NCBI GenBank assembly: GCA_018606645.1
Contig: JAGVRI010000003.1
Coordinates: forward strand, 153,322-217,321
Direction: 5' to 3'
DNA length: 64,000 nucleotides
Origin: Chloroflexota bacterium
GTDB lineage: Bacteria > Chloroflexota > Anaerolineae > JAAYZQ01
Shown here: positions 1 through 64,000 of the stretch, piece by piece
Position numbering within the stretch: the stretch's first letter is position 1
How the letters are laid out: the number at the start of each line of letters is the position of its first letter
The notes under the pieces: model-generated
Told to the model about the DNA's origin: nothing
The model's database searches: none
Seen by the model: only the letters and a program-made list of their open reading frames with translations
Translations under genes and position numbers: made by a program

Positions 1-245
1 CGGAAGAACTCGAAAATGTGATGGGCATGATCAGTTTCAAATCGGCCAAGTCGCCCCAGGAGGTGGCTGATTTCTACAAGGCGGAGATGCCAAAGAAGGG
101 CTGGACCGAGTCAAACGTCACCGAGCTAGAGACGATGTACATGCTTGAGTACAGCCAGGATGGCCGCACGGCCAGCGTGATGATCTCGACGGACGAGGAA
201 AGCGGCAAGACGTCGGTGGTGATTACCATCCAAGAAGAGGAATAG
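1..245 (+). CDS. C-terminal part of an unrecognised small protein
   Basis: The reading frame is open from the first bases of the window to a TAA-type stop at 243-245, so the start lies outside. About 80 residues are visible, including a segment starting SPQEVADFYKAEMPKKGW followed by a beta-rich tail. This pattern (a helix with DFYKxEMPKxGW, then strands) is often seen at the end of exported or lipoprotein-anchored bacterial proteins of unknown function. I cannot assign a role. A hairpin terminator follows at 272-307. Confidence 0.6.
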   Translation, partial: EELENVMGMISFKSAKSPQEVADFYKAEMPKKGWTESNVTELETMYMLEYSQDGRTASVMISTDEESGKTSVVITIQEEE

Positions 246-271
246 GCTCTGTTTCCAGTGTTCAGGTCTGG

Positions 272-307
272 AATCTGGCAGGTCCTGGGCGGCCTGCCAG
301 ATTTCTT
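272..307 (+). terminator. Rho-independent terminator
   Basis: An 11-bp perfect stem (272-282 pairing with 293-303, sequence AATCTGGCAGG/CCTGCCAGATT) is followed by a T-rich tail. It lies 27 bases after the stop of the first gene and can also serve the convergent minus-strand lipoprotein gene ending at 386. Confidence 0.7.
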
Positions 308-385
308 TGGGCCGAACGTGGGAATGGAAAGGGTCGAATCAGGGAGGACGGTCGCCTGGCGATGGCACGTTTGGGTCCGATTAAC

Positions 386-1633
386 TCACGGAGTAATTTC
401 GGTTGAGCGCAATAGGCGTCCGTCAGCGAGGCCTATGTAGAACTGATTGTCGAGAAACTCCAGCGATTGGGGTGCATGGCCTAGAGAGCACGGCTGTTCC
501 GTGCCTGGCTCCGCTGGCATCGGCTCAACCTTCAGGTCGAGGCGGATCAACTGTACAAAGTCCTCCTCACTCCGTGAGGCCAGCGAGGCGGCACGAAAGA
601 TACTCCCCTCTCCCGTGGGGAACCCGCTAAGGACCATGAGCCCTTTGTCGGTAGATAGCACATCCCGCACCGGTTCACCAAAATCCACGGTCCAACGACT
701 GTTGCCATCAAAGAAATAGAGATGGGTGTCGTTAAGACAACGATAGGGAGCCATGGCAATCGCGCCTTTGAACCAGGCATTCTTGTGAACGTGAGCGCCA
801 GGCTCAAGAAGGCTCGACGGCACACAATCTGCTTCTTCCCATTTGTCCCCATCGAAAGCCAGGCAACCGGTCCCTACCGTGGTCGCATATGCTCGATTGG
901 CCAGGACGAACAGACTGGTGGCGTCCCCGTAACCAGCGTTCTGAAAATCTGGCCCGTCCTGCCAGCTCTGACCGTTGTCAGAGGAGACCCACACGGCCCC
1001 AAAGGCGAAGTTGTCCTTGCTGACTCGGCCCACGGCGACCAAAGACCTGCCAAGTTGGGCGACATCCCAGACGTGGATGGCAGAAGGGATAGAACGTCGT
1101 TTCAGCCATGAGTGTCCCCAGGACTTGAGGTACAGGTTCCCGAGCCCCCAGTCTTCGGTGGCGTCAGTGCCGGGAGCGTACAAGGTGTCGTTGAACACTC
1201 GAAAGATCTCCAAGGCTTCCTCATCGGCCACAAAACCATCATCGCGCACGAATTGACCTGTTTCCAGGTTCAGGTAGATCAGGTGCACCGGACCGGTGTT
1301 TTCCATCCAATCGCCGTGGGCCAGGTAGATCCGGTTGTGCCAGCGTTGGAGGTCCCACAGACCCCAATGCCTGGGGTTCGGATGATAGTCGGCCGGGGTG
1401 CCTATCAGTTCGAATTCAACAGACACTGGTCGAGAGCGAATGCCTGGAGATGGGCCAGGTGATGCAGAGGGAATGACCGGGACAGCCGGTGTTGGAAGGG
1501 CAGAGGTCGGTGTCTCAGCAGGCAGTGGAGGGAGCAACGAGGTGCATGCCGCGAGAGAGAACAGCAAAAGCAGAATCGTGTACAACTCCCACTGAATCAT
1601 CGCTACTCTCCGCGTACTTGTCCTTTGTTCCAT
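386..1633 (-). CDS. Predicted lipoprotein with repeated beta-propeller-like segments
   Basis: This 415-aa protein has a basic N-terminus, a hydrophobic segment at residues 14-28 and a lipobox ending LAAC with the lipidated Cys at about residue 30. A Pro/Ser/Thr-rich linker (residues 31-65) is typical of surface lipoproteins. The rest has repeats of the form W-SSDNGQSW and DGxxLRSTEI, as seen in BNR/sialidase-like or photosynthesis-stability-factor-like beta-propellers; this resemblance is weak and gives no enzymatic function. An internal ATG at residue 12 would still leave a complete signal. It stands alone, divergent from the rnpB promoter. Confidence 0.7.
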   Translation of the reverse strand: MEQRTSTRRVAMIQWELYTILLLLFSLAACTSLLPPLPAETPTSALPTPAVPVIPSASPGPSPGIRSRPVSVEFELIGTPADYHPNPRHWGLWDLQRWHNRIYLAHGDWMENTGPVHLIYLNLETGQFVRDDGFVADEEALEIFRVFNDTLYAPGTDATEDWGLGNLYLKSWGHSWLKRRSIPSAIHVWDVAQLGRSLVAVGRVSKDNFAFGAVWVSSDNGQSWQDGPDFQNAGYGDATSLFVLANRAYATTVGTGCLAFDGDKWEEADCVPSSLLEPGAHVHKNAWFKGAIAMAPYRCLNDTHLYFFDGNSRWTVDFGEPVRDVLSTDKGLMVLSGFPTGEGSIFRAASLASRSEEDFVQLIRLDLKVEPMPAEPGTEQPCSLGHAPQSLEFLDNQFYIGLADGRLLRSTEITP

Positions 1634-1669
1634 TCTGACATTATACTGCTACTCTATGGCATGGTCAAT

Positions 1670-1698
1670 TTGAGCGGTTTCAAATCTCGTGGTATAAT
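1670..1698 (+). promoter_or_regulatory. Sigma70 promoter of rnpB
   Basis: TTGAGC (1670-1675), a 17-base spacer and a perfect TATAAT (1693-1698). The predicted transcription start at about 1705 coincides with the first base of the RNase P RNA P1 helix, which supports both calls. Confidence 0.8.
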
Positions 1699-1704
1699 TT
1701 CGGG

Positions 1705-2150
1705 GCGGATCGATGGGTGAGCCGCCGCTGGGTGGCATTTGCTGCCCAGAGGAACTTCCCGACTCCCAGTCCTGTCTGAGCTTTGGCTCAGGGCAGGACA
1801 AGGCTGCCCCACGAAACAGGAAGTGGGGGCAGGCTGGCGAGAGCCGGTCCTGACTACAACCGCAACAGAAAGGATTCCCGCCTGTGCCATGGGCACGGGT
1901 AAGGGGCGAACCGGTGGGGTAAGAGCCCACCAGCGGTTCTGGCAACAGAGCCGGCTGGGCGAGCGTGCGGCCGGGAGCAAGGCGAGTGGGCCGGGCAGTA
2001 TGTTCGGTCTCGTCGCAGCGGTGACGACAAGGTCGAGTCACACTCGGCAAGTCAGGAACCGCCATCCCTGGATGAGGGGTGAGACAGATGGCGGCAGGGC
2101 TGCCTTCAGGCAGGCCCACAGAATCGGGGGTATGATCCCATCGGATCCGA
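1705..2150 (+). ncRNA. rnpB: RNase P RNA, bacterial type A
   Basis: This is the catalytic RNA of RNase P, which trims the 5' leaders of tRNA precursors. The terminal P1 helix is visible: CGGATCGATGGG at 1706-1717 pairs with CCCATCGGATCCG at 2137-2149 (one bulge). Conserved core pieces are present in order: the AGAGGAA-type block near 1746, ACAGAAA at 1865-1871, the GGTGGGGTAAGAGCCCACC hairpin region near 1913-1932, and the GACAGAxGGCGGC block near 2085. The length of about 446 nt is somewhat above that of typical type A molecules. The tRNA genes that follow immediately are its own substrates. Confidence 0.88.
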
Positions 2151-2159
2151 CCGATGGAT

Positions 2160-2243
2160 GCCGACGTGGCGGAACTGGCAGACGCGACAGACTTAGGATC
2201 TGTTGCCCGTTGGGGCGTGGAGGTTCAAGTCCTCTCGTCGGCA
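2160..2243 (+). tRNA. tRNA-Leu (anticodon TAG)
   Basis: The acceptor stem GCCGACG (2160-2166) pairs with CGTCGGC (2236-2242), with discriminator A. The anticodon stem ACAGA/TCTGT encloses the loop CTTAGGA with anticodon TAG. The long variable arm is that of a class II tRNA, and the T loop GGTTCAAGTCC is intact. CCA is not encoded. Confidence 0.95.
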
Positions 2244-2298
2244 CACCTGACCGGGGACATGACCGGGCCAGAGTGCGGGGACCGGTCCGAGGCCATCT

Positions 2299-2373
2299 GG
2301 GCCCGTAGCTTAGCGGGAAAGCGCCTGCTTTGCACGCAGGAGACCGCCGGTTCGAATCCGGCCGGGTCCACCA
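2299..2373 (+). tRNA. tRNA-Ala (anticodon TGC)
   Basis: The acceptor stem GGGCCCG (2299-2305) pairs with CGGGTCC (2363-2369). The anticodon stem CCTGC/GCAGG encloses TTTGCAC (anticodon TGC). The T arm GGTTCGAATCC is present and CCA is encoded at 2371-2373, unlike in the neighbouring tRNA-Leu. Confidence 0.95.
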
Positions 2374-2402
2374 GGAGATGCGGTGAGGAGGGTAGAATCG
2401 GG

Positions 2403-2435
2403 GGGCAGCGAGAAGGAGACTCGCTGCCCTTCTTT
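2403..2435 (+). terminator. Rho-independent terminator after the rnpB-tRNA cluster
   Basis: A 10-bp stem (GGGCAGCGAG 2403-2412 with CTCGCTGCCC 2420-2429) is followed by TTCTTT. It lies between tRNA-Ala and the next protein gene. Confidence 0.75.
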
Positions 2436-2456
2436 ATCAGCAAGGAGGAAGGGTGT

Positions 2457-2882
2457 ATGGACGAAGCCTTGCCTCGCACGGCATTGTTCGCCGGATTGGT
2501 GCAGGATGAAGAAGGCAAGCCGGTCGAGGTGGTGATGGTGGGCGATACGCCCAATTATGTGGTCGAAGATGCAGGCTTTCGGCGTCACGTGGAATCGGAA
2601 ACGGTGGATCGTCAGGTGATCGAGATGCTTCGTGAGCAGTTCCTGGCCCACCGGGAGATCGCCACCGAGGCCTTGCTCCAGATGTTGGGCAAAGAGGATC
2701 TCTTTACCAAGGCGATGATTGACGCTTCGATCAAGAATATGGACCAGGTGCTCCGACGCGGCTTGCCTGAGGAGGCGCGGGTCTGGTTGGGGCTGCTCGG
2801 TTTCCGGGTGATCATTAACACCCATGGCGAGGTGGTGCGCCTGGAGATGCCTGGACAAGACGACGAGTTTGGGGATTCGTGA
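2457..2882 (+). CDS. Conserved hypothetical protein, 141 aa
   Basis: The start is the ATG at 2457 preceded by AAGGAGG at 2442-2448; a longer open frame upstream runs through the tRNAs and is not real. The protein begins with a short beta region (ALFAGLVQDEEGKPVEVVMVGDTPNYVV), followed by a helical middle rich in Glu and Leu and a final beta segment. No catalytic motif is visible. It lies 15 bases upstream of the next gene, with which it probably forms an operon. Function unknown. Confidence 0.75.
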   Translation: MDEALPRTALFAGLVQDEEGKPVEVVMVGDTPNYVVEDAGFRRHVESETVDRQVIEMLREQFLAHREIATEALLQMLGKEDLFTKAMIDASIKNMDQVLRRGLPEEARVWLGLLGFRVIINTHGEVVRLEMPGQDDEFGDS

Positions 2883-2897
2883 GGGGAAGGGGGAGCG

Positions 2898-4652
2898 ATG
2901 ATTCGGGACGTCCCATCTCGCGGGAATGAAGAAATCGAACTATATAGGCGAACCTATTTTTCACTGCTGCGTTCGACCGGTGATATCCGCGTTCGTTCGC
3001 TGGAAGAAACCCATTGTGCGATGAATTCCAGCCTGCATGTGGGAGCGGACGATCCAACGCCCGACATTTCAGCCTTTGTCTACAGTGTGATGCGCCTGCC
3101 CCAGTGCTTACCCCGGGTCCGGCTGGTACTGATGGGTCAGTCGGCGGAGGTGTTTGCCCGGCGTGGTTACCCGGAGGTGGAGCGGTGGGAACCGGTCACC
3201 GCCCATTCTCGCCGGCGCAAGATGTTCTTCGATGGTCAGAGCAGGCTGGCGGCTTTTATCGCCAGTGTATCCGATATTGACGACCTGATCCCAATGCTCA
3301 CCGCCTATCAGATCGAGTGGAACAAGCTCCATCATCGCTTGGCGGATAACCCGATCCTGGCCCGCATCGAGGATCACCTGTCGGGTCGTCGGCTCCTGTG
3401 GCCCGACGAGGTAGGGACGGTGGCCGATATCCTGGGCGTCTCGGCTGACGATTTCACCAAGCTACAGGCTGCCTGGGGATCGATGCTGTGGACGAATCTT
3501 TTGCAGGTTGGGCGAGAGAGAAAGGACCTGGCCATTCGCCTTCTGGCCGGCTCGCTCATTGATTATCACCGCGCTACCGACGGCTGGTGGTCCACCATTG
3601 CCCAGGAGATGATCCGCTTTCTGGGGAGCGATCCCTTTTACCGACCCGTGTACTTTGTCTCTTCCAACACCCATAGCCTGTTCAATCTCCTGGGAGGTTA
3701 CGCCCTGACCATCGAGGCGGAACTGGCCGCCTTTCTGGAAGAGGAGAATCCGGAAAATCTGTGGTATCATTATTCTCGCCTGAAAGGGGACAAGGACTCG
3801 GATCAGTTCAGGAATCTGCTCTATTACGCTCTGGGCAAGTACCTGCGCTTTGGTGAAGCGGAGGTCCGGGCCGAGAAGCTGGCCGCCATGCATCGGTTTC
3901 ATCGGGAGCGAGGTCTGTTGCATGTGGAGAATCCGTTGTACCTGGACGTAGCGGCGCAGGTGGTCGAACTCAAATCGCTTCGCCCGGAGGTCTTTGACCG
4001 ACGGGTTTGTGGCGAGGACCTGAAGCTGCTTCGAGACAGCGATGCGATCATTTTCAACATTGACTATCCGCTGGGGATGGCCGCCTATCACGTGTTCAGT
4101 CGGGTGGCGACCCACCTGGGTCCGCTGCGGGGCGTCTATTTTATGGGCAAGGCGGCAACCTTGAACGGCCAGGTGGGCGATGTGATGATCCCCAATGTGG
4201 TCTATGATGAGCATTCGCAGAATACGTTCCTGTTCAAGAACTGCTTTGTCGCGGGGGATGTCACCCCCTATCTCCTGGAGGGTAGTGTCTTTGATAACCA
4301 AAAGGCAGTGACGGTCCGAGGCACCTTTCTTCAGAACAAGGATTTTATGGGGGTGTTCTACAAGGAGGGCTATACCGATATCGAGATGGAAGCGGGCCCC
4401 TATCTCAGCGGAGTGTATGAGACCATCTACCCGACGCGGTATCCTGTGAACGAGATCGTCAACCTGTTTATCAATGCGCCGTATGATATTGGAGTCATCC
4501 ACTATGCCTCGGACACTCCCTACAGCCGACGGCAGACCTTGCTGTCGAAGAGCCTTTCTTATTTTGGGATGGACGCGACCTATGCGGCCGCGATCGCCAT
4601 CGTGCGGCGCATCTTCAGCCAGGAGATTGCCCGTCTCCGAGAGCGGAGGTGA
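2898..4652 (+). CDS. Conserved protein with nucleoside-phosphorylase-like C-terminal region
   Basis: This 584-aa soluble protein starts at ATG 2898 after a GGGGGAG ribosome-binding site. The N-terminal two thirds are alpha-helical with no motif I can name. The C-terminal third contains MGKAATLNGQVGDVMIPN and, later, YTDIEMEAGPYLSGVYE. These match the layout of the phosphate/ribose loop and the Met-Glu ribose-binding segment of the PNP/UDP phosphorylase superfamily. I recall a DUF6909-type family of this size, but the name is tentative. It is probably co-transcribed with the preceding small gene, and ruvB follows. Confidence 0.65.
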   Translation: MIRDVPSRGNEEIELYRRTYFSLLRSTGDIRVRSLEETHCAMNSSLHVGADDPTPDISAFVYSVMRLPQCLPRVRLVLMGQSAEVFARRGYPEVERWEPVTAHSRRRKMFFDGQSRLAAFIASVSDIDDLIPMLTAYQIEWNKLHHRLADNPILARIEDHLSGRRLLWPDEVGTVADILGVSADDFTKLQAAWGSMLWTNLLQVGRERKDLAIRLLAGSLIDYHRATDGWWSTIAQEMIRFLGSDPFYRPVYFVSSNTHSLFNLLGGYALTIEAELAAFLEEENPENLWYHYSRLKGDKDSDQFRNLLYYALGKYLRFGEAEVRAEKLAAMHRFHRERGLLHVENPLYLDVAAQVVELKSLRPEVFDRRVCGEDLKLLRDSDAIIFNIDYPLGMAAYHVFSRVATHLGPLRGVYFMGKAATLNGQVGDVMIPNVVYDEHSQNTFLFKNCFVAGDVTPYLLEGSVFDNQKAVTVRGTFLQNKDFMGVFYKEGYTDIEMEAGPYLSGVYETIYPTRYPVNEIVNLFINAPYDIGVIHYASDTPYSRRQTLLSKSLSYFGMDATYAAAIAIVRRIFSQEIARLRERR

Positions 4653-4792
4653 GTCGGGCTTATGACTGCGCAGAGGCGGCAGGTTTGTGAGACCACTGGA
4701 GTAGAGGTATAATGGGGCCTGGGCGATCAGCGGGCGGTTCGGCGTAAGCGGTGGGAACGCGGCGAGCCGGAGCTGAACCAGTGAGGATCAAC

Positions 4793-5812
4793 ATGGCGGA
4801 ACGGATTGTTTCTCCCAAGAACCGGAGCGAAGAGGTGGGGCTGGATGTCAGCCTGCGGCCCCGGAGCCTGGACGAGTATATCGGGCAGGAACGGGTCAAG
4901 GAGAACCTGCGCATCCTGATCGAGGCCGCCAAGGCGCGTCAGGAGGCGCTGGACCATATTTTGATCTATGGCCCGCCCGGGCTGGGCAAAACCACGCTGG
5001 CCCATGTGGTGGCCTATGAGATGGGGGTGAATATCAAGGTCACTGCGGGTCCGGCCATCGAGCGGGCGGGCGACCTGGCGGCCATTCTGACCAATCTCCA
5101 CAAAGGGGATGTGCTGTTTATTGATGAAGTCCATCGCTTGAGCCATGTGGTGGAGGAGGTGCTCTACCCGGCGATGGAGGATTTTGCCCTGGATATTGTC
5201 ATCGGCAAGGGGCCCGGCGCGCGGAGCATCCGCCTGAAATTGCCGCCATTTACCATTATCGGCGCGACGACTCGACTGGCGTTGATGACGGCCCCATTGC
5301 GGGCGCGGTTTGGGGCGGTTTACCACCTGGGGTTCTATGATGAGGCGGCGATGCGGGCCATTGTGCGACGGTCGGCGGGGATCCTGGGGGTGGCGATCGA
5401 CGAAGCTGGGGTGGCCGAGATCGCTCGTCGGGCGCGGGGCACGCCCCGGGTGGCCAACCGGTTGCTGAAGCGGGTGCGGGACTATGCCCAGGTGCGGGCG
5501 GAGGGCAAGATCACCCAAGAGATCGCCCAGGAGGCTCTCTCTCTGCTGGAGGTGGATGTATTGGGGCTGGACGACATGGACCGACGGGTATTGAGGACCA
5601 TCATCGAAAAGTTTGGCGGTGGACCGGTCGGTCTGGAGACGATCAGCGCGGCTCTCTCGGAAGAGTCGGACACGATCATGGATGTGGTGGAACCCTACCT
5701 CCTGCAGTTGGGGTTCCTGGACCGAACGCCGCGCGGGCGGGTGGCCACCCGCCGGGCGTACGAACACCTGGGGATCGTGTACAAGGAACCGATGCAACCC
5801 AGCCTGTTTTAG
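4793..5812 (+). CDS. ruvB: Holliday junction branch migration DNA helicase RuvB
   Basis: RuvB is the hexameric AAA+ motor that, with RuvA, migrates Holliday junctions in recombinational repair. The 339-aa product has the typical N-terminus ([11 protein letters not shown]), Walker [12 protein letters not shown], Walker [10 protein letters not shown], sensor 1 IGATTR, the arginine-finger region PLRARFG, and the C-terminal winged-helix segment with [18 protein letters not shown] 4793 is preferred over the upstream GTG at 4751 because it gives the usual N-terminus. No ruvA or ruvC is present in the window. A strong terminator follows. Confidence 0.97.
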
Positions 5813-5819
5813 CCATCAT

Positions 5820-5859
5820 GCGGACCTGCCAGGCGCCAGACCTGGCAGGTCCGCATTTT
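5820..5859. terminator. Bidirectional rho-independent terminator between ruvB and the slipin gene
   Basis: A 14-bp perfect stem (5820-5833 with 5841-5854) has a 7-base loop and is followed by ATTTT on the plus strand. It lies between two convergent genes, so it can serve both. The stem contains CCTGCCAGG, the same core as the terminator at 272-307. Confidence 0.85.
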
Positions 5860-5866
5860 GACGGTC

Positions 5867-6655
5867 TCAGGCCTCCTCGCTTTGCAGTTTGCTCACCCAC
5901 TGAGCAAAGGCTTTGAAGAACTCGATCGGCACGGGGAAGATGATGGTCGAGTTCTTTTCCACGGCAATTTCGGTCAGGGTTTGCAGGTAGCGGAGCTGAA
6001 GGGCAGCCGGTTCCTGGGCGATCATGGTGGCTGCTTCGCGGAGTTGCTGGGCAGCGGCGTATTCGCCTTCCGCATGGATGATCTTGGCCCGCTTCTCCCG
6101 CTCGGCTTCGGCCTGGCGAGCCATCGCCCGTTTCATCGAATCGGGCAGTTCGACGTCCTTGACCTCGACCATGCTCACCTTGACGCCCCACGGAGCAGTC
6201 GCTCCGTCGATGATCTGCTGCAACCTCTGATTGATCTCGTCCCGATGGATCAGCAATTCATCGAGATCAGACTGGCCGAGGACGGAGCGAAGGGTGGTCT
6301 GGGAAATCTGCCAGGTGGCCCGCCGATAGTCCTCCACCTGGACGATGGCATCGTTCGGATCGACCACGCGGAAATAGGCCACGGCATTGACCTTGACCGT
6401 CACGTTGTCGCGGGTGATGCACTCCTGAGAGGGAATATCGAGGGTGACGACGCGCAGGTCTACTTTGACGACGCGGTCAATGATGGGGATGATAAAGAAT
6501 AGCCCCGGCCCTTTGGCTCCCCGCAGGCGACCCAGGCGAAAGACCACTCCCCGTTCATATTCCTGGACGACTCGGATGGCTGAGATCAGGATGAGGATGA
6601 GAAAAACTAGAGCGACGCCCAGGCCTGAAAATAGAAATCGGATCAGCTCTCCCAC
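5867..6655 (-). CDS. Slipin / stomatin-like SPFH (band 7) membrane protein
   Basis: This 262-aa protein has one N-terminal membrane segment (about residues 5-27) followed by the SPFH domain, beginning [15 protein letters not shown] with the family signature [21 protein letters not shown] helical coiled region ([25 protein letters not shown]) and a C-terminal oligomerisation tail follow. Slipins form membrane-associated rings thought to organise lipid domains and membrane proteases. No NfeD partner lies beside it here. The ATG start at 6655 follows an AAAGGAG ribosome-binding site. Confidence 0.93.
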
Positions 6656-7127
6656 GGTACACGCTCCTTTCTAGCGATTGGGATCTCCACCTGGCATTAT
6701 ACTGCATCTTGGTTCAATTGGCAACGCGGCGCGCTCAGCGATTCTCAATATAGACGGCGATTCCCTCACCCCATCCCCCTGGGCGCACACTGCTGCGCCC
6801 CTACAGCCCTCCCCGCGCGCAGAGAGGGGAAGGGAAGTCCGCGTTTGAAATCGTCCAAGGGGGCGAAGCAGCGCTTCGCCCCTACAGGGCCTGGTTCTGG
6901 GTGGAGGCGGCGACGCTCGCCTGGACGGCCAGGTGGATTTCCTTTCATTTGACAGAGTTCGCGCTTTGTTCTATAATGAAGGTACTTCGTCTCGAACGAG
7001 TTGTGAAATAGGTCCAGTGGACGTATGATACAGGGGGTTCTCCGTAAAAGCAACTTATTGGACGGTCTAGGTCGAATCCATCCAAGATGCTGAATTAGCG
7101 GTAAAGGCGGATTCCGTATACTGAATA
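6656..7127. other. Non-coding region with short interspersed palindromic repeats
   Basis: I see no supported gene here. Two related palindromic units occur: around 6775-6805 (GGGCGCA...TGCGCCCCTACAG) and around 6859-6890 (GGGGGCGAAGC...GCTTCGCCCCTACAGG). Between them is a purine/pyrimidine-rich stretch (CCCTCCCCGCGCGCAGAGAGGGGAAGG) that recurs in altered form at about 9330-9360. These look like genome-wide repeat debris. The end of the region holds the promoter at 6949-6977. Confidence 0.5.
6949..6977 (+). promoter_or_regulatory. Consensus sigma70 promoter facing the cassette array
   Basis: A perfect TTGACA (6949-6954), exactly 17 bases, and a perfect TATAAT (6972-6977). It points into the attC-bounded genes that begin about 150 bases downstream, and no other gene lies between. 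By position it resembles a cassette promoter (Pc). Confidence 0.8.
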
Positions 7128-7158
7128 GTTAGCCCGCTTAAGAACACAAGGAGACCGT

Positions 7159-7347
7159 ATGTTAAAGAACATCATTGGAAAGTGGGGGTTCCTCATCGCA
7201 GGAATCCTATTTCTCATCGCCGCGATTATACCGTTCGTGGGAGGAGAGACCGTTAAGGTCTCATTCTTCGTCATAGGCATCGCGCTCCTAGTGGTCGGTG
7301 CCGCCATTGCGCGTAAGAGACGCGCGGATACTCCGCCCAAGAGATAA
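7159..7347 (+). CDS. Small membrane protein, 62 aa (first cassette)
   Basis: The ATG at 7159 follows CAAGGAG. Two hydrophobic segments (about residues 9-28 and 33-52, GGETV between them) are followed by a basic tail (ARKRRADTPPKR), so the protein is a two-span inner-membrane protein with both ends cytoplasmic. It fills the first cassette almost exactly, with an attC beginning 13 bases after the stop. I do not recognise the family. Confidence 0.75.
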   Translation: MLKNIIGKWGFLIAGILFLIAAIIPFVGGETVKVSFFVIGIALLVVGAAIARKRRADTPPKR

Positions 7348-7359
7348 CAGAGTAAGCTG

Positions 7360-7433
7360 GCGGGCTAACAACGGGTTGCAGCCGACGTTGCTCCGCTGTG
7401 CTCCGCAACGCGGCTGAACCCAGCCGTTAGGTC
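7360..7433 (+). repeat. attC-like recombination site 1
   Basis: R'' GGCTAAC (7363-7369) and R' GTTAGGTC (7426-7433) flank an inner stem. In it GGGTTGCAGCCG (7373-7384) pairs with CGGCTGAACCC (7411-7421), leaving one unpaired G (7378) like the extrahelical base of attC hairpins. The apex is GC-rich and partly palindromic. Confidence 0.75.
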
Positions 7434-7646
7434 GGACGCTTCGCTCCACTTGCAGCCGACGCTTGCGTCGGCGCTGACGCGGCTCCGCTACGGGCGGCTC
7501 ATCCGCCGCCCCATTGGGCGGGCAAAAACACGGATAGGTGCAACAAAGCCAGGCAGGGTGCTTCTGCCTTCTGCCGCTCTCTATCGTACGTGTGTTTCAC
7601 CTGGTTCAGATACCGAAGTCAAATCTAGCAATTAAGGAGGTCCTAG
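7434..7646 (+). other. Cassette leader, possible decayed second attC
   Basis: This stretch contains GACGCTTGCGTCGGCGCTGACGC and CCGCCGCCCCATTGGGCGGGC, which resemble pieces of an attC whose core boxes are no longer clear. No gene is supported. It ends with the AAGGAGG ribosome-binding site of the next gene. Confidence 0.35.
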
Positions 7647-8312
7647 ATGGATGCCTGGGTTTGGATTATCGTTGCCATTGTGCTCATCATTGTGGTTCCG
7701 ATCGCTGTGGTCGCTGTCCTGAGGAATGAACGGCGACGAAAACAGATCAGAGCAGTGCTTGAGCAGATGGGATATGTAGTGACCGATGTCCACGTGGACG
7801 TGGACCTGGAGCCGTTCGCTATTTCCCGACTTGGCGATCGGGGAGTCATTGACTGGCGGGGTTTACGCTTCCAGGTGGACGATGCCCTCGTCACTGTTTT
7901 TGACTATATGGCCTACAGTTGGGCAGGCAGAGGGAAGAATCGGAGGATGTCAAAGGCAGACATGCAGACTGTGCTCCTTTTTGAATCGGAGCGGCTGGAC
8001 TTGCCAGCGTTTTCGCTCCGCCCTGAAACGCTTGGCGCAAAGATACGCAATGCTCTTGGCCAGCAAGATATTGACTTTGATCAGCATCCTGACTTTTCTT
8101 CAGCTTATGTATTGCAGGGGCCTGACGAGTCGCAGGTACGCGCCTGGTTCACTGACGAAAAACTGGACTTTTTTGCCCGTACGCGAGGGCTATGCGTTGA
8201 AGGACTTGGTCAGAAACTGCTTTGTTATCGGCAGAAAAAGGTTGTCTCGGCCAAGAAATTCAACGAGTTTCTACAAGAAGGGCTGGCGGTTCTGCATCTT
8301 CTGACCAAGTAA
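7647..8312 (+). CDS. Membrane-anchored hypothetical protein, 221 aa
   Basis: The ATG at 7647 follows TTAAGGAGG at about 7634-7642. One hydrophobic anchor at residues 5-25 is followed by a basic stop-transfer (RNERRRKQ) and a soluble domain with WRGLRFQVDD, MAYSWAGRGKNRRMSK and LLCYRQKKVV. It is therefore probably a single-span protein with a cytoplasmic domain. It sits between attC-like sites as cassette cargo. No family recognised. Confidence 0.7.
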   Translation: MDAWVWIIVAIVLIIVVPIAVVAVLRNERRRKQIRAVLEQMGYVVTDVHVDVDLEPFAISRLGDRGVIDWRGLRFQVDDALVTVFDYMAYSWAGRGKNRRMSKADMQTVLLFESERLDLPAFSLRPETLGAKIRNALGQQDIDFDQHPDFSSAYVLQGPDESQVRAWFTDEKLDFFARTRGLCVEGLGQKLLCYRQKKVVSAKKFNEFLQEGLAVLHLLTK

Positions 8313-8398
8313 TTCATGGATAGGGGTTCGCTGGCTTGTGAAGGGCGATCGCATAACATCGGCGTTTGTAGAGATAATGCCCGCCCAACCAGCGCTGG

Positions 8399-8717
8399 CT
8401 AAGAAACAGCATCGGCGGAGAAAGGAGTCAGGGAGAAACCCAACCGGGCGGCTTTCCGTCGCAGATGGCGAATTTCCCGCTCGCGGAACTGCTGTTCGTA
8501 CTCCTGGGCACTCATTTGCTGACACTCCACTTTGAACTTTAACATGTGGTACACCCACCTGCGCCATCTTGTGCGCCGTCGCCCCCTGGGCCTGAGCGGG
8601 ACCGACCCGCGCTTTCAGGCGGCGATAGAAGGCACCAAAGGTGCAGTGGCTGCGGGCGACCGAGGCGGCGGCCTGGAGAAAGGCCTGGCGGGCACGGTTA
8701 TGGCTAATGACATTCAC
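8399..8717 (-). pseudogene. C-terminal remnant of an IS110-family transposase, frameshifted
   Basis: Read on the minus strand, residues beginning SHNRARQAFLQAAASVARS and then GAFYRRLKAR and GATAHKMAQV belong to the C-terminal part of IS110/IS1111-type transposases. After one extra G near 8553-8559 the frame changes to VYHMLKFKVECQQMSAQEYE, then REREIRHLRRKAARLGFSL, and a TAG at 8399-8401. The N-terminal DEDD catalytic half is missing beyond 8717. It therefore cannot be active. It may have entered the cassette as an insertion and then decayed. Confidence 0.8.
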
Positions 8718-9015
8718 TCTGGTTGATGCGGCGGGGAACGAGGTAGGGAAGGTGCAAGGGGATGAGAAGCGGGTCCGCTACGCTGTGTATGGAGCCGAGG
8801 CAGGCCAGTATAAGGTGGATACACCAGAGGACCTAATCGTGACCGGCAAGGCGATCCAAGATTATGAGCACTACTTGTGTGGGGTGGGAAAGTAACTGGT
8901 GCAGCGGGCGCTGGAGGCGACGCAGAACTACCAACAGGCCGAACGAATTGCGCGGGAAATCCTAGGGTCTTTAGGTCTCCCTCCTCTCGCTGTTGATAAG
9001 GCAATGGGAAGTTGA
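8707..9015 (+). pseudogene. Possible decayed small gene with internal stop
   Basis: From ATG 8707 an open frame reads TFTLVDAAGNEVGKVQGDEK and continues to a TAA at 8893-8895. The same frame then continues as LVQRALEATQNYQQAERIAR up to a TGA at 9013-9015, just before attC site 2. The second half looks like real helical protein, so an in-frame nonsense change in a roughly 102-residue gene is possible. The start overlaps the IS110 remnant by 11 bases. Product unrecognised; low confidence. Confidence 0.35.
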
Positions 9016-9022
9016 ACTTTTT

Positions 9023-9106
9023 GGCCGCCTAACCCACGCATTCAGCCGACACGCTCCGCCCGCTTTGCTCGCTCCGCGTGCGGCCTATGCGCCAGCCGTT
9101 GGGCGC
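9023..9106 (+). repeat. attC-like recombination site 2
   Basis: R'' GCCTAAC (9027-9033) and R' GTTGGGC (9098-9104). Inner arms CGCATTCAGCCG and CGGCCTATGCG pair imperfectly, with an apex CACGCTCCGCCC...CTCCGCGTG. Confidence 0.7.
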
Positions 9107-9541
9107 TTGTCAGCAAATTGCGGGTGTCTCTTTCCGTGGCACTTGGGCTTCTTGGATGAGATTCACTAGAGAATTGCCATTACGCTACAAGCAGAGCAAT
9201 TAATACTTTGCTTAACGCCATGTACAACTTTTATCCGGTCAGCCCGATCTGCCATACGTGGTGTCATCGTCAAGAGTCAGCTTGTCAGCGCGGGGACGCG
9301 CGGCGATGAACTCGCCGCGCATCCCCACCCCGGTCCTCCCCCGCGCGCAGGGAAGGGAGAGGCGACCCGTGGACGAGTCCTGAAGCTGGCTTCAGCCAGC
9401 GCCGCTGTGTCACCCGCCGAGCTCATTGGCGGGGGGATACGCCGACGAGAGGCGCAAGTTCCTGAGTAGCGCCTCACAAGTGGTTACGAAAAAAGTTGCA
9501 CATGGCGTTGCTTGTTAATGTTGATGTGAAAGGTGATGAAT
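9107..9541. other. Non-coding stretch inside the array
   Basis: I see no supported gene. At about 9290-9360 there is another copy of the GC-rich repeat debris (TCCTCCCCCGCGCGCAGGGAAGGG), similar to that at 6800-6835. The last bases contain the ribosome-binding site of the zinc-ribbon gene. Confidence 0.4.
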
Positions 9542-9754
9542 ATGGAAATCAGTTGCTGTCCCAAGTGCAATGAACCTATGGATGAAGGTCGTCTGCTCCC
9601 TATGAATGGTAGCCCGGCACTCAGTTATGTGTCGCAGAAACAAAAGGGGATGTTCATTATGTCAACGAGCATTGATCGGGTTCATGCTTGTCCGAATTGC
9701 GGTTATGTTGAACTTTATCTGGATCCGAAAGAATTGAAGCGACGATTAACCTAA
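9542..9754 (+). CDS. Zinc-ribbon protein, 70 aa
   Basis: Two Cys pairs, CPKC near the N-terminus and CPNC near the C-terminus, frame a beta-rich core, which is the layout of the small PF20097-like (DUF6487) zinc ribbons. The C-terminal segment GYVELYLDPKEL is also typical of that family. GAAAGG at about 9528-9533 fits the ATG at 9542 best; GTG 9533 and ATG 9536 are too close to it. The molecular role of this family is unknown. It sits upstream of attC-like site 3. Confidence 0.8.
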   Translation: MEISCCPKCNEPMDEGRLLPMNGSPALSYVSQKQKGMFIMSTSIDRVHACPNCGYVELYLDPKELKRRLT

Positions 9755-9850
9755 ACAGTCTTAACAAAAGTGGGAGCGGGTTAGCGGCAGGTGGGAGGCC
9801 GGTGAAGGGGGCGCGTTCGTTGTGGGTGGAGGCGCGTGCTGAAGAGGAAC

Positions 9851-9920
9851 GCGCCTAACAGGCGCGTGGAGCCGACAGCGCTTCGCTTTGCTCCGAGCTG
9901 CGGCTCACGCGCCAGCTCCT
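9851..9920 (+). repeat. attC-like site 3, with lost R' core
   Basis: R'' GCCTAAC (9853-9859) is followed by a perfect inner stem: GGCGCGTGGAGCCG (9861-9874) with CGGCTCACGCGCC (9901-9913), again with one unpaired G. Where R' should read GTTAGGC there is instead AGCTCCTGG, part of an unrelated coding remnant, so the site is probably inactive. Confidence 0.65.
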
Positions 9921-10002
9921 GGAGGTGGCCCAGGCCAACGGCCTACTGGAAAGCAGCCAGGTCACCGGTCACATTGTTTTGCTGGCGCCAGAGTTGGCGT
10001 AG
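9911..10002 (+). pseudogene. C-terminal fragment of an unidentified gene fused to attC site 3
   Basis: One frame reads RQLLEVAQANGLLESSQVT, continues GHIVLLAPELA and ends at a TAG near 10000-10002. It has the look of a true protein C-terminus but no start, since it begins inside the attC stem. It marks a rearrangement junction that removed the R' box. Family unknown. Confidence 0.4.
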
Positions 10003-10056
10003 AATGTCAGTGTTGCATAAGCAGGTACATGAAACCCTATACGCAAGGAGTGATCT

Positions 10057-10875
10057 TTGAAAATCTACGTTACATGTGATCTGGAAGGCGTTGCTGGCGT
10101 CATTGACCACCACCAACAGTGTTGTTGGGATGCTGCGAAGGGATGGTATGCGCCTTACCTTGAGCAAGCACGGCGGCTCGCTACGCTTGAGCTGAATGCC
10201 CTGGTGGAAGGCGCGCTGGAAGGAGGCGCGACCGAGGTCGTGGCCTGGGACGGCCATGGCAACTTTCCGGGTGGGCTGGATGTTGAGTTGCTTCATCCTG
10301 CGTGCAAGCTGGTAATGGGCGCTGGCGATGGTGGCCCGGCCGGTTTGGATTCCAGTTTTGCCGGCCTGTTTCAACTTGGTCTGCACGCTATGGCCGGTAC
10401 ACCGCGGGCCGTGTTGGCCCATTCTTTTCACTGGGGTCTGGTTGGCTACTGGGTGAACGAGATGCCAGTGGGCGAAATCTGGATGAACTGCTACACCGCC
10501 GGCTTGTACGGCGTTCCGTTCGTGTTTCTCAGCGGAGATCGCGCCGCAGCCGAGGAAGCTCAAAGGCTTGTGCCACATGTGGAAGTAGCCGTGGTCAAAG
10601 AGGGCATGGCCCAAGAAGCTGGTGGACTGAGCGTGTTGCCGGCGGTCTCGTTAGCGCCACGAAAAGCCCAGGAAGTCATCCGCGCAGCAGCGAGTCGCGC
10701 TATGGCTAAGATCGGCTCCATTCCGCCCTATCGTCTTGATCCGCCCTTCCGTCTGCGTGCCCAGTACAAGGATGAGCAATGGGCAGAAGCGCAGGTCAGG
10801 CAACCTAATGTGAAGCGCCTGGATGCCTTCACCGTCGAGATGGAATGTGCGGATCAACCGTGGCTGCTTCTTTGA
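10057..10875 (+). CDS. M55-family D-aminopeptidase (DppA-like)
   Basis: This metallopeptidase family removes N-terminal D-amino acids from short peptides. The 272-aa product starts with MKIYVTCDLEGVAGV (Asp8 and Glu10 as metal ligands), then WDGHGN with its His, AHSFHWG with a further His, and NEMPVGEI with the catalytic-site Glu, all in the DppA order. The start is TTG 10057, preceded by AAGGAG at 10045-10050. It has no signal peptide and so acts in the cytoplasm. DppA homologues often lie in peptide-transport operons; here the gene stands alone as cassette cargo bounded by attC-like site 4. Confidence 0.9.
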   Translation: MKIYVTCDLEGVAGVIDHHQQCCWDAAKGWYAPYLEQARRLATLELNALVEGALEGGATEVVAWDGHGNFPGGLDVELLHPACKLVMGAGDGGPAGLDSSFAGLFQLGLHAMAGTPRAVLAHSFHWGLVGYWVNEMPVGEIWMNCYTAGLYGVPFVFLSGDRAAAEEAQRLVPHVEVAVVKEGMAQEAGGLSVLPAVSLAPRKAQEVIRAAASRAMAKIGSIPPYRLDPPFRLRAQYKDEQWAEAQVRQPNVKRLDAFTVEMECADQPWLLL

Positions 10876-10909
10876 GTCAAACGCCAGCCTGCGGTGGACA
10901 AATGCCCTG

Positions 10910-10977
10910 CCGCCCAACTCCCCGCTTGCAGCCGACGCCACCTTCGGCGGCGCGGCTGAGCTTGGTGCCGTTGGTCC
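10910..10977 (+). repeat. attC-like recombination site 4
   Basis: R'' GCCCAAC (10912-10918) and R' GTTGGTC (10970-10976) flank GCAGCCGACGCC...GGCGGCGCGGCTG. This R'' is the exact reverse complement of the GTTGGGC core of site 2, which would mark the 5' end of the same ancestral cassette. Confidence 0.65.
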
Positions 10978-11021
10978 GAACATGAAGTATTGCCGAAATC
11001 GGGCAGAAAGGAGTGGATCCG

Positions 11022-11426
11022 ATGACCACTGACCTTAAACTGATTTGGCTACGCCGCGTCCTCTTGGTAAAAGTCCTCCTCACCCTTTTTGCGTGGGGGT
11101 TGCCTGCCCTCCTCGGGCCTTCATCTCTCCTTGCCATTCTGAGAGTTCCGATCCCTGAAGACCCCACCTATCTCAGGCTCTTTGGTGCGGCTTGCACGGC
11201 CTTTGGCGTTGCCTATTGGTTTGCATACCGAGACCCCGTGCGCAACGTGGCGATTGTGAAGGCTGGGCTTGCGGACAATGGCTTGATCACGCTGGTGATT
11301 CTCTTCCTTGGGCTGGCTGGCAAGATATCCAGTGCCTTCATCTGGCTCTCCGGCCTTCTGACAGGGCTGTTCTTTCTGTTGTTCTTGCTGCTCATGCCTA
11401 GAGAAGAAAAACGTCTGGCGGGCTAG
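11022..11426 (+). CDS. Four-span membrane protein, 134 aa
   Basis: GAAAGGAG at 11006-11013 fits ATG 11022; the GTG at 11013 overlaps that site. Four hydrophobic segments are visible (about residues 10-30, 45-63, 77-97 and 102-124), with FGAACTAFGVAYWFAYRDP between the second and third, and a charged end PREEKRLAG. The pattern resembles small DUF4345-like membrane proteins, but I am not sure. Last cassette cargo before the serine-recombinase element. Confidence 0.75.
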   Translation: MTTDLKLIWLRRVLLVKVLLTLFAWGLPALLGPSSLLAILRVPIPEDPTYLRLFGAACTAFGVAYWFAYRDPVRNVAIVKAGLADNGLITLVILFLGLAGKISSAFIWLSGLLTGLFFLLFLLLMPREEKRLAG

Positions 11427-11490
11427 CGTCCGAGTTCAAGCGCTCCGCCTAATTCGTGATCTGGATGTGGCACAGGCGAGCTGTTAGTCC
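11420..11490 (+). repeat. Doubtful attC-like site 5
   Basis: GCGGGCTAGCGTCCGAG and, 60 bases on, GAGCTGTTAGTCCGAC resemble R'' and R' surroundings. GTTAGTC at 11483-11489 is a fair R' core but R'' is poor. This would be the 3' border of the array. Confidence 0.35.
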
Positions 11491-11768
11491 GACACGACCT
11501 GCCAGAAGTCGAGAGCGGACCGGGCCTCTTCGATCCGCTCGTCCGGGATGCGAATGTAGAGGCCGGTGCCCTCGGCCAGCACGGTGCCGTCGGGCAGCCG
11601 GATCTCGCCGCGGGCCTCATAGGCCCGAGAGCGACTGCGGGTGAGCTCGCCGATGATGGTCAGTTCCTGGTCGAGAGGCACCGGTTTGCGAAACTGGACC
11701 TCCAGGCGACCGGTCATGGCCCATACGTTGTGCAAGGTGAGTACCCGACCCATCGTCTCATCCAGGAA
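11484..11768 (-). pseudogene. Hotdog-fold thioesterase, 3' half only, interrupted by the recombinase element
   Basis: The minus strand reads TFLDETMGRVLTLHN, then MTGRLEVQFRKPVPLDQEL and DGTVLAEGTGLYIRI. This is the second half of a PaaI/4HBT-type acyl-CoA thioesterase, starting at the family's LDExMG catalytic-helix motif. The expected first half (with HGG) is absent; instead the frame runs into the 3' end of the serine recombinase gene, which overlaps it by 40-55 bases. The simplest reading is integration of the mobile element into this gene. The missing half is not in this window. Confidence 0.75.
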
Positions 11769-13429
11769 TGTCCCAAGTCAAATCTACCAGATTCGGTGCC
11801 GTCGAGCACACCGTAGAGCTTGATCTGGCGGTCAGAGTATACCTCTATTTTCTCACACAGGGCGCGTATGATCTTCTGCCGCGCTTTCAGTATGGTATTT
11901 CGGTCGTCTTGCGACATGGCTTTCAATTCTTCGAGTGTCTGGTCGATATCTGGCAACTCGGCCTGGAGCGAGGTCAGGAACTGCGTCGCATAGTCCAACC
12001 CAGATTGCACCTTGGCTGCATTATCTCTCAATTCCGTTAGCCTGTCAAGCTCCTCGCGCCAATGCTGCCGAGCCTTCTCAGTTTCCTCCATCCGTGCGTC
12101 AAACTCCGCTTCAGATATCTTGGCTCTCGCCGCCTGCCGCTGATAGAAGGCCCGTTCCTGGTCAATTTCAGAAAGTCTGAGGCGGGCATGGGCGATCTCA
12201 CCACTCACGCTCTCGCCTTCTGCTCTCAGGGTTTCGACATGTCTCGCGACCTGTGCCCGGATCAGGTCAGGCTGTTTGATCCCGTAGTCCACGATATAGC
12301 GCCAGACGGCCCAATCCAACGTCTCTCCATCCCAGGAGAAGGGGAGGGGATGCGGTTCCTCAGGGTACATGATAGCGTTGACGCAGTGATATCGATGCTT
12401 CGGGATCTTGCGTAGGGTTCGATGGTAGGTTCCATCTGCCACACGGTGGTAGGAATAGTCGCGCGCATTAGTGGACATCAGCCGTCCACACTCCCCGCAG
12501 TGCAGGAGACCCTGCAATAGATACACACCTCTGGCATTCCGAGTTGAGAGCCTTTGGTTGCGCTCCAGTTTGGCCTGCACACGCTGCCACTGCTCAAGGG
12601 TAATGATTTGTGGGATTTCGATGGTGTACTCGTCGCCGTCCGCGAATCGCCACGTAAGGGTGCCTGTGTATTCCTTGGAATTCAGGATATTGTAGATGGT
12701 GGCCGGGTTCCAGCTGTGCAGCCGCTCCACCTGCCTCTTTTGGCCTGCCTGTCGGGCCAACAACCTGTTTCGTAGACGAATGACCGATACACCGCTGTCG
12801 TACCAATCAAAAATATCCTTGACGATTTGAACCTCTTCCTCATTGGCAAGCACGATTCCGCGCCCGCGCTTCCCCGGCTCGCGCACGCATTCGTATCCCA
12901 GACGGATGTAATGACCTGGCCATCGGCCCTGTTGCAGAGTCGCGATCTTGCCCATTTTGGAGCGCTCCACGCGGCGCTTGTTCTCCTCGCGCCAGATGGT
13001 CGCCTTGATGCTCAAAGTGAATCGGTCGATCTCGCCACCTGTGGCATCAATTAGCTTGATTTTGCTTTTGCCGTTTCGCCGAGAATCGCCGATGTCGAGA
13101 GCATCCTCCAAGGCCACAGCCACACGAGGGTGCCTCACCAGGCGGTCGTCACGCCAGCAGAGCGCGGCATCAATCTCCCCAGTTTTCAATCGTTCTAGCA
13201 TAGCCAGCAGGCCAGGTCGATCTGCCCGTTCACCCGAAGGATTGACAATCTTGCCTTTGTTCGGTGCTTGAGTTGCCCGATAGTTCTCGCAGTCGACAAA
13301 TGTTTCCACGATGTTCCAGTCCATACGCTCGCAAAGCGCTCGCATGTCGGCAAGCTGCTGTTCGATGCTGACGCTCTCGCCCTTTGCTTGTTCTTCGCTG
13401 CTCACTCTTGCGCTCAGAACCACATTCAT
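11714..13429 (-). CDS. Large serine recombinase (site-specific integrase)
   Basis: This 571-aa enzyme cuts and rejoins DNA at att sites through a serine. It has an N-terminal resolvase domain with ARVSS (nucleophile Ser10) and the arginine segment WRDDRLVRHP, then a recombinase domain (about residues 170-290), a zinc-ribbon segment LLHCGECGRLM...YHCVN, and a C-terminal coiled coil (about residues 410-520). The last dozen codons lie in the host thioesterase gene, as happens when an integrase gene abuts its own attachment site. The start ATG 13429 follows AAAGGAG. It is the last gene of the minus-strand element. Confidence 0.93.
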   Translation of the reverse strand: MNVVLSARVSSEEQAKGESVSIEQQLADMRALCERMDWNIVETFVDCENYRATQAPNKGKIVNPSGERADRPGLLAMLERLKTGEIDAALCWRDDRLVRHPRVAVALEDALDIGDSRRNGKSKIKLIDATGGEIDRFTLSIKATIWREENKRRVERSKMGKIATLQQGRWPGHYIRLGYECVREPGKRGRGIVLANEEEVQIVKDIFDWYDSGVSVIRLRNRLLARQAGQKRQVERLHSWNPATIYNILNSKEYTGTLTWRFADGDEYTIEIPQIITLEQWQRVQAKLERNQRLSTRNARGVYLLQGLLHCGECGRLMSTNARDYSYHRVADGTYHRTLRKIPKHRYHCVNAIMYPEEPHPLPFSWDGETLDWAVWRYIVDYGIKQPDLIRAQVARHVETLRAEGESVSGEIAHARLRLSEIDQERAFYQRQAARAKISEAEFDARMEETEKARQHWREELDRLTELRDNAAKVQSGLDYATQFLTSLQAELPDIDQTLEELKAMSQDDRNTILKARQKIIRALCEKIEVYSDRQIKLYGVLDGTESGRFDLGHSWMRRWVGYSPCTTYGP

Positions 13430-13474
13430 ATCGGTTTCTCCTTTCTGTGTGAGGTTGAAATCTATGTTTATGAC

Positions 13475-13723
13475 TCAGCATGGGCCGGATGCCGCTGCTC
13501 TGGTAAGCCAGGCACCCGGCCCTCTGGCGCGCCGACTGGTATCTGGCAAATCGTTGGCTGCCGCTGGTCCGCTTCTCCATTCGCTGCTGGCCACCTGCGG
13601 CATTCCGCTGAGCTGTGGGCCGAGCCACTCAGCCCGGACCACGGCTAACCCTGCCCTCTTCTCCAGAAAGGCCAAGAGCGTTTCGCCTGCGTTGGTCTCA
13701 AACAGCAGCCAACGTAGCAACAT
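13475..13723 (-). CDS. Small hypothetical protein, 82 aa
   Basis: ATG 13723 is preceded on the minus strand by AAGAGGTG with suitable spacing. The N-terminus is helical (LLFETNAGETLLAFLEKRAGLAV), and the C-terminal half is Ser/Ala/Gly-rich. It lies between the ribbon-helix-helix gene and the recombinase gene in the same orientation, 45 bases from the recombinase start. No family recognised. Confidence 0.5.
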   Translation of the reverse strand: MLLRWLLFETNAGETLLAFLEKRAGLAVVRAEWLGPQLSGMPQVASSEWRSGPAAANDLPDTSRRARGPGAWLTRAAASGPC

Positions 13724-13774
13724 CCTTGTTCACCTCTTGGTCCGTTTCGTATTGCTGCAGAAGTCGCATCCACG

Positions 13775-14071
13775 TTATAAACCAAGACCGTCGAGATTGG
13801 CTGCCACATCTGCGGGTTCATCTCCGGGCTCGTGAAGATTGATGCCCGTGCCTTCGGCCTGCGCCAAAAAGAAGCCGTTCTCCAATTTGCGTTCGAGTGC
13901 CTTGACTGCCTGATAGACGTCCCCCAATGTGATGCCCCCACTACCCATTTGAGCTTCAATAGCATCCCGAATTGCCTGCGACCTCTCTCCTCTCGGTAAT
14001 CCTTCCAAGTACCGCAGGATGCGCCTGTCGTTCTGGCTGTCCAGCGCAAAAGACATCACGACCCTTGCCAT
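13775..14071 (-). CDS. Ribbon-helix-helix-like DNA-binding protein, possible ParR partner
   Basis: This 98-aa protein has an N-terminus (ARVVMSFALDSQNDRRILRYL then RGERSQAIRDAIEA) with the strand-helix-helix layout of RHH proteins that bind plasmid centromeres. The helical middle is followed by an acidic C-terminus. The gene follows the ParM-like actin gene by 40 bases, the usual parM-parR order, so a centromere-binding ParR role is likely by context. ATG 14071 is preceded by GGGTGAG. Confidence 0.65.
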   Translation of the reverse strand: MARVVMSFALDSQNDRRILRYLEGLPRGERSQAIRDAIEAQMGSGGITLGDVYQAVKALERKLENGFFLAQAEGTGINLHEPGDEPADVAANLDGLGL

Positions 14072-14111
14072 TGTCTCACCCTGTGTATTACACGGTCGTA
14101 GCTACCAGGTA

Positions 14112-15116
14112 TTACCCAACCCGGCGGACACTGGTCTGAGCACCTAACCGGACGGCAAAGCGCCAGTAGCCCAAGGCGTTGGCGAAGACGGGGTTTTCCA
14201 CCGCCCGCACATGGGGGAAGGCCCGGGTTAGGTAAGGTTTCAGCAAAAGAGCACCGCCGCCGGCCAGGAGGATCGCTTCCAGCCCAGCCGCGCCATTCCA
14301 CAGTTGCGTAGCCAGGGCAATGACCTGGTCGGCCATGGGTTCCAGCGTCGCGTCGATCACGTCGCCCAGGTCAACGTCAGTTCCAAAGTACCTCATACGG
14401 CGTTTGACGATGGCATCGATCACCTGGTGATCGCGCAGTTCAAGACTAGGACAATAGTCTGTCAGGTGCTCTCGCACTGCCCGCGCTACATCCCAAGCTC
14501 CCAGATTGATACTTGCTGTCTCCCGACCGATCTCGGCCAGGCGATTGACACTCAACAGATTTGTGGTTTTGCCGCCGATGTCGATGACGCCCACTGCCCC
14601 AGTGGCGAGATCCTGGTTTACGATCCTACCTTGGTCGTTCAGCGCCTCGGCGAGCAACGCCCCAAACGGCTGGGGGATCACTCGGCACTCGGTCACCAGG
14701 AAGGTCTGCGCCCGGCGACCTTCTCTGACCACCCTGTGTTGTCCCAGGAAGCGATCGCGCAGGGCATCCTTGTCGGCTGAGTAAAAGGCCACCGGCAAGC
14801 CAGTCACCACCACCAGCTCACACCAGGCGGCTGCAGTGACCTCAGTGAAACCGGCCAACATGAGCCGGCGATAGGCGTTGCTGACGATCCAGTCCCGATC
14901 CTCCCGTCGGTCTACGAATCGGCTCTGGCTGATGGCTCCTTCCCCGACGAGCCAGCTCTTTTCGCCGGGCAGGTTGATGATGATGTGCCGATCTGTGCTG
15001 TTAACAGCGAATCGAGCTCGATCCGGGGTGCCCACCACGGAAGGGAAGGTCACTAAGCGGTCAGGGCCTGCTACGGCTTTTACGGAGCTGTAACCGATGT
15101 CGATTCCTACATTCAT
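14112..15116 (-). CDS. ParM/StbA-type actin-like plasmid segregation ATPase
   Basis: ParM-type proteins polymerise with ATP to push plasmid copies apart. The 334-aa product starts MNVGIDIGYSSVKAV (phosphate 1 loop), has GVIDIGGKTTNLL (phosphate 2) and LAGGGALLL (adenosine loop) in the actin order, and ends in an alanine-rich helix. ATG 15116 after AGGAG is the correct start; an upstream in-frame ATG at 15194 lies within the regulatory hairpins. It is most like the broad ParM/StbA family seen on plasmids and phages of Gram-positive and environmental bacteria. It is followed by the ParR-like gene. Confidence 0.88.
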   Translation of the reverse strand: MNVGIDIGYSSVKAVAGPDRLVTFPSVVGTPDRARFAVNSTDRHIIINLPGEKSWLVGEGAISQSRFVDRREDRDWIVSNAYRRLMLAGFTEVTAAAWCELVVVTGLPVAFYSADKDALRDRFLGQHRVVREGRRAQTFLVTECRVIPQPFGALLAEALNDQGRIVNQDLATGAVGVIDIGGKTTNLLSVNRLAEIGRETASINLGAWDVARAVREHLTDYCPSLELRDHQVIDAIVKRRMRYFGTDVDLGDVIDATLEPMADQVIALATQLWNGAAGLEAILLAGGGALLLKPYLTRAFPHVRAVENPVFANALGYWRFAVRLGAQTSVRRVG

Positions 15117-15149
15117 GCCTTTGCTCCTATCTTCTGGAATTCGGACAAA

Positions 15150-15187
15150 AAAGCAGCCAACCGTTGCCCACTGGCGAAACGGTTGGC
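15150..15187 (-). terminator. Hairpin with T-run in the parM leader (terminator or attenuator)
   Basis: A perfect 10-bp inverted repeat (15156-15165 with 15178-15187, GCCAACCGTT/AACGGTTGGC) is followed, in the minus direction, by TGCTTTTTTG. It lies 40 bases upstream of the parM start. A weak minus-strand promoter (TTGCTA at 15228-15223, 17 bases, TATGTC) lies upstream of it, so the hairpin may attenuate parM transcription. Confidence 0.55.
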
Positions 15188-15194
15188 CGCTCAA

Positions 15195-15223
15195 TTGACG
15201 ACATAACTAGGCTATGCTAGAAT
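15195..15223 (+). promoter_or_regulatory. Plus-strand promoter-like sequence upstream of parM
   Basis: TTGACG (15195-15200), 17 bases, TAGAAT (15218-15223) faces away from parM and towards the 14-bp inverted repeat. No plus-strand gene follows before 16739, so it may make a small or antisense RNA over the RHH gene, or be a chance match. Confidence 0.4.
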
Positions 15224-15275
15224 AGCAACAGCCTGACTCGCTGTCTGGCTCTGCGGTCACCAGCGGGTTGGGTTA

Positions 15276-15309
15276 GGGTTGTGTTGGTGTGCCAGCACCA
15301 ACACAACCC
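15276..15309. repeat. 14-bp perfect inverted repeat, candidate operator or partition site
   Basis: GGGTTGTGTTGGTG (15276-15289) and its exact reverse complement (15296-15309) flank a 6-base centre. The ten bases TGTGTTGGTG recur at 15580-15589 on the other side of the small RHH gene. The repeat lacks a T-run, so it is more likely a protein-binding site than a terminator. Confidence 0.6.
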
Positions 15310-15326
15310 GTTCGTATTTCAGGACG

Positions 15327-15488
15327 TCAGTCCTCCTTTTCAGGTTCTCTGGGTGGGTCTTCCTCTACCCAACGCTCCAGATATTCCTTGATGATGGCAG
15401 TGATGGTGGTCCCCAGCAACGCAGCCTTGGCTTTGACACGCCTGTGCAGCTCTTCCGGCAAGCGGATGGTCGTCTTTCGCTCCTCCAT
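15327..15488 (-). CDS. Ribbon-helix-helix protein, 53 aa
   Basis: The sequence begins MEERKTTIRLPEELHRRVKA and continues KAALLGTTITAIIKEYLERW, a textbook RHH/CopG fold: beta strand KTTIRLP, helix A EELHRRVKAKAALLG, turn TTIT, helix B AIIKEYLERW. The tail is acidic. Such proteins are antitoxins, plasmid copy-number repressors or partition regulators (CopG, ParG, Arc). It is flanked by copies of TGTGTTGGTG, candidate binding sites. The ribosome-binding site on the minus strand is GAGGGCAG before ATG 15488, so it is weak. No toxin gene is adjacent. Confidence 0.85.
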   Translation of the reverse strand: MEERKTTIRLPEELHRRVKAKAALLGTTITAIIKEYLERWVEEDPPREPEKED

Positions 15489-15689
15489 GACTGCCCTCTT
15501 TATGTCTGGCTAGTTTCCTGTCTTGCTATCTTGCCCTATCATACACGGTTTTTCGTACGTTGTCAAATCGGAGCGGGACTGTGTTGGTGATAGATCATAC
15601 AGTTGTCAAGGTGCAAGTGGCTGATTGGGTCACGACATCGGCCGCGGGTTCCTCTGCGTACGGCGGGTCTGTGCTCTGTTCGATCACAC

Positions 15690-16544
15690 CTATCCAGTTT
15701 TCTCCTTTTTTGGAAACTCACGTTCGTAGTTCAGTAGAGTACGACCGGTGATATTGTAGTTCGACTGCGCCCACTGGTCTTTGTTCTCAATGAGGCCCCT
15801 GTCTCGAACCGCGCGATAGTGTTCCACGATCTTGCGCCGCTTGCCAGGCGAGTAAGCATAGCGGTCGCTTTCTGCCGGCAAATTATCCTGGCGGGGTTCT
15901 GTCGCAGATTTTTCCCTGTCTGATTCACCCAGCAACTCGCTGGCAGTCCTCTCGCTCTGTGTTTCTATGCCATTGCGAAACTCTGCATCCTGGCGAACAC
16001 AGCCTGGCTGCTGAGTATCGCCTGCGGAGCACAATATCCGCACTAGCTCCTGCGGGGAGCAGTAACTCGCAGCTCTGTGAACCGCTTGCGAGAACGTGCC
16101 CAGGGCCAGTCGCCTCTCGACCGGTCCGCCAGTGACCATGACCGGAGCGGTGCCTTGAATCAGAGATAGCAACGTTTCTTGGGACCAGAAACGGCGTGCC
16201 ACTTTGGCGGCAGAGACAAACCGGCTGACAGCTTTGACCGCCTGTGGCGATGGCGGCTGCCAGTCCAGCCTGGTCAACCGCCGAACCGCACCCAGACGCC
16301 CGATTCCCAGTCCGGGGATGGACAGAAGCGTCCAATCCGATGCCTTGTCTACTTCCTCCAGATTGCTGTAACCGGCCCGCGCCAACTTGCGCAGAGCAAC
16401 TGCAGCCGAATGCCCATCGCTCGTAGCCATGGCTTGGGCTAGTTCGTAAAGCACATTATCTTTTTCACCAATTGCCACCTGTTCCTCCGCTTGCGCCTGA
16501 AGTGTACTATCCCTGACCGTCTTTCGTTTCCATCGGCCAAACAA
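15690..16544 (-). CDS. Hypothetical protein with helix-hairpin-helix-like segment, 284 aa
   Basis: The N-terminus is basic (MFGRWKRKTVRD). At about residues 68-85 the segment SDWTLLSIPGLGIGRLGAVRRL looks like a helix-hairpin-helix DNA-binding turn. A long polar linker rich in Glu, Ser and Gln (about 175-225) leads to a C-terminal basic helical domain (SPGKRRKIVEHYRAVRDRG then NYNITGRTLLNYEREF) that resembles a winged or simple HTH. It is probably a DNA-binding protein of the plasmid-like element. Not assigned to a family. Confidence 0.6.
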   Translation of the reverse strand: MFGRWKRKTVRDSTLQAQAEEQVAIGEKDNVLYELAQAMATSDGHSAAVALRKLARAGYSNLEEVDKASDWTLLSIPGLGIGRLGAVRRLTRLDWQPPSPQAVKAVSRFVSAAKVARRFWSQETLLSLIQGTAPVMVTGGPVERRLALGTFSQAVHRAASYCSPQELVRILCSAGDTQQPGCVRQDAEFRNGIETQSERTASELLGESDREKSATEPRQDNLPAESDRYAYSPGKRRKIVEHYRAVRDRGLIENKDQWAQSNYNITGRTLLNYEREFPKKEKTG

Positions 16545-16620
16545 GTATACGCTACCGGATCAGGCATGTCAACGGCAAAAACTGCAGACCATATTCCTGA
16601 ATTTATGCAGCCAAATGTGC

Positions 16621-16650
16621 ATTTTTCCCGGAGTAAAGACTGCGGAAAAT
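16621..16650 (+). promoter_or_regulatory. Dyad upstream of the operon promoter, candidate activator site
   Basis: ATTTTTCCCG (16621-16630) and GCGGAAAAT (about 16642-16650) form an imperfect inverted repeat 16-45 bases upstream of the -35 box. That is where a NarL/ComA-type dimer would bind. Only the position and symmetry support this. Confidence 0.3.
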
Positions 16651-16665
16651 ACGGGGGTCTTGCCC

Positions 16666-16694
16666 TTGACCGTCCTGCTGATGTGTGCTATGAT
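16666..16694 (+). promoter_or_regulatory. Sigma70 promoter of the peptide-signalling operon
   Basis: TTGACC (16666-16671), 17-base spacer, TATGAT (16689-16694). The first gene starts about 37 bases after the expected transcription start. Confidence 0.7.
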
Positions 16695-16738
16695 GTGTGG
16701 CGTTGTGCACCTGCCGAGTCTGCACCGTGGGAGCTTGA

Positions 16739-17368
16739 GTGATCAAAGTAATCGTTGCCGATGACCACCCCCTGACACGGGAAGGAGTAAAGAAGGCCCT
16801 GGAAGAGAAGAGGGATATCAAGGTGGTAGGCGAGGCCGGAACCGGCCCTGAACTTGAGGCTGCGCTGGCCCGTGTGCCGGACGTTCTGCTCCTGGACATT
16901 CGCATGCCCGAGTTTGATGCCATCGGACAGGTGCCTGAGCTCCGGACTCGATTTCCTGGCATGAAGATCGTCATCATGACAGCGTACGAGAGTGAGTTCT
17001 ATGCGCAGGCGTTGATCGGACACGTAGATGGCTACCTCCTCAAGGTGGAGCGCATGGACGCCTTTGCCACTGCCGTGCAGGAAGTTAGCAAGGGAAGAAA
17101 GTACTTCACCGACCGTGCACTGAACCTGGCGTTCAATAGCCCGGAAGTTCCCAAGCTTTCCGAACGAGAGACAGAGGTGTTAAGGCTGGCAGCCCGTGGG
17201 CTCAAAACAACTGATATCGCCCAGGAGCTGTTCATCTCGACTCGAACGGTGGACACCCACATCCAGGATGCCTGTCACAAGCTCGGCGTGCGCGGTCGCA
17301 CGGCAGCCGTGGTAAAGGCCATTGAACTGGGATTGATCTCCGCCGGGGTAAGGGAAGACCCGACGTGA
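16739..17368 (+). CDS. NarL/FixJ-family response regulator (ComA-like)
   Basis: This 209-aa transcription factor has a receiver domain (acidic pocket Asp8-Asp9, phospho-acceptor Asp53 in LLLDIRMP, Thr81, Lys102) and a LuxR-type HTH (about residues 140-200, LSERETEVLRLAARGLKTTD with the recognition helix STRTVDTHIQDAC). The start is GTG 16739 after GGGAG. Its stop overlaps the next start by four bases. The histidine kinase four genes downstream is of the HisKA_3 class that pairs with NarL regulators, so they are the likely cognate pair. The role corresponds to ComA in ComQXPA systems. Confidence 0.92.
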   Translation: MIKVIVADDHPLTREGVKKALEEKRDIKVVGEAGTGPELEAALARVPDVLLLDIRMPEFDAIGQVPELRTRFPGMKIVIMTAYESEFYAQALIGHVDGYLLKVERMDAFATAVQEVSKGRKYFTDRALNLAFNSPEVPKLSERETEVLRLAARGLKTTDIAQELFISTRTVDTHIQDACHKLGVRGRTAAVVKAIELGLISAGVREDPT

Positions 17369-18225
17369 GCGCCAGGTCCGCAGGCCAAGCGGCAAGACAG
17401 GGCAAAGCCAAGTATGCGTGGCGCGTCGCCGGTTATTTCGCCCTGCTGACTGTCCTCAACACTGTTACCTTTGAGATCGAGGGCGCCACCTCTTCTTTTC
17501 TCCCATCTTGGTCAAGTGTTCTGTTGGAAGGCCTATTCTACTTGACTGCCACGCTGGCTTTGACCTGGGCCTTCTGTCGCTTCCTAGACCGGGGTTCCGT
17601 CAGTCAGATCGGTCTGCGCAGGCGTCGATGGTTCGCCTATCTAGGCGCAGGGCTGGGCCTGGGGGCCTTGCTGATCATCCTGGTCTTTGCGGCGCTCTGG
17701 ACAGCCGGCTGGCTCACAGTCGATCGCGGCGATAACTGGCAGTCACCCGTGTTCGTCGCCTCGGTGCTGACCTGGATCGCCATCAGTTTTGTGGAGGAAC
17801 TCAGCTTCCGGGGTTACATTATGCAGGGTCTCGCCCGGGCCTGGGGCATGCCTGTCGCCGTGGTCGTGTCGTCCGTGCTCTTTGGTGCCGTGCATGCACT
17901 CAATCCCAACGCCAGCGTCTCGGGTGTCCTTAACATCATCGTCGTCGGGCTACTGCTGGCCTGCGCGTACCTTGTCAGCAGGTCCTTGTGGCTACCCGTG
18001 GGGCTGCACATCGGTTGGAACCTGGTCGAGGTCCACGGGTTGGGCTTTCCAGGATCGGGGCACACCGAGCCCTCCATTCTGCAGACTACCACCCGCGGGC
18101 CGGAACTGGTGACGGGGGGCGCTTTTGGCCCCGAAGGTGGCCTCGTGGCCCTCGCAACCACGCTTCTGGGAATTACTATGCTGCTCATCGGCTACCGGGT
18201 GGCCGTTGGAACAAAGAAATCGTAA
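17365..18225 (+). CDS. CPBP-family intramembrane glutamic/metalloprotease (CAAX protease-like)
   Basis: A 286-aa protein with about seven hydrophobic segments. All three family motifs are present: EExxxR (Glu144-Glu145...Arg149 in VEELSFRG), FxxxH (Phe173...His177) and HxxxN (His215...Asn219 in HIGWN). The family includes the eukaryotic Rce1 protease, which trims prenylated CAAX proteins, and bacteriocin-processing or immunity proteins. It is translationally coupled to the response regulator (4-base overlap), and the small peptide gene follows 24 bases later. Processing or export of that peptide, or self-immunity, is the natural inference. Confidence 0.9.
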   Translation: MSARSAGQAARQGKAKYAWRVAGYFALLTVLNTVTFEIEGATSSFLPSWSSVLLEGLFYLTATLALTWAFCRFLDRGSVSQIGLRRRRWFAYLGAGLGLGALLIILVFAALWTAGWLTVDRGDNWQSPVFVASVLTWIAISFVEELSFRGYIMQGLARAWGMPVAVVVSSVLFGAVHALNPNASVSGVLNIIVVGLLLACAYLVSRSLWLPVGLHIGWNLVEVHGLGFPGSGHTEPSILQTTTRGPELVTGGAFGPEGGLVALATTLLGITMLLIGYRVAVGTKKS

Positions 18226-18249
18226 AACGAAACGGAGGCAAAGAAAAAG

Positions 18250-18486
18250 ATGACAGACAACGGATTGTTAGAGTTCGCACGCCGGCTCGTCGTAGATCGC
18301 GATTTCAGGGAGCGGTTCTTGATCGCTCCACAGGACGTCTTGGCCGATTTTGGGATTCCGGTCGAGACATGCAGGGCATTGGCGGCAGTCATGCCTATCT
18401 TGCTCGCAGGCAACATTGTTCTCATGGATCCTTCGTTGGGCGACCCAGCAAGCAATGGTTCTGTGGTAGGCTGGGGGCGGGGTTAA
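18250..18486 (+). CDS. Candidate prenylated signal-peptide precursor (ComX-like), 78 aa
   Basis: ATG 18250 follows CGGAGG. The N-terminal leader (residues 5-47: LLEFARRLVVDRDFRERFL, then PQDVLADFGIPVETC) is a short helical domain like those of ComX or NHLP-type RiPP precursors. The C-terminal 25 residues are small and Gly/Ser-rich, ending NGSVVGWGRG with a single Trp at position 75. ComX pheromones carry the prenylated Trp within a few residues of the C-terminus, as here. A prenyl synthase homologue and a membrane kinase follow. A ComX assignment is inference; an unrelated RiPP precursor is the main alternative. Confidence 0.7.
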   Translation: MTDNGLLEFARRLVVDRDFRERFLIAPQDVLADFGIPVETCRALAAVMPILLAGNIVLMDPSLGDPASNGSVVGWGRG

Positions 18487-18563
18487 AGACGGATGGGATG
18501 CCGAGAAGTCAAGTAGAGGCTGGCGAGGTGCCCCGTTCACAAAGGTGACCGGCAGCTTCTGTC

Positions 18564-18583
18564 AGCCCTGCGCAGGGCTTTCA
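18564..18583 (+). terminator. Weak terminator/attenuator between peptide and prenyltransferase genes
   Basis: AGCCCTG (18564-18570) pairs with CAGGGCT (18573-18579) and is followed by a short TTTC run. A partial terminator here would let the peptide mRNA exceed that of the downstream enzymes. Confidence 0.35.
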
Positions 18584-18599
18584 TAGGAGTGCGCTGGCC

Positions 18600-19547
18600 A
18601 TGCATGAACACGTGGAAAGAGTCCACCTGATTATCGGTGCTGGGCTGACCTTATGCACCGTAGAACGCTTTCGCGAGGCGCTCCAGCCCGTGTTGCATAG
18701 CAGGCTGGCTAGAGGGGACAAGGGCGTGCCCTGGTTCATGCTACCCATTCTCACCTGCGAGGCGTTGGGTAAAGACTTGGAGCCCGCCTATCACGTGGCC
18801 GCCGGGCTGGAGATCGGCCGGATCGCTGCTGGTTGCCTGGATGAATGGCAGGATCACGACACCGAAGACGCGCTGTGGCGGGCCATCGGGCCGGAGCGAA
18901 CCGTCAGCCTGGCTGTGGGAATGATCGCTCTCTCGCTGCTGACTCTTGTCCACCTTGCCGACCTGGGAGCGGAGCCGGCGCTGGTCCTCGCCCTGCAGCG
19001 AGAATTTCAGGTGACCTTGTTGCACATGAGCGAGGGCCAGTATGTAGACCTGGGCGATGACCTGTCCTTGGAGGACTACGAAACCGTGGCTGGGGCCAAG
19101 ACTGGCGCCCTGTTCCGCCTTGGCTGCCGTGCGGGGGCGGTGGTCGCCGGCGCCTCGGCGGAGATTGTCGGATGCTACGGCGATTTTGGGTACAACCTGG
19201 GCGTTCTTGCCCAGGTCTGGAACGACGTCTTTGGGTTGGCCGGTGTCCAGGGGAAAAACGACGCCGAACACCAGCGGGCGCTGCCCATCCTGGCGACGCA
19301 AGCTGTGGCTCAGGGTCTCGAAGGAACCGGGGACCGGCGCCAATCCGGCGATGGGCTGGCAGGGCAGTTATACACTGTGCTGCAGCTTGTTCTCCTCTAC
19401 CAGCGCGCGTCCGAAGCGTTGGCCAGATGCCCGGCCTCCGGGGGCCTGTCGCGCTTTCTCGACGAGTACGACCCTGGCCGCCTAGCCGAGATGATGGGAC
19501 AGCCCCGCACACAGCACGAAGACGATCATGAGCCGCAGGCTGTTTGA
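18600..19547 (+). CDS. ComQ-like isoprenyl synthase/transferase homologue
   Basis: A 315-aa all-helical protein of the polyprenyl synthetase fold. The first Asp-rich motif is replaced by LDEWQDHDTED (residues 80-90), the KTG segment (Lys167) is present, and the second motif reads LGVLAQVWNDVFG (Gln205...Asn208-Asp209) rather than the canonical FQxxDDxxD. ComQ proteins, which attach geranyl or farnesyl to the Trp of ComX, likewise have degenerate motifs. It follows the peptide gene and overlaps the kinase gene by 20 bases. Alternatives are a catalytically changed terpenoid synthase. The ATG at 18600 follows TAGGAG. Confidence 0.75.
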   Translation: MHEHVERVHLIIGAGLTLCTVERFREALQPVLHSRLARGDKGVPWFMLPILTCEALGKDLEPAYHVAAGLEIGRIAAGCLDEWQDHDTEDALWRAIGPERTVSLAVGMIALSLLTLVHLADLGAEPALVLALQREFQVTLLHMSEGQYVDLGDDLSLEDYETVAGAKTGALFRLGCRAGAVVAGASAEIVGCYGDFGYNLGVLAQVWNDVFGLAGVQGKNDAEHQRALPILATQAVAQGLEGTGDRRQSGDGLAGQLYTVLQLVLLYQRASEALARCPASGGLSRFLDEYDPGRLAEMMGQPRTQHEDDHEPQAV

Positions 19548-21939
19548 CCAAGACTCCCGGCGGCAGATCGCCATGCAGGCCCTGCTGGTGTTGGGACTTG
19601 TCACTTTCGTGGGCGGAGCTGTGGTCTTTTTCTATCAGGCCTCGCTGCCCTACACCGGGTTCGAGTTCAGCGGCGAGTCAGTTGTTGGGGCTGTCGCTCC
19701 CGAAGGCCCGGCAGCCGCAGCGGGGCTCCAGGTCGGTGACCGGATCATGACCATTGATGGGCTATCGCCCATGTCGTCCGGTGAGATCTATTTGCGGCCT
19801 GGCAAAAGTGCGTTGCAGTTGGCAGTGGCGCGCGATGGGCGAACCTTGTTCCTGGAGCTGGATCTCGCACCGCCATCCCTACGTACCGTCCTGGACAAGG
19901 CCGGCTATTTTTTCATGGCTCTGGGTTTCTGGACCATCGCCATGTTGGTCCTCGTCTTCAAACCAAAAGATTCGGTCGCCCAGTTCTTTGTGTTGCTTAC
20001 CCTGTTGGGCACGGTAGTGGTCGTCATCTGGCGTATGGCCGACCTGGGCGCGCTGTGGGCCAATCTGTTGATGGGCATCCTGGCCTCAGTGATCGGCCCG
20101 ATGTTCGTCCACTACCATACCCTCTTTCCTGAGCGCATCCAATTCAAGGGCAAGGGCATACTGCTCGGATTCCTTTACGGCCTCGGCGCCGCGCTCGCCC
20201 TGCTGTCGCTGGCCTTGGACGCGCTCTACTACACGGGGCTCTACCGGCATATTGGGTCCGATCCCTGGCCCTCGGCAGCAGTGGCTATCAAAACCTACTT
20301 CTCGGCCTGCTTGCTCGCCGGCCTGGTATTGTTGGGGCGCACCTACCGGGTCACTTCCTCGGAACGGAGCAAGCGGCAGATCGCCCTGGTCGCCCTGGGC
20401 AGTGCCCTGGCTTTGCTGCCCCTTGTCGTTCTGATCCTGGTTCCCCAGATCCTGTTCGCCCTCTACCTGGTCCCCTCCTGGATCCCGCTCCTGATGCTGG
20501 CCTTCATCCCGGCCAGCTATCTCTATGCCACCTATCGCCACGATCTGATGAGACTGGACCGTGTAGTCAACCGCAGTGTCGCTCTCTTCTTCCTGGGGCT
20601 GGTTCTGCTCAGCCTCTACCTGGGTCTGGAATGGGTTATCCGGTCGCTGCTACCCGACTCCCGTCCCTTGCCGGTGACGCTGGGTAACGTCATCCCGGTC
20701 CTCGTCCTGCTCTTTGCCTTCCAGCCCCTGAAACGCCAGATCGAACGCCTGGTCGATCACCTGTTCTACGGCGGCTGGTACAACTATGAGAGCTTTACCC
20801 TGGAGATGTCCCGCTCACTCAACGAGGCAGTGGACCTGGAGACAATCGTGACTTTGCTGACCGAGGACGTGGCCCAGTCGATGCGGGTAAAGGAGATCGC
20901 GCTGTTCCTGCCCAATGGGAAGGACGTTTTTCGCGTACGAGCGAGCAGGGGGTTTGACCTGTCGATCGCCGCCTGCCCGACAAGGGGGCTGATCGACTTT
21001 CTGCGGGGATACGGGAAACCGATCGAGCACGGATTGCTAAGCGAACGACTGCACTCCGAGCCGCGAGTGGGCGATGAGATCGCAGCCTTTACCCATGCCG
21101 GGATGCAGATGTGGGTCCCCCTGGTGCAGCAGGGCGAACTGGAAGCGATCCTGGTCTTGGGGAACAAGGTGGCCGACGAGTTCTACACGCGGAACGATCA
21201 CGCCATCCTGTTCACCCTCGCCCAACAGGCAGCCATTGCCCTGGCCCGCGCCCGGCTGGTCGAGGAACTCCAGGGCCGGCTGGGTGAGGTGCAAGCCCTT
21301 TCCCAACAGCTCCTTGCGTTGCAGGAGAGAAATCAACAACGGATGGCGTTCGAGCTGCATGACCAGGCGGTGCAGGACCTGCTCTTTGTCCGACAACTAC
21401 TGGACTCGGCGTTGGGGGAGGCGGCACCAGCCAAGAGGATCGAGGGCGCCCGCGATGAACTGTTACGTATCGTTGGCTACCTGGATACTTTGATCTTCGA
21501 ACTGCGGCCGCCGGAGCTAGAGCGAGGTGAGCTGGGGCCGATCCTGAACAAGTACGCCGTCAACTTTCAGAAGCGGCGCGATTTGCCCGTGGTGTTCCAG
21601 GCCAACGGCAGCAGCGACGGTGCTACGATCCCGGAAGAGATCAAGCTCGCCGTGTACCGCATCTTCCAGGAGAGCCTGAACAATGCCCGCAAGCACGCCG
21701 AGGCAAACCGGGTCGAAGCGACCTTGGACGTGCAGCCTGACTGCGTGCGCCTGGAGGTCCACGACGATGGGGTTGGGTTTGAGGTGCCCGCCCACCTGGG
21801 CGGCTGGATCGATGCCAACCGGCTGGGATTGCTCGGCATGCGGGCGCGGGCAAAGGAGCTGGGCGGTGACCTGAAGGTGATCTCGCGGCCGGGCCACGGC
21901 ACGGGGATCGTCGTCAGCATACCGCTGCGGTCGACGTGA
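19528..21939 (+). CDS. Membrane sensor histidine kinase with PDZ domain (ComP-like)
   Basis: 803 aa. One membrane span (about residues 15-36) precedes an extracytoplasmic PDZ domain (about 50-112, APEGPAAAAGLQVGDRIMTI). About eight further spans run to residue 395, then a GAF-like domain (about 430-585), a HisKA_3 domain with phospho-His611 in AFELHDQAVQDL, and a HATPase domain with an N box (ESLNNARKHAEAN), DDGVGF and GLLGMRARA. A polytopic sensor with HisKA_3 matches ComP of the ComX system, and the NarL regulator upstream fits as its partner. It overlaps the ComQ-like gene, which implies coupled translation. Confidence 0.93.
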   Translation: MSRRLFDQDSRRQIAMQALLVLGLVTFVGGAVVFFYQASLPYTGFEFSGESVVGAVAPEGPAAAAGLQVGDRIMTIDGLSPMSSGEIYLRPGKSALQLAVARDGRTLFLELDLAPPSLRTVLDKAGYFFMALGFWTIAMLVLVFKPKDSVAQFFVLLTLLGTVVVVIWRMADLGALWANLLMGILASVIGPMFVHYHTLFPERIQFKGKGILLGFLYGLGAALALLSLALDALYYTGLYRHIGSDPWPSAAVAIKTYFSACLLAGLVLLGRTYRVTSSERSKRQIALVALGSALALLPLVVLILVPQILFALYLVPSWIPLLMLAFIPASYLYATYRHDLMRLDRVVNRSVALFFLGLVLLSLYLGLEWVIRSLLPDSRPLPVTLGNVIPVLVLLFAFQPLKRQIERLVDHLFYGGWYNYESFTLEMSRSLNEAVDLETIVTLLTEDVAQSMRVKEIALFLPNGKDVFRVRASRGFDLSIAACPTRGLIDFLRGYGKPIEHGLLSERLHSEPRVGDEIAAFTHAGMQMWVPLVQQGELEAILVLGNKVADEFYTRNDHAILFTLAQQAAIALARARLVEELQGRLGEVQALSQQLLALQERNQQRMAFELHDQAVQDLLFVRQLLDSALGEAAPAKRIEGARDELLRIVGYLDTLIFELRPPELERGELGPILNKYAVNFQKRRDLPVVFQANGSSDGATIPEEIKLAVYRIFQESLNNARKHAEANRVEATLDVQPDCVRLEVHDDGVGFEVPAHLGGWIDANRLGLLGMRARAKELGGDLKVISRPGHGTGIVVSIPLRST

Positions 21940-21956
21940 GGTATGGAGAACGCGTG

Positions 21957-22997
21957 ATGAAGGTTGCCATCGTCGGGGCTGGGCCGGCCGGTTGTCACCT
22001 GGCCCGCCTCCTGGCCAGCTCCGAGCACGGAATTCTTCTGTTCGACCATCGCGCCCCCTACGAGAAGCCGTGCGGTGGTGGCCTGAGTCCTCTGGTCGGC
22101 CAACGCTTTCCGGAAGTGATGGCCCTGCCCTTCCCGCGACACCAGCCATCGAGGGTCGTTCTGCGAGCGTCGGATGGTAGCCAACTCGAGCAAACCCTCG
22201 ACCCCTCCCACTGGGCGATTGTCTCGCGGGCGGCCCTCGGCCAGGCGATGCTCGAATGCGCCCTGGCGAACGGCCGAGTGCGCCATGTTCGGCAGCGGGT
22301 GACCGGTGTAAAGCGAGCCGGAAGAGGATGGTCGGTGTGCACTGCCTCGGGTAGCACGTTCCTCGCCGATTTCGTTGTTGGCGCCGATGGCGTGCGGAGC
22401 CTGGTCCGCCAGGAGGTGGTAGGACCAATCCCCCGACAGCACCTGAGCCTGGCTGTCGGTTACCGGGTGCAGGGCGCGCCGGACGCTGTGGTGTTTCAGA
22501 CCTATGACGACCTGGATGGGTATCTCTGGTCCTTTCCCCGGGCGGATCATGCCAGCGTGGGCATTGCTACTCGGCTGGGCGCCGTACCTCCGCAGGAGCT
22601 ATGGCAGCGGGTGGATCGGTTCCTAGACCAGGTCTGCCTGGAGGCCGCCAAGCGGGATCGTTACTCGGCCCTGTTACCGATAGCCTGGGACGCAAGCCTG
22701 TGGGACAGCCCCTGCGCAGGGCCAGACTGGGCCCTGCTGGGTGATGCGGCCGGCCATGTGCATCCGCTCACCGGCGAAGGGATCGGTTATGCGCTCTGGT
22801 CGGCGGAGCTATTGGCCGAGGCCCTCGCACGGGGAACCCCAGAGAGCTATGAGAGCCTGTGGCGAGCAGAGTACGGAGCTGTGTTTTTGGCTGCGAACGC
22901 TCTGTTGTCGAGCACAAGTTGGGACGAAGGGGCTTACGAGCTTGTGTTCCACTTGGTGATGGCAATGGCTCTGCAAAGTCCTGGTCAGGCGCACTGA
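21957..22997 (+). CDS. Geranylgeranyl-reductase-family FAD-dependent oxidoreductase
   Basis: A 346-aa flavoprotein with an N-terminal dinucleotide fold (VAIVGAGPAGCHLARLL), the family-specific YEKPCGGGLS loop, the VVGADGVRS motif and a C-terminal GDAAGHVHPLTGEGIGYAL. Members reduce double bonds in geranylgeranyl chains of chlorophyll, archaeal lipids and quinones. ATG 21957 follows GGAGAA, 17 bases after the kinase stop, so it is the last gene of the operon. In this setting it could saturate the prenyl group of the peptide signal. That step is not known for Bacillus ComX and is my inference. Confidence 0.85.
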   Translation: MKVAIVGAGPAGCHLARLLASSEHGILLFDHRAPYEKPCGGGLSPLVGQRFPEVMALPFPRHQPSRVVLRASDGSQLEQTLDPSHWAIVSRAALGQAMLECALANGRVRHVRQRVTGVKRAGRGWSVCTASGSTFLADFVVGADGVRSLVRQEVVGPIPRQHLSLAVGYRVQGAPDAVVFQTYDDLDGYLWSFPRADHASVGIATRLGAVPPQELWQRVDRFLDQVCLEAAKRDRYSALLPIAWDASLWDSPCAGPDWALLGDAAGHVHPLTGEGIGYALWSAELLAEALARGTPESYESLWRAEYGAVFLAANALLSSTSWDEGAYELVFHLVMAMALQSPGQAH

Positions 22998-23011
22998 CTG
23001 GGGTGCGGCCC

Positions 23012-23257
23012 AATCGAGCTGGGCGTGTCGCATATCTTCCAGAAGAGCCTGAACAATACCTCCCAGCACGCCAAGGCGAAACGAATCGAAGGCACTCCAG
23101 GCGTGCGGCCTGACTGTATGCACCTGGATCGATGCCAGCCGTCTGGAAGTGCTCGGCACGCAGGCGTGGGCAAAGGAACTGGGTGGGATCTGAAGTGATC
23201 TCGCGGCCGGGCCACGGTACGGGGGTCCTCGTGAGCGCATCTCTGCCGCCATCTTGA
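23012..23257 (+). pseudogene. Decayed duplicate of the histidine kinase ATPase domain
   Basis: This segment aligns along its length with the 3' end of the kinase gene (about 21640-21939): GTCGCATATCTTCCAGAAGA against GTACCGCATCTTCCAGGAGA, and GGATCGATGCC and TCTCGCGGCCGGGCCACGG are shared. About 55 bases are missing; the break lies between two CTGGA repeats and removes the DDGVGF nucleotide-binding box. Frames are broken. It marks an old tandem duplication after which the flavoprotein gene came to lie between the copies. Confidence 0.8.
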
Positions 23258-23364
23258 CACAGTGGGCCTGTTGGGCAGTACGCTGTCCGGCATTTGTCTT
23301 GATGCTGCCGCCTCAAGGAATAGAGCTATCTCCTCTCCCCTCTTTCGTAAGTTTACATTTGACT

Positions 23365-23393
23365 TTGCCTTTTGGTCTAGGCCGTGGTATAAT
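23365..23393 (+). promoter_or_regulatory. Promoter of the BREX operon
   Basis: TTGCCT (23365-23370), 17 bases, perfect TATAAT (23388-23393). About 185 bases of leader precede brxA. Confidence 0.65.
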
Positions 23394-23445
23394 TAATTAA
23401 CGATATAAGCGCCCATGGCTGATTGGCAGCTTGAGGCGTGGCCGG

Positions 23446-23520
23446 GGTGGATGGGGCACCCTGTGGTTCCAACGCGCCACGCTGGCCCATCCACCACAAG
23501 CGGATGGGCTATCTCGTTTT
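23446..23520 (+). promoter_or_regulatory. Leader with two mutually exclusive hairpins (possible attenuator)
   Basis: GGTGGATGGG (23446-23455) can pair with CCCATCCACC (23486-23495). Alternatively CCCATCC (23486-23492) pairs with GGATGGG (23502-23508), followed by CTATCTCGTTTTCTT. The second fold looks like a terminator and the first would prevent it. Confidence 0.4.
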
Positions 23521-23579
23521 CTTGAATGCGAATTGCCCCCGCAACCATGCTGTTGGCTGGCAGAGATCTGATTTCATCA

Positions 23580-24377
23580 ATGAGAAGTTCGAACTCAATA
23601 TATAGCAGCAGCATCTCTGGCAAAGGGGCTCTCATTTCTGAAGCCAAGGCGATCTTGCGCGAACTGGACCATGGGCTTGAACCGATTGCGGTCAAGCGCA
23701 TGGTGCTTCATGATAACTTATTGGGCAGACAAACCCTCAGAGCCCGTGAAGCAGTATGGGATCTCTTGCATCTGCGCTACGTCGGCGGTCGCTCCCAGGA
23801 ATTCGTAACCGCGCTGGCCCGGATGGTTACCCATAGCCCGAATGAAGCAGCGGCGAACCTGGTTCTTTTCTACGAGCTCTGCCAGGTTGATCCGCTACTC
23901 TATGATCTCACGACTGGCTGTACGTACGAACTGTATCACAGCGCCCGGACAACCATCGATAAAGTGGACGTCGAGCAGTGGCTGGTGGCACAAGAGCCCA
24001 GCCACCCGGAGATTGCAGCCTGGTCGCCACAAACCCGGGGAAAGGTGATCAGTAGCTATCTTGCCATCATTCGTGACTTTGGCCTAGTAAGAGGCGTTCA
24101 ACAGAAAAGCTTTCACAAGCTCTTCATGCCGTCCGAAGCTTTTCTTTATGTCCTTTATCACCACAAAGACCGCGGGCTGCCAGTCAAAGCGATCATCCAA
24201 TCTCGAGATTGGCGACTGTTCCTGATGACCGAAGACGAGGTGGTGTTCCTTATGGAAGAGGCAGCGCGAGATGGCTTTGTGCGTTTTCGTCACTCTGGGG
24301 ACATCTATGATTTAGGGTTTGTCTATTCAAACCTTCGCGAGGTGGTCGATGCCATCGTTGGCAGAAAAGTTCGCTGA
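23580..24377 (+). CDS. brxA: BREX protein BrxA (DUF1819)
   Basis: A soluble 265-aa protein with the family's N-terminal motif YSSSISGKGALISEAK and a helical body ending in a C-terminal winged-helix-like part. BrxA is a small DNA-binding core protein of BREX phage-defence systems. I place the start at ATG 23580 because homologues begin just before this motif; an upstream ATG at 23547 is possible, and neither has a strong ribosome-binding site. It is the first gene of the operon and overlaps brxB. Confidence 0.9.
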   Translation: MRSSNSIYSSSISGKGALISEAKAILRELDHGLEPIAVKRMVLHDNLLGRQTLRAREAVWDLLHLRYVGGRSQEFVTALARMVTHSPNEAAANLVLFYELCQVDPLLYDLTTGCTYELYHSARTTIDKVDVEQWLVAQEPSHPEIAAWSPQTRGKVISSYLAIIRDFGLVRGVQQKSFHKLFMPSEAFLYVLYHHKDRGLPVKAIIQSRDWRLFLMTEDEVVFLMEEAARDGFVRFRHSGDIYDLGFVYSNLREVVDAIVGRKVR

Positions 24378-24909
24378 ATTGGAGAGGCTGCTCCTGGAAC
24401 AACGTCGCACACTAGCCCTTCATGCGGGCGTACCCTTTGTGCTGCTGGTCTATGATCCATTTCAGGAGGAGATCTGCCGGGAAGAACAGGCTCATCTGAA
24501 AGACAAGCTCTTGGATGCGGGGCTGATAGTCAGCGAGATTCGGTTAGAGACATTTGTCTTTGACTGGTATGCAAAAAAGGGGCTGCTTGAGAAGATATTT
24601 GAGAAAGAATCCCAACAACCCCAGGACGTCCACCGGGATCTGGCCAAGAATTACCGCCCCGCCCTGGCTCAGCATGTCATCCAGGTGGCCCAGGATCTGG
24701 AGGACCAGGACGCCGTCCTGATGCTGACTGGCGTCAGCCACCTCTATCCCTTTGTCCGAGTGGCTAACCTGCTGGAGGACTTGGAGAACCAGGTCAAGGT
24801 CCCGTTGGTTGTCTTTTATCCCGGTGAGGAACTGGACAGCGAGTTGCGCTTCCTGGGTCTTCAAAACTCGGATGGCCCCCACTCCAAGTACCGGGCGCGG
24901 AGAATATAG
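24349..24909 (+). CDS. brxB: BREX protein BrxB (DUF1788)
   Basis: 186 aa from ATG 24349 (GAGGTGG just upstream), overlapping the end of brxA by 29 bases. The segments VPFVLLVYDPFQEE, ETFVFDWYAKKG and LMLTGVSHLYPFVRV are the recognisable DUF1788 blocks, and KVPLVVFYPGEEL is close to the family end. BrxB is an essential BREX component of unknown activity, thought to bridge BrxC and PglZ. brxC begins three bases after its stop. Confidence 0.92.
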   Translation: MPSLAEKFAELERLLLEQRRTLALHAGVPFVLLVYDPFQEEICREEQAHLKDKLLDAGLIVSEIRLETFVFDWYAKKGLLEKIFEKESQQPQDVHRDLAKNYRPALAQHVIQVAQDLEDQDAVLMLTGVSHLYPFVRVANLLEDLENQVKVPLVVFYPGEELDSELRFLGLQNSDGPHSKYRARRI

Positions 24910-24912
24910 ACG

Positions 24913-27900
24913 ATGACGAAAATCAAAGAGCTTTTTGTCCATCCTATCGATCGCGAGATCACGACCGTCATCAAGATGGATGACCTGCGCGTGACCGAAA
25001 TTGAACAAGAGCTATCGGAGTATGTTGTCACCGATGCAGTTGAAGAGTTACTGATCCAGTTTCTGGAACGTTATGCTGAAACCCGTACAGCCAAGACGGA
25101 CAAGATCGGCGTCTGGATATCGGGCTTTTTTGGGTCAGGCAAGTCTCATTTTGCCAAGATCCTGAGTTATCTGTTGGAGAACCGGCAGGTAAACGGCCAG
25201 TCAGCGGTGAATCTCTTCAGACTGCGCATTGCCGGGAGCTCGCGCCAGAGGGAGATCGATCAGCTCCTGCACCAGGTTACCAGCTTTATCGACAGCCAAG
25301 TCATCGCCTTTCAAATCAAAACGGAAGAGGACCTGTTGGCGCAGGTAGCCACCGAACGAGAAGCAGCGGCCGGTAATCACATCTCAACGATCATGTACCG
25401 CCAATGGCTGAAGAAGCGAGGCCTCAGTACGACGTTGTGGATTGCCCGCCTGGAGTTGGAGCTGATTAATCTCGGGTTGTATGACGCCTTTCAGGCCAGT
25501 GTTCAGGCCTTGGAGGGCAGGCCTTGGAGTGAGGTGCGTGCGCACGACATGCTGGTTCGAGATGCAGCGGTAAACGCTCTGTGCGCCATCATGCCCAGGC
25601 GCTACAACAACGTAGCCCAGGCATCGAAGGCCCTGGACGACATCCAGGCCGGACTGCAAATGGGACCCTCCGTCCTGACGGAGGAACTGGCCGCCTGGGT
25701 AAATGGGAGACGGATACCAGGCTCAGAGAAGGTACCCCACCTAGTCTATATCATCGACGAGATGGGGCAGTTTATCGGCGACAGCAACGACAAACTGCTG
25801 GAACTGCAATCCATTGCTGAGGCCTTTGCCAGCAAGGGGTTGGGCAAACTGTGGCTGGTGGTCACCGCCCAGGAAGCCTTGGAAGAGATAGTCCGAGAAG
25901 CCATTCACCGTGAGAACGAGTTCGACAAAATCCGGGATCGGTTTAACCTGCGCCTGGACCTGACCTCGGAGAACATCGAAAAGGTGTTGGAGGAACGCAT
26001 CCTGAAGAAAAAAGAGGCCAAACGTGGGGAACTCGAGGGTCTCTACCGCCAAGCCGAAGGCAACATCGGCATCGTGTGCAGCCTGAGCGGTGCCGGCCGT
26101 CCACTGCCCATTCCGGACATGGATCGCTTCGTGGCCGACTACCCCTTCCCACCCTACCAATTGGCCATCCTGCAGCAGATCTTTGCCGCCGTCCGTACAC
26201 CCAGCGGCGAAGCGCAAAAGATCGAAGGCACCGAGCGGAGCCTGATCGGGGTTACCCAGGCCATCCTCAAGTCGCCGGAAACCGGCTTTGCCACCTCTCC
26301 GCTGGGCCGGCTCGTGGCCCTGGACGAGGTCTATGACCAGATCGAAACAGAACTGCCAAGTATCGACCGGCGGACCATCGCCGAAGTTGCCATCCCGCCA
26401 CACCCGACCTTCCTCAAGCGTATCCTAAAGGCTCTCTATCTGATTCAGAAGCTACCTTGGATACCGTGCACCCCTGAGAACCTGGCCCGCCTGCTGGTGA
26501 CCCACGTGGATGATCCGCGCACCCCGTTTGCCGATTTTCGCGGGCAGATAGAGGAAGGTCTGCAACTCCTGGCCGATGGCCAGTACGTGGTGGAGCGCGA
26601 TGGCCAATACGAATTCCTCTCCGGAGTCAAGAAGGACATCGAGCTGGAGATCGCCGCCGTCAAGGTCACAGTCAACGACCGGCGGCGGGAGGTGAAAAAG
26701 TACCTGCGCACCGTGCTGGACATTGGTCGGCTAAACTACGAGGGAGTGCGTACTTTCGACGTGCAGGTGCGGGGGGATGATGATCTCATCTATGCCAAGG
26801 GCGAGATCACATTGCAGGTTTATTCTCCCGTCTACACACGCGCCACGGAGCTCGATCGCGACGAGGTGGAACGACGAAGCCTCAGCGATGACCGGACGGT
26901 CTACTGGTATCCGGCACCGTCCGATGAACTATATCGCGAGTTGGCAAGGCTGATTCAAACCGAGGCTGTGGTTACCCGGCGCATGGGAAAGCGGGACAAA
27001 AGCTCTGACGAAGAGGGCATCCTGCGCCAGAAACAGCGCGATGTGGACAATGCCAAAGCTAAGGTCCAACTGCTGCTGCGCCAGAGCCTGTTAGCTGGGG
27101 CGATCATCTACAACGGCGAGGTGCGCGAGTTGGAAGGTAAAACCACCCACCTGAACACCGTGTTTACCCGGGAGATGGCGCGCGTGATCCCGCACGTATA
27201 CACCCGCTTCGAGCCGGCTGCGGTCAAGGTGTCAGAGAAGAGCATCGCCGCGTTGCTGACCGCCCAGGATACGCAACTGACGGACATCGAGCCAGAGTTA
27301 CGCCTCTTTGACGATAGTCACCGACTGAACCGCCACTCGCCAGTGGTGATCGAGGTCCTAGAGGAATTGCGCCTGCGCGCCCGGGCAGGCGATCCACGAG
27401 ATGGCAAAACACTGAGCGACTTTTTCGAGTCGGTGCCCTATGGTTGGGACCCCATCCTGGTGCGTATCGTGCTGGCTGCGCTGTTCCGCGCCGGCATTGT
27501 AAGCCTGAAGCATGAAGGAAAAGTGTACCATGATTACAAAGCCGGGCGGGCACAGAGCCTGCTGACCCGGGCGCTGGACTTTCGCAAGACCGAGTTCCTG
27601 TACGACCCCCAGGAGAGTCTGACGCCCGAAGAGCGGAAAGCGGTCCAGAAGGCCATCGATCTCATCTTCAACCGGCGTGAGCCGGATACGGTCAACATCA
27701 TGGACACCGTTTTGCGGGAGGAACTCGATGCTCTGCAGAAGCGCAATGCCGAACAGCGCATCCTGGCCGAGCAGAGTGCCCTGCCGGTCAACCCCATTCT
27801 CGAGGAGGGTGGTTTACGGATCGCTGACATTCTCGAGCTTGCCCAACCAGACCGTCGTCTGAAAGTCTTTTTGGAGTACAAGGACACGTTCCGAGACTTG

Positions 27901-28554
27901 AGGAGGTACCAGGAAAAACTGCAGGCGTTCATCGAGGCCGGTCACGCTGCCGATTATCGCCGGGCGCAAGCCTTGCAGCAGGCGGTGAAGCGCGCCCAGG
28001 ATGTGGCTCCGGAGCTGGCTGGGCAGCAGGTACAACTGTGGCTTTCAGAGATGCAGGCCATTCAAGACCAGCGCCAGATCGTAGAAAAGTGGGCAACGTT
28101 CTACCAAAACATGCAGCCACTGCTGGCTTGTTACCAGGCCGCTTATCGGGCTCAACACCAGGCGCGTTACCAGGTTTACGACCAAGTCAGGGCCGAACTG
28201 GAAGCATTGGGGATTGACACCTCGGCTCTCGCCAACCGGCTTTGTGAAGGGCCGACTGGCTGGACGCCGGACAGTCTGACCTGCACCACCTGTGGGACAG
28301 CCCTGGAGACGCTATACTACCAGATCCAGTCAGCGCCAGAAGAAAAGGCCCGCCTGATACAGGCTACAGCACGCCAACCAATGCCGGTTTCAGGTGAGCA
28401 GGAGCCCACCCCCGCCATCGAATTGATCCGGCTGCACCAAGTCATCAGAACGCGCAAGATCGCAACCGTCGAAGATTTGGAAGCGGCGCTCCATCAACTG
28501 CGCCAGGCAGTGCAAACGGCGCTAAAGGCGGGGAAGCAAGTGATCCTGGGATGA
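24913..28554 (+). CDS. brxC: BREX P-loop ATPase BrxC
   Basis: 1213 aa, the usual BrxC length. An N-terminal ATPase module contains Walker A GFFGSGKSHFAK (Lys77) and Walker B LVYIIDEMGQF. A long helical region follows, with CTTCGTALE near the C-terminus suggesting a small metal-binding or Cys pair. BrxC is the large ATPase of BREX, needed both for methylation of host DNA and for blocking phage replication. It is the third gene of the operon and ends 10 bases before the NERD-pseudokinase gene. Confidence 0.94.
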   Translation: MTKIKELFVHPIDREITTVIKMDDLRVTEIEQELSEYVVTDAVEELLIQFLERYAETRTAKTDKIGVWISGFFGSGKSHFAKILSYLLENRQVNGQSAVNLFRLRIAGSSRQREIDQLLHQVTSFIDSQVIAFQIKTEEDLLAQVATEREAAAGNHISTIMYRQWLKKRGLSTTLWIARLELELINLGLYDAFQASVQALEGRPWSEVRAHDMLVRDAAVNALCAIMPRRYNNVAQASKALDDIQAGLQMGPSVLTEELAAWVNGRRIPGSEKVPHLVYIIDEMGQFIGDSNDKLLELQSIAEAFASKGLGKLWLVVTAQEALEEIVREAIHRENEFDKIRDRFNLRLDLTSENIEKVLEERILKKKEAKRGELEGLYRQAEGNIGIVCSLSGAGRPLPIPDMDRFVADYPFPPYQLAILQQIFAAVRTPSGEAQKIEGTERSLIGVTQAILKSPETGFATSPLGRLVALDEVYDQIETELPSIDRRTIAEVAIPPHPTFLKRILKALYLIQKLPWIPCTPENLARLLVTHVDDPRTPFADFRGQIEEGLQLLADGQYVVERDGQYEFLSGVKKDIELEIAAVKVTVNDRRREVKKYLRTVLDIGRLNYEGVRTFDVQVRGDDDLIYAKGEITLQVYSPVYTRATELDRDEVERRSLSDDRTVYWYPAPSDELYRELARLIQTEAVVTRRMGKRDKSSDEEGILRQKQRDVDNAKAKVQLLLRQSLLAGAIIYNGEVRELEGKTTHLNTVFTREMARVIPHVYTRFEPAAVKVSEKSIAALLTAQDTQLTDIEPELRLFDDSHRLNRHSPVVIEVLEELRLRARAGDPRDGKTLSDFFESVPYGWDPILVRIVLAALFRAGIVSLKHEGKVYHDYKAGRAQSLLTRALDFRKTEFLYDPQESLTPEERKAVQKAIDLIFNRREPDTVNIMDTVLREELDALQKRNAEQRILAEQSALPVNPILEEGGLRIADILELAQPDRRLKVFLEYKDTFRDLRRYQEKLQAFIEAGHAADYRRAQALQQAVKRAQDVAPELAGQQVQLWLSEMQAIQDQRQIVEKWATFYQNMQPLLACYQAAYRAQHQARYQVYDQVRAELEALGIDTSALANRLCEGPTGWTPDSLTCTTCGTALETLYYQIQSAPEEKARLIQATARQPMPVSGEQEPTPAIELIRLHQVIRTRKIATVEDLEAALHQLRQAVQTALKAGKQVILG

Positions 28555-28564
28555 ACGTAATAAG

Positions 28565-29911
28565 ATGCCTGGTGTAGAAGTCATCCACTGCGCGTCCCAT
28601 CCCCACATTGGCGAGACCCTCACCGCCAACTACCTCCGCCACCACTTGCCCGGTGGCTCTGTGGTGCTGGTCAATTACTACCTGCCCGACCCGCCCGCCA
28701 CACTGGAGATCGACCTGGTGGTGATCAACCACAACGGCGTCTACGTGCTGGAGGTTAAGCACTGGCTCGGCGCCATTGACGCTGACCAGGTGCATTGGCG
28801 CCACAGCAGCGGCGAGTGGCGCGACAACCCCATCGTTCGCGTGGAGCACAAGGCGCGGGTGATGCACAGCTTTCTCCGTGACCGGGGCTGGGGAGAAGTC
28901 AGTGTTGTGGGCCTGGTCGTGCTTTCCAAAGGCACTGGCGCGTTCCAGAGCACTGATCCCAATGCCCACAAGGTGTTTGGCCTCCATGAGAGGCTGATCC
29001 AGGCTCTGACCGGGCGCGAGTACATCTTCCGTCCGACTTGCCCAACGCTGACAGACAACCAGATACACCGCCTGCGCAAGGCGATTCTCGACAGCCACGT
29101 CGCCGACGCCGAGCGACGCGTGGCCGGCTACAGGGTCGTGGGCCAGCGACAGCGGGGTCACTATGTGGAACTGGAAGCTGAAGATCCAGAGTTCCCCGGC
29201 CGTAAGGTGCGCATCAAGCAGTATGACGTGTCGGCTGTCGGCTCGCAGAAGGAGTTGGAAGAAGCGGTGCGCCGCTTCAAGCGAGACATGGCGGCGCTGG
29301 TGCGAGCCGGGCCACATCCCAACCTGGTGCTGCCCCATCGTTTCCAGCGCGACGAAAGCTCCGACGAGCGTTATTACCTGATCCTGGAATGGGCCGGGGA
29401 CCAAACGCTGGCCGAGCGCTTGGCGACCGGACCGATTGAGCTTGACGAACAGCTTCGCATCCTCGGCCAGGTCGCCGCCGCCCTGTCGCATTGCCACGCC
29501 CAGGGTGTCTTGCACCGTAACCTCTCGCCGGTGAGCATCTACCTGGCGCCCACAGGCCAGGCCAAGGTCGGCGATTTCGACTTTGCCAAGGTGCCGACGA
29601 TCAGCCGGACTCTGGCGCAGACAGGCACGCCGCTGGTCGTCGGTCGCCACGTATCGCCGGAGCAGGCCTTCCACGCCAGCGATGTGGATGCCCGAGCCGA
29701 TATCTATTCGTTGGGCGCTGTCTGGTACGATATGCTGTTCCGGCCGGCAGGGGATGAACCTCTCGACCGGGCGCGCATTGCGGCCGCTCCCCTGCCTGCG
29801 GATGGACAGGAGATCCTGCTCTCTATGCTGGCGGAGTTGCGCAGCGAGCGTCCAGGATCGATGGAGGAAGTGCGGCTCTGGTTGGACCTGTTGGCTGACG
29901 ATTTATCATAG
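28565..29911 (+). CDS. NERD nuclease-related domain fused to a protein pseudokinase
   Basis: 448 aa. The N-terminal NERD domain (about 10-130) retains the PD-(D/E)xK pattern: Asp50 in EIDLVVI, then Glu63-Val-Lys65 in VLEVKHW. The C-terminal part (about 185-445) has a Ser/Thr kinase fold. The catalytic loop, however, is HRN (317-319) instead of HRD and the metal motif is DFD (337-339) instead of DFG, so it is probably not catalytic. NERD plus kinase recalls PglW of type 2 BREX, but this locus is type 1. It lies between brxC and active kinases, suggesting a nuclease effector or scaffold under phospho-control. Confidence 0.85.
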   Translation: MPGVEVIHCASHPHIGETLTANYLRHHLPGGSVVLVNYYLPDPPATLEIDLVVINHNGVYVLEVKHWLGAIDADQVHWRHSSGEWRDNPIVRVEHKARVMHSFLRDRGWGEVSVVGLVVLSKGTGAFQSTDPNAHKVFGLHERLIQALTGREYIFRPTCPTLTDNQIHRLRKAILDSHVADAERRVAGYRVVGQRQRGHYVELEAEDPEFPGRKVRIKQYDVSAVGSQKELEEAVRRFKRDMAALVRAGPHPNLVLPHRFQRDESSDERYYLILEWAGDQTLAERLATGPIELDEQLRILGQVAAALSHCHAQGVLHRNLSPVSIYLAPTGQAKVGDFDFAKVPTISRTLAQTGTPLVVGRHVSPEQAFHASDVDARADIYSLGAVWYDMLFRPAGDEPLDRARIAAAPLPADGQEILLSMLAELRSERPGSMEEVRLWLDLLADDLS

Positions 29912-29932
29912 TGCGATCGTGGAGCAAGCGTT

Positions 29933-31615
29933 GTGAGCCTGTCGGAAGGCACCCTGCTGGATAACCGCTATCGCGTCATCCGCCCTCTGGGGGAAGGGGG
30001 CTTTGGCGCTGCCTACTTGGTGGAGGACCACCGGCTGGGACGACAGTGCGTGGCCAAGGCATCGGTGCTGCACGATACGGCCCACCGCGAGCAGTTTGAG
30101 CAGGAAGGGCGCATGCTGGCGGCGCTGAGTCACCCTAACCTGCCGGCCGTCTACGACTATTTCTACGAAGGCGGCCATCCCTACCTGATCATGCAGTACA
30201 TCGAAGGCACTACACTTGACCGGCTTAAGGAAGGTCGCTCAGTGCCCTTTGAGGTGGACCAGGTCTTGCGCTGGGCCAACGATCTGCTGGACGCCCTTAG
30301 CTATCTCCACAACCAGCAACCACCCATCATCCATCGCGACGTCAAGCCCTCCAACGTGTGCATCACTCCCACGGGTAAGGCTGTGCTGCTCGACTTTGGC
30401 ATCGCCCGTCGCCTGGACGAGAGCCGCACCCACACCGGAGCCCGGGCCCATTCCACCCACTACTCGCCCATCGAACAGTACCCGGCGGAGGCTATGGGCT
30501 CCTATTCGCTCCTCAAGGAGTACCTGGAGGGCTTGAAGGCCGCAAATGTCCACACCGGGCCTTATTCAGATGTGTATAGCCTGGGGGCCACCTTGTACTT
30601 TGCGTTGACGTTGCTCGAGCCACCAGACGCTTGCCTGCGCTGGTTGGGTGAAGTGCCGCGCCCTGTCCACGAGCTCAATCCTGATGTGCCCCAATTTCTG
30701 ATTGAGGCTGTGGACCGCGCGCTGGTTGTTGATCCACGGCAGCGCTGCCAAACCGCCGCTGAGTTGCGGCAGTTGCTGCAACCCCTGACGCCAGGGGCCC
30801 CGCCTCCTCGGCTGCGACGCCGCCAGCCGCGCGACCTGCCCAGCGGGAATGTGGTGGCCCTGGAGCACGAGATGATCTACATCGGCGGTGGCGAGTTCTT
30901 GCTGGGCAGCGACGATCCATCGCTCAAGGAAGCCTGCCGGCCCCGGCACTGGGTGGCTGTCGGACCATTTTGCATCGCCCGGTTCCCTGTCACCAATGCC
31001 GACTATCAACGTTTCATTGACGACAACCCGGACTATCCAGTGCCTTTCAGCGCCATGCGCTTTGCTCAACGCCACAACTGGGATCAGCGCAGCCGCACCT
31101 GCCCGCGCGGGCGAGAGGACCACCCGGTGGTGCTGGTCACCTGGGCCGATGCGCTGGCCTACTGCCGCTGGCTGAGCCAGGTGAGCGGCTACCGCTGCCG
31201 GCTGCCGACCGAGGCCGAATGGGAAAAGGCCGCAGCCTGGGACGCCGCTGCCGGCCGTTCCAGGCGCTACCCGTGGGGCGATAAATTCGACGAGACGCGC
31301 TGCAACGTGGATGCCCACGGTGCGCTGCGGCTGGATACCACTCCGGTGGGTCGCTTTGGCGAGAGAGGCCGGAGCCCCTTTGGTCTCAGCGACTGCGCCG
31401 GCAACGTGTGGGAGTGGACCGGCAGCCTGTACTGGCCCTATCCCTATAGTGCCAACGATGGCCGCGAGGAGCAGCAGGCCCAAGGGCAACGCACCGTGCG
31501 CGGTGGGGCGTACGACCGAGGCCCAGAAACGGCGCTGTGCGCCTGGCGCGAGGGCGTGGATCCGGAGTTGCGCGCGGCGAATATTGGGTTCCGCGTGGCG
31601 TGTGATGCCGGGTGA
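29933..31615 (+). CDS. Ser/Thr protein kinase with C-terminal formylglycine-generating-like domain
   Basis: 560 aa, GTG start at 29933. The kinase domain (about 10-290) is complete: glycine loop LGEGGFGAAYLV, Lys42, HRD 134-136 with DVKPSN, DFG 154-156, and a YSPIEQY activation segment. Residues 314-558 form a SUMF1/FGE-sulfatase-type domain (MIYIGGGEFLLGSDD, RLPTEAEWEKAA, GNVWEWT, VRGGAYD). In bacteria these modules are often C-type-lectin-like binding domains attached to kinases rather than true formylglycine enzymes. It is part of a phospho-signalling block inserted in the BREX operon and overlaps or abuts the next gene. Confidence 0.93.
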   Translation: MSLSEGTLLDNRYRVIRPLGEGGFGAAYLVEDHRLGRQCVAKASVLHDTAHREQFEQEGRMLAALSHPNLPAVYDYFYEGGHPYLIMQYIEGTTLDRLKEGRSVPFEVDQVLRWANDLLDALSYLHNQQPPIIHRDVKPSNVCITPTGKAVLLDFGIARRLDESRTHTGARAHSTHYSPIEQYPAEAMGSYSLLKEYLEGLKAANVHTGPYSDVYSLGATLYFALTLLEPPDACLRWLGEVPRPVHELNPDVPQFLIEAVDRALVVDPRQRCQTAAELRQLLQPLTPGAPPPRLRRRQPRDLPSGNVVALEHEMIYIGGGEFLLGSDDPSLKEACRPRHWVAVGPFCIARFPVTNADYQRFIDDNPDYPVPFSAMRFAQRHNWDQRSRTCPRGREDHPVVLVTWADALAYCRWLSQVSGYRCRLPTEAEWEKAAAWDAAAGRSRRYPWGDKFDETRCNVDAHGALRLDTTPVGRFGERGRSPFGLSDCAGNVWEWTGSLYWPYPYSANDGREEQQAQGQRTVRGGAYDRGPETALCAWREGVDPELRAANIGFRVACDAG

Positions 31616-31638
31616 GATTTCACTTCGGAGTATGCACC

Positions 31639-33354
31639 ATGCTTGTCGAAGGTCAAGTCCTCAGAGATCAATACCGGGTTATCCGCCCTCTTGGGGCAGG
31701 CGGGCAGGGCATGACCTATCTGGTGGAGGATCTGGAGCTCCGGCGCAAGTGTGTAGCCAAGGCCGCTGTTGTCCCGAGCGCGGCGCATGTGGAGTCATTG
31801 AGAGAAGAAGCGCGTACTTTGGCTCGGTTCAACCACCCTAACCTGCCCACCGTGTTTACGCTGTTGTTCGAGTCAGGCTACCCATACCTTATCATGCAAT
31901 ACATTGAAGGCGAGAACCTGGACATGTTGGCCGATCAGCGAGACTCTCCATTCGACGTGAACGAGGTATTGCAATGGACTGGCGATCTGTTGGACGCATT
32001 GCGCTACCTGCATAGCCGTAGGCCGGCGTATTTGCACCGTGATGTAAAGCCGTCGAATGTTCGCATCACCCCGGATGGAAGAGCAGTCTTGCTTGACCTC
32101 GGGATTGCACGCCGCGCTGACAGCATTGAAACCGAGTCGCATGCGCAGAGGCAGACGCAGCATTATTCCCCAATCGAACAGTACCTCTCTGCGGTGCCTC
32201 CCTACCCAACCGTCCGAAACCTCCTGGAGGAACTGAAAGATGCAGGCATTCATACGGGCACGTATTCCGACGTGTATAGCTTGGCTGCAACGCTGTACTT
32301 TGCACTCACGCTTGAGCACCCGCCAGATGCTTGTTACCGGGTAATTAACGAGTGCTTGCAACCTGTAGACACTCTCAACCCCAGCGTGCCCCCGGCTCTG
32401 GCTCGGGCTCTGACGCATGCCCTTATAGTCGATCCGCGGAAGCGATGTCAGACCGTAGAAGAATTTGAGCAATTGCTGGAACCAGTGTTATCGAAAGTCA
32501 GACCACGAAAAAGAGGAGAACGCAAAATGTACACAGCCGAAATCAGTAGAGCCAATCCCACGTGCTTCCTGTTCTTGATCGATCAATCCTACTCTATGGC
32601 AGATCCCTTTGGAGACGGGACTCAGGGAAGCAAGGCCACGAAACTGGCGGACATCATGAACAACCTGTTGAATGAACTCATCGGCAGGTGCACAAAGGGT
32701 GAGGGAATTCGCAGATATTTCCAAGTTGGTGTCATAGGCTATGGAGCGAGCGTCGGTCCCGCGCTCAGCGGCAAGCTCGCGGGCCAAAAGCTTGTGTGGG
32801 TGGACGAGCTGGCGCAGAATGCGCGGTTCGAGACGCGCTCTCGTAAGGAGTATGATGGGGCCGGCGGATTGCTGGAGATACCCTATAACCTGCCAGTTTG
32901 GTTAGAGGCCGTGGCCAGCAACGGCACTCCCATGTGCCAGGCGTTCTGGCAAGCACACACGACGCTCGAGGATTGGATTTCGCAGCACCGGACGGCTTTT
33001 CCTCCAACGGTCATCAATGTTACTGATGGCGAGTGGACCGATGCGGACCCATACCCTGCGTCAGAGGCGATTCGTGAACTCAGCACTGACGACGGAAATG
33101 TGCTTCTTCTGAACTTGCATCTTTCTTCGCGGCCGGCCAAGCCGGTTTACTTCCCCGATAGTGAGGATGGACTTCCAGATGAATATGCCTGTCGGCTGTT
33201 CCGAATGTCGAGCTGTCTGACGCCCGACATGCGAGCGGCGGCGCGAGGAATGGGTTACCATGTCTCAGAGGAGGCGCGTGGCTTCATCTACAATGCGGAG
33301 ACCGTGGATGTGATCCAATTCCTCAACATTGGGACTATGCCGAAGAATCGTTGA
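31639..33354 (+). CDS. Ser/Thr protein kinase fused to a von Willebrand A domain
   Basis: 571 aa from ATG 31639 (CGGAG upstream); a GTG at 31612 overlaps the previous stop. The kinase part (about 5-285) has HRD at 133-135 but DLG (153-155) in place of DFG, a tolerated variant. The C-terminal VWA domain (about 308-565) has the MIDAS motif DQSYS (Asp315, Ser317, Ser319) and a later TDGEWTD. VWA proteins of the TerY type work together with a PP2C phosphatase and a kinase, and exactly those follow here. It overlaps the phosphatase gene region. Confidence 0.9.
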   Translation: MLVEGQVLRDQYRVIRPLGAGGQGMTYLVEDLELRRKCVAKAAVVPSAAHVESLREEARTLARFNHPNLPTVFTLLFESGYPYLIMQYIEGENLDMLADQRDSPFDVNEVLQWTGDLLDALRYLHSRRPAYLHRDVKPSNVRITPDGRAVLLDLGIARRADSIETESHAQRQTQHYSPIEQYLSAVPPYPTVRNLLEELKDAGIHTGTYSDVYSLAATLYFALTLEHPPDACYRVINECLQPVDTLNPSVPPALARALTHALIVDPRKRCQTVEEFEQLLEPVLSKVRPRKRGERKMYTAEISRANPTCFLFLIDQSYSMADPFGDGTQGSKATKLADIMNNLLNELIGRCTKGEGIRRYFQVGVIGYGASVGPALSGKLAGQKLVWVDELAQNARFETRSRKEYDGAGGLLEIPYNLPVWLEAVASNGTPMCQAFWQAHTTLEDWISQHRTAFPPTVINVTDGEWTDADPYPASEAIRELSTDDGNVLLLNLHLSSRPAKPVYFPDSEDGLPDEYACRLFRMSSCLTPDMRAAARGMGYHVSEEARGFIYNAETVDVIQFLNIGTMPKNR

Positions 33355-33365
33355 GGCGGCATGCT

Positions 33366-34289
33366 ATGAAGATCTCAGCCAGGTGCTTCTGGTTGCAGAA
33401 GGCGGGGAACACGCCTGACGAATACGAGGACGCATTCGACCTTTCCTTCAATCGACGTGGGCGAAACCGTATGCAGCCGACCCCAGGCTGCTTGATCTTT
33501 GAGCGTGAGGTGAAGCATCCCGTCTTTGCCATCGCCGATGGGGCTGCGGATGGCGCCTACCCCGCCATGTGGGCGCAATCTCTGGTGCGGTCTTGTGTTC
33601 GCCAAGGCCCCCGCACTGCCAAGAGCCTGCGGAGGTTGGCGGAGGATCTGGGGCAGAACCACATCGCGAAGCTTGCCACCGAGCGGCTGCCCTGGTGGAC
33701 TGCACAAAAAGTTCAGCAGGGAGACTTTGCTGCGCTCTTGACCCTGAGCTTGAGTGGAAACCGCGAAGGCGGACTGAGTGGCGGGCGGTGGACAGCACTT
33801 GGGGTTGGAGATGCCTGCCTTTTCCAGGTCCGCCAGGACAGGCTCGTGGCCTGCTTTCCGGTTGAATCGACCGACGAGCTCGGCTATAATCCAGTTTTGC
33901 TCTGTACTGTTGCTGAAAAGAACCAACGAGTCTGGGAAATGGCAGGCAGACTGCGCCGGGTCGGAGACTGGCACCCGGGGGACAACTTTTTCCTCATGAC
34001 TGATGCTTTGGCTCACTGGTTTCTCATGCAGGTCGAGAGCGGAGCACAACCGTGGCACACTCTTGCGGAACTTGCCAAGTCGCCCCAAGCGATCCTTCAG
34101 TTGCCGCTCATAGCTGAAGACGCGCTCGAAGGGCGGATGCCAAAACGCACTGGCCACTGCGAGTTGCCGATCGAGGGCTTTGTGGGTTGGGTGGCTCAGT
34201 TACGCTCGTCGGGTGCCTTGCGCAACGACGATGTAACTCTTCTAATGATCATAGTAGGTGAGGGCTATGCATCTGCCAACATACGCTGA
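33366..34289 (+). CDS. PP2C-like protein phosphatase
   Basis: 307 aa from ATG 33366; a TTG at 33351 is also possible. PP2C landmarks are visible: DGAADG with Asp58 and Asp62, a GVGDACLF strand, TDALAHWFL, and the C-terminal metal ligands in LRNDDVTLLMI (Asp288-Asp289). The canonical DGhGG is altered, so activity needs proof. It would reverse phosphorylation by the neighbouring kinases. It overlaps the following kinase gene by 23 bases, so the two are probably translationally coupled. Confidence 0.85.
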   Translation: MKISARCFWLQKAGNTPDEYEDAFDLSFNRRGRNRMQPTPGCLIFEREVKHPVFAIADGAADGAYPAMWAQSLVRSCVRQGPRTAKSLRRLAEDLGQNHIAKLATERLPWWTAQKVQQGDFAALLTLSLSGNREGGLSGGRWTALGVGDACLFQVRQDRLVACFPVESTDELGYNPVLLCTVAEKNQRVWEMAGRLRRVGDWHPGDNFFLMTDALAHWFLMQVESGAQPWHTLAELAKSPQAILQLPLIAEDALEGRMPKRTGHCELPIEGFVGWVAQLRSSGALRNDDVTLLMIIVGEGYASANIR

Positions 34290-36345
34290 CTACCAGCGTG
34301 CGGTCCAGAACCCCAAGCTGGCTTTCCAACAGGATCCCGATTTGTCGTCTTGCAAAGTAGATACCCTCCTCGACAGTCCGTGGGCGCGTACTGGCAATTT
34401 CGCCTTCACATACCGCCTCCGCAACGGCAAGCAGTGGGCGGTTCGTTGTTTCTCCAAGTACGATCCAGGCCAGGATCGATATGATGCCATCAGCCGCTTC
34501 GTGCAAACGCACCCCAAGCCATTCTTTGTTCGCACTGAGTACAAGAAACAGGGCATTCTGGTCAACGGCGCGTGGTATCCCATCACCAAGACTGAATGGG
34601 TGGAAGGAGATACTCTTGAGCTCTACATCGACAAGAATGTGGCGAATCAACGGGCTATGGAGGACCTGCTGGGGCGGTTCGGGTCCCTCGTGATGGAGCT
34701 TGAGAAACTAGGGATTGCTCATGGCGATCTGCAGCACGGCAACATCCTTGTGCGAAACGGCGCGCTCGTGCTAATCGACTACGATGGAATGTACGTGCCC
34801 GAATTGCAGGGGTACAAGAGCAACGAACGCGGGCACCAGGACTATCAGCACCCGGGCCGCACGGGGGACGAGTTCGGTCCACATCTGGATCGTTTCTCGT
34901 CCATCGTCATCTACTTGACTCTCAAAGCACTGACGTTGAACAAGGAATTGTGGCGAAGGTACAGTGCAGGTGGCGACCATCTGATCCTCAGACAGGCAGA
35001 TTTCCGTGAGCCTGACAGTTCGGCCTTGCTGGCCGAGATGGAAGCTCTTCCAGGTATGGACTCCCTTGTGCAGACATTTCGCGCCATCTGCAAGGCTGAC
35101 TTTGCTCAGGTGCCGCGGTTGGCCGACTATATCGCGGGCAGAGTGCAGTTGGTCACCCCTGCAGTGAGAGCACCCTTCAAGGAATGGACTCAGTATCCGG
35201 TCGTTTGGGGTGAGGATAGAGACCGGCTGCTGCAGATGATCGGTCAGAAAGTCACCGTTGTCGGCCAGATCTCGGAGCCGGCGGAGAGACTTACCACTGG
35301 GGGCTCTCCCTACGTCTTCATGAGTTTCGGTGACTGGCGGCAGGGGAACCTTCGTCTCGTGATCTGGTCCGACACCCTGAGCCTCTTTCGCGCCAAAGGC
35401 ATCGAGCCGCTCTCGTTTGACGGCAAGTGGGTGAGCGTCACCGGCCTCCTCACTGAGTACCATGCCCCAGGGTATCGCGATCGGCCGCAGATCATCATCA
35501 ACGCTCCGGCAGAAATCGAGGTGCTGGCGGGGGGCCAGGAAGAAGCCAGACGTAGATTGCCGAGTGAGTATTGGCCGCGAGTTTCTCCTGTTGTTGAGTT
35601 TGGCTCCAGTGGGGGAGACTGGTCAAGCACTCAGGCACGAGAACACTTTTGTCACGGCAAGGAGTGGTGCGAGCGAGGACGCCTGGACAAGGCCATCGAA
35701 GAGTTCAAAGCCGCTCTCGCGCTCTCGCCGGGCTGGGCTGAGGCCCGCAACTGGCTGGGCTTTGCGTACGAGCAGCAGGGCCGACTTGAAGGAGCCGTTA
35801 AGGAGTACACTGAGGTGCTGCGGCTCGAGCCGAACAATGGGTGGACTTGGCGACAACTGGGCCGGGTACATATCAGGATGGGGCGTCTAGACAAGAGTCT
35901 GGAATCGTTCCAGGCCGCGATTCAGATCGATGCGCAGGATGCGGATGCCCATTTCGGTCTGGGCTATGTGTACGACAGGCTTGGCTGTTTGGATCGGTCC
36001 ATCACGGAGTACCAGACCGCACTTTGTCTGAATCCCAAGTTGGACATGGCACACAACAACCTCGGCTGGGTCTACGAACGGCAGGGCTGGCGTGATGAGG
36101 CCATGGTGGAGTACCAGGCCGCAGTGCGGATCAATCCATGTAACGGATTTGCTCACTACAACTTGGGAAGAATGTACCGAGAGCAAGGCAAGATCCAGGA
36201 GGCGCTGCGTGAGTTCCAGACTGCGGTGCGGTTGGGCCACGAACCAGCCAAAGAGATGCTGCGAGAGATGGGCAAGGCACAGGGCTCGTGGGCAGTAGAT
36301 ACTTCGGGCGATTGGAACGACTATGACGATGAAGTGCCATTCTGA
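34267..36345 (+). CDS. YegI-like protein kinase with OB-like and TPR domains
   Basis: 692 aa. N-terminal divergent kinase (about 1-270) with the catalytic loop AHGDLQHGNILV (His152-Gly-Asp154) and DYDG (171-174), which is typical of YegI kinases of TerY-P modules rather than of the canonical HRD class. Residues about 315-410 resemble an OB fold (VTVVGQISEPAERL, WVSVTGLLTEY). Residues about 460-665 hold five or six TPRs (WAEARNWLGFAYEQQGRLEG and following). The acidic tail ends YDDEVPF. It completes the VWA, PP2C and kinase triad inside the BREX operon. Confidence 0.88.
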   Translation: MHLPTYADYQRAVQNPKLAFQQDPDLSSCKVDTLLDSPWARTGNFAFTYRLRNGKQWAVRCFSKYDPGQDRYDAISRFVQTHPKPFFVRTEYKKQGILVNGAWYPITKTEWVEGDTLELYIDKNVANQRAMEDLLGRFGSLVMELEKLGIAHGDLQHGNILVRNGALVLIDYDGMYVPELQGYKSNERGHQDYQHPGRTGDEFGPHLDRFSSIVIYLTLKALTLNKELWRRYSAGGDHLILRQADFREPDSSALLAEMEALPGMDSLVQTFRAICKADFAQVPRLADYIAGRVQLVTPAVRAPFKEWTQYPVVWGEDRDRLLQMIGQKVTVVGQISEPAERLTTGGSPYVFMSFGDWRQGNLRLVIWSDTLSLFRAKGIEPLSFDGKWVSVTGLLTEYHAPGYRDRPQIIINAPAEIEVLAGGQEEARRRLPSEYWPRVSPVVEFGSSGGDWSSTQAREHFCHGKEWCERGRLDKAIEEFKAALALSPGWAEARNWLGFAYEQQGRLEGAVKEYTEVLRLEPNNGWTWRQLGRVHIRMGRLDKSLESFQAAIQIDAQDADAHFGLGYVYDRLGCLDRSITEYQTALCLNPKLDMAHNNLGWVYERQGWRDEAMVEYQAAVRINPCNGFAHYNLGRMYREQGKIQEALREFQTAVRLGHEPAKEMLREMGKAQGSWAVDTSGDWNDYDDEVPF

Positions 36346-36386
36346 CGACGCACATGTGAGAGATCTTGGCGATCGTGGAGGACCAG

Positions 36387-37169
36387 GTGGATGACTCAAA
36401 TTATGGCGATTCGGACGCAGCGTACGGCTATGAGCGACGGTTAGAAGCCGAATGGACTGCGGTCAGTGCGCTTCGCGAGGTAGCAGGGATTGCACTTAAG
36501 GGTCGAGTACAGCCCACTTATCTTCAGACCCTGGCCCTTGCTCAACACCTGATGCCGTGGCTGTTCGATCCGGAGCAAAGCCTGCTGTTCCGGCAACAAG
36601 AAAGCCCCACCACGCGCCAGTATCGCGAGATGGCCGACGCTCAATCTGAGCTGGATGGGAAAAGGGTCACCGCTCTGGAACTTGTCGAGCGAGACATCAG
36701 GCGATATGAGCTACTCGCAGAAGTCGGCCCTGAACGATACGAGATCAGAAGAGTATTGCATTTGCTCTATCGGGCTCGAAAGGAGTTGCAACCGAGACCA
36801 TACACCGAGCAACAGTTGATTCTCCGGGATGTGTTCAAAGTCGACCGGCGCTTGCCTGTCTCCGATGACGGACGCGACTACCGGGAATTCGAGCTACCCA
36901 ATGATCGGCGACTACGGCTGCGAATCCTTCATCCGGATCCGCCGGAACACTCGACAGGCGCTGACGTCATTTACGAACACTATTGGGATGAGAAAAGAAT
37001 GGTTCGTCTGGCGGCAATACAATACAAGGTCTAGGAAGCTGGCTCAAAATGGCTGACCTATCAGGAACTGGAGGCATTGTATCGACAGCACCGCATTCTG
37101 GAAGCGGATGAGCACATTGTGATACACGCTCAGGAGTTCGGCCCTGAAGAGCCAGGGTTCGGAGAGTAA
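36387..37169 (+). pseudogene. Hypothetical BREX-cargo gene interrupted by an in-frame TAG
   Basis: An open frame from GTG 36387 (GGAGG five bases upstream; TTG 36366 also possible) encodes 215 aa to a TAG at 37032-37034. The same frame continues without a break for 44 codons (EAGSKWLTYQELEALYRQHR and on) to a TAA at 37167-37169 that overlaps the pglX ATG as TAATG. This is the coupling expected of the original stop, so the TAG looks like a nonsense mutation or an error. The protein is helical at the N-terminus with a mixed C-terminal domain. Family unrecognised. Confidence 0.6.
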
Positions 37170-40100
37170 TGGACTCCCAAACCAAATCCGCCATCAAACA
37201 ACTGGTCCTCGACCTGCGGCACACCCTCGAAGACGAACTGACCATCGTCCTGCGCCGCTACGGGCTGGAGACCGACCGGCCATGGTCGCTCGACGCGCCG
37301 CCCGAGCGCCTGACTGACCCCGCCGACCGCGACATCTGGCAGCGGATCGTGGCCGTCGTCCGGCGCAGCCTGAAGGAGGGCCGCACCCTGCCCCAGGCCA
37401 GCCAAGATTACGTCCGCGAGTCGGCCTTTACTTTCCTTAACCGGCTGGTCGGCCTGAAATGCCTGGAGGTGCGGGGCATCATCGAGGAAGTGATCACCAC
37501 GCGCGACATCTATGGCGGGCGCAGCAAGGCCCACCGTGAGTATCGCGACGAACACCCCCGCGAGGCCCGCGCTGCCGACGATGCCCTGCCGGCCTGCCTG
37601 GCGGCCGCCTGCCGACGCGTCAACGACGAGCTGATCGGCTACCTATTTGACCCTGACGACGACCACAGCCTGGTCTGGCCGCGCTATGCCGTGCTCAAGG
37701 GCTGTATCGACAAGATCAACGCCCTGGATGATGCTGCCTGGCGCGAGGACGAGATCATCGGCTGGATCTACCAGTTCTACAACGCCGAGGAGAAGGTGGC
37801 CATCCGCAAGCGGGGAAAGCCGCAGACACCCCACGACGTGGCGGTCATCAACCAGTTCTTCACCCCGCGCTGGATCGTCAAATTCCTGGTGGACAACACC
37901 CTGGGCCGGCTGTGGCTGGAGATGCACCCGGACTCGCCCCGCGTTCGGGAGAAGTGCGACTACCTGGTGCCCGAATTGCTCCCCTCGCCCCAGGAGGGAG
38001 AGGGGCAAGGGGTGAGGGGGGAATTCACCCTCGACCCCAACTCGCCCATCAACAATCCCTCCGCCCCGCCCCGCCGCGAGTGGAAGCCGGTCACCCGCAT
38101 CCGCCTGCTGGACCCCGCCTGCGGCACGATGCACTTTGGCCACTATGCCATGGAGGTATTCGACGCCATCTACCGCGACGCCCGCGACCGGGGTGAGGTC
38201 GAGATCGACGACGAGCGCATCCCCAGCGCCATCCTGGAGTACAACCTCTATGGCGTGGACATTGACCGGCGGGCGGTGCAACTGGCCGCGTTGAGCCTGT
38301 TCATGAAGGCTCGCACCATGCACCCGAAGTCCCGGGTGAAGCAGGTCAATTTGGTGGTGGCGGATGCCACTCTGCCCGACAGCGGCATCAAGAAAAAGTT
38401 CCTGGCCCGCTACGCCCACGACAAGCGCCTGCAGCAGGCCGTGGCCCAGGTGCTGGACGATATGGATCAGGTGGCCCAGGTGGGCAGCCTGCTACGCGTG
38501 GAAGAGCGGCTGCGCGAGCTGCTGGCCCGCGCCGGGCATGCGGCGGCTGCCCAGTTCGACGTGCGCCACCAGCAAGAACTGCCGGGCTTTGAGCCGGCGG
38601 CGCGGCAGATGGGCCTGGCCGAGATAGCAACCGGGGACCAGGCCGCCGCCTGGACGCCCCACACCACTCTGCAGGAGCTGCGCGATGACCTGCGCGCCTT
38701 TGCCCGGGAGGCGCTGCAGGAGCACGACGTCAACGCCCAGCTCTTTGCCACCGAGGCGGACAAGGCGGTGCGGCTACTGGATGTGCTGATGGGCAAGTAC
38801 GACGTGGTGGTGATGAATCCGCCGTATGGGCTTCCGACCCCTATCGGTAAGCGATATATAGAGAGGGTCTACCCTCGGACATGGAACGACATCTATGGTG
38901 CCTTTCTGGAGCGCTCAGAGGATTTGGTTCGACGGAATGGCTACACTGGTGTGCTGTGCTCGAGAACCTTCATGTTCCTGAGCCGGTTCCAGCGGGTAAG
39001 AGAGTATATCCTGACCAATGCCCATGTGATCGCACTGCTCGAAACTGGTGTAGAACTTCTTGATGATGCAACCGTACGCCCAGCGGCCGTTGTTCTTGGC
39101 TGGCCCAGGAGTATGTGGCCCCGGACCTCGCGAACGTTTTTTGCTCGGTTGGGTAAGCATGACAGTAACTACGGTTCAACGTTCGCCAAATGCGTCGAAT
39201 CTGGCTGGGCTACGAGCAGCGACTATACCTACTGGCGGCTCAGCGAACGCTTCCTGGGGGTTCCGGAGGCGAAGTGGACCTATTGGATTTCGGACGACTT
39301 GCTTCAGCTCTTCAAGGAATTGCCCAGTTTTGAACCTACTGCGGGCATTGCGCGTGCCGGCTGTTCTACTGGAGACGATCCTCGGCTGGTTCGCTATCAC
39401 TGGGAGGTGAAACCATCGAGCCTTAACTCCCGCTGGAAATTCTTTAATAAAGGTGGGGGTTACTCCCGTTACTACACCGCATACAGCCTCGTCGTCGACT
39501 GGTCTCCTCAAGCTGTTGAAATCATGTGCAATCAAGGCAACAGGTTGGCAAGCCGCAAGCACTACTTCAAACTGGCGATCTCCTGGCCTAGAATCAGCGA
39601 GAAAGGCACTAGCTTTCGAGTTCAACCCCCAGACATAGTCTTTTCTGACAAAGGTCCTGTGTTCATCCCTGATTCTCAGGAGGATATGCTCTTCTGGTGC
39701 CATCTCGCGTTGTTAAACTCTTGCGCTCTAGAGGGACTGCTACTCGCACTTAGTCACGAACGCAGCATTGACATTGGCTCTGTGCGGTCGTTGCCATACG
39801 TCCAGCCAGTACCACTCATTGGGCTTTTTGCCAAGGAGGCCTATGATGCAAAAGCTGCCTGGGACACCGGCAACGAAATCTGCACCCGTTTCTCGGTTCC
39901 CTGGCTGTTGCAACTGGCCCAACCCCAAAGCGCGGCCTTTGCCCAGGGCCTGGGCCGTATCCTGGAACTGCTCGGCGATCGAGCGCCCCCTCTCCCCGTC
40001 TCTCCATCTCCCTCTCTCCCCCTCCTCCTCGACGCCGTCCGCGCCATCGAAAAGGCCGCCGACGCCCGGCTCCAGGCCCTGCAAGCCCAGATTGACGAGG

Positions 40101-40876
40101 CGGTCTATGACCTGTACGAGATCAGCCCCGCCGACCGGGCACTCATCGAGCGCGAGCTGGGCGAGCGGCCGCCGGAGCTGGTCTGGCCGCAGATGGAGGG
40201 CAAGTCAGACCGAGAGAAGCGGCGCGAGCACGTCCGGCGCTTTTTCTCTTACTACGCCCGGCAGGCCGTGCGCGGCGACGAACGGGGCATTGTGCCCCTG
40301 GCCGGCTGCGCTGCCCGCGAGCCGGCCCTGGTGGACCGGGTGCGCGCCCAACTGGAGGCCGACTTCAGTCCGGACGTAGCCTACCAGATGGAGCAGGACG
40401 CCGCCGACTCCCTGGGCCGCCCGCTGGAGGAGTGGCTGCGGCGCGAGTTCTTCCGCTTTCACGTCAAGCTCTACAAGAACCGGCCTGTCCTCTGGCACCT
40501 GACCAGCCCCAGGGGCCATTTCGCCGTGATGCTGGACTATCACCGCCTGGACCGTGACACGCTGCCCAAGGTGCAGACCCTGTACCTGTGGCCGCAGATG
40601 GAGGCGGCCCGTAGCCGCCTGTCTGCCGCCCGCGCCGGCGAGCTGTCGGTCAAGGCGGTCGCCAACCTGGAGGAGGAACTGGCCGACCTGGAGGAGTGCG
40701 ACCGGCGGCTGGAGAGCGTCATCCAGGGCACGGTGAAGGTGGACCTGCCCGAGTGGGCGGCCGGCCCCTATCGGGGCGGCAAGCCGCCGTACGACCCCGA
40801 CCTGGACGACGGCGTGCGGGTCAACCTGCTGCCGCTGCAGGAGGCGGGGCTGTTGCCGGCGAGGAAGGTGGTGTAG
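37169..40876 (+). CDS. pglX: BREX-1 adenine-specific DNA methyltransferase PglX
   Basis: 1235 aa. Methylates adenine in the BREX recognition site, marking host DNA. Motif I is LLDPACGTMHFG (Asp315) and the catalytic motif IV is NPPY (550-553), followed by a target-recognition region (about 690-900) with lower GC content than the flanks. Two stretches look like low-complexity insertions: around residues 271-287 (DNA 37979-38026) and around 941-952 (DNA 39985-40026). The start overlaps the preceding TAA as TAATG, and pglZ starts three bases after the stop. Confidence 0.95.
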   Translation: MDSQTKSAIKQLVLDLRHTLEDELTIVLRRYGLETDRPWSLDAPPERLTDPADRDIWQRIVAVVRRSLKEGRTLPQASQDYVRESAFTFLNRLVGLKCLEVRGIIEEVITTRDIYGGRSKAHREYRDEHPREARAADDALPACLAAACRRVNDELIGYLFDPDDDHSLVWPRYAVLKGCIDKINALDDAAWREDEIIGWIYQFYNAEEKVAIRKRGKPQTPHDVAVINQFFTPRWIVKFLVDNTLGRLWLEMHPDSPRVREKCDYLVPELLPSPQEGEGQGVRGEFTLDPNSPINNPSAPPRREWKPVTRIRLLDPACGTMHFGHYAMEVFDAIYRDARDRGEVEIDDERIPSAILEYNLYGVDIDRRAVQLAALSLFMKARTMHPKSRVKQVNLVVADATLPDSGIKKKFLARYAHDKRLQQAVAQVLDDMDQVAQVGSLLRVEERLRELLARAGHAAAAQFDVRHQQELPGFEPAARQMGLAEIATGDQAAAWTPHTTLQELRDDLRAFAREALQEHDVNAQLFATEADKAVRLLDVLMGKYDVVVMNPPYGLPTPIGKRYIERVYPRTWNDIYGAFLERSEDLVRRNGYTGVLCSRTFMFLSRFQRVREYILTNAHVIALLETGVELLDDATVRPAAVVLGWPRSMWPRTSRTFFARLGKHDSNYGSTFAKCVESGWATSSDYTYWRLSERFLGVPEAKWTYWISDDLLQLFKELPSFEPTAGIARAGCSTGDDPRLVRYHWEVKPSSLNSRWKFFNKGGGYSRYYTAYSLVVDWSPQAVEIMCNQGNRLASRKHYFKLAISWPRISEKGTSFRVQPPDIVFSDKGPVFIPDSQEDMLFWCHLALLNSCALEGLLLALSHERSIDIGSVRSLPYVQPVPLIGLFAKEAYDAKAAWDTGNEICTRFSVPWLLQLAQPQSAAFAQGLGRILELLGDRAPPLPVSPSPSLPLLLDAVRAIEKAADARLQALQAQIDEAVYDLYEISPADRALIERELGERPPELVWPQMEGKSDREKRREHVRRFFSYYARQAVRGDERGIVPLAGCAAREPALVDRVRAQLEADFSPDVAYQMEQDAADSLGRPLEEWLRREFFRFHVKLYKNRPVLWHLTSPRGHFAVMLDYHRLDRDTLPKVQTLYLWPQMEAARSRLSAARAGELSVKAVANLEEELADLEECDRRLESVIQGTVKVDLPEWAAGPYRGGKPPYDPDLDDGVRVNLLPLQEAGLLPARKVV

Positions 40877-40879
40877 ACC

Positions 40880-43339
40880 ATGCTGGTAGAATCGCTCGTC
40901 CGCGAATTCAACACCTACTTCGAACACGACCCGCAGCACGACACAGTGTTGTGGTTCGACCCACACCGGGAGTGGGAGGGCCTGCTGCCCTACCTCCAGC
41001 CCCACCTGCCCTTGCTGGTCTTTGAGGGCAGCCAGCTTCACCTGCGCTACCGACTGGTGGCCCGCGAACCGGGCCACCGTACCATAGTCTACCTGCCTTT
41101 CAAGCGGCTTGGGTCAGCGGTGCAGCCTGGCGGGGCCGAGTACCTGCGGCCCTTTCTCTACACATCCAAGGTCTTTGATGAGACTATCGAGGCCTTTTTG
41201 CGCCATCACGGCGTGAGCCTGCCTCAAGCCCCTGGCGAGATGCGGGCCATCCGCCCCCTGCTGCCGGCGCTGGCCGTCGCCTCGGTAGGCAAGGGCAAAG
41301 CCTTCTGGACCGGAATCGTCAACCTGGAGACCGCCCTGGCCCGCCTCATCCCCGACTTTGAGGACCTGCTGCTGCGGCTGCTGGCCGCCCCGGCCCGGAC
41401 TCTGGCCGAACTGGATGCGCGCAAAACTGCCAGGCCCTTCCTCGACCTGTTGCACGAGCAATTCGGCGTGGCCGCGCCGCAGCCCGGCGAGGAAGAGGAG
41501 TGGGCCGACCGTTTCACCGCCACGCTCTGCCTGGTGGACCTCTATGTTGCTGCTGGAAAGCCGCCTGGCTTTCCTTTCGAAAGCGCCTTGCCGGCTCCGG
41601 TTCACTGGGACCGCTGTTGCAGCTTTCTGAGCAAGTGGCAGCGCGACGAGATGTTCAAAGAGGCCTTTGCCCGGCGGGCGCGGGCTGTCGATGGGCAATA
41701 CTCCCTGGCCGGATGGGTGAACGAGCTGCCCCAGCCCCCGGCAACTGGTGCCTTGCTTAACGTAGAAAAGGCAATCTGGGAAGGGATGCTCGGCCGGTTG
41801 GCGGCCGTGGCCGACAAGCCCGGCGTAGTGGCGTTTTGCCGGGCCAATCGCGAGAGATTCCGGCGGCACGCCCAGGCCTTCTGGGCCAGAGAGGGCAGCC
41901 TGGCGGGCTGGACAGCCCTGGAGCGCATGGCCGAAGTGGTGCTCGGCGCCGACGAGGCGCTGACCGAGCTCGCGCGCCACGGCTCGGTCCAGGCGCTGAT
42001 CAAACGCTACGTTGAGACCTGGTGGCAGGTGGACCGCGCCTACCGCCGTTTCCGCGCCGATCTGGACCGGGGCCTGACCCAGGTAGACGCGGTGCTCAAG
42101 TGGGCGCAGCGACTCTACCAGGACTTCTTGGAGGCGATCAACGCCCGCTTTGGCGAGGTTTTCGTCCAGGAAGGCTGCTGGCCGCCGACGGGCGGGACCC
42201 TGGGAGCCGGAGGTCTGTGGGCCGGCAGCCCGGTGGGTGGCCAAGGTCGGCGCGCCGTGATCCTGGCCGACGCCTTGCGTTACGAGTTGGCACAAGAACT
42301 GGCCGAACGGCTCCAGCCTGGGCCCCAGGCGGCGGTGGAGGGGGCGCTCAGCCCACTGCCCTCGATCACCGCTCTGGGCATGGCCGCGCTGCTGCCCGGC
42401 TGGGTCGACTTTCGGGTGGACTTTGCCGGCGGGGGATGGCAAGTCACCGCGCCGGGGTTCGACGGCAACCTGGCGACCAGGGCCGGACGTCTGGCCTGGT
42501 TGGAGCATCAACTGAAGGACGTGGCGTTCTTTGACCTCGACACGTGGCTGGCCACGCCGCTTAGCGATGTGCCCCAGGGAGCGCAATGGATCGTCGTCTC
42601 CTCGGCCGAGATCGACGCCGTGGGCGAAGGAGCAGGCACCATTGCGTGGCAGGCCTTTGATGGGCTGCTGGATCGCCTGGCGCAAGCCGTGCGCCGGTTA
42701 CTGGCCCTGGGCTGCGCCGAGGTTCACGTTGTTTCAGATCACGGCTTTCTGTTGCGGGAGGGCATTCGCGAGAGCGACAAGGTGGCGGTCAAGGCCGAAA
42801 ACGCCATCAAGAAGGCAGAACGCTACCTGGTGGGCCGTGACCTGCCGCCTGGCGAACTGCCAGCGGCGCCAGTGCCGGGCAGTGACGATCTCGTGGCCTG
42901 GTTCCCGCGAGGCATCGGCTGCTTTGTCACTCCCGGCTCCTACAACTATATGCACGGCGGCCTTTCGCTACAAGAAGTGGTGACCGCCCACGTCACCGTT
43001 CGGCAGGCAGTCACCGAGCGACCGGTAGACGTCGTGCTGGAGCTGGTGGCCGGACCTGAGATCCGCAACGCCTTCTTCAAGGTGCGGCTGGTACCCCAGG
43101 GCGTGGACCTGTGGAGCCGGGCTCGCAGGGTTAGTATCGACATCGCCCGCAGCGGGAAGCGCGTGTCCCACGAGTGGGAGGCGACCGTGGACCGGGATGT
43201 GGTGGAAAAGACCCTGCGACTGGAGCCGGGCTCTGGGCTGGTGGTGGGCGATGTGGTCGCCGTCCGGGTCTGGGACGCGGTCACGGGCCAGTTGCTGGTC
43301 CAACAGCCGGCTACAGTGTACGTTGATCTCGATTTGTGA
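40880..43339 (+). CDS. pglZ: BREX phosphatase-superfamily protein PglZ
   Basis: 819 aa. The N-terminal helical half starts with LWFDPHREWEGLL, the family opening. The C-terminal alkaline-phosphatase-like core carries VILADALRYELA (Asp464), VVSDHGFLL (Asp620-His621) and MHGGLSLQE (His692), the metal-binding residues of PglZ. It is required in all BREX types, probably as a phosphodiesterase or nuclease. Type A by its position between pglX and brxL. A 50-base gap separates it from brxL. Confidence 0.95.
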   Translation: MLVESLVREFNTYFEHDPQHDTVLWFDPHREWEGLLPYLQPHLPLLVFEGSQLHLRYRLVAREPGHRTIVYLPFKRLGSAVQPGGAEYLRPFLYTSKVFDETIEAFLRHHGVSLPQAPGEMRAIRPLLPALAVASVGKGKAFWTGIVNLETALARLIPDFEDLLLRLLAAPARTLAELDARKTARPFLDLLHEQFGVAAPQPGEEEEWADRFTATLCLVDLYVAAGKPPGFPFESALPAPVHWDRCCSFLSKWQRDEMFKEAFARRARAVDGQYSLAGWVNELPQPPATGALLNVEKAIWEGMLGRLAAVADKPGVVAFCRANRERFRRHAQAFWAREGSLAGWTALERMAEVVLGADEALTELARHGSVQALIKRYVETWWQVDRAYRRFRADLDRGLTQVDAVLKWAQRLYQDFLEAINARFGEVFVQEGCWPPTGGTLGAGGLWAGSPVGGQGRRAVILADALRYELAQELAERLQPGPQAAVEGALSPLPSITALGMAALLPGWVDFRVDFAGGGWQVTAPGFDGNLATRAGRLAWLEHQLKDVAFFDLDTWLATPLSDVPQGAQWIVVSSAEIDAVGEGAGTIAWQAFDGLLDRLAQAVRRLLALGCAEVHVVSDHGFLLREGIRESDKVAVKAENAIKKAERYLVGRDLPPGELPAAPVPGSDDLVAWFPRGIGCFVTPGSYNYMHGGLSLQEVVTAHVTVRQAVTERPVDVVLELVAGPEIRNAFFKVRLVPQGVDLWSRARRVSIDIARSGKRVSHEWEATVDRDVVEKTLRLEPGSGLVVGDVVAVRVWDAVTGQLLVQQPATVYVDLDL

Positions 43340-43389
43340 ACGTGAAACACATGACGTGAGGCATCAAGTTTCACACTGAAAGGACAGGT

Positions 43390-45441
43390 ATGGACACACC
43401 TTTCATGGACGCATTGGACGAAAAGCTGGCGGCCCATTTTCCTGGCCGGGTGGTGCGCAAAGACCTGGTGCGCCAGATCAAGACCGGTTTCAACGTGCCA
43501 GTCTATGTGCTCGAGTACCTGCTGGGCAAATACTGTTCCTCCACTGACCCGGAGGTGATCGCCCAAGGGCTGGAGTATGTGCGCGACACCCTCAGCCGCA
43601 ATTACGTGCGCGCCGACGAGAGCGAAAAGATCAAGTCATTGACCCGCGAGGCAGGCACTCACCGCATCATCGACAAGGTCAAGGTCCGATTGATAGAGAC
43701 CGAGGACAAATACTGGGCGGAGCTGACCAACATGGGAGTGCGGTTCGTCAACATCAGCGAAGCGATCGTCCGCCAGTATGACAAACTGCTGGCCGGCGGC
43801 ATCTGGGCCATTGTTGACCTGCGCTACGATGCCGAGTTTCAGCATCGTGGCCAGACGCGGCCCTTTATCATCGAAGGCCTGAGACCGATCCAGCAGCCCA
43901 GCACCGACATCAGTGACCTGATCGCCAGCCGTTCTGCCTTTACGCGCGACGAGTGGCTAGACGTTCTGCTGCGCTCCATCGGGCTGGAGCCGACGCACCC
44001 CGACCTGGATCGCCGCAAGAAGCTACTCACGATCATGCGCCTGGTGCCCATGGTCGAGACCAACTTTAACCTCATCGAGCTCGGGCCACGGGGCACGGGC
44101 AAGAGCTTTGTCTACCGTGAAATCTCGCCCTTTGCCATCCTCATCTCCGGCGGGCAGACTACGGTTGCCCAACTGTTCATCCATCTGGGAACTGGCCGCC
44201 TGGGGTTGGTCGGCCTGTGGGATGTGGTGGCCTTTGACGAAGTAGCCGGCATCCGCTTCAAGGACCCCAACGGCGTCCAGATCCTCAAGGATTACATGGA
44301 ATCGGGCAGCTTTTCGCGAGGCAAGGAGGAGGTGCCGGCCGACGCCTCGATCGTCTTTAACGGCAACATCGACGCCGACATTGCCACCATTCTAAAAACC
44401 TCGCACCTCTTTCAGCCGCTGTCACCCTGTCTGCAGGATATGGCCTTCATCGACCGTCTGCACTTTTACCTGCCGGGCTGGGACCTAGACAAGATGCGGC
44501 CCGAATACCTGACCGATCATTACGGCTTTGTGGTGGATTACATCACCGAGGTGTGGCGCGGGCTGCGCAAGACCAGCTACAGCGACGCCCTGGACCGCTA
44601 CTTCAGCCTGGGTGACCACCTCAACCAGCGCGATGTGCGCGCGGTGCGCAAGACGGTCTCGGGACTGATCAAGCTGCTCCATCCCGACGGCCTGTTTACA
44701 AAGGACGAGCTGCAGGAATACCTGGAGTTGGCTTTGGAGGGCCGCCGCCGAGTGAAAGAGCAGCTTAAGAAGATGGGTGGTCTGGAATACTGGGCCGTCA
44801 ACTTTTCCTACCTGGACAAGGAGACCCGCCAGGAAACCTTTGTGGCAGTGCCGGAACAGGGCGGCGGCGGACTGATTCCAGCCGGCCAGCCCAACCCCGG
44901 CGTCGTCTTTACCGTAGGTACCGACCGTGACGTGGGGCGCCACGCCATCTTTCGCATCGAGACACAGGCGATGAAGGGCCGGGGGGGCACGCGGGTAACC
45001 GGCGCTCCGTCGCGGGCCATGCGTGACGCCATCCAGACAGCCTACACCTTCCTCAAGGGACAGAGTCGCCAACTGGGCATCTCCAAGGACCCCAGCGAAT
45101 ACGACTTTCACGTCCAGATCGTCAACCTGATGCAATCCAAGGAAGGCAGCGAGACGGGCGTCGCCTTTTTCATCGCCATGCTCAGCGCCATGCTGGAGAA
45201 GCCGGTGCTAGAGCAGTTGGTCGTGCTGGGCGAGATGAGCATCCACGGTAGCCTGCTGAAGGTGCCGGCCTTGGCCGAGCGGTTGCAGTTGGCTATGGAC
45301 AACGGCGCCAAACGGGTGCTCATCCCGTCGGAGAACAAGCGCGACTTTGCCGACGTACCCAGCGATGTGCTGGACAAACTGCAGATCATCTTTTTCTCCG
45401 ATCCAGTGAACGCGGCGTTCCGGGCGATGGGGATGGAGTAG
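43390..45441 (+). CDS. brxL: BREX Lon-like AAA+ protein BrxL
   Basis: 683 aa. The N-terminal domain is followed by an AAA+ module with Walker A GPRGTGKSFVY and Walker B VVAFDEVAG, then a C-terminal Lon-protease-like domain. In the latter the usual catalytic Ser/Lys surroundings are altered: KEGSETGVAFF replaces the PSAG segment, and ALAERLQLA has Arg where Lon has its catalytic Lys. This agrees with BrxL acting as a DNA-binding motor rather than a protease. BrxL is the hallmark of type 1 BREX. AAAGGAC precedes ATG 43390. Confidence 0.95.
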   Translation: MDTPFMDALDEKLAAHFPGRVVRKDLVRQIKTGFNVPVYVLEYLLGKYCSSTDPEVIAQGLEYVRDTLSRNYVRADESEKIKSLTREAGTHRIIDKVKVRLIETEDKYWAELTNMGVRFVNISEAIVRQYDKLLAGGIWAIVDLRYDAEFQHRGQTRPFIIEGLRPIQQPSTDISDLIASRSAFTRDEWLDVLLRSIGLEPTHPDLDRRKKLLTIMRLVPMVETNFNLIELGPRGTGKSFVYREISPFAILISGGQTTVAQLFIHLGTGRLGLVGLWDVVAFDEVAGIRFKDPNGVQILKDYMESGSFSRGKEEVPADASIVFNGNIDADIATILKTSHLFQPLSPCLQDMAFIDRLHFYLPGWDLDKMRPEYLTDHYGFVVDYITEVWRGLRKTSYSDALDRYFSLGDHLNQRDVRAVRKTVSGLIKLLHPDGLFTKDELQEYLELALEGRRRVKEQLKKMGGLEYWAVNFSYLDKETRQETFVAVPEQGGGGLIPAGQPNPGVVFTVGTDRDVGRHAIFRIETQAMKGRGGTRVTGAPSRAMRDAIQTAYTFLKGQSRQLGISKDPSEYDFHVQIVNLMQSKEGSETGVAFFIAMLSAMLEKPVLEQLVVLGEMSIHGSLLKVPALAERLQLAMDNGAKRVLIPSENKRDFADVPSDVLDKLQIIFFSDPVNAAFRAMGME

Positions 45442-45464
45442 CGGGAAAAATAGAAGGCAAGCCT

Positions 45465-47296
45465 GTGGACGAGTACACGTTCGAGCAGTTGTTAAGACAG
45501 CAACGAACCGCGATAGCTCAGGGGATCACGACGGTTGTATATGCTGTTGTGCTTGGCATAGCTGCTAATCAGATCTTTGAGTCCTTGCAGAACTGGGTGT
45601 TTGGTTGGCCCTTCTGGCTTGCGCTTGCCGTCACGCTTCTGCTCATTGCCCCAGCCCTTCTCAGTGCGATGCGAGCAAGGAAGAACAAGCTCACGGTCAG
45701 AGAGATGAGATTCACGGCCTTACTTCTGTTCGACCAGAAGGCGGAGCATCACGAGCCTGTTCAGATGACCAACTACGATCTGTCCGTACGGGCAAACAAC
45801 GATTGGGTGAACGTATTCAAGGGCAACCAGCAACTGCGTCAACGCTACTTCGATAGCGAAGCTCAGCAGATTGACCTCTGGGGATATCAACAGGACTTTG
45901 ACTATCAGCTTCAGATCCAGTACCTCGAGTATGTTATTCTGCGTCAATTCTGCGGTCCCGTAGGACCTTCGTCTCCCGCGTTTGGACAGCACGCTCGGAT
46001 GATGGCAGGGTGGCGCGGGCGAATAGCGTTGTCTCTGCTAAAGGCGCAGAGGCGAATTATGGAGTTCCTGGTTCGATACCCTTATTGGCAAGCACGTTTC
46101 CAGCAGGCCAAGAGGGGGTCCAAAGTCCGTCTCTACTTTGGAGACTATCCAATCAGCAAATTGCCCGGATGTACTATAACTTTCCCGAGACCATCGAGGG
46201 TCGTGTGGCCAAATGGCTGCGCTGGACGCGCAGTCTCACGTGGCTGTATAGACGTGACGGCCTGAGGGAATTGATCGAGGTGTCCGATGAAGTGCCTGAT
46301 GCGTTCGTCGAAGAAATCATTCTGCGCCTGCTGCAGATGAGCAAGGTGAATTACGATGACTCAGCGACACCGCTGTGGGTCACCAAGGCTCTGGGGGTCT
46401 ATGGGCCACGGGCGGGGGCGCTGGCTGAGCGGGTATACGAGCAGCTCTTGCAGCAAGCGAAGAGCCGACCGGAGGACAGGAGAAAAGGTTACGACTGGGC
46501 TGTAGTGGGCAAGAGTCTGGCTCAGATGCAGGCCATTTTGCCTCACCAGAGGCAGATGGAGAATGCCCACTGGATCGTGCAGCAGTTTCTTTTTGAATCT
46601 ATCCCAGGGGATGAAGAAGTAGCCGACCTGTTATGGGGAAGCTCGAGTGCCGACGTTCGACAAGAAATGCTTGATTTCATCTCTGCTTCAGTTCACTCTG
46701 ACTCTTTCGATAACATACACACGGGCATCAAATACACCGTCGCGTTGAAGCGCCAGCTACCGGTCGAGTTCCGCAGGCAGATCCTGTTTGACTTGGTGGA
46801 GAGACGGCTTCGCAGGCCACGCGCGCGCCAATCTATCTTGTGGTTGATCCAGAATACTGACGACCTTGGGGCTGCAGATCAGGGAGCCGTAATCCGCTAT
46901 GTGCTCAAAGAGTTAGGGTCCGGCTACCCTGAAGTTCAGAAATCAGCCATTGACGTGATATCCTATCAGGCAAGGATCTACGGCGGAAGCGATACACGAA
47001 CCAGAAACATGATCACCCGGCGTCTCATTGCACTGGCTGCCAGCGACTCAGACAGGGTAGTCACCGCCACTGTAGCAGCAGTGGCCCGCTTTGCACCCTT
47101 CGTGCCTCCTCGATACCATAGCGAGATTGCGTCGATTCTCATGTCACAACTACCGCCTCGTCGCCGGACCGGCTATGATCAAGACCTCGGGCTACTCTGC
47201 CAGTGGGGGCTAGAAAAGCTATTGAAAAATGTAACGGACGTTCGCTTGAGGCAAGAAATCATCGAAACGCTGAGACAACAGGAGGAGCCCTACTAA
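45465..47296 (+). pseudogene. Membrane plus HEAT-like repeat protein, split by a frameshift near 46150
   Basis: Frame 1 from GTG 45465 encodes a protein with two membrane spans (about residues 20-40 and 45-65) and a soluble part. It reads sensibly until about LYFGDY (46145) and then turns into nonsense up to 46265. Frame 3 becomes sensible from about SNQQIARMYYNFPE (46152) and runs to 47296, with helical repeats of HEAT/ARM type (KSAIDVISYQARIY, DRVVTATVAAVARFA). Together they would make one protein of about 610 aa. Whether the shift is real or an assembly error cannot be told. It lies 23 bases after brxL, probably in the same transcript. Confidence 0.65.
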
Positions 47297-47377
47297 TGGC
47301 GAATTCTCTCGCAACAGGTGCATTGGGCTTTGCCTCCCCAGGTCGTGAACTGCTACCGGCACACTGATGCGACGAAC

Positions 47378-49030
47378 ATGACACAGATCACAACGCCCCA
47401 GTGGATCGCCAAGATGTACCCGGGCAAGGTAGGCCGGGATCACCTGGGTCTGGGCAGTGTCTCCTCTGACCAGATCCTGCCCACCCTGTCCCCAGGCATT
47501 AATGTCCTTACCATTCATCCCCGCTACTACAGCTTCTACACCTTCCTGCTCGACGAGTTCTGGCGGCACGATCGGCCTCGCAGTCGAAGTGCCTGGGTAC
47601 GGTTCTTCCGCCCGCGCGAGTTTATCTTTTCCGTTGGAGCCTATCTGTGCGATCGACCGGAGCACGGCGATCTGAGTACTGTCGTCGGTGGACAAAAGAC
47701 AGCTCCCCTGGCTGCGCGCCAGCTCAATGCATACGACACCGCGTGCGACTATATCAAGAGCGACTTGGGCGGCTATGGGCTCTACTATGGGTCGGTCATC
47801 GCCGAACTGGGACTGGTCTATCCCGGAGGCCCCGGGTTTCCCTACCCGGTGGATGTGCCGACCGAACGTGGCAAAGAGGTGGCTGCAGCCTTCCGCAAGG
47901 CCGTGGAGAATACAACTTACTATCGTATCTACTTTGACAAGGATGACACCCAGGTGCCCATCGGCGTCATACGCGAGTACATTCGCCAGGCATGTCTGTG
48001 CCAGTTGCAGACACCACAGGCTCCAGATCGCTCTTTGCTACTGGACATCTTTCTCCATGGCGGCGCGCGAGCAGATGCCCGACGCGGCACGTTTCGCTTG
48101 CTCCTCGACATTGCCGACCAGACCCAAGGACACGCCATTGACGAGGACGCGTTCCGGCAATTGCTTTACCTCCAGGCAGCGCAGGGTGGAGCAACCTATG
48201 ATCCCCAGGATGTGGTGCTCGATACCTATCGGCGCTGGCGGCTCTACCAGGCGCGCGAGTACTATGCCTTTGCGCTGAATGCGCTCTGGTACCATCTGTG
48301 CGATTGGGGCCTGGCCCAAGGCGGCGATATTCGGCCGATCCCGATCGCACGCTTCTGGCAGTATCTGGAGACTGCGCTTGATTTTGCGCAACTGGCGCGG
48401 CGCATGGCAGTGCCAGAACCCCATCTGGGAGTCGAGTCCAGCTTCCGCGGTCTCTTGGATTGGTTGCGAGGGCTGGTCGGTGCCGGTGCCGCTTCGTTCG
48501 ATATGGTGTGCCGCTTTAACGCTCCGATCCATGAACACCGACTCTACCAACTCGCGATGGAGGATCATAGCGCTCCCGATATTATGGTCGCTGGGATGAT
48601 CACCATGTTGGCGTTGTTGCTACTGCGTTTCGGTCGGCAGGAGTTTTGGCTCCAACCGGAATGGGCCATTTCTCGGATGGGAGCTGATGGCAGGCTGAGC
48701 CTGGATGGCTTTATCGCGACCATGCATCGCCGCTTGCGAAGTGGAGATATCACCATTAGCGAGATTGCCCGCTGGCTCTACGCCGACTATATCATCTTGC
48801 AGCACCAACTCGTCGCTACGAGCAAGCTGCCGGACAATACCTTCCGCTTCCAGCGAGAGGGCGACCGGCTTCGCTTCTTCAACTTGCCGAACTCGCTAGG
48901 ATTCATGAATTCGCGGTTTGAGGCACTCAGCACAACACTCCACGAGCTGGGGTTGTGCGGTGACTTTCGACGGCCTGACCACCCCTTGACGCTCGACGGC
49001 CGGCGATTTTTGGCAGAGGGGGATTTGTGA
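47378..49030 (+). CDS. Unrecognised protein paired with a PLD-like protein, 550 aa
   Basis: The start is uncertain: ATG 47378 gives MTQITTPQWIAKMYPGK, and a GTG at 47318 is also open. The body is mainly helical, with RPREFIFSVGAYLC, a region FLHGGARADARRG and a C-terminal winged-helix-like part (GDRLRFFNLPNSLGFMNSRF). No catalytic motif is recognised. The stop overlaps the PLD gene start, so the two are translationally coupled and probably work together. The location after BREX suggests defence, but that is context only. Confidence 0.7.
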   Translation: MTQITTPQWIAKMYPGKVGRDHLGLGSVSSDQILPTLSPGINVLTIHPRYYSFYTFLLDEFWRHDRPRSRSAWVRFFRPREFIFSVGAYLCDRPEHGDLSTVVGGQKTAPLAARQLNAYDTACDYIKSDLGGYGLYYGSVIAELGLVYPGGPGFPYPVDVPTERGKEVAAAFRKAVENTTYYRIYFDKDDTQVPIGVIREYIRQACLCQLQTPQAPDRSLLLDIFLHGGARADARRGTFRLLLDIADQTQGHAIDEDAFRQLLYLQAAQGGATYDPQDVVLDTYRRWRLYQAREYYAFALNALWYHLCDWGLAQGGDIRPIPIARFWQYLETALDFAQLARRMAVPEPHLGVESSFRGLLDWLRGLVGAGAASFDMVCRFNAPIHEHRLYQLAMEDHSAPDIMVAGMITMLALLLLRFGRQEFWLQPEWAISRMGADGRLSLDGFIATMHRRLRSGDITISEIARWLYADYIILQHQLVATSKLPDNTFRFQREGDRLRFFNLPNSLGFMNSRFEALSTTLHELGLCGDFRRPDHPLTLDGRRFLAEGDL

Positions 49031-51828
49031 ATGAACTGAAGTTGCCAGAGCAACTTGGGGGCCCCTGGGAGCATGTCCTCATTCTGACCTACGGGCTGGA
49101 CATTCCCTTCTTTGAAGCTGCCCTGTGGAGTCAGTTCAGCGCCCGATGCCGCAATAAGATCATTCTGGCCGATGGACAACGCTATCTGGAATCATGCGCC
49201 ACCTATGCCCGCGGCGGGCTCGTTCGTTATCTGAACCAGCGATACATTGCCGAGGGAATCTTTGCAGAACACGCGGCCCATGCCAAGGCGATCCTCCTCA
49301 CTAACCGTGAACGAGGGCGGCTGTTGGTCGGATCTGGCAACCTGGGCTGGCAAGGCTACGCTTCCGGTGGCGAGTTGTTCACTCAATATGAGTACAGCGA
49401 TAAAGATCTCCGAGCGGCGAATGCCTTCCTTGCTGTGCGTGAACTGGTAGACGGCTTGATGGAACGCCAGTATATCAGTGTGCCAGCGGCCAGACGGATC
49501 CGACACATGTGGGAGCAGACACGGTGGCTCTTCCAGGCTCCACAGGGCGACGAGTGGCCAGTGCGTCACAATCTGAACCATAGCTTCCTGAGCCAGCTTC
49601 AACAAACCATTGGCGACGATCCAGTTGAGGAGGTGTGGGTGCTCTCGCCCTTCTATGACCGGGATGCAGTGGCGCTCGAGCGCCTGCTTGCTGCCTTTGA
49701 GCCGCGCCAAGCTACGTTGCTATTGCAGACAGGCTACACATCTGTGGACCCTGCGGCCCTGCAACGGGTGCTTGACCGCTTTGGCAAGCGCTGCCAGGTC
49801 CGCCCATTCGGCAAGGGAAGTGACACCCCCTATGTTCACGCCAAGATGATCCTGCTCAAGTCCCAGGAGCGGGCCATTTGCCTACAGGGCTCCCCCAACC
49901 TCTCCCAGGCCGCCATGTTGCTGACTGTTCCTCAGGGTAACATTGAACTTGCCAACCTGCTGACCGGTCCCCGTAATGCGTTTGATGGGCTCCTGGACGC
50001 GCTCGATATCCAGCCTGTTGTCTCCACACTGGATGCCCTCGACCTACAGTTCCAGCCTCGTCAGACTCCTGCAGAGGAAGATCCTGGAGTGTGGCGCCTG
50101 ACGGGTGGCGAATGGGAGGATAATCGCTTGTACTTGCGTTTCCTAAGCAGCCCACCGGATCTCCGGGGAGCTTCGCTGGTAGTGGCCAACCGCGCTTTCC
50201 CGCTCGAGGTACACAAGAAGGAACCTCAAGGGCTTGAGCTGAAGCTGTCCGCCGAGGTAGTCGGTCTGCTGGATCGGCCCGTACCAGTGGCGATACGCTG
50301 GAGCGATGGCGAGGAGGATCTGACCACGAATCCGGTCTTTGTCTGCAACTGCGCTGCGTTGGATGCGGCCCTGGAGATCACCGAAGAGGGCAAGACTCTG
50401 GATCGGATCGGTGACCTGGCCCTGGGCGACGCGGAGTTCGAGCGATTGTTGGCAGAGTTGGATGCGGCGTTGGTGATTGACCGTCGCAGCGTTTGGACAT
50501 TGGCGGGAAGGTCTGTACCTACAGCGACCGATGAGAGTGATGAGGCGCTTCGTCTGGATTACGCTGACATAGACTATAACATGCTCCGCAATCATCCCAA
50601 ACTCCTGCAGTACGTGAGCGGGAAGGCTGGCGGGGTAGGATACGCTCGCTCACGGCTGCAGATCATCCTTAGCTCGATCACCGATCATTTTCGCGGCCTA
50701 TTAAATATTTCTGCCGCCGAAAAGATAGTGAAAGGCGCGCCTGCCGGGCTGGAGGGCAGCCAGGCCGAAAGTGATGACGAGCGTGAGCAGGAGGAGGAAG
50801 AGAAACAGAAGAGACGCCGAAGCCAGGCGCAGCGACTGCGCCGTATTCTCAAGAGCTTTATTCAGCGTTACCTGCGAGGCATCCGCAGCCCAGACTTCCA
50901 GGAGCTGGCCGGTTTCGAGGTCATGGCCCAGAACTACGTGATCTTCTCATACCTCCTCTGGCGCCTGCTGGCTAAAGATTGGGTAGAGCCAGAGTTTGTG
51001 ATTGACTCCCTTCTCCAAACATGGACATTCTTCTGGGGCCGCAGTTCGCAGGAGGGTTACTTCGGGCGGCTGGACCAGGAAGAACAAGCACAAGTGCTTC
51101 AATTGGTACAGGGTGACCAACATGCCGATGCAGTACTCGTCGCATCGCTGTATTATGGGGCTCTCATGACACGTCTTCAACGTTGGGAAGAGCTGCGCTT
51201 CGCGCTGCGAGATTTCTGGAGGGATTTGGTCTGTCGCTCTCCCTTTGAGCTAAACGCCCAAGTCCTGGAGAACACCTGGCATATGCTGGCGGAGCCGCTT
51301 CCCTATGAACCGCCCGTCCCCAGTGCCATCGTTGAGGAACTGGTGCAGTTGGCCCAGTTCGAGACGCAAGATAGCTTCTTGAGAGCGGTGGAAGAGCGCC
51401 ATGGCTATCCACGTGGCAGTTGCCGGTTTGAGAAGGCCAAGGTATACCGAGAACGCCTTGGCCGAGCCGACTTAGTTGACTGCCTGGTGGCACAAGTGGA
51501 TGATGCCTTGCTTACTAAAGACGCTGCCGTGTCATTGCTGCAGACATGGATGCGGTTTGCTGATCGCGATTACTACCGAATCTGCACGGCAAAGGGCAAT
51601 CGCATCCTCTTTTATGAAAGCCCAGCGAAAGAGGGATTATACTACGCCAAAGACCTGGGCGAAGAGGAAACCGTCGTGGGGCTGGTCGAACCGGAAGCCG
51701 TGCCCTGGGATGTCGCTCTTGCCCACTTGCGAACATTGGCTAGCCAAGTAGAAGGGAGATTGGAGCTTGCTGTTCATAAATCCAGTGCTGCATCATTGGG
51801 TGAGAGTGTATCCCGGACGAGACAGTGA
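49027..51828 (+). CDS. Phospholipase D-like protein, putative nuclease, 933 aa
   Basis: Two PLD-type half-sites are visible in the N-terminal third. The first is His85-Ala-Lys87 in HAKAILLTN with VGSGNLGWQG; the second is His271-Ala-Lys273 in YVHAKMILL with LQGSPNLSQAA. Each has the HxK plus GSxN pattern of the superfamily, though without the following Asp of canonical HKD. PLD-fold nucleases occur in several phage-defence systems. A charged linker lies at about residues 575-605 (EREQEEEEKQKRRR), and the C-terminal half is helical. GTG start, overlapping the previous gene. Confidence 0.8.
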   Translation: MNELKLPEQLGGPWEHVLILTYGLDIPFFEAALWSQFSARCRNKIILADGQRYLESCATYARGGLVRYLNQRYIAEGIFAEHAAHAKAILLTNRERGRLLVGSGNLGWQGYASGGELFTQYEYSDKDLRAANAFLAVRELVDGLMERQYISVPAARRIRHMWEQTRWLFQAPQGDEWPVRHNLNHSFLSQLQQTIGDDPVEEVWVLSPFYDRDAVALERLLAAFEPRQATLLLQTGYTSVDPAALQRVLDRFGKRCQVRPFGKGSDTPYVHAKMILLKSQERAICLQGSPNLSQAAMLLTVPQGNIELANLLTGPRNAFDGLLDALDIQPVVSTLDALDLQFQPRQTPAEEDPGVWRLTGGEWEDNRLYLRFLSSPPDLRGASLVVANRAFPLEVHKKEPQGLELKLSAEVVGLLDRPVPVAIRWSDGEEDLTTNPVFVCNCAALDAALEITEEGKTLDRIGDLALGDAEFERLLAELDAALVIDRRSVWTLAGRSVPTATDESDEALRLDYADIDYNMLRNHPKLLQYVSGKAGGVGYARSRLQIILSSITDHFRGLLNISAAEKIVKGAPAGLEGSQAESDDEREQEEEEKQKRRRSQAQRLRRILKSFIQRYLRGIRSPDFQELAGFEVMAQNYVIFSYLLWRLLAKDWVEPEFVIDSLLQTWTFFWGRSSQEGYFGRLDQEEQAQVLQLVQGDQHADAVLVASLYYGALMTRLQRWEELRFALRDFWRDLVCRSPFELNAQVLENTWHMLAEPLPYEPPVPSAIVEELVQLAQFETQDSFLRAVEERHGYPRGSCRFEKAKVYRERLGRADLVDCLVAQVDDALLTKDAAVSLLQTWMRFADRDYYRICTAKGNRILFYESPAKEGLYYAKDLGEEETVVGLVEPEAVPWDVALAHLRTLASQVEGRLELAVHKSSAASLGESVSRTRQ

Positions 51829-51971
51829 GGGGATGCCTTCGTCTATGGCTTGCTGTAGCCCACTGGTTGCAGATCTTGTGCCTCGCCATCTAGCAGCCGA
51901 TAGCAGGGAAAGCACCATAGTAGAAGGGGAAATCGCGCATAGCGGATCAGATTATCGAGGATCTGACACTG

Positions 51972-52193
51972 GTGTTGCTCCATCTGACCTCGTGGGAAGA
52001 GCGAGTCCACAAGGACCTGACCATCCACCGGGCCTGGAAAGACTTTCGCTTTGAACCCCTGGATGCACTCGAAGAGGCCGGCTACCTGAACCCGAGCCGT
52101 GGGGCCAAGTCAGTAACGCTCACCGAGGCCGGGATCGAACGTGCGCAGGCGTTGGCAGCCAGGTACCTGGGTGAGGCTGCCAAAGGTCTTTGA
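51972..52193 (+). CDS. DUF6429-like small protein, possibly N-terminally truncated
   Basis: The segment RAWKDFRFEPLDALEEAGYL followed by GAKSVTLTEAGIERA matches the small DUF6429 family (helices followed by a winged-helix-like end). The frame is open further upstream to a TAG at about 51921, and RIADQIIEDLTLVLLHLT there also fits the family, but no standard start codon is found except GTG 51972. Either translation begins at a rare codon or the gene has lost its start. Function unknown. Confidence 0.6.
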   Translation: MLLHLTSWEERVHKDLTIHRAWKDFRFEPLDALEEAGYLNPSRGAKSVTLTEAGIERAQALAARYLGEAAKGL

Positions 52194-52216
52194 ATCCATT
52201 GGCATGAGAGGTGCTG

Positions 52217-52927
52217 ATGAACTATGAACAGTTTCGCACTGCCTGGTACAAAGCGCTGTCCGAGACCGGGATATGGTCCTGTTTGGCTCCGCCAACCGAG
52301 ACGGTGGACCTAGGATCAATGAGCCGCACATATCAGGTCTACATCCATCTGGGACAATCGCAGGAGGTGGAGCCGTTCCACGTCAGCGCCCGCTTGAGAT
52401 GGACGTGGAATGCACTGCAGGCCGCCCGCACGATGACCACCGAAGAAGACGCGCTCATGCAGTTCCTTGGGGACGAAAATCGCCATCAGGATACGGAGCG
52501 ACCCTGGCTCCGGGTGGATGTCCTCCTGACCGCCACGCTGCCCTGGGGTTCGCCCTTGCCTCTGCCAGAGCCCCACCAGTGGCGCGACTGGCTGGCGGAT
52601 GTGACCACGCGGCTGGACCCCGTGCTGTCAACCAACTGGGAGACCCGAGACGAAAAGATGGCCATCTTTGCTAACCGAAGCGAGCCGGAGGCAGAGGTGC
52701 AGCCTGCTGCCGACGGCCAATTGTACCTTACCGGGGTCAAGATGTCGGCCTGGGAGGGGATCGACCTGCCCCGGCAGTGGGACGATCCCCGTCGTGAACG
52801 GGACGAGGACCCTTACGAGCAACTGGCCGATTTCGTCGAGCGGGTCTGGGAAGCTATGGACGAGTGGAATCAGAGCCTGGTCCACCTGTTGCCGCCGTCT
52901 CCATCGGGCAAGAGATCTGAGCTATGA
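52217..52927 (+). CDS. Hypothetical protein, 236 aa
   Basis: GAGAGG at 52206-52211 fits ATG 52217. It is soluble and acidic, with FHVSARLRWTWNALQAARTM and QLADFVERVWEAMDEW as its clearest blocks. No membrane span, signal or catalytic motif. It lies 23 bases after the DUF6429-like gene in the same orientation. Not recognised. Confidence 0.65.
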   Translation: MNYEQFRTAWYKALSETGIWSCLAPPTETVDLGSMSRTYQVYIHLGQSQEVEPFHVSARLRWTWNALQAARTMTTEEDALMQFLGDENRHQDTERPWLRVDVLLTATLPWGSPLPLPEPHQWRDWLADVTTRLDPVLSTNWETRDEKMAIFANRSEPEAEVQPAADGQLYLTGVKMSAWEGIDLPRQWDDPRRERDEDPYEQLADFVERVWEAMDEWNQSLVHLLPPSPSGKRSEL

Positions 52928-52982
52928 GGTCGAAGAGCACACCTCCCTAGACCTGATGGACTTCCGCTGCGTGGGAGGTCGA

Positions 52983-53771
52983 ATGAATGGTGTAGACGCT
53001 GGGTCATCTTTGCAGCCAAGCTCTTCGCAGGGTACGCTCCAAGTTATCTTGGGTAGCGATTACCTACAGCGTCAAGAGGAAACCAAGCACAGATGGGCAG
53101 TGCGTCTGCTGCTGCCAATCATCGTGTTATGGCTGGCCTCACTGATCCTATCGCTCGGCGTCATCGCAGCGGAGATCACCCGCCGCATGGGTCTTGCGGA
53201 GGTGAGATTGCCTTGCTGGGCCAGTGGTGTGGCACTGGTTATGATCCTCTCGGATTATGCCCTACTGCCGCTGTTGGAGCGCCTCCTGCAAGAGAGGGAT
53301 CAATATCATCAAGGGCTTCGGGGTGAAGAGGCAACCGTCAAAGCACTTCAACAACATCTGGACGGCGGCTGGACCCTCTTCCGCAACGTCGTCCTGCCCG
53401 GAGATCAGTCAGACATTGACGGCGTCCTCGTTGGGCCCACGGGTGTCCATGTTCTGGAAATCAAGAGCTACAGCGGAAGGTTCAGGAACCAAGGTGACGA
53501 GTGGTTATGGCGTCGTTATTGGCCAACTTCATCGGTCCGCGCATCACATCCCGACTATCACATCGTCATAGCCGACCGCCCGGGCGATGGCCGGTGCCCG
53601 CTCATCCCGGGCATGGGCCTGGAGAATCTGGCACCGACGCATCACGAATGCATCCCTCGAGCGCAGCGCTGCTTCCAGTTGTTTGTGCTCTCTTCCGCGA
53701 TTGCACGCGCAAGAAGAGGTCGTCCCATACCAGGAAGCATGCCACAAATGCAGTCATTCGCCAAATTCTGA
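52983..53771 (+). CDS. Membrane-anchored NERD-domain protein, C-terminus doubtful
   Basis: Two membrane spans (about residues 36-60 and 73-93 counted from ATG 52983) precede a NERD domain: GLRGEEATVKALQQHL, then NVVLPGDQSDIDGVLVGPTG and HVLEIKSYSGRF, with the nuclease-like Asp and Glu-x-Lys. After GDEWLWRRYW the reading frame gives a sequence unlike the usual NERD tail, so a frameshift or truncation near 53520 is likely. An upstream ATG at 52956 is possible. It is the second NERD protein within 25 kb, after the one in the BREX operon. Confidence 0.7.
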   Translation: MNGVDAGSSLQPSSSQGTLQVILGSDYLQRQEETKHRWAVRLLLPIIVLWLASLILSLGVIAAEITRRMGLAEVRLPCWASGVALVMILSDYALLPLLERLLQERDQYHQGLRGEEATVKALQQHLDGGWTLFRNVVLPGDQSDIDGVLVGPTGVHVLEIKSYSGRFRNQGDEWLWRRYWPTSSVRASHPDYHIVIADRPGDGRCPLIPGMGLENLAPTHHECIPRAQRCFQLFVLSSAIARARRGRPIPGSMPQMQSFAKF

Positions 53772-53791
53772 TTTTTTTGTCGGATGATACA

Positions 53792-54985
53792 CTAATGGCC
53801 GCCCAGATCTGGGGAGCGGAACACAACCTCTCCTTCCACCATGGTCAGGAGCGGGCGCAGATCCGCGTCCAAAATGACCAAGTCGGCGTCGTAACCCGGA
53901 GCGAGTTCTCCTTTGGGTAGGCCTAATGCGCGGGCGGGTGTGCGCGTTACGGTGACCAACGCTTCTTCCAAGGGCAAGCGCACTTCTTCAGTCAGTGTCC
54001 GCAAACCTTGGTTCAGTAACACCGTGCTACCAGCCAGAGTGCCGTTGGTTAGACGCGCGCTCCTACTGTCCACAATGACGGTTTCACCCTCCCACTGGTA
54101 CTCTCCCGGTGGAAGTCCAGCTAGAAGTGTCGCGTCGCTCACCAAAGCTACTCCATCGACTCCCTTTATTTGGAGCAAGATTTGTAATCCTGCTGGGTGG
54201 ACATGAGTCCCGTCGCCAATGACTTGGGCGGTGATCTGAGGGTGCAGCCAAACCCCCCCGACCACACCTGGCTCACGATGATGGAAGCCCCGCATCGCGT
54301 TGTATGTATGGCTGGCATGGGTCAGTCCTCGGCGCACCGCCTCGGTTACCTGCATGAAAGTGGCATTGGAATGGCCGATGGACGGCACAATACCTCTGTC
54401 GAGTAGATGGGGGATGGCACGCATGTTGTCTGCCTCCTCGGGAGCCAAGGTCACCATCCTAAGCAAACCCTGCGCAGCCGTCCACATCCGCTCGAACTCT
54501 GCCTCGGCAAACGGACGAAAGTGAGCCGCATTCATCATTCCCGGCTGCTGAGGTGAGAGAAACGGTCCTTCTAAATGAATGCCAAGCGGCTTAGCGCCCT
54601 GTGGTCTCTGAACAACAGCCTCAGCGACTGCCGCAAGTCTCTCTTCCAATTCTGGAAGAGGAGCAGGAGTCACCGTCGGCAGAAAGGCCGTCACGCCATA
54701 ATGCGCAAGGCGCGGGGCCATATTGGTGACCCCTGCGTCCAGCATCGCATCCTGGCCCTCCAGCCCGTGGATGTGCAGGTCAATCAGGCCAGGGATCACG
54801 TGCTGTCCCATTGCATCGAAGACTTTGGCTTGGGCTGGTATGCTCACTTTGGCTTGGTGGTCCACTGCCTGGATCTGACCACCAGCAATCACTACGACCC
54901 CGTTGGCGATCACTTCCTGAGGGGTGCACACCACGCCGTTGACTATCACAGCGAACGTTACTTCCTCCGTGATCCTGCCTGTCAA
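53792..54985 (-). CDS. nagA: N-acetylglucosamine-6-phosphate deacetylase
   Basis: Removes acetate from GlcNAc-6-phosphate to give glucosamine-6-phosphate, a cytoplasmic step of amino-sugar use. 397 aa, amidohydrolase fold: IPGLIDLHIHG (His71, His73), HLEGPFLSP (Glu139), SIGHSNA (His205), THASHTYNAM (His226) and catalytic Asp284 in LVSDAT. TTG start 54985 after GGGAGGGG. It is the last gene of the long minus-strand operon, and its substrate predicts that the operon takes up and breaks down N-acetylated amino sugars. Confidence 0.95.
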   Translation of the reverse strand: MTGRITEEVTFAVIVNGVVCTPQEVIANGVVVIAGGQIQAVDHQAKVSIPAQAKVFDAMGQHVIPGLIDLHIHGLEGQDAMLDAGVTNMAPRLAHYGVTAFLPTVTPAPLPELEERLAAVAEAVVQRPQGAKPLGIHLEGPFLSPQQPGMMNAAHFRPFAEAEFERMWTAAQGLLRMVTLAPEEADNMRAIPHLLDRGIVPSIGHSNATFMQVTEAVRRGLTHASHTYNAMRGFHHREPGVVGGVWLHPQITAQVIGDGTHVHPAGLQILLQIKGVDGVALVSDATLLAGLPPGEYQWEGETVIVDSRSARLTNGTLAGSTVLLNQGLRTLTEEVRLPLEEALVTVTRTPARALGLPKGELAPGYDADLVILDADLRPLLTMVEGEVVFRSPDLGGH

Positions 54986-55000
54986 TGATCCCCTCCCTTT

Positions 55001-55804
55001 CTACTGCCCATCTCCACCTCTAGGACATCGCCTCGTTCGTCTTCGGTACTCGTCCAACACCTGTGCCATTCGTTCTTCGCTTTCGTCCACCGCACCAGGA
55101 GCATTCAGAGTTGGGTTGATGAGCGGCCTTCTGCCGGCGGCGACTAAGTGCCGCGCCACTTCGACAATAAGGGTATTCACAATGGCGATCGCTGCCAAGG
55201 TGGAAGCTGGTCCCAGTGGCTCTTCCACGCCTGATAGACGGACTGTCGTGTCACCAAAGGGCACACAGTTGTCAATAACGATATCTGCAATCTCATGAAG
55301 CCGCCGGCCCGAAGAATGGCGGGACGGTAGAGCAGAAGCCTGGGCTACCGACATCACAGCCACGACCGGTAACCCGCGCCGCCTGGCACCCAGCGCGACA
55401 TCAATTACGACACTGTTTATCCCCGATTGGGAGAAGATTAGCATCGTATCGCGTGGTTCCAAGACATAGCTTTGAAGGATCGCTTCGCCATACCCCTCGA
55501 CCCGTTCCAAGAAAGTGAACTGGCGGATGCCATTGGCATCCACTACGTTGGTGAAGCAAGATAGCGCCAACTCCACCATAGGATGGAAGCCGACCACATT
55601 ACCGCACTTCGGATAAGCTTCGGCCACAGGCAGCGCCGAATGACCTGCGCCGAACATGTGCACCAACCCTTCGTTTACGATGGACCGGGCCATCAGCTCG
55701 GCCGCCCGCTGCAAGACCTCGGCCTGGGTGGACTCGATGGCAGCCAGGATACGTCGTGCCGCACGTAGATAGGCAAACCGGGTAATTTGCGTATCAACTA
55801 ACAT
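55001..55804 (-). CDS. SIS-domain sugar-phosphate-binding protein
   Basis: A 267-aa protein of the SIS/UPF0309 type. It has MFGAGHSALPVAEAYPKCGN and later LIFSQSGINSVVIDVALGAR, the SxSGxxxxxI/V phosphosugar-binding loop. Such proteins act as sugar-phosphate isomerases or are uncharacterised partners of amino-sugar operons. Its start overlaps the 3' end of the PLP-enzyme gene and it lies 15 bases before nagA, so it belongs to the same pathway. The exact reaction cannot be read from the sequence. Confidence 0.88.
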   Translation of the reverse strand: MLVDTQITRFAYLRAARRILAAIESTQAEVLQRAAELMARSIVNEGLVHMFGAGHSALPVAEAYPKCGNVVGFHPMVELALSCFTNVVDANGIRQFTFLERVEGYGEAILQSYVLEPRDTMLIFSQSGINSVVIDVALGARRRGLPVVAVMSVAQASALPSRHSSGRRLHEIADIVIDNCVPFGDTTVRLSGVEEPLGPASTLAAIAIVNTLIVEVARHLVAAGRRPLINPTLNAPGAVDESEERMAQVLDEYRRRTRRCPRGGDGQ

Positions 55805-56915
55805 AGAGTAACACCTTTCTAATGCAATCAGCTACAATCTTTTCCTGGCCTCTCTCCAGCATCTGGGGATTGACCACCAACCCTGTCGCACCGACTCCGA
55901 CGGCCACCCTTGGTTCGCCTGCTAGCAGCAGTTGTTTGACCTCCTGGGGGCTGCGCCGTGTGACCTCGGCTGTCCAGTTAACGTACGCACGCGGGATCCA
56001 GACAGGTTGGATGCCTGGGTCACTAGGTAAAACCCGCCGTACAGTCACACCCGCGATGCCCGACAATCTCTCAATAATCGTTGCCACCTGCGCCTCCCAG
56101 CGTTGCATCTCTTCCTCGAAGTCCTGTGCCAACCAGAGATCCAGCGCGGTCACAAAGCCCATGATCTCTTCCTTCCCCACCTTCATGCCACGTCCGATAG
56201 AATGATTGGGTGCACTGTTGAACGCACAGGCCTTAATGAGATCTTGACACCCGATGATCAGCCCGGTAGATTGCGGGCCACGAATATCCTTGCCGCCGCT
56301 GTAGATAGTCAGATCAGCGCCCAGTCTGGTATAGTGCCACAGATTCTCCAGTGGGGGGATTTCGGCAGCCGCATCCACAATAACAGGCACGTCGTGTGCG
56401 TGAGCAATCTGGATGACAGTCTCCAGTGGCAATAGACCCGGATGTGCAGATTCCACTATGTACGCGACAGCCGCAGTCTGGGGCGAGAAAGCCGCCTCCA
56501 GCTCCCAGTGTTCCACCGTGTCCGGCCACCCGATCTCCACAATCTTAGCACCAGCGACTCGAAATGCTTGGTCGAAGCGGAGACGCATAGCACGGAACAT
56601 AATGATTTCGTTCCTCAACCCCTGAGTGTTGGGTAACTGCGCGCGGTGCGCCGGGTTGGTGCCGGCCATGCAGGCTGCAGCTGCCAAAGTCATGCCGGCA
56701 GCCGCCCCGCAACAGATGAAAGCAGCCTCAACGCCCAGACGTTTCGCAACATATTCACCTGCAGCCTCCAGAAGCTCTGGAATCGACACATAGTGTCGTC
56801 CAGCCTCAGTCATAGCAGCCAGGACCTCGCTAGGCATAGTGGAGCCGCCGATAACTGTCAGCGTGCCCCACGCGTTGATAACTGGCCGGATGCCAAGATC
56901 GGCATAGGTAACCAT
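55794..56915 (-). CDS. SelA/DgaE-like PLP-dependent enzyme
   Basis: 373 aa, fold type I PLP protein. It opens PVINAWGTLTVIGGS, the usual N-terminus of the selenocysteine-synthase-like family, with VIVDAAAE (Asp181 contacting the PLP ring) and YSGGKDIRGPQSTG (Lys209 as Schiff-base lysine). No tRNA-Sec or selD is present, and the operon handles amino sugars, so a DgaE-type ammonia lyase acting on a 2-amino-2-deoxy sugar acid phosphate is more likely than Sec synthesis. ATG 56915 is preceded by GGAG. Confidence 0.88.
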   Translation of the reverse strand: MVTYADLGIRPVINAWGTLTVIGGSTMPSEVLAAMTEAGRHYVSIPELLEAAGEYVAKRLGVEAAFICCGAAAGMTLAAAACMAGTNPAHRAQLPNTQGLRNEIIMFRAMRLRFDQAFRVAGAKIVEIGWPDTVEHWELEAAFSPQTAAVAYIVESAHPGLLPLETVIQIAHAHDVPVIVDAAAEIPPLENLWHYTRLGADLTIYSGGKDIRGPQSTGLIIGCQDLIKACAFNSAPNHSIGRGMKVGKEEIMGFVTALDLWLAQDFEEEMQRWEAQVATIIERLSGIAGVTVRRVLPSDPGIQPVWIPRAYVNWTAEVTRRSPQEVKQLLLAGEPRVAVGVGATGLVVNPQMLERGQEKIVADCIRKVLLYVS

Positions 56916-56927
56916 GTTTTCTGACTC

Positions 56928-57971
56928 CTACCAGTGAATTTTGAACTTGTGGATAACGTGGCCCCCTTGAGTGAAGATGTGCGACTCGTCGCTCTTATCC
57001 ACGCAAATGCCGTGGTGTTTACCTCCGCCAATCTCCTCATGCGCCCAACGACCACCTGCCTCTTTGTTCCCGAATTCTAGTAGCAACTCGCCCCGCGGAC
57101 TGAAGATCCATACCTTCCGGTTTGCCGCTGTGATCTGCACGGTGCGCTCGAATTCCCTTAAGGCCGCCCAGGTGTGAAAACCGGTGGTGTAGACACGGCC
57201 TTGGCTGTCCAACGAGATGTGGCGTGGCCGAAAGACAATGCCCTCGCCAAAACTACGTAGGAACTTCCCGTTCTTGTCGTACACGTTAATGCGCTCATTA
57301 TCGCAGTCCGTCGCATAGATATCACCGTTTTCGGCCACTGCAACTCCATAGGGCGCTTCGACGCCAGTCGAAATACCCCGACCGTAGTCGACCCCGAAGC
57401 GGCCGATCGGTACCCGCCCGCCGAACTCTCCGGGACCGGTGCCATAGCGACCAAACGACATCACAAAAACCCCTTCTGAATCAAACTTTTGGATGCGGTT
57501 GTTCCCACCCAACATAGTGTGCGTATCGGCCACATAAATGAACCCCTCATCATCGACCGCTACGCCATTCGGACCATATTCTCCACCGAATTGGCCTGGC
57601 GCGTTGCCTGAGCTGCCGAACATCATAAGGAAATTGCCGTCCTTGTCGAACTTCTGGATACGGCAGTTCAGTGCGTCAGCAACATATATGTTATCCTCCC
57701 TGTCAGTACAACAACCTCGAGGCCACCGGAATTCCCCCTGTGCCGTGCCTTCGCGCGGATAACCCTGCGGTGTTGTGCGACCCACCTTCCAGACAAACTC
57801 ACCCGTCTTACCATTCACTTTTACAATGCGATGGTTGGCCTCATCGGCAATGATGATGTTGCCCGTGCTATCACAAGCTAGGCCCTCCGGATCGTGGAAT
57901 CCAAGCGGCCCCCACCCACCCAAAGGTTCATTGCCGATGACCATGACTAATTCCGCTTTTGGAGTGCTCAT
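56928..57971 (-). CDS. NHL-repeat beta-propeller protein, 347 aa
   Basis: About six NHL repeats of the form GxxxDxxGNIIIADEANHRIVKV, then DREDNIYVADALNCRIQKF, DDEGFIYVADTHT and ENGDIYATDCDNERINVY. There is no signal peptide, so it is cytoplasmic unless exported by another route. It is paralogous to the next gene upstream (same opening STPKAELV/GTPKTEVM). Two such propellers inside a sugar operon are unusual; sugar-lactone hydrolysis or ligand binding are possible, neither shown. ATG 57971 with AGATGAG upstream. Confidence 0.88.
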   Translation of the reverse strand: MSTPKAELVMVIGNEPLGGWGPLGFHDPEGLACDSTGNIIIADEANHRIVKVNGKTGEFVWKVGRTTPQGYPREGTAQGEFRWPRGCCTDREDNIYVADALNCRIQKFDKDGNFLMMFGSSGNAPGQFGGEYGPNGVAVDDEGFIYVADTHTMLGGNNRIQKFDSEGVFVMSFGRYGTGPGEFGGRVPIGRFGVDYGRGISTGVEAPYGVAVAENGDIYATDCDNERINVYDKNGKFLRSFGEGIVFRPRHISLDSQGRVYTTGFHTWAALREFERTVQITAANRKVWIFSPRGELLLEFGNKEAGGRWAHEEIGGGKHHGICVDKSDESHIFTQGGHVIHKFKIHW

Positions 57972-58005
57972 GATCCTATCTCATCTTCTCTGCGGTCGCC
58001 CAAAG

Positions 58006-59148
58006 TTACGGACCGGGCTCAGGCCTCTTCGTAGGGATCCCGCCCGTCGGCAGCTTAACCTCGCCAAGATCAACTCTCAACTTGAAAATCAAATGATGTC
58101 CCTGAACGTAGAGTACATGATCGTTTGACTTGTCGAGAGCAATCCCGTCCCCATGCCAGTGCAAGCCAGCGCCTTCATGGTCAAATCGGTGATGGACCTC
58201 TGGCACACCGATGCGGCCGAGTAACTGTCCTGCCTTATTGAAAGCCCAGACCCAAGAGCAATTCGGCTCAATATGCCAGGTATATTCCTTGTCCACATTA
58301 ATCGCTTCCCAAACCGGAGCATGGGCGTGGATGTCTGTGACGAACAGGTTGTCATTGCTATCCAGCGAGAGTTGCCTAGGACGATACAAAATCCCCTTGC
58401 CAATTGTCCCAAAGTTCTCACCTTGGGGTGTCATCGCCAAGATGCGGCCATTGTCGGTGTCGCAGCAGTAGATCGTGTTCTTGCGAAAGTAGGCGAAGTA
58501 GCGGCTGATTGGATTGCGCAACAACGCGATCCCGGTTGGTCCCTCCGGTCCTGGCCCGATCCCGGGTCCAAAGTCGAACCCGTACTCGCGGATCGGCACA
58601 GATCCCGCAAATTGGAACTCAGTCGTCCCATATGAACCGATCTGATACAGGAAATGGCCGCCGTTATCGAAGGCCTGCACGCGGTGATTACCCCCTCGAA
58701 TGGTATGGGTATCGGCAACAAAGATCGTTCCTTCCTCGTCGACGTCAATTCCCTCTGGTCCCACACCACCGAACTGTCCCTCGTCGTTGCCTTGGGCACC
58801 GAACACCATTAGTAGCTCACCATCGGGATCATACTTCTTCACCCGGCAGTTCATGCTGTCGCACACATAGATGCAGTCGCAGTGATCGGTGCAAACAGCG
58901 CGCGGCCTGTAGAACTCAAATGGTCCTGTCCCAGCCTTTGGTCTGCCATCCTTCGTGACGCCACCAGCGATCCACAACACGCTTCCACGTGGATCCAGCT
59001 TCTGAATCCGGTGATTGCCCGTGTCGCAAACGATCAGATTGCCCTTTGAATCGGTGGCCAACGCAGCCGGATTCCTAAACTCGCCGCCACCTTCGCCTCC
59101 TTGTAAGACCCCATAAATTGCCATCACCTCTGTTTTGGGAGTGCCCAA
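58006..59148 (-). CDS. NHL-repeat beta-propeller protein, 380 aa
   Basis: Repeats DSKGNLIVCDTGNHRIQKL, DHCDCIYVCDSMNCRVKKY, DEEGTIFVADTHT, SNDNLFVTDIHAHAPVW. The start is TTG 59148 with AAGGAGG at 59155-59161, giving LGTPKTEVMAIYG, which lines up with the start of its neighbour; the longer ATG frame from 59166 overlaps the ribosome-binding site. Tandem paralogue of the downstream gene. Role in the operon unknown. Confidence 0.85.
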   Translation of the reverse strand: MGTPKTEVMAIYGVLQGGEGGGEFRNPAALATDSKGNLIVCDTGNHRIQKLDPRGSVLWIAGGVTKDGRPKAGTGPFEFYRPRAVCTDHCDCIYVCDSMNCRVKKYDPDGELLMVFGAQGNDEGQFGGVGPEGIDVDEEGTIFVADTHTIRGGNHRVQAFDNGGHFLYQIGSYGTTEFQFAGSVPIREYGFDFGPGIGPGPEGPTGIALLRNPISRYFAYFRKNTIYCCDTDNGRILAMTPQGENFGTIGKGILYRPRQLSLDSNDNLFVTDIHAHAPVWEAINVDKEYTWHIEPNCSWVWAFNKAGQLLGRIGVPEVHHRFDHEGAGLHWHGDGIALDKSNDHVLYVQGHHLIFKLRVDLGEVKLPTGGIPTKRPEPGP

Positions 59149-59621
59149 GGTATGCCTCCTTCCCACGCCGACCTATTGTCGCGCTCCCCTATTACGTCAG
59201 ACGTTGACTGTGCTATCCCAATCCCGGTCTCCAGATCCCCGGGTTCGAACGATGAGTAGTCCACCTCTTTGAGTCTGAACTTATTCAAATCGCGTACCCT
59301 AGGCGCAACACAGGGTAGCTCTTGGTAGCTCTTGACGATTTTGGGCGAGGGCCAAGTCAGTGTTTGACATGGACTCGACTTTGCCAAAAACACCAGGTAC
59401 CTTTCCCGTTCTCTAGGAACAAGACGGCAACGAACATCAGTTTATGGGAAATGCTCGTTGTGAGCCAGACCAAATCAGTCTGAGCCACCCTGAAGCTTTG
59501 GTCCCTTGAAAGAATTCCTGAGATGGGAATGCGGGCATACGACAATGTCATAGTCGCAATACCCTCCTGTGCCTGGTTCGCCAAGCCATTTCTCAAGGGT
59601 GCGTCTGAGCCTCAACCAAGG
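59149..59621. other. Intergenic stretch with no supported gene
   Basis: Between the NHL and SDR genes. A minus-strand open frame of 79 codons (59357-59596) has no ribosome-binding site and no family features; I do not accept it. AGCTCTTGGTAGCTCTTG at about 59319-59336 is a short direct repeat. Nothing else is seen. Confidence 0.4.
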
Positions 59622-60395
59622 TCACACCCTGAAGGGACTCAATAGTAATCCTCCGTCGATGACGATTTCGGCTCCGGTGATGTAATCACTTTCACTGCCA
59701 GCCAAAAAGAGAACTAAGCTCGCCACCTCATCACCGTCCCCCATTCTTCCTAATGGGATTTCCTCTTTCACCAACTGCATATACTGTTGGTCGGTTGTCT
59801 TGGCGGCGTTACCGCCAACCGCAATTGCCCCGGGACTGACTAGGTTCACGTTGATATGATAGGGAGCCAACTCCAATGCCAACGTGCGCGTCAGTCCGAC
59901 CAGACCAGCCTTGGCCGCTGCATAGGCGCTTAGACCTTGCCAGCTACGGGTGCCATGGATTGACCCAATGTTAATGATCTTGCCCCTGCGCCCGGTCTCA
60001 CGCCAATAGCGGGCCACCGCCTGGCTGCAGACAAAGGCCGCTTTCAAGTCCACTTCAAGGACGCGGTTCCACATCTCTTCGGACATCTCGAACACCGGGG
60101 CAGACATCCAGATCCCTGCATTGTTGACCAAACAGTCAATCCGACCCAGTAACTGAACCGTCAACGCTACAACCCGTGCCATGGCCTGTGGCTCGCTCGC
60201 ATCCGCTTTGAACACGAGCGCCCGCCGCCCCAGATGCTCGATAAGACCTGCCGCTTCTTGGGCTTTGAAATCGTTCCGACTGTAGACGACGATGATGTCA
60301 GCACCCTCCTGGGCAAACCGAAGGGCGATGGCCCGACCAATTCCGGAGCTTGCCCCGGTAATAATTGCGACCTGGTTCTGAAGTTTCAGCGTCAT
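59622..60395 (-). CDS. SDR-family oxidoreductase
   Basis: 257 aa, classical short-chain dehydrogenase: cofactor loop TGASSGIGRAIAL, NNAG (NNAGIWMSA), catalytic Ser in IGSIHGTRSW and YAAAK, and the C-terminal EIVIDGG. Absence of an Asp after beta strand 2 (VVYSRND) suggests NADP rather than NAD, weakly. AGGAG precedes ATG 60395. It probably oxidises or reduces a sugar or sugar acid in this pathway. Confidence 0.93.
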   Translation of the reverse strand: MTLKLQNQVAIITGASSGIGRAIALRFAQEGADIIVVYSRNDFKAQEAAGLIEHLGRRALVFKADASEPQAMARVVALTVQLLGRIDCLVNNAGIWMSAPVFEMSEEMWNRVLEVDLKAAFVCSQAVARYWRETGRRGKIINIGSIHGTRSWQGLSAYAAAKAGLVGLTRTLALELAPYHINVNLVSPGAIAVGGNAAKTTDQQYMQLVKEEIPLGRMGDGDEVASLVLFLAGSESDYITGAEIVIDGGLLLSPFRV

Positions 60396-60516
60396 GTCTC
60401 CTCTTCCCTCATCGGTACATGAATGCGGCCCAGTCTTAAGAAGCGTTTGATCCAGCCGTAGTCAACGGTCCATCGCCTATTTGCTCAACCAATTCAGCGC
60501 TTCAGTTCCAGCTCGC

Positions 60517-61497
60517 TCAAAACTTGCATAGGCTGCCCCGAGAAGACCAGCATCCTCGCCAAGCTGCGTAGGCCGCCCCGAGAAGACCAGCATCCTCGCC
60601 AAGCTGCGAAACCTCAATTCTCACAGCCCGGCCTGAAATTGGCTGGGCCTGGTCGCGCACTACCTGCCGCACGGGCTCCAAGAGCAGGTCCGCCTGCTTC
60701 CCTATACCACCACCCAGAATGACAAGATCAGGGTTGACTAGGCTGACGATGTTAGCCACACCGATACCAATGATATGGGCTGTCTCAGCGACGATCGCGC
60801 AGGCCAGCGGGTCGCCAATACGCGCCGCATCAAACACCTGTTCGGTCGTCAGTTCCTGACTCGGAAGGATCGAGGGCCGCCCGGATTGAAGCGCATTGAC
60901 GGCACGCCGCACGATGCCAGGCCCGGCTGCCAAAGCCTCCCAATGGCCGTACTGGCGGGCCGGACCCCCAGGGTCGCTCTCTGTAGACAGGGTAAACCAA
61001 CCGGCCGCGCCAGCCAGGCGGCTAACACCACGATATAGTCTGCCATCAAGGATCATCCCCCCGCCGATGCCGGTTCCGATAATCACGAAAACCACATTCT
61101 GGAAGCCGCGACCTGCGCCACGCCACCATTCCCCTAACACTGCCGTGTGACCATCGTATTCGATGAAGACAGGCAACTGGAGCATCGCCTCCAGCGGTTC
61201 ACGGAGTCGCACATCCTGAAACCCCGGCAGGTTGGGTCCCCAGATGACCCGGTCGCTACCGTGCTCTAGCACCGCTGGTATGCCGATCCCAATGGCAACG
61301 ATTGCTTGATGAGCTGCATCATCCATCAGATCACGCAGCATGCGGGTGAGCTGGTCGATGACGGATGCTGGACCACCCGTCGCTGTTGGCTCGCGGCGAC
61401 GGCTGACAACCTCACCCTCACCAGTCACCCGGGCAGCAACCGTCTTCGTTCCACCAATGTCGACTGCCAGCACCGAACCTACCCATCTAGTTTTCAT
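60517..61497 (-). CDS. ROK-family sugar kinase homologue with altered C-terminus
   Basis: 326 aa from ATG 61497. The phosphate loop AVDIGGTKT, the IGIGIPA strand and GTGIGGGMILDG are ROK features. The zinc-binding CxCGxxGC block is missing: the corresponding segment reads AGAAGWFTLSTESDPGGPARQYGHWEA, so this is a divergent member. A 40-bp tandem duplication (60529-60608) changes the reading frame after QLGEDAGLLGAAY. With one copy the protein would end YASFERAGTEALNWLSK at a stop at 60477-60479. It would phosphorylate an imported amino sugar. Confidence 0.85.
   Translation of the reverse strand: MKTRWVGSVLAVDIGGTKTVAARVTGEGEVVSRRREPTATGGPASVIDQLTRMLRDLMDDAAHQAIVAIGIGIPAVLEHGSDRVIWGPNLPGFQDVRLREPLEAMLQLPVFIEYDGHTAVLGEWWRGAGRGFQNVVFVIIGTGIGGGMILDGRLYRGVSRLAGAAGWFTLSTESDPGGPARQYGHWEALAAGPGIVRRAVNALQSGRPSILPSQELTTEQVFDAARIGDPLACAIVAETAHIIGIGVANIVSLVNPDLVILGGGIGKQADLLLEPVRQVVRDQAQPISGRAVRIEVSQLGEDAGLLGAAYAAWRGCWSSRGSLCKF
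60529..60608. repeat. 40-bp tandem duplication in the ROK gene
   Basis: Two copies, 60529-60568 and 60569-60608, differ at one base (TAGGCTGCC against TAGGCCGCC). Forty is not a multiple of three, so the C-terminal frame is shifted. Confidence 0.9.
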
Positions 61498-61835
61498 AAA
61501 TACCGTTCGCCAGAAGATCGGACTGGCAGCCGTCAAGCAACTCTACGCCTTGTGACTGCTGTATCCTTCTCCATTCTGTTACCGCAGAGAATTGGGCTCA
61601 ATGGCCGGCCGCCAACCTGCAAGATGACGACAGCACGTCCAAGCGTTCGCCACCTGTCCAGGTAGGAAATAAGCAGCTTGAGTGCATATCCCTTGGTTAA
61701 CACCAAGCCACGTTTACTTAGCCGATTGCATTCTCAGCCGCATGCAGTAGCACCTGCCCCAGCCCCGACTGGGACTACAGAAGACCTGGTAAAGTCCGTC
61801 GGCCAGAACCATTCAACGCAACACCTCCGTCCCAC
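61498..61835. other. Intergenic stretch with no supported gene
   Basis: Between the ROK and SDR genes on the minus strand. I find no ribosome-binding site with a credible frame, no RNA and no clear promoter. Confidence 0.4.
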
Positions 61836-62615
61836 CTAATGCATCACGAGGCCACCGGATACATTGAACGCCTCACCAATGGTATAGCTGGCCTCGTCCG
61901 AAGCCAGGAAGACGACTGCCTTCGCTACGTCCTCGGGTGTTCCCGTCCGCCTCAAAGGTATGCTTGCCGCACGGTTCTTCTTGAATTCCTCGGGGGTGAT
62001 TCCTTGACGCCGGGAGAACTCCTCGACAAATGCTGCGTCCATATCCGTGTCAATAATGCCAGGGCATACCGCGTTGACCCGAATCTCGGGGGCCAATTCA
62101 AGAGCCAGCGACTTGGTCAGACCCAATACAGCCCACTTGGCAGCAGCATAGCCTCGTGACCAGGTTCCACCGATCTTGCCAGCCCCTGAGGCAATATTAA
62201 TGATCCGGCCCTTGCCTGCCCTTTTCATCTCCTGAGCCGCCCGATTGGAACATAGGTACGTGCTCTTAACGTTCACACGAAAGTCCTTGTCCCAGTCCTC
62301 TGTCGCAGATCCCACCAATGGGCCGAATTCGAATAGACCAACATTGTTAACCAAGATATCCACTCTGCCGTAGATCCTGAGGACTTCATCAAACATCTTG
62401 TTAACCTCCAGCTCGTCGGTCATGTCGCCTGGCAATGAGATGGCGTGGCCCCCAGCTGCCGCAATTGCTTGGGCGACTTCCCTGGCCGCTTCGGGACGCA
62501 AGTCGTTGACCACGACAATCGAGCCCTCGCGTCCGAAGCGAAGAGCAATTCCTCGGCCGATACCAGCGCCAGCACCAGTGACAATCACAACCTTGTCTTG
62601 TAGATCGGGATACAT
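61836..62615 (-). CDS. SDR-family oxidoreductase
   Basis: 259 aa. Cofactor loop TGAGAGIGRGIAL, NNVG in place of NNAG, catalytic YAAAK in SRGYAAAKWAVL, and an end of the form EAFNVSGGLVMH. VVNDLRPEAA after beta strand 2 has an Asp, which points to NAD. A strong AAGGAGG ribosome-binding site precedes ATG 62615. It is a paralogue of the SDR at 59622, separated from it by the ROK gene; both probably act on the same sugar route. Confidence 0.93.
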   Translation of the reverse strand: MYPDLQDKVVIVTGAGAGIGRGIALRFGREGSIVVVNDLRPEAAREVAQAIAAAGGHAISLPGDMTDELEVNKMFDEVLRIYGRVDILVNNVGLFEFGPLVGSATEDWDKDFRVNVKSTYLCSNRAAQEMKRAGKGRIINIASGAGKIGGTWSRGYAAAKWAVLGLTKSLALELAPEIRVNAVCPGIIDTDMDAAFVEEFSRRQGITPEEFKKNRAASIPLRRTGTPEDVAKAVVFLASDEASYTIGEAFNVSGGLVMH

Positions 62616-62657
62616 TTTGTTTCGACCTCCTTGGTGAAAGTACTCGCACAGCTTTAG

Positions 62658-63497
62658 TCATTTGGTAGAACCAGCAGCTAGTCCCTGAACAAGGTAACGT
62701 TGCATGGCCAAAAACATAACTAGGATCGGGATGGTGAACAGCACTGAGTATCCGAGCAGAGTAGGCCAGTCGGTCCAAAACTGACCTTGCAGACTGGCAA
62801 TTTTGATCGACGTAACCTGGTTTTCCGGAGATTGGGTAAAAGTATAGGCAAACAGAAACTCATTCCAGGCGAGAAGAAAGCAATAGACAACTGTAGCGGC
62901 CACGCCAGGGACGCTGACGGGCAATACCACGCGCACAAGAGCACCTAGACGGGTGCACCCGTCTATAATAGCAGCCTCATCAAGTTCACGGGGAACTGTG
63001 TCCAGGTAGTTGCGTAGCATCCAGATAGCAAAAGGCAGAGTAATCACGGTGTCCATAAGAATGACGGCCAACAATGTATCGTACAGCTTGACACGGGTGA
63101 CTAGATAGAAATAAGACACAGTCAATAGGACAGGAGGAAACATTTTGTTACCAATAACAAACATCAAGACCGCGTTGCTGCCACGAAAACGATAGCGCGA
63201 CAGACCATAGGCAGTTAGAAGCCCTAGTAGTAGAGCTAGAAACATGGATGAAGTCGCCACCACCATGCTATTAACAAACGGGATGCGCAGGCTGGGGTTG
63301 GTCAAGATTTTCACATAAGCTTGTAGGTCTATCTGGGTGGGTATGAGGGTGGGTGCAAAGGTCTCACCCAAAGGACGGATCGAGAGCGAGATCATCCAGA
63401 AGACCGGAAATGCCATGATCAAAGCCACTAGCAGCGTGGCTACATATACAAGAGCACTCCGAAACAACTTGCGATGCTTCATGCCTAAGACAAACAA
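62658..63497 (-). CDS. Sugar ABC transporter permease, MalG type
   Basis: 279 aa with six membrane spans and the EAA loop ELDEAAIIDGCTRLGALVRV that docks to the ATPase. The end MQRYLVQGLAAGSTKG-like pattern is that of carbohydrate permeases. The start is either TTG 63497 (AGAGG nearby) or ATG 63482. It lies two bases after the stop of the partner permease. It imports sugars across the inner membrane together with the partial MalF-type gene; the binding protein and ATPase are not in the window. Confidence 0.93.
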   Translation of the reverse strand: MFVLGMKHRKLFRSALVYVATLLVALIMAFPVFWMISLSIRPLGETFAPTLIPTQIDLQAYVKILTNPSLRIPFVNSMVVATSSMFLALLLGLLTAYGLSRYRFRGSNAVLMFVIGNKMFPPVLLTVSYFYLVTRVKLYDTLLAVILMDTVITLPFAIWMLRNYLDTVPRELDEAAIIDGCTRLGALVRVVLPVSVPGVAATVVYCFLLAWNEFLFAYTFTQSPENQVTSIKIASLQGQFWTDWPTLLGYSVLFTIPILVMFLAMQRYLVQGLAAGSTK

Positions 63498-63499
63498 CT

Positions 63500-64000
63500 C
63501 TAATCCTCTCTTCGCAGTAGAAACAAGAGTCCTAGACTAAACATCAGCATGATGAAGAACATTAGCACCGCCACTGCACCCGCATAGCCAAAATCAAATC
63601 GTTCAAAGGCCATGCGATAGGCATAGGTCGCCATGAGTTCGGTCCTATTGGCTGGGCCGCCTTTTGTCATCACCCATACCAGGTCAAAAAACACAAATGC
63701 TCCGATGAAATCGAACAGGAGCAAGGTTATTAGGATGTTTCGCATATGGGGAATGGTGACGAATCGGAAACGCTGGACGGCATGGGCCCCGTCAATGCTT
63801 GCTGCCTCGTATAGCTCATCGGGAATAGATTGTAGCGATGCCAACATCATTAGCATATAGAATGGTAATGAGAACCAGATGTTGGCCACCGTCACTGCCA
63901 CTAGAGCCCAGGAGGGATTGCCGAGGAGCGTCCACTCAACCTTTAGACCGACGGACCTCAAGATGGTCGGGATAATGCTAAGATGAGGATTGTACAGCAG
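63500..64000 (-). CDS. Sugar ABC transporter permease, MalF type (partial)
   Basis: The frame is open from the window edge (LLYNPHLSIIPTILRSVGLK) to a TAG at 63500-63502. About 166 C-terminal residues are visible: several membrane spans and the EAA loop ELYEAASIDGAHAVQRFRFV. The N-terminus lies outside the window. First visible gene of the minus-strand amino-sugar operon. Confidence 0.92.
   Translation of the reverse strand: MLYNPHLSIIPTILRSVGLKVEWTLLGNPSWALVAVTVANIWFSLPFYMLMMLASLQSIPDELYEAASIDGAHAVQRFRFVTIPHMRNILITLLLFDFIGAFVFFDLVWVMTKGGPANRTELMATYAYRMAFERFDFGYAGAVAVLMFFIMLMFSLGLLFLLRRED

Follow-up and report, generated by a model that had tools for sequence, protein, structure and literature searches.

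Organization of the operon

The window, the whole stretch of 64,000 nucleotides analyzed here, belongs to a Chloroflexota genome (G000), probably of the class Anaerolineae, of 4.27 Mb in 32 contigs that is 91% complete. On its forward strand, the ORF map places six open reading frames between positions 16739 and 22997, with the roles of a regulator, a protease, a peptide, a PF00348 enzyme, a kinase, and a flavoprotein, that is, in the order A-protease-X-Q-P-reductase. This is the layout given in an earlier note on the same DNA, frame by frame and strand included. The regulator and CPBP genes overlap by 4 bases, the synthase and kinase genes by 20 bases, and the kinase and flavoprotein genes by 4 bases; gaps of 24 and 113 bases separate the CPBP gene from the peptide gene and the peptide gene from the synthase gene. 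A homologue of the 78-amino-acid frame (P0122) and the close spacing of peptide, synthase, and kinase relatives in other genomes argue that the operon is more than a chance arrangement. None of the six operon ORFs is an exporter gene, and Pfam and NCBIfam searches of the six genes recognized neither an exporter nor an immunity gene.

The first gene (16739..17368, + strand) encodes a NarL/FixJ-type response regulator in the role of ComA (Pfam Response_reg, 1.4e-17; GerE, 1.6e-17). It is followed by the gene of a CPBP/Rce1-type intramembrane protease (17365..18225, +; PF02517 Rce1-like, 3.8e-20), identified by its hydrophobic segments and by the motifs EELSFR, FGAVH, and HIGWN, which we take to be the three CPBP motifs; its predicted role is precursor processing. 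The last gene (21936..22997, +) encodes a geranylgeranyl-reductase-like (GGR) flavoprotein that matches NCBIfam TIGR02032 with 4.7e-42 and 144.7 bits at a cutoff of 158.8. The genome has three GGR copies, and the operon copy alone scores under that cutoff. Such a divergent copy fits a dedicated role, and we predict a tailoring enzyme; that it reduces a prenyl chain is a guess. The earlier note had counted protease and reductase as additional enzymes of the system. Both are indeed in the operon, but as general partners they were rejected: among the other stretches with an enzyme of the window type (Q-type, see below), a CPBP match was found in L049 only, which also has a sub-cutoff M50 match, and a GGR match in none.

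The same note had let the operon begin at 16666. A promoter-like TTGACC-17-TATGAT site on the forward strand (16666-16694, in an element spanning 16666..16699 that includes two copies of TGATGTGTG at 16679-16699) fits this start, but the statistical support is weak, since the site is a consensus match only, barely above shuffles, and 3 promoter-like sites in 16400-23530 compare to 1.7 (SD, 1.2) in shuffled sequences. Behind the last gene lie, on the same strand, a partial, decayed duplicate of the 3' end of the kinase gene (23013..23257; a gapped match with 76-86% identity to segments of 21640-21939) and a terminator-like hairpin (23269..23292); 4 such hairpins were found against 5.2 expected from shuffles, and the hairpin is therefore without statistical support.

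A putative Trp-prenyltransferase-type enzyme

The fourth gene (18600..19547, +) encodes a putative Trp-prenyltransferase-type enzyme in the role of ComQ or PalQ (polyprenyl_synt, PF00348, 1.2e-13). Its FARM reads DEWQD (81-85), with Asp81 and Asp85 kept, and the motif table shows neither GKxxR nor the RR that follows the FARM. In ordinary trans-prenyl diphosphate synthases, these two motifs hold IPP/diphosphate. Furthermore, Q205 is present and the SARM is reduced to a pseudo-SARM, N208-D209; these three residues do not vary among 59 aligned sequences (the window enzyme and 58 homologues), and a DD at the SARM is often kept in other Q-type groups. Both GKxxR and the post-FARM RR are missing from all Q-type rows of the motif table (with the GKxxR region of L048 and L119 outside coverage) and present in all canonical Chloroflexota GGPP synthase rows. 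The other synthase of the window genome, L002, is canonical and has both. Closer inspection also moved two loci: a Streptomyces enzyme (L013) has ordinary motifs and was therefore dropped from the Q-type set, and L043, which had been put there by its long N-terminal extension, is canonical in the motif table.

In a tree of 74 rows, one branch with an SH-aLRT value of 99 parts 48 Q-type from 26 canonical sequences; the tree was made by a quick method without bootstrap, has several long branches, and is without a ComQ or PalQ sequence of verified identity. It excludes L013, the partial L048, and four duplicates. P0111, a ComQ according to one source, groups among the Q-type sequences. The structure model shows the isoprenoid-synthase fold (pLDDT, 88.5; pTM, 0.87). 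Its PDB neighbors include both ordinary synthases and the Trp farnesyltransferase Ord1, so that the fold alone leaves the matter undecided; PDB fold and sequence searches did not separate a Trp prenyltransferase from an ordinary synthase, and it is the motifs that discriminate. Judged by its sequence, the window enzyme is no ordinary synthase. It had been described as a degenerate prenyl synthase, which agrees with the loss of GKxxR and RR and the well-supported split, and neither in the tree nor in the motif table does it group with the ordinary synthases compared.

A short-chain prenyl diphosphate synthase, ordinary or degenerate, that, with the GGR, serves a lipid or quinone side chain next to an incidental small ORF would account for the polyprenyl_synt match, the isoprenoid synthase fold, and the GGR-like gene in the operon. 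We consider this very unlikely: the whole clade is without the IPP-binding motifs and on a separate branch, the genome has an ordinary synthase and two over-cutoff GGRs elsewhere, and a precursor family is conserved near the enzyme.

As a single query against genome contigs, the window enzyme found no relative, and an alignment query found three, including L013. With P0111 as the query, the plasmid collection yielded an orphan ComQ-like gene (L128) in a Priestia megaterium plasmid, beside which neither a kinase nor a Trp-ending peptide was seen; the second plasmid place examined was a Streptomyces gene adjoining terpene synthases.

The candidate precursor peptide

The third gene (18250..18486, +; ORF map and weak profile matches) encodes a putative 78-amino-acid precursor with an NHLP-like leader and a Trp, Trp75, fourth from the C terminus (...SVVGWGRG). 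The matches to NF038399 (0.0016) and PF14407 (0.0026) are both under the cutoff. A single-sequence database search found P0122, on another contig, as the only homologue (63% identity over 100% of the length), with the Trp kept and the end ...AIGWGRGP. An alignment-based search extended the family to 54 proteins, 52 of which have a Trp in the last 30 residues, although the profile behind this search includes the Trp column; the other two look truncated or frameshifted. PF14407 is carried by 27 of the 54 according to precomputed annotation, and NF038399, TIGR04509, and PF14407 match 19, 14, and 12, respectively, of 26 aligned precursors at E ≤ 0.1.

To avoid bias from a Trp filter, a leader-only profile was built on ten leaders truncated ahead of the core. 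In 43 loci, it found 23 ORFs at E ≤ 1, all 23 of which have a Trp after the leader match; eight of these are training sequences, and the match in L063 (E = 0.85) is probably due to chance. At E ≤ 0.1 and with three further loci added, a Trp occurs in the tail of 12/12 nontraining matches compared to 5.5 expected, and the product of 3e-5 for this test ignores shared ancestry. The matches in L012, L061, and L106 are weak (E of 4 to 10). Most of the precursors lie just before the enzyme gene; in L011, the precursor gene follows that of the regulator, and in L108, one of two precursors is a gene further away. In the alignment of the 26 precursors, some of which (in A3/A6) had first been picked with a Trp filter, the Trp is the only invariant column. 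The Trp conservation that had been looked for in homologous operons is thus seen in both the alignment and the leader-only matches. The residues around it differ: mean entropy in the last seven columns compared to the first fifty is 1.25 versus 0.53 (25 sequences) and 1.00 versus 0.41 (18 sequences), with P0142, P0155, and P0160 left out of the comparison, and the entropy of the Trp column is zero in both groups. The tail varies while the Trp stays constant, which is also the pattern of the ComX pherotypes. In some relatives (P0134, P0152, and P0154), the Trp is at the very C terminus.

A membership of the peptide in the ComX family, for which the earlier note proposed an HMM search, is not borne out. 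The window peptide has no match to PF05952, and its leader resembles those of the NHLP/Os1348/Franean1_4349 kind. Among the 26 relatives, two match PF05952 with E values of 0.05 and 0.058 (13.9 and 13.7 bits; cutoff, 25). A search of 100 relatives, with 35 weak matches and none over the cutoff, leaves the matter undecided, since the Bacillus subtilis control fell under the cutoff as well. Homology of the NHLP and ComX leaders found no support in a test with one B. subtilis ComX sequence, which scored no better against the leader profile than its own shuffles, 744 of 1,566 of which scored as high.

Four loci have tandem cores, three to six units after one leader: four PAGGPNGPWGWQFMSE-type units in L047, three units related to that type in L048, five HASGPNGPWDWQFGSRDV-type units in L053, and, before an assembly gap, six EGPFPGWQGMELA-type units in L059. 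We know of no ComX or PalX precursor with tandem cores and regard multicore precursors as a new feature. Q-type loci without a recognizable precursor are L050, L051, L055, L107, L109, L112, L114, and, in effect, L063. In the same count, L060 begins at a contig end, and L110, L111, and L113 have Trp-ending small ORFs missed by the leader profile.

The putative receptor kinase and its coupling to the enzyme

The fifth gene (19528..21939, +) encodes a putative receptor histidine kinase in the role of ComP, with matches to HATPase_c (1.2e-12), PDZ_6 (1.9e-7), and GAF (3e-6). The HisKA_3 score of the window kinase (0.0058; 17.6 bits) is below the cutoff of 24, and those of L045 and L100 exceed it. 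H611, D612, and Q616 are invariant across 26 aligned sequences. The AF2 model (pLDDT, 82.7; pTM, 0.60) has a first helix at 3-38, PDZ-like elements at 45-112, and nine long helices up to 414, and past the ten membrane helices follow the GAF domain, H611, and the HATPase domain. For BaComP, a published model puts a PDZ domain between the first and second of ten membrane segments (PMC9620489). The model therefore suggests that the kinase, described earlier as a polytopic PDZ protein, matches the ComP architecture, with ten helices and the PDZ domain after the first.

Directly downstream of the enzyme gene and on the same strand, a receptor of the window kinase family was found at 30 of the 35 Q-type loci, one of which is that of the window itself, and at none of the 25 canonical loci; the Q-type figure is inflated by the fact that alignment A4 was made mostly from kinase-linked enzymes. 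A receptor was counted if a homologue with E ≤ 1e-15 started -200 to +500 bases from the enzyme end, in loci with at least 1 kb downstream and with L043 taken as canonical; Q-type L047, L057, L106, and L110 and canonical L039 and L127, with less than 1 kb, were left out. The first 20 regions had been ranked by alignment A2, to which only close window homologues contributed. L126, among the 30, was counted by its sensor, being without a kinase domain. The five Q-type misses are L050, L055, L103, L111, and L113. In L103, a partial kinase frame lies on the other side of the enzyme gene; in L111, the enzyme gene is followed by a 120-amino-acid frame that, by eye, resembles a kinase N terminus; and in L113, a relative of the kinase lies on the opposite strand.

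This coupling bears on what the enzyme and its product might serve. The peptide might be a prenylated NHLP-class bacteriocin or another secreted metabolite, with kinase and regulator as an autoinduction or self-sensing switch. NHLP-type RiPPs are often antimicrobial, the leaders resemble NHLP/Frankia_peptide precursors, some precursors have several cores, and the neighbors of L058 are an M50 protein, an ABC ATPase, and a radical SAM protein. However, one receptor family directly follows the enzyme, a coupling as in ComQXPA, the six operon genes include no recognized exporter or immunity gene, and the tails show the pheromone-type pattern of variation about a constant Trp; we therefore regard a bacteriocin as unlikely. 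The same gene order, together with the unrecognized precursor at the first seven loci listed above, could also be read as a sign that the Q-type enzyme prenylates the kinase, the regulator, or another protein rather than a small peptide. Such a target is highly improbable, given that, of all residues in the aligned precursors, Trp alone is invariant and that the characterized members of the enzyme class all modify Trp according to a recent review (PMC13290415).

Distribution in Chloroflexota

In a class sample, the Q-type profile (E ≤ 1e-60) found at least 28 places in at least 24 of 396 genomes; 17 of these places were already rows of the profile and 11 were new. In a phylum sample, at least 7 of 400 genomes were found at 1e-56, namely, the window's own, two Q-type (G632 and G695), and four canonical. 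P0150, which is from Dehalococcoidales by NCBI naming, has the same sequence as the G695 precursor; the enzyme homologues P0058 and P0110 are from Anaerolineae by the same naming; and in G430, peptide, Q-type enzyme, and sensor are together on one contig (locus L134). The system is patchy and reaches beyond the class.

A census from 2014 found comQXPA-like loci in Firmicutes only among 9,590 prokaryotic genomes (PMC4008528), in line with the earlier view of a prenyl-peptide operon outside its usual hosts. The impression of a lone host, on the other hand, does not hold: followed across Chloroflexota genomes, the core gene set recurs. A study from 2022 gives a kinase-regulator pair in Chloroflexi (PMC8895600). 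In the literature on Chloroflexi, Chloroflexota, and Anaerolineae that our search covered, with most subscription journals outside its scope, no description of such peptide signaling was found.

Relation to known systems

With ComQXPA of Bacillus subtilis, the operon shares the four roles on one strand and the NarL-type regulator (REC and GerE). ComQ is described as keeping the FARM but, of the SARM, just the second Asp, which is critical (PMC5331326), and the window enzyme likewise has a FARM and a pseudo-SARM with the second Asp only. A Trp close to the C terminus and variable tails are further common traits: ComX is characterized by a Trp within 5 to 10 residues of the C terminus of a 52- to 73-amino-acid precursor (PMC4008528), with the Trp third or fourth from the end in most strains (PMC5331326), and the window precursor, with W75 of 78, is a few residues longer. 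The PDZ/ten-helix kinase is a likeness as well (PMC9620489). In contrast, the window peptide is outside PF05952, the gene order is A-protease-X-Q-P-reductase with the regulator gene first rather than last, and the kinase carries a GAF domain.

In Paenibacillus alvei, one cluster unites the NHLP precursor PalX, the Trp prenyltransferase PalQ, and the kinase PalP (PMC10853753). Alike are a precursor with a conserved Trp, the leader of which is NHLP-like at sub-cutoff scores in the window peptide, the putative Trp prenyltransferase with an isoprenoid-synthase fold, and the histidine kinase, the enzymes being likened by the published description of PalQ rather than by its sequence. Different are the position of the Trp, which is C-terminal in PalX (PMC10853753) and fourth from the end, before GRG, in the window peptide, as well as the regulator, the extra CPBP protease and GGR, and the phylum. 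A review from 2026 places ComQ, ChrPC, and PalQ in one class whose characterized members are all Trp specific, and gives a terminal Trp as a requirement of PalQ, the activity of which is abolished by C-terminal extensions (PMC13290415). It also describes a conserved Gln before the SARM of Ord1 (PDB 9v4g-9v4j), which shares this Gln and its fold with the window enzyme; it differs in that it acts on free Trp, and the identity in fold alignments is 18 to 20%. The Franean1_4349/Os1348 families of the NHLP clan (PF14407 and NF038399) resemble the precursors in the leader, but the window peptide is under both cutoffs and the model descriptions name no modifying enzyme; a literature search on the name Franean1_4349 gave no papers. 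The closest published relative thus appears to be PalX/PalQ/PalP, which the earlier note did not name, with a precursor that seems nearer to PalX than to ComX.

Proposed mechanism

Taken together, we hold it to be quite probable that the operon serves peptide signaling, in which the 78-amino-acid precursor would be prenylated at Trp75, trimmed, secreted, and sensed by the PDZ/ten-helix kinase, which would act on the NarL-type regulator. This rests on the operon and its domains, the motif loss and tree split, the receptor coupling, the precursors found by leader that have a Trp, the invariance of that Trp, the kinase architecture, the ComQ-like FARM and SARM, and the PalX/PalQ/PalP precedent. 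Several points count against it: PalQ is intolerant of a C-terminal extension, while GRG follows Trp75; there is no exporter in the operon; the HisKA_3 and NHLP matches are sub-cutoff and a ComX match is lacking; some Q-type loci are without a precursor; the fold search is undecided; and in a wider search (26 sensor matches, 20 given as loci), the sensor is without a Q-type enzyme within flanks of about 1.5 kb at 15 of 19 loci, the window's own aside. The best reading is that of a ComQXPA/PalXQP-type variant spread through Chloroflexota, with prenylation and signaling predicted from the sequence. Enzyme, Trp, and kinase architecture speak for the ComQXPA-like logic that had been proposed for this non-Firmicute genome.

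In our model, the NHLP-like leader would dock the precursor on the prenyltransferase, as suggested by PalX/PalQ. Asp81 and Asp85 of the FARM would bind the prenyl diphosphate through Mg2+, and the former IPP pocket, with GKxxR and RR lost, may take up the Trp indole with Q205 and N208/D209, a role assigned from the motifs. Cleavage of the precursor is the predicted task of the CPBP protease; the processed tail around ...VVGWGRG would then arrive at the PDZ domain and the membrane sensor of the modeled architecture, whereupon phosphate from H611 may pass to the NarL-type regulator. More speculatively, the prenyl chain might be reduced by the GGR-like flavoprotein.

Receptor outputs and significance

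Concrete precursors, modifying enzymes, and receptors are now open to expression and testing, and the two known Trp-prenyl systems, ComX and PalX, are linked through one receptor architecture. In addition, the survey gives many candidate Trp prenyltransferases, some adjoining repeated-core precursors, in a phylum of common filament and biofilm formers.

It is imaginable, though doubtful, that the loci form a phylum-wide modular family of prenyl-Trp pheromones, with tandem cores and several pheromones per chain, varied outputs including HD-GYP/c-di-GMP, and, in the window, a tail saturated by the reductase. If so, a lipidated peptide would set c-di-GMP directly, and a reductase-saturated prenyl tail would be a pheromone class not seen before. 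An HD-GYP receptor would couple prenyl-peptide sensing to c-di-GMP without a phosphorelay. Two receptors with the same sensor profile differ in their outputs: that of L125 has PAS, HisKA, HATPase, and receiver domains, and that of L126 has GAF and HD-GYP (PF13487, 3e-43) domains without a kinase match. We regard the combination of a single sensor with kinase, hybrid-kinase, or HD-GYP outputs as a new feature. Both receptor genes lie directly behind a Q-type enzyme gene, and a leader-type precursor, ending in ...LFWL in L125 and in ...DWWWS in L126, lies before the enzyme.

Receptors, precursors and enzymes at other loci

The PDZ/membrane sensor of the window's kinase is also found joined to other outputs. 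At locus L126, a receptor gene (9505-11751), which comes after a precursor and a Q-type enzyme (the predicted Trp prenyltransferase), encodes such a sensor with a GAF and HD-GYP output, and at locus L125 the sensor is part of a hybrid PAS-HisKA-HATPase-receiver kinase (4213-7503). The precursor of L125 is identical to the database homologue P0150, which is named Dehalococcoidales. Furthermore, PDZ/membrane sensors of this family are present at L135-L144, L146, and L149-L152, and a Q-type enzyme was absent from the examined flanks of all of these. These sensors may be eavesdroppers or receptors for other ligands.

The enzyme itself occurs in multiple copies and as an orphan. The 8 Mb genome G021 has five Q-type enzymes (L051, L052, L061, L110, and L111), each on a separate contig, and a Priestia megaterium plasmid carries a ComQ-like gene (L128:4836-5843), near which neither a kinase nor a Trp-ending peptide was seen.

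The precursors vary as well. Those of L047, L048, L053, and L059 have tandem Trp cores, three to six or more behind a single leader, and at L108 two differing leader-type precursors (6654-7025 and 7471-7872) lie ahead of a single Q-type enzyme; the genome that carries them is the only one in the search results from the same family as the window genome. In the window's own genome, the best PF14407-like match was not the operon peptide but L093 (G000:C8:5434-5613; 1.5e-4, under the cut-off), which sits within a 321-aa frame.

Surroundings of the operon in the window

Approximately 230 bp downstream of the terminator-like site that follows the operon, padloc matches mark the start of the BREX genes brxA, brxB, and brxC (23526-28554). 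Upstream, a large serine recombinase (11714-13429) and an ALP-type actin-like protein (14112-15194) are encoded on the minus strand; the two genes suggest that the operon adjoins a segment of mobile or plasmid origin. At 23013-23257, a decayed duplicate of the 3′ end of the kinase gene suggests that this locus underwent a duplication in the past.
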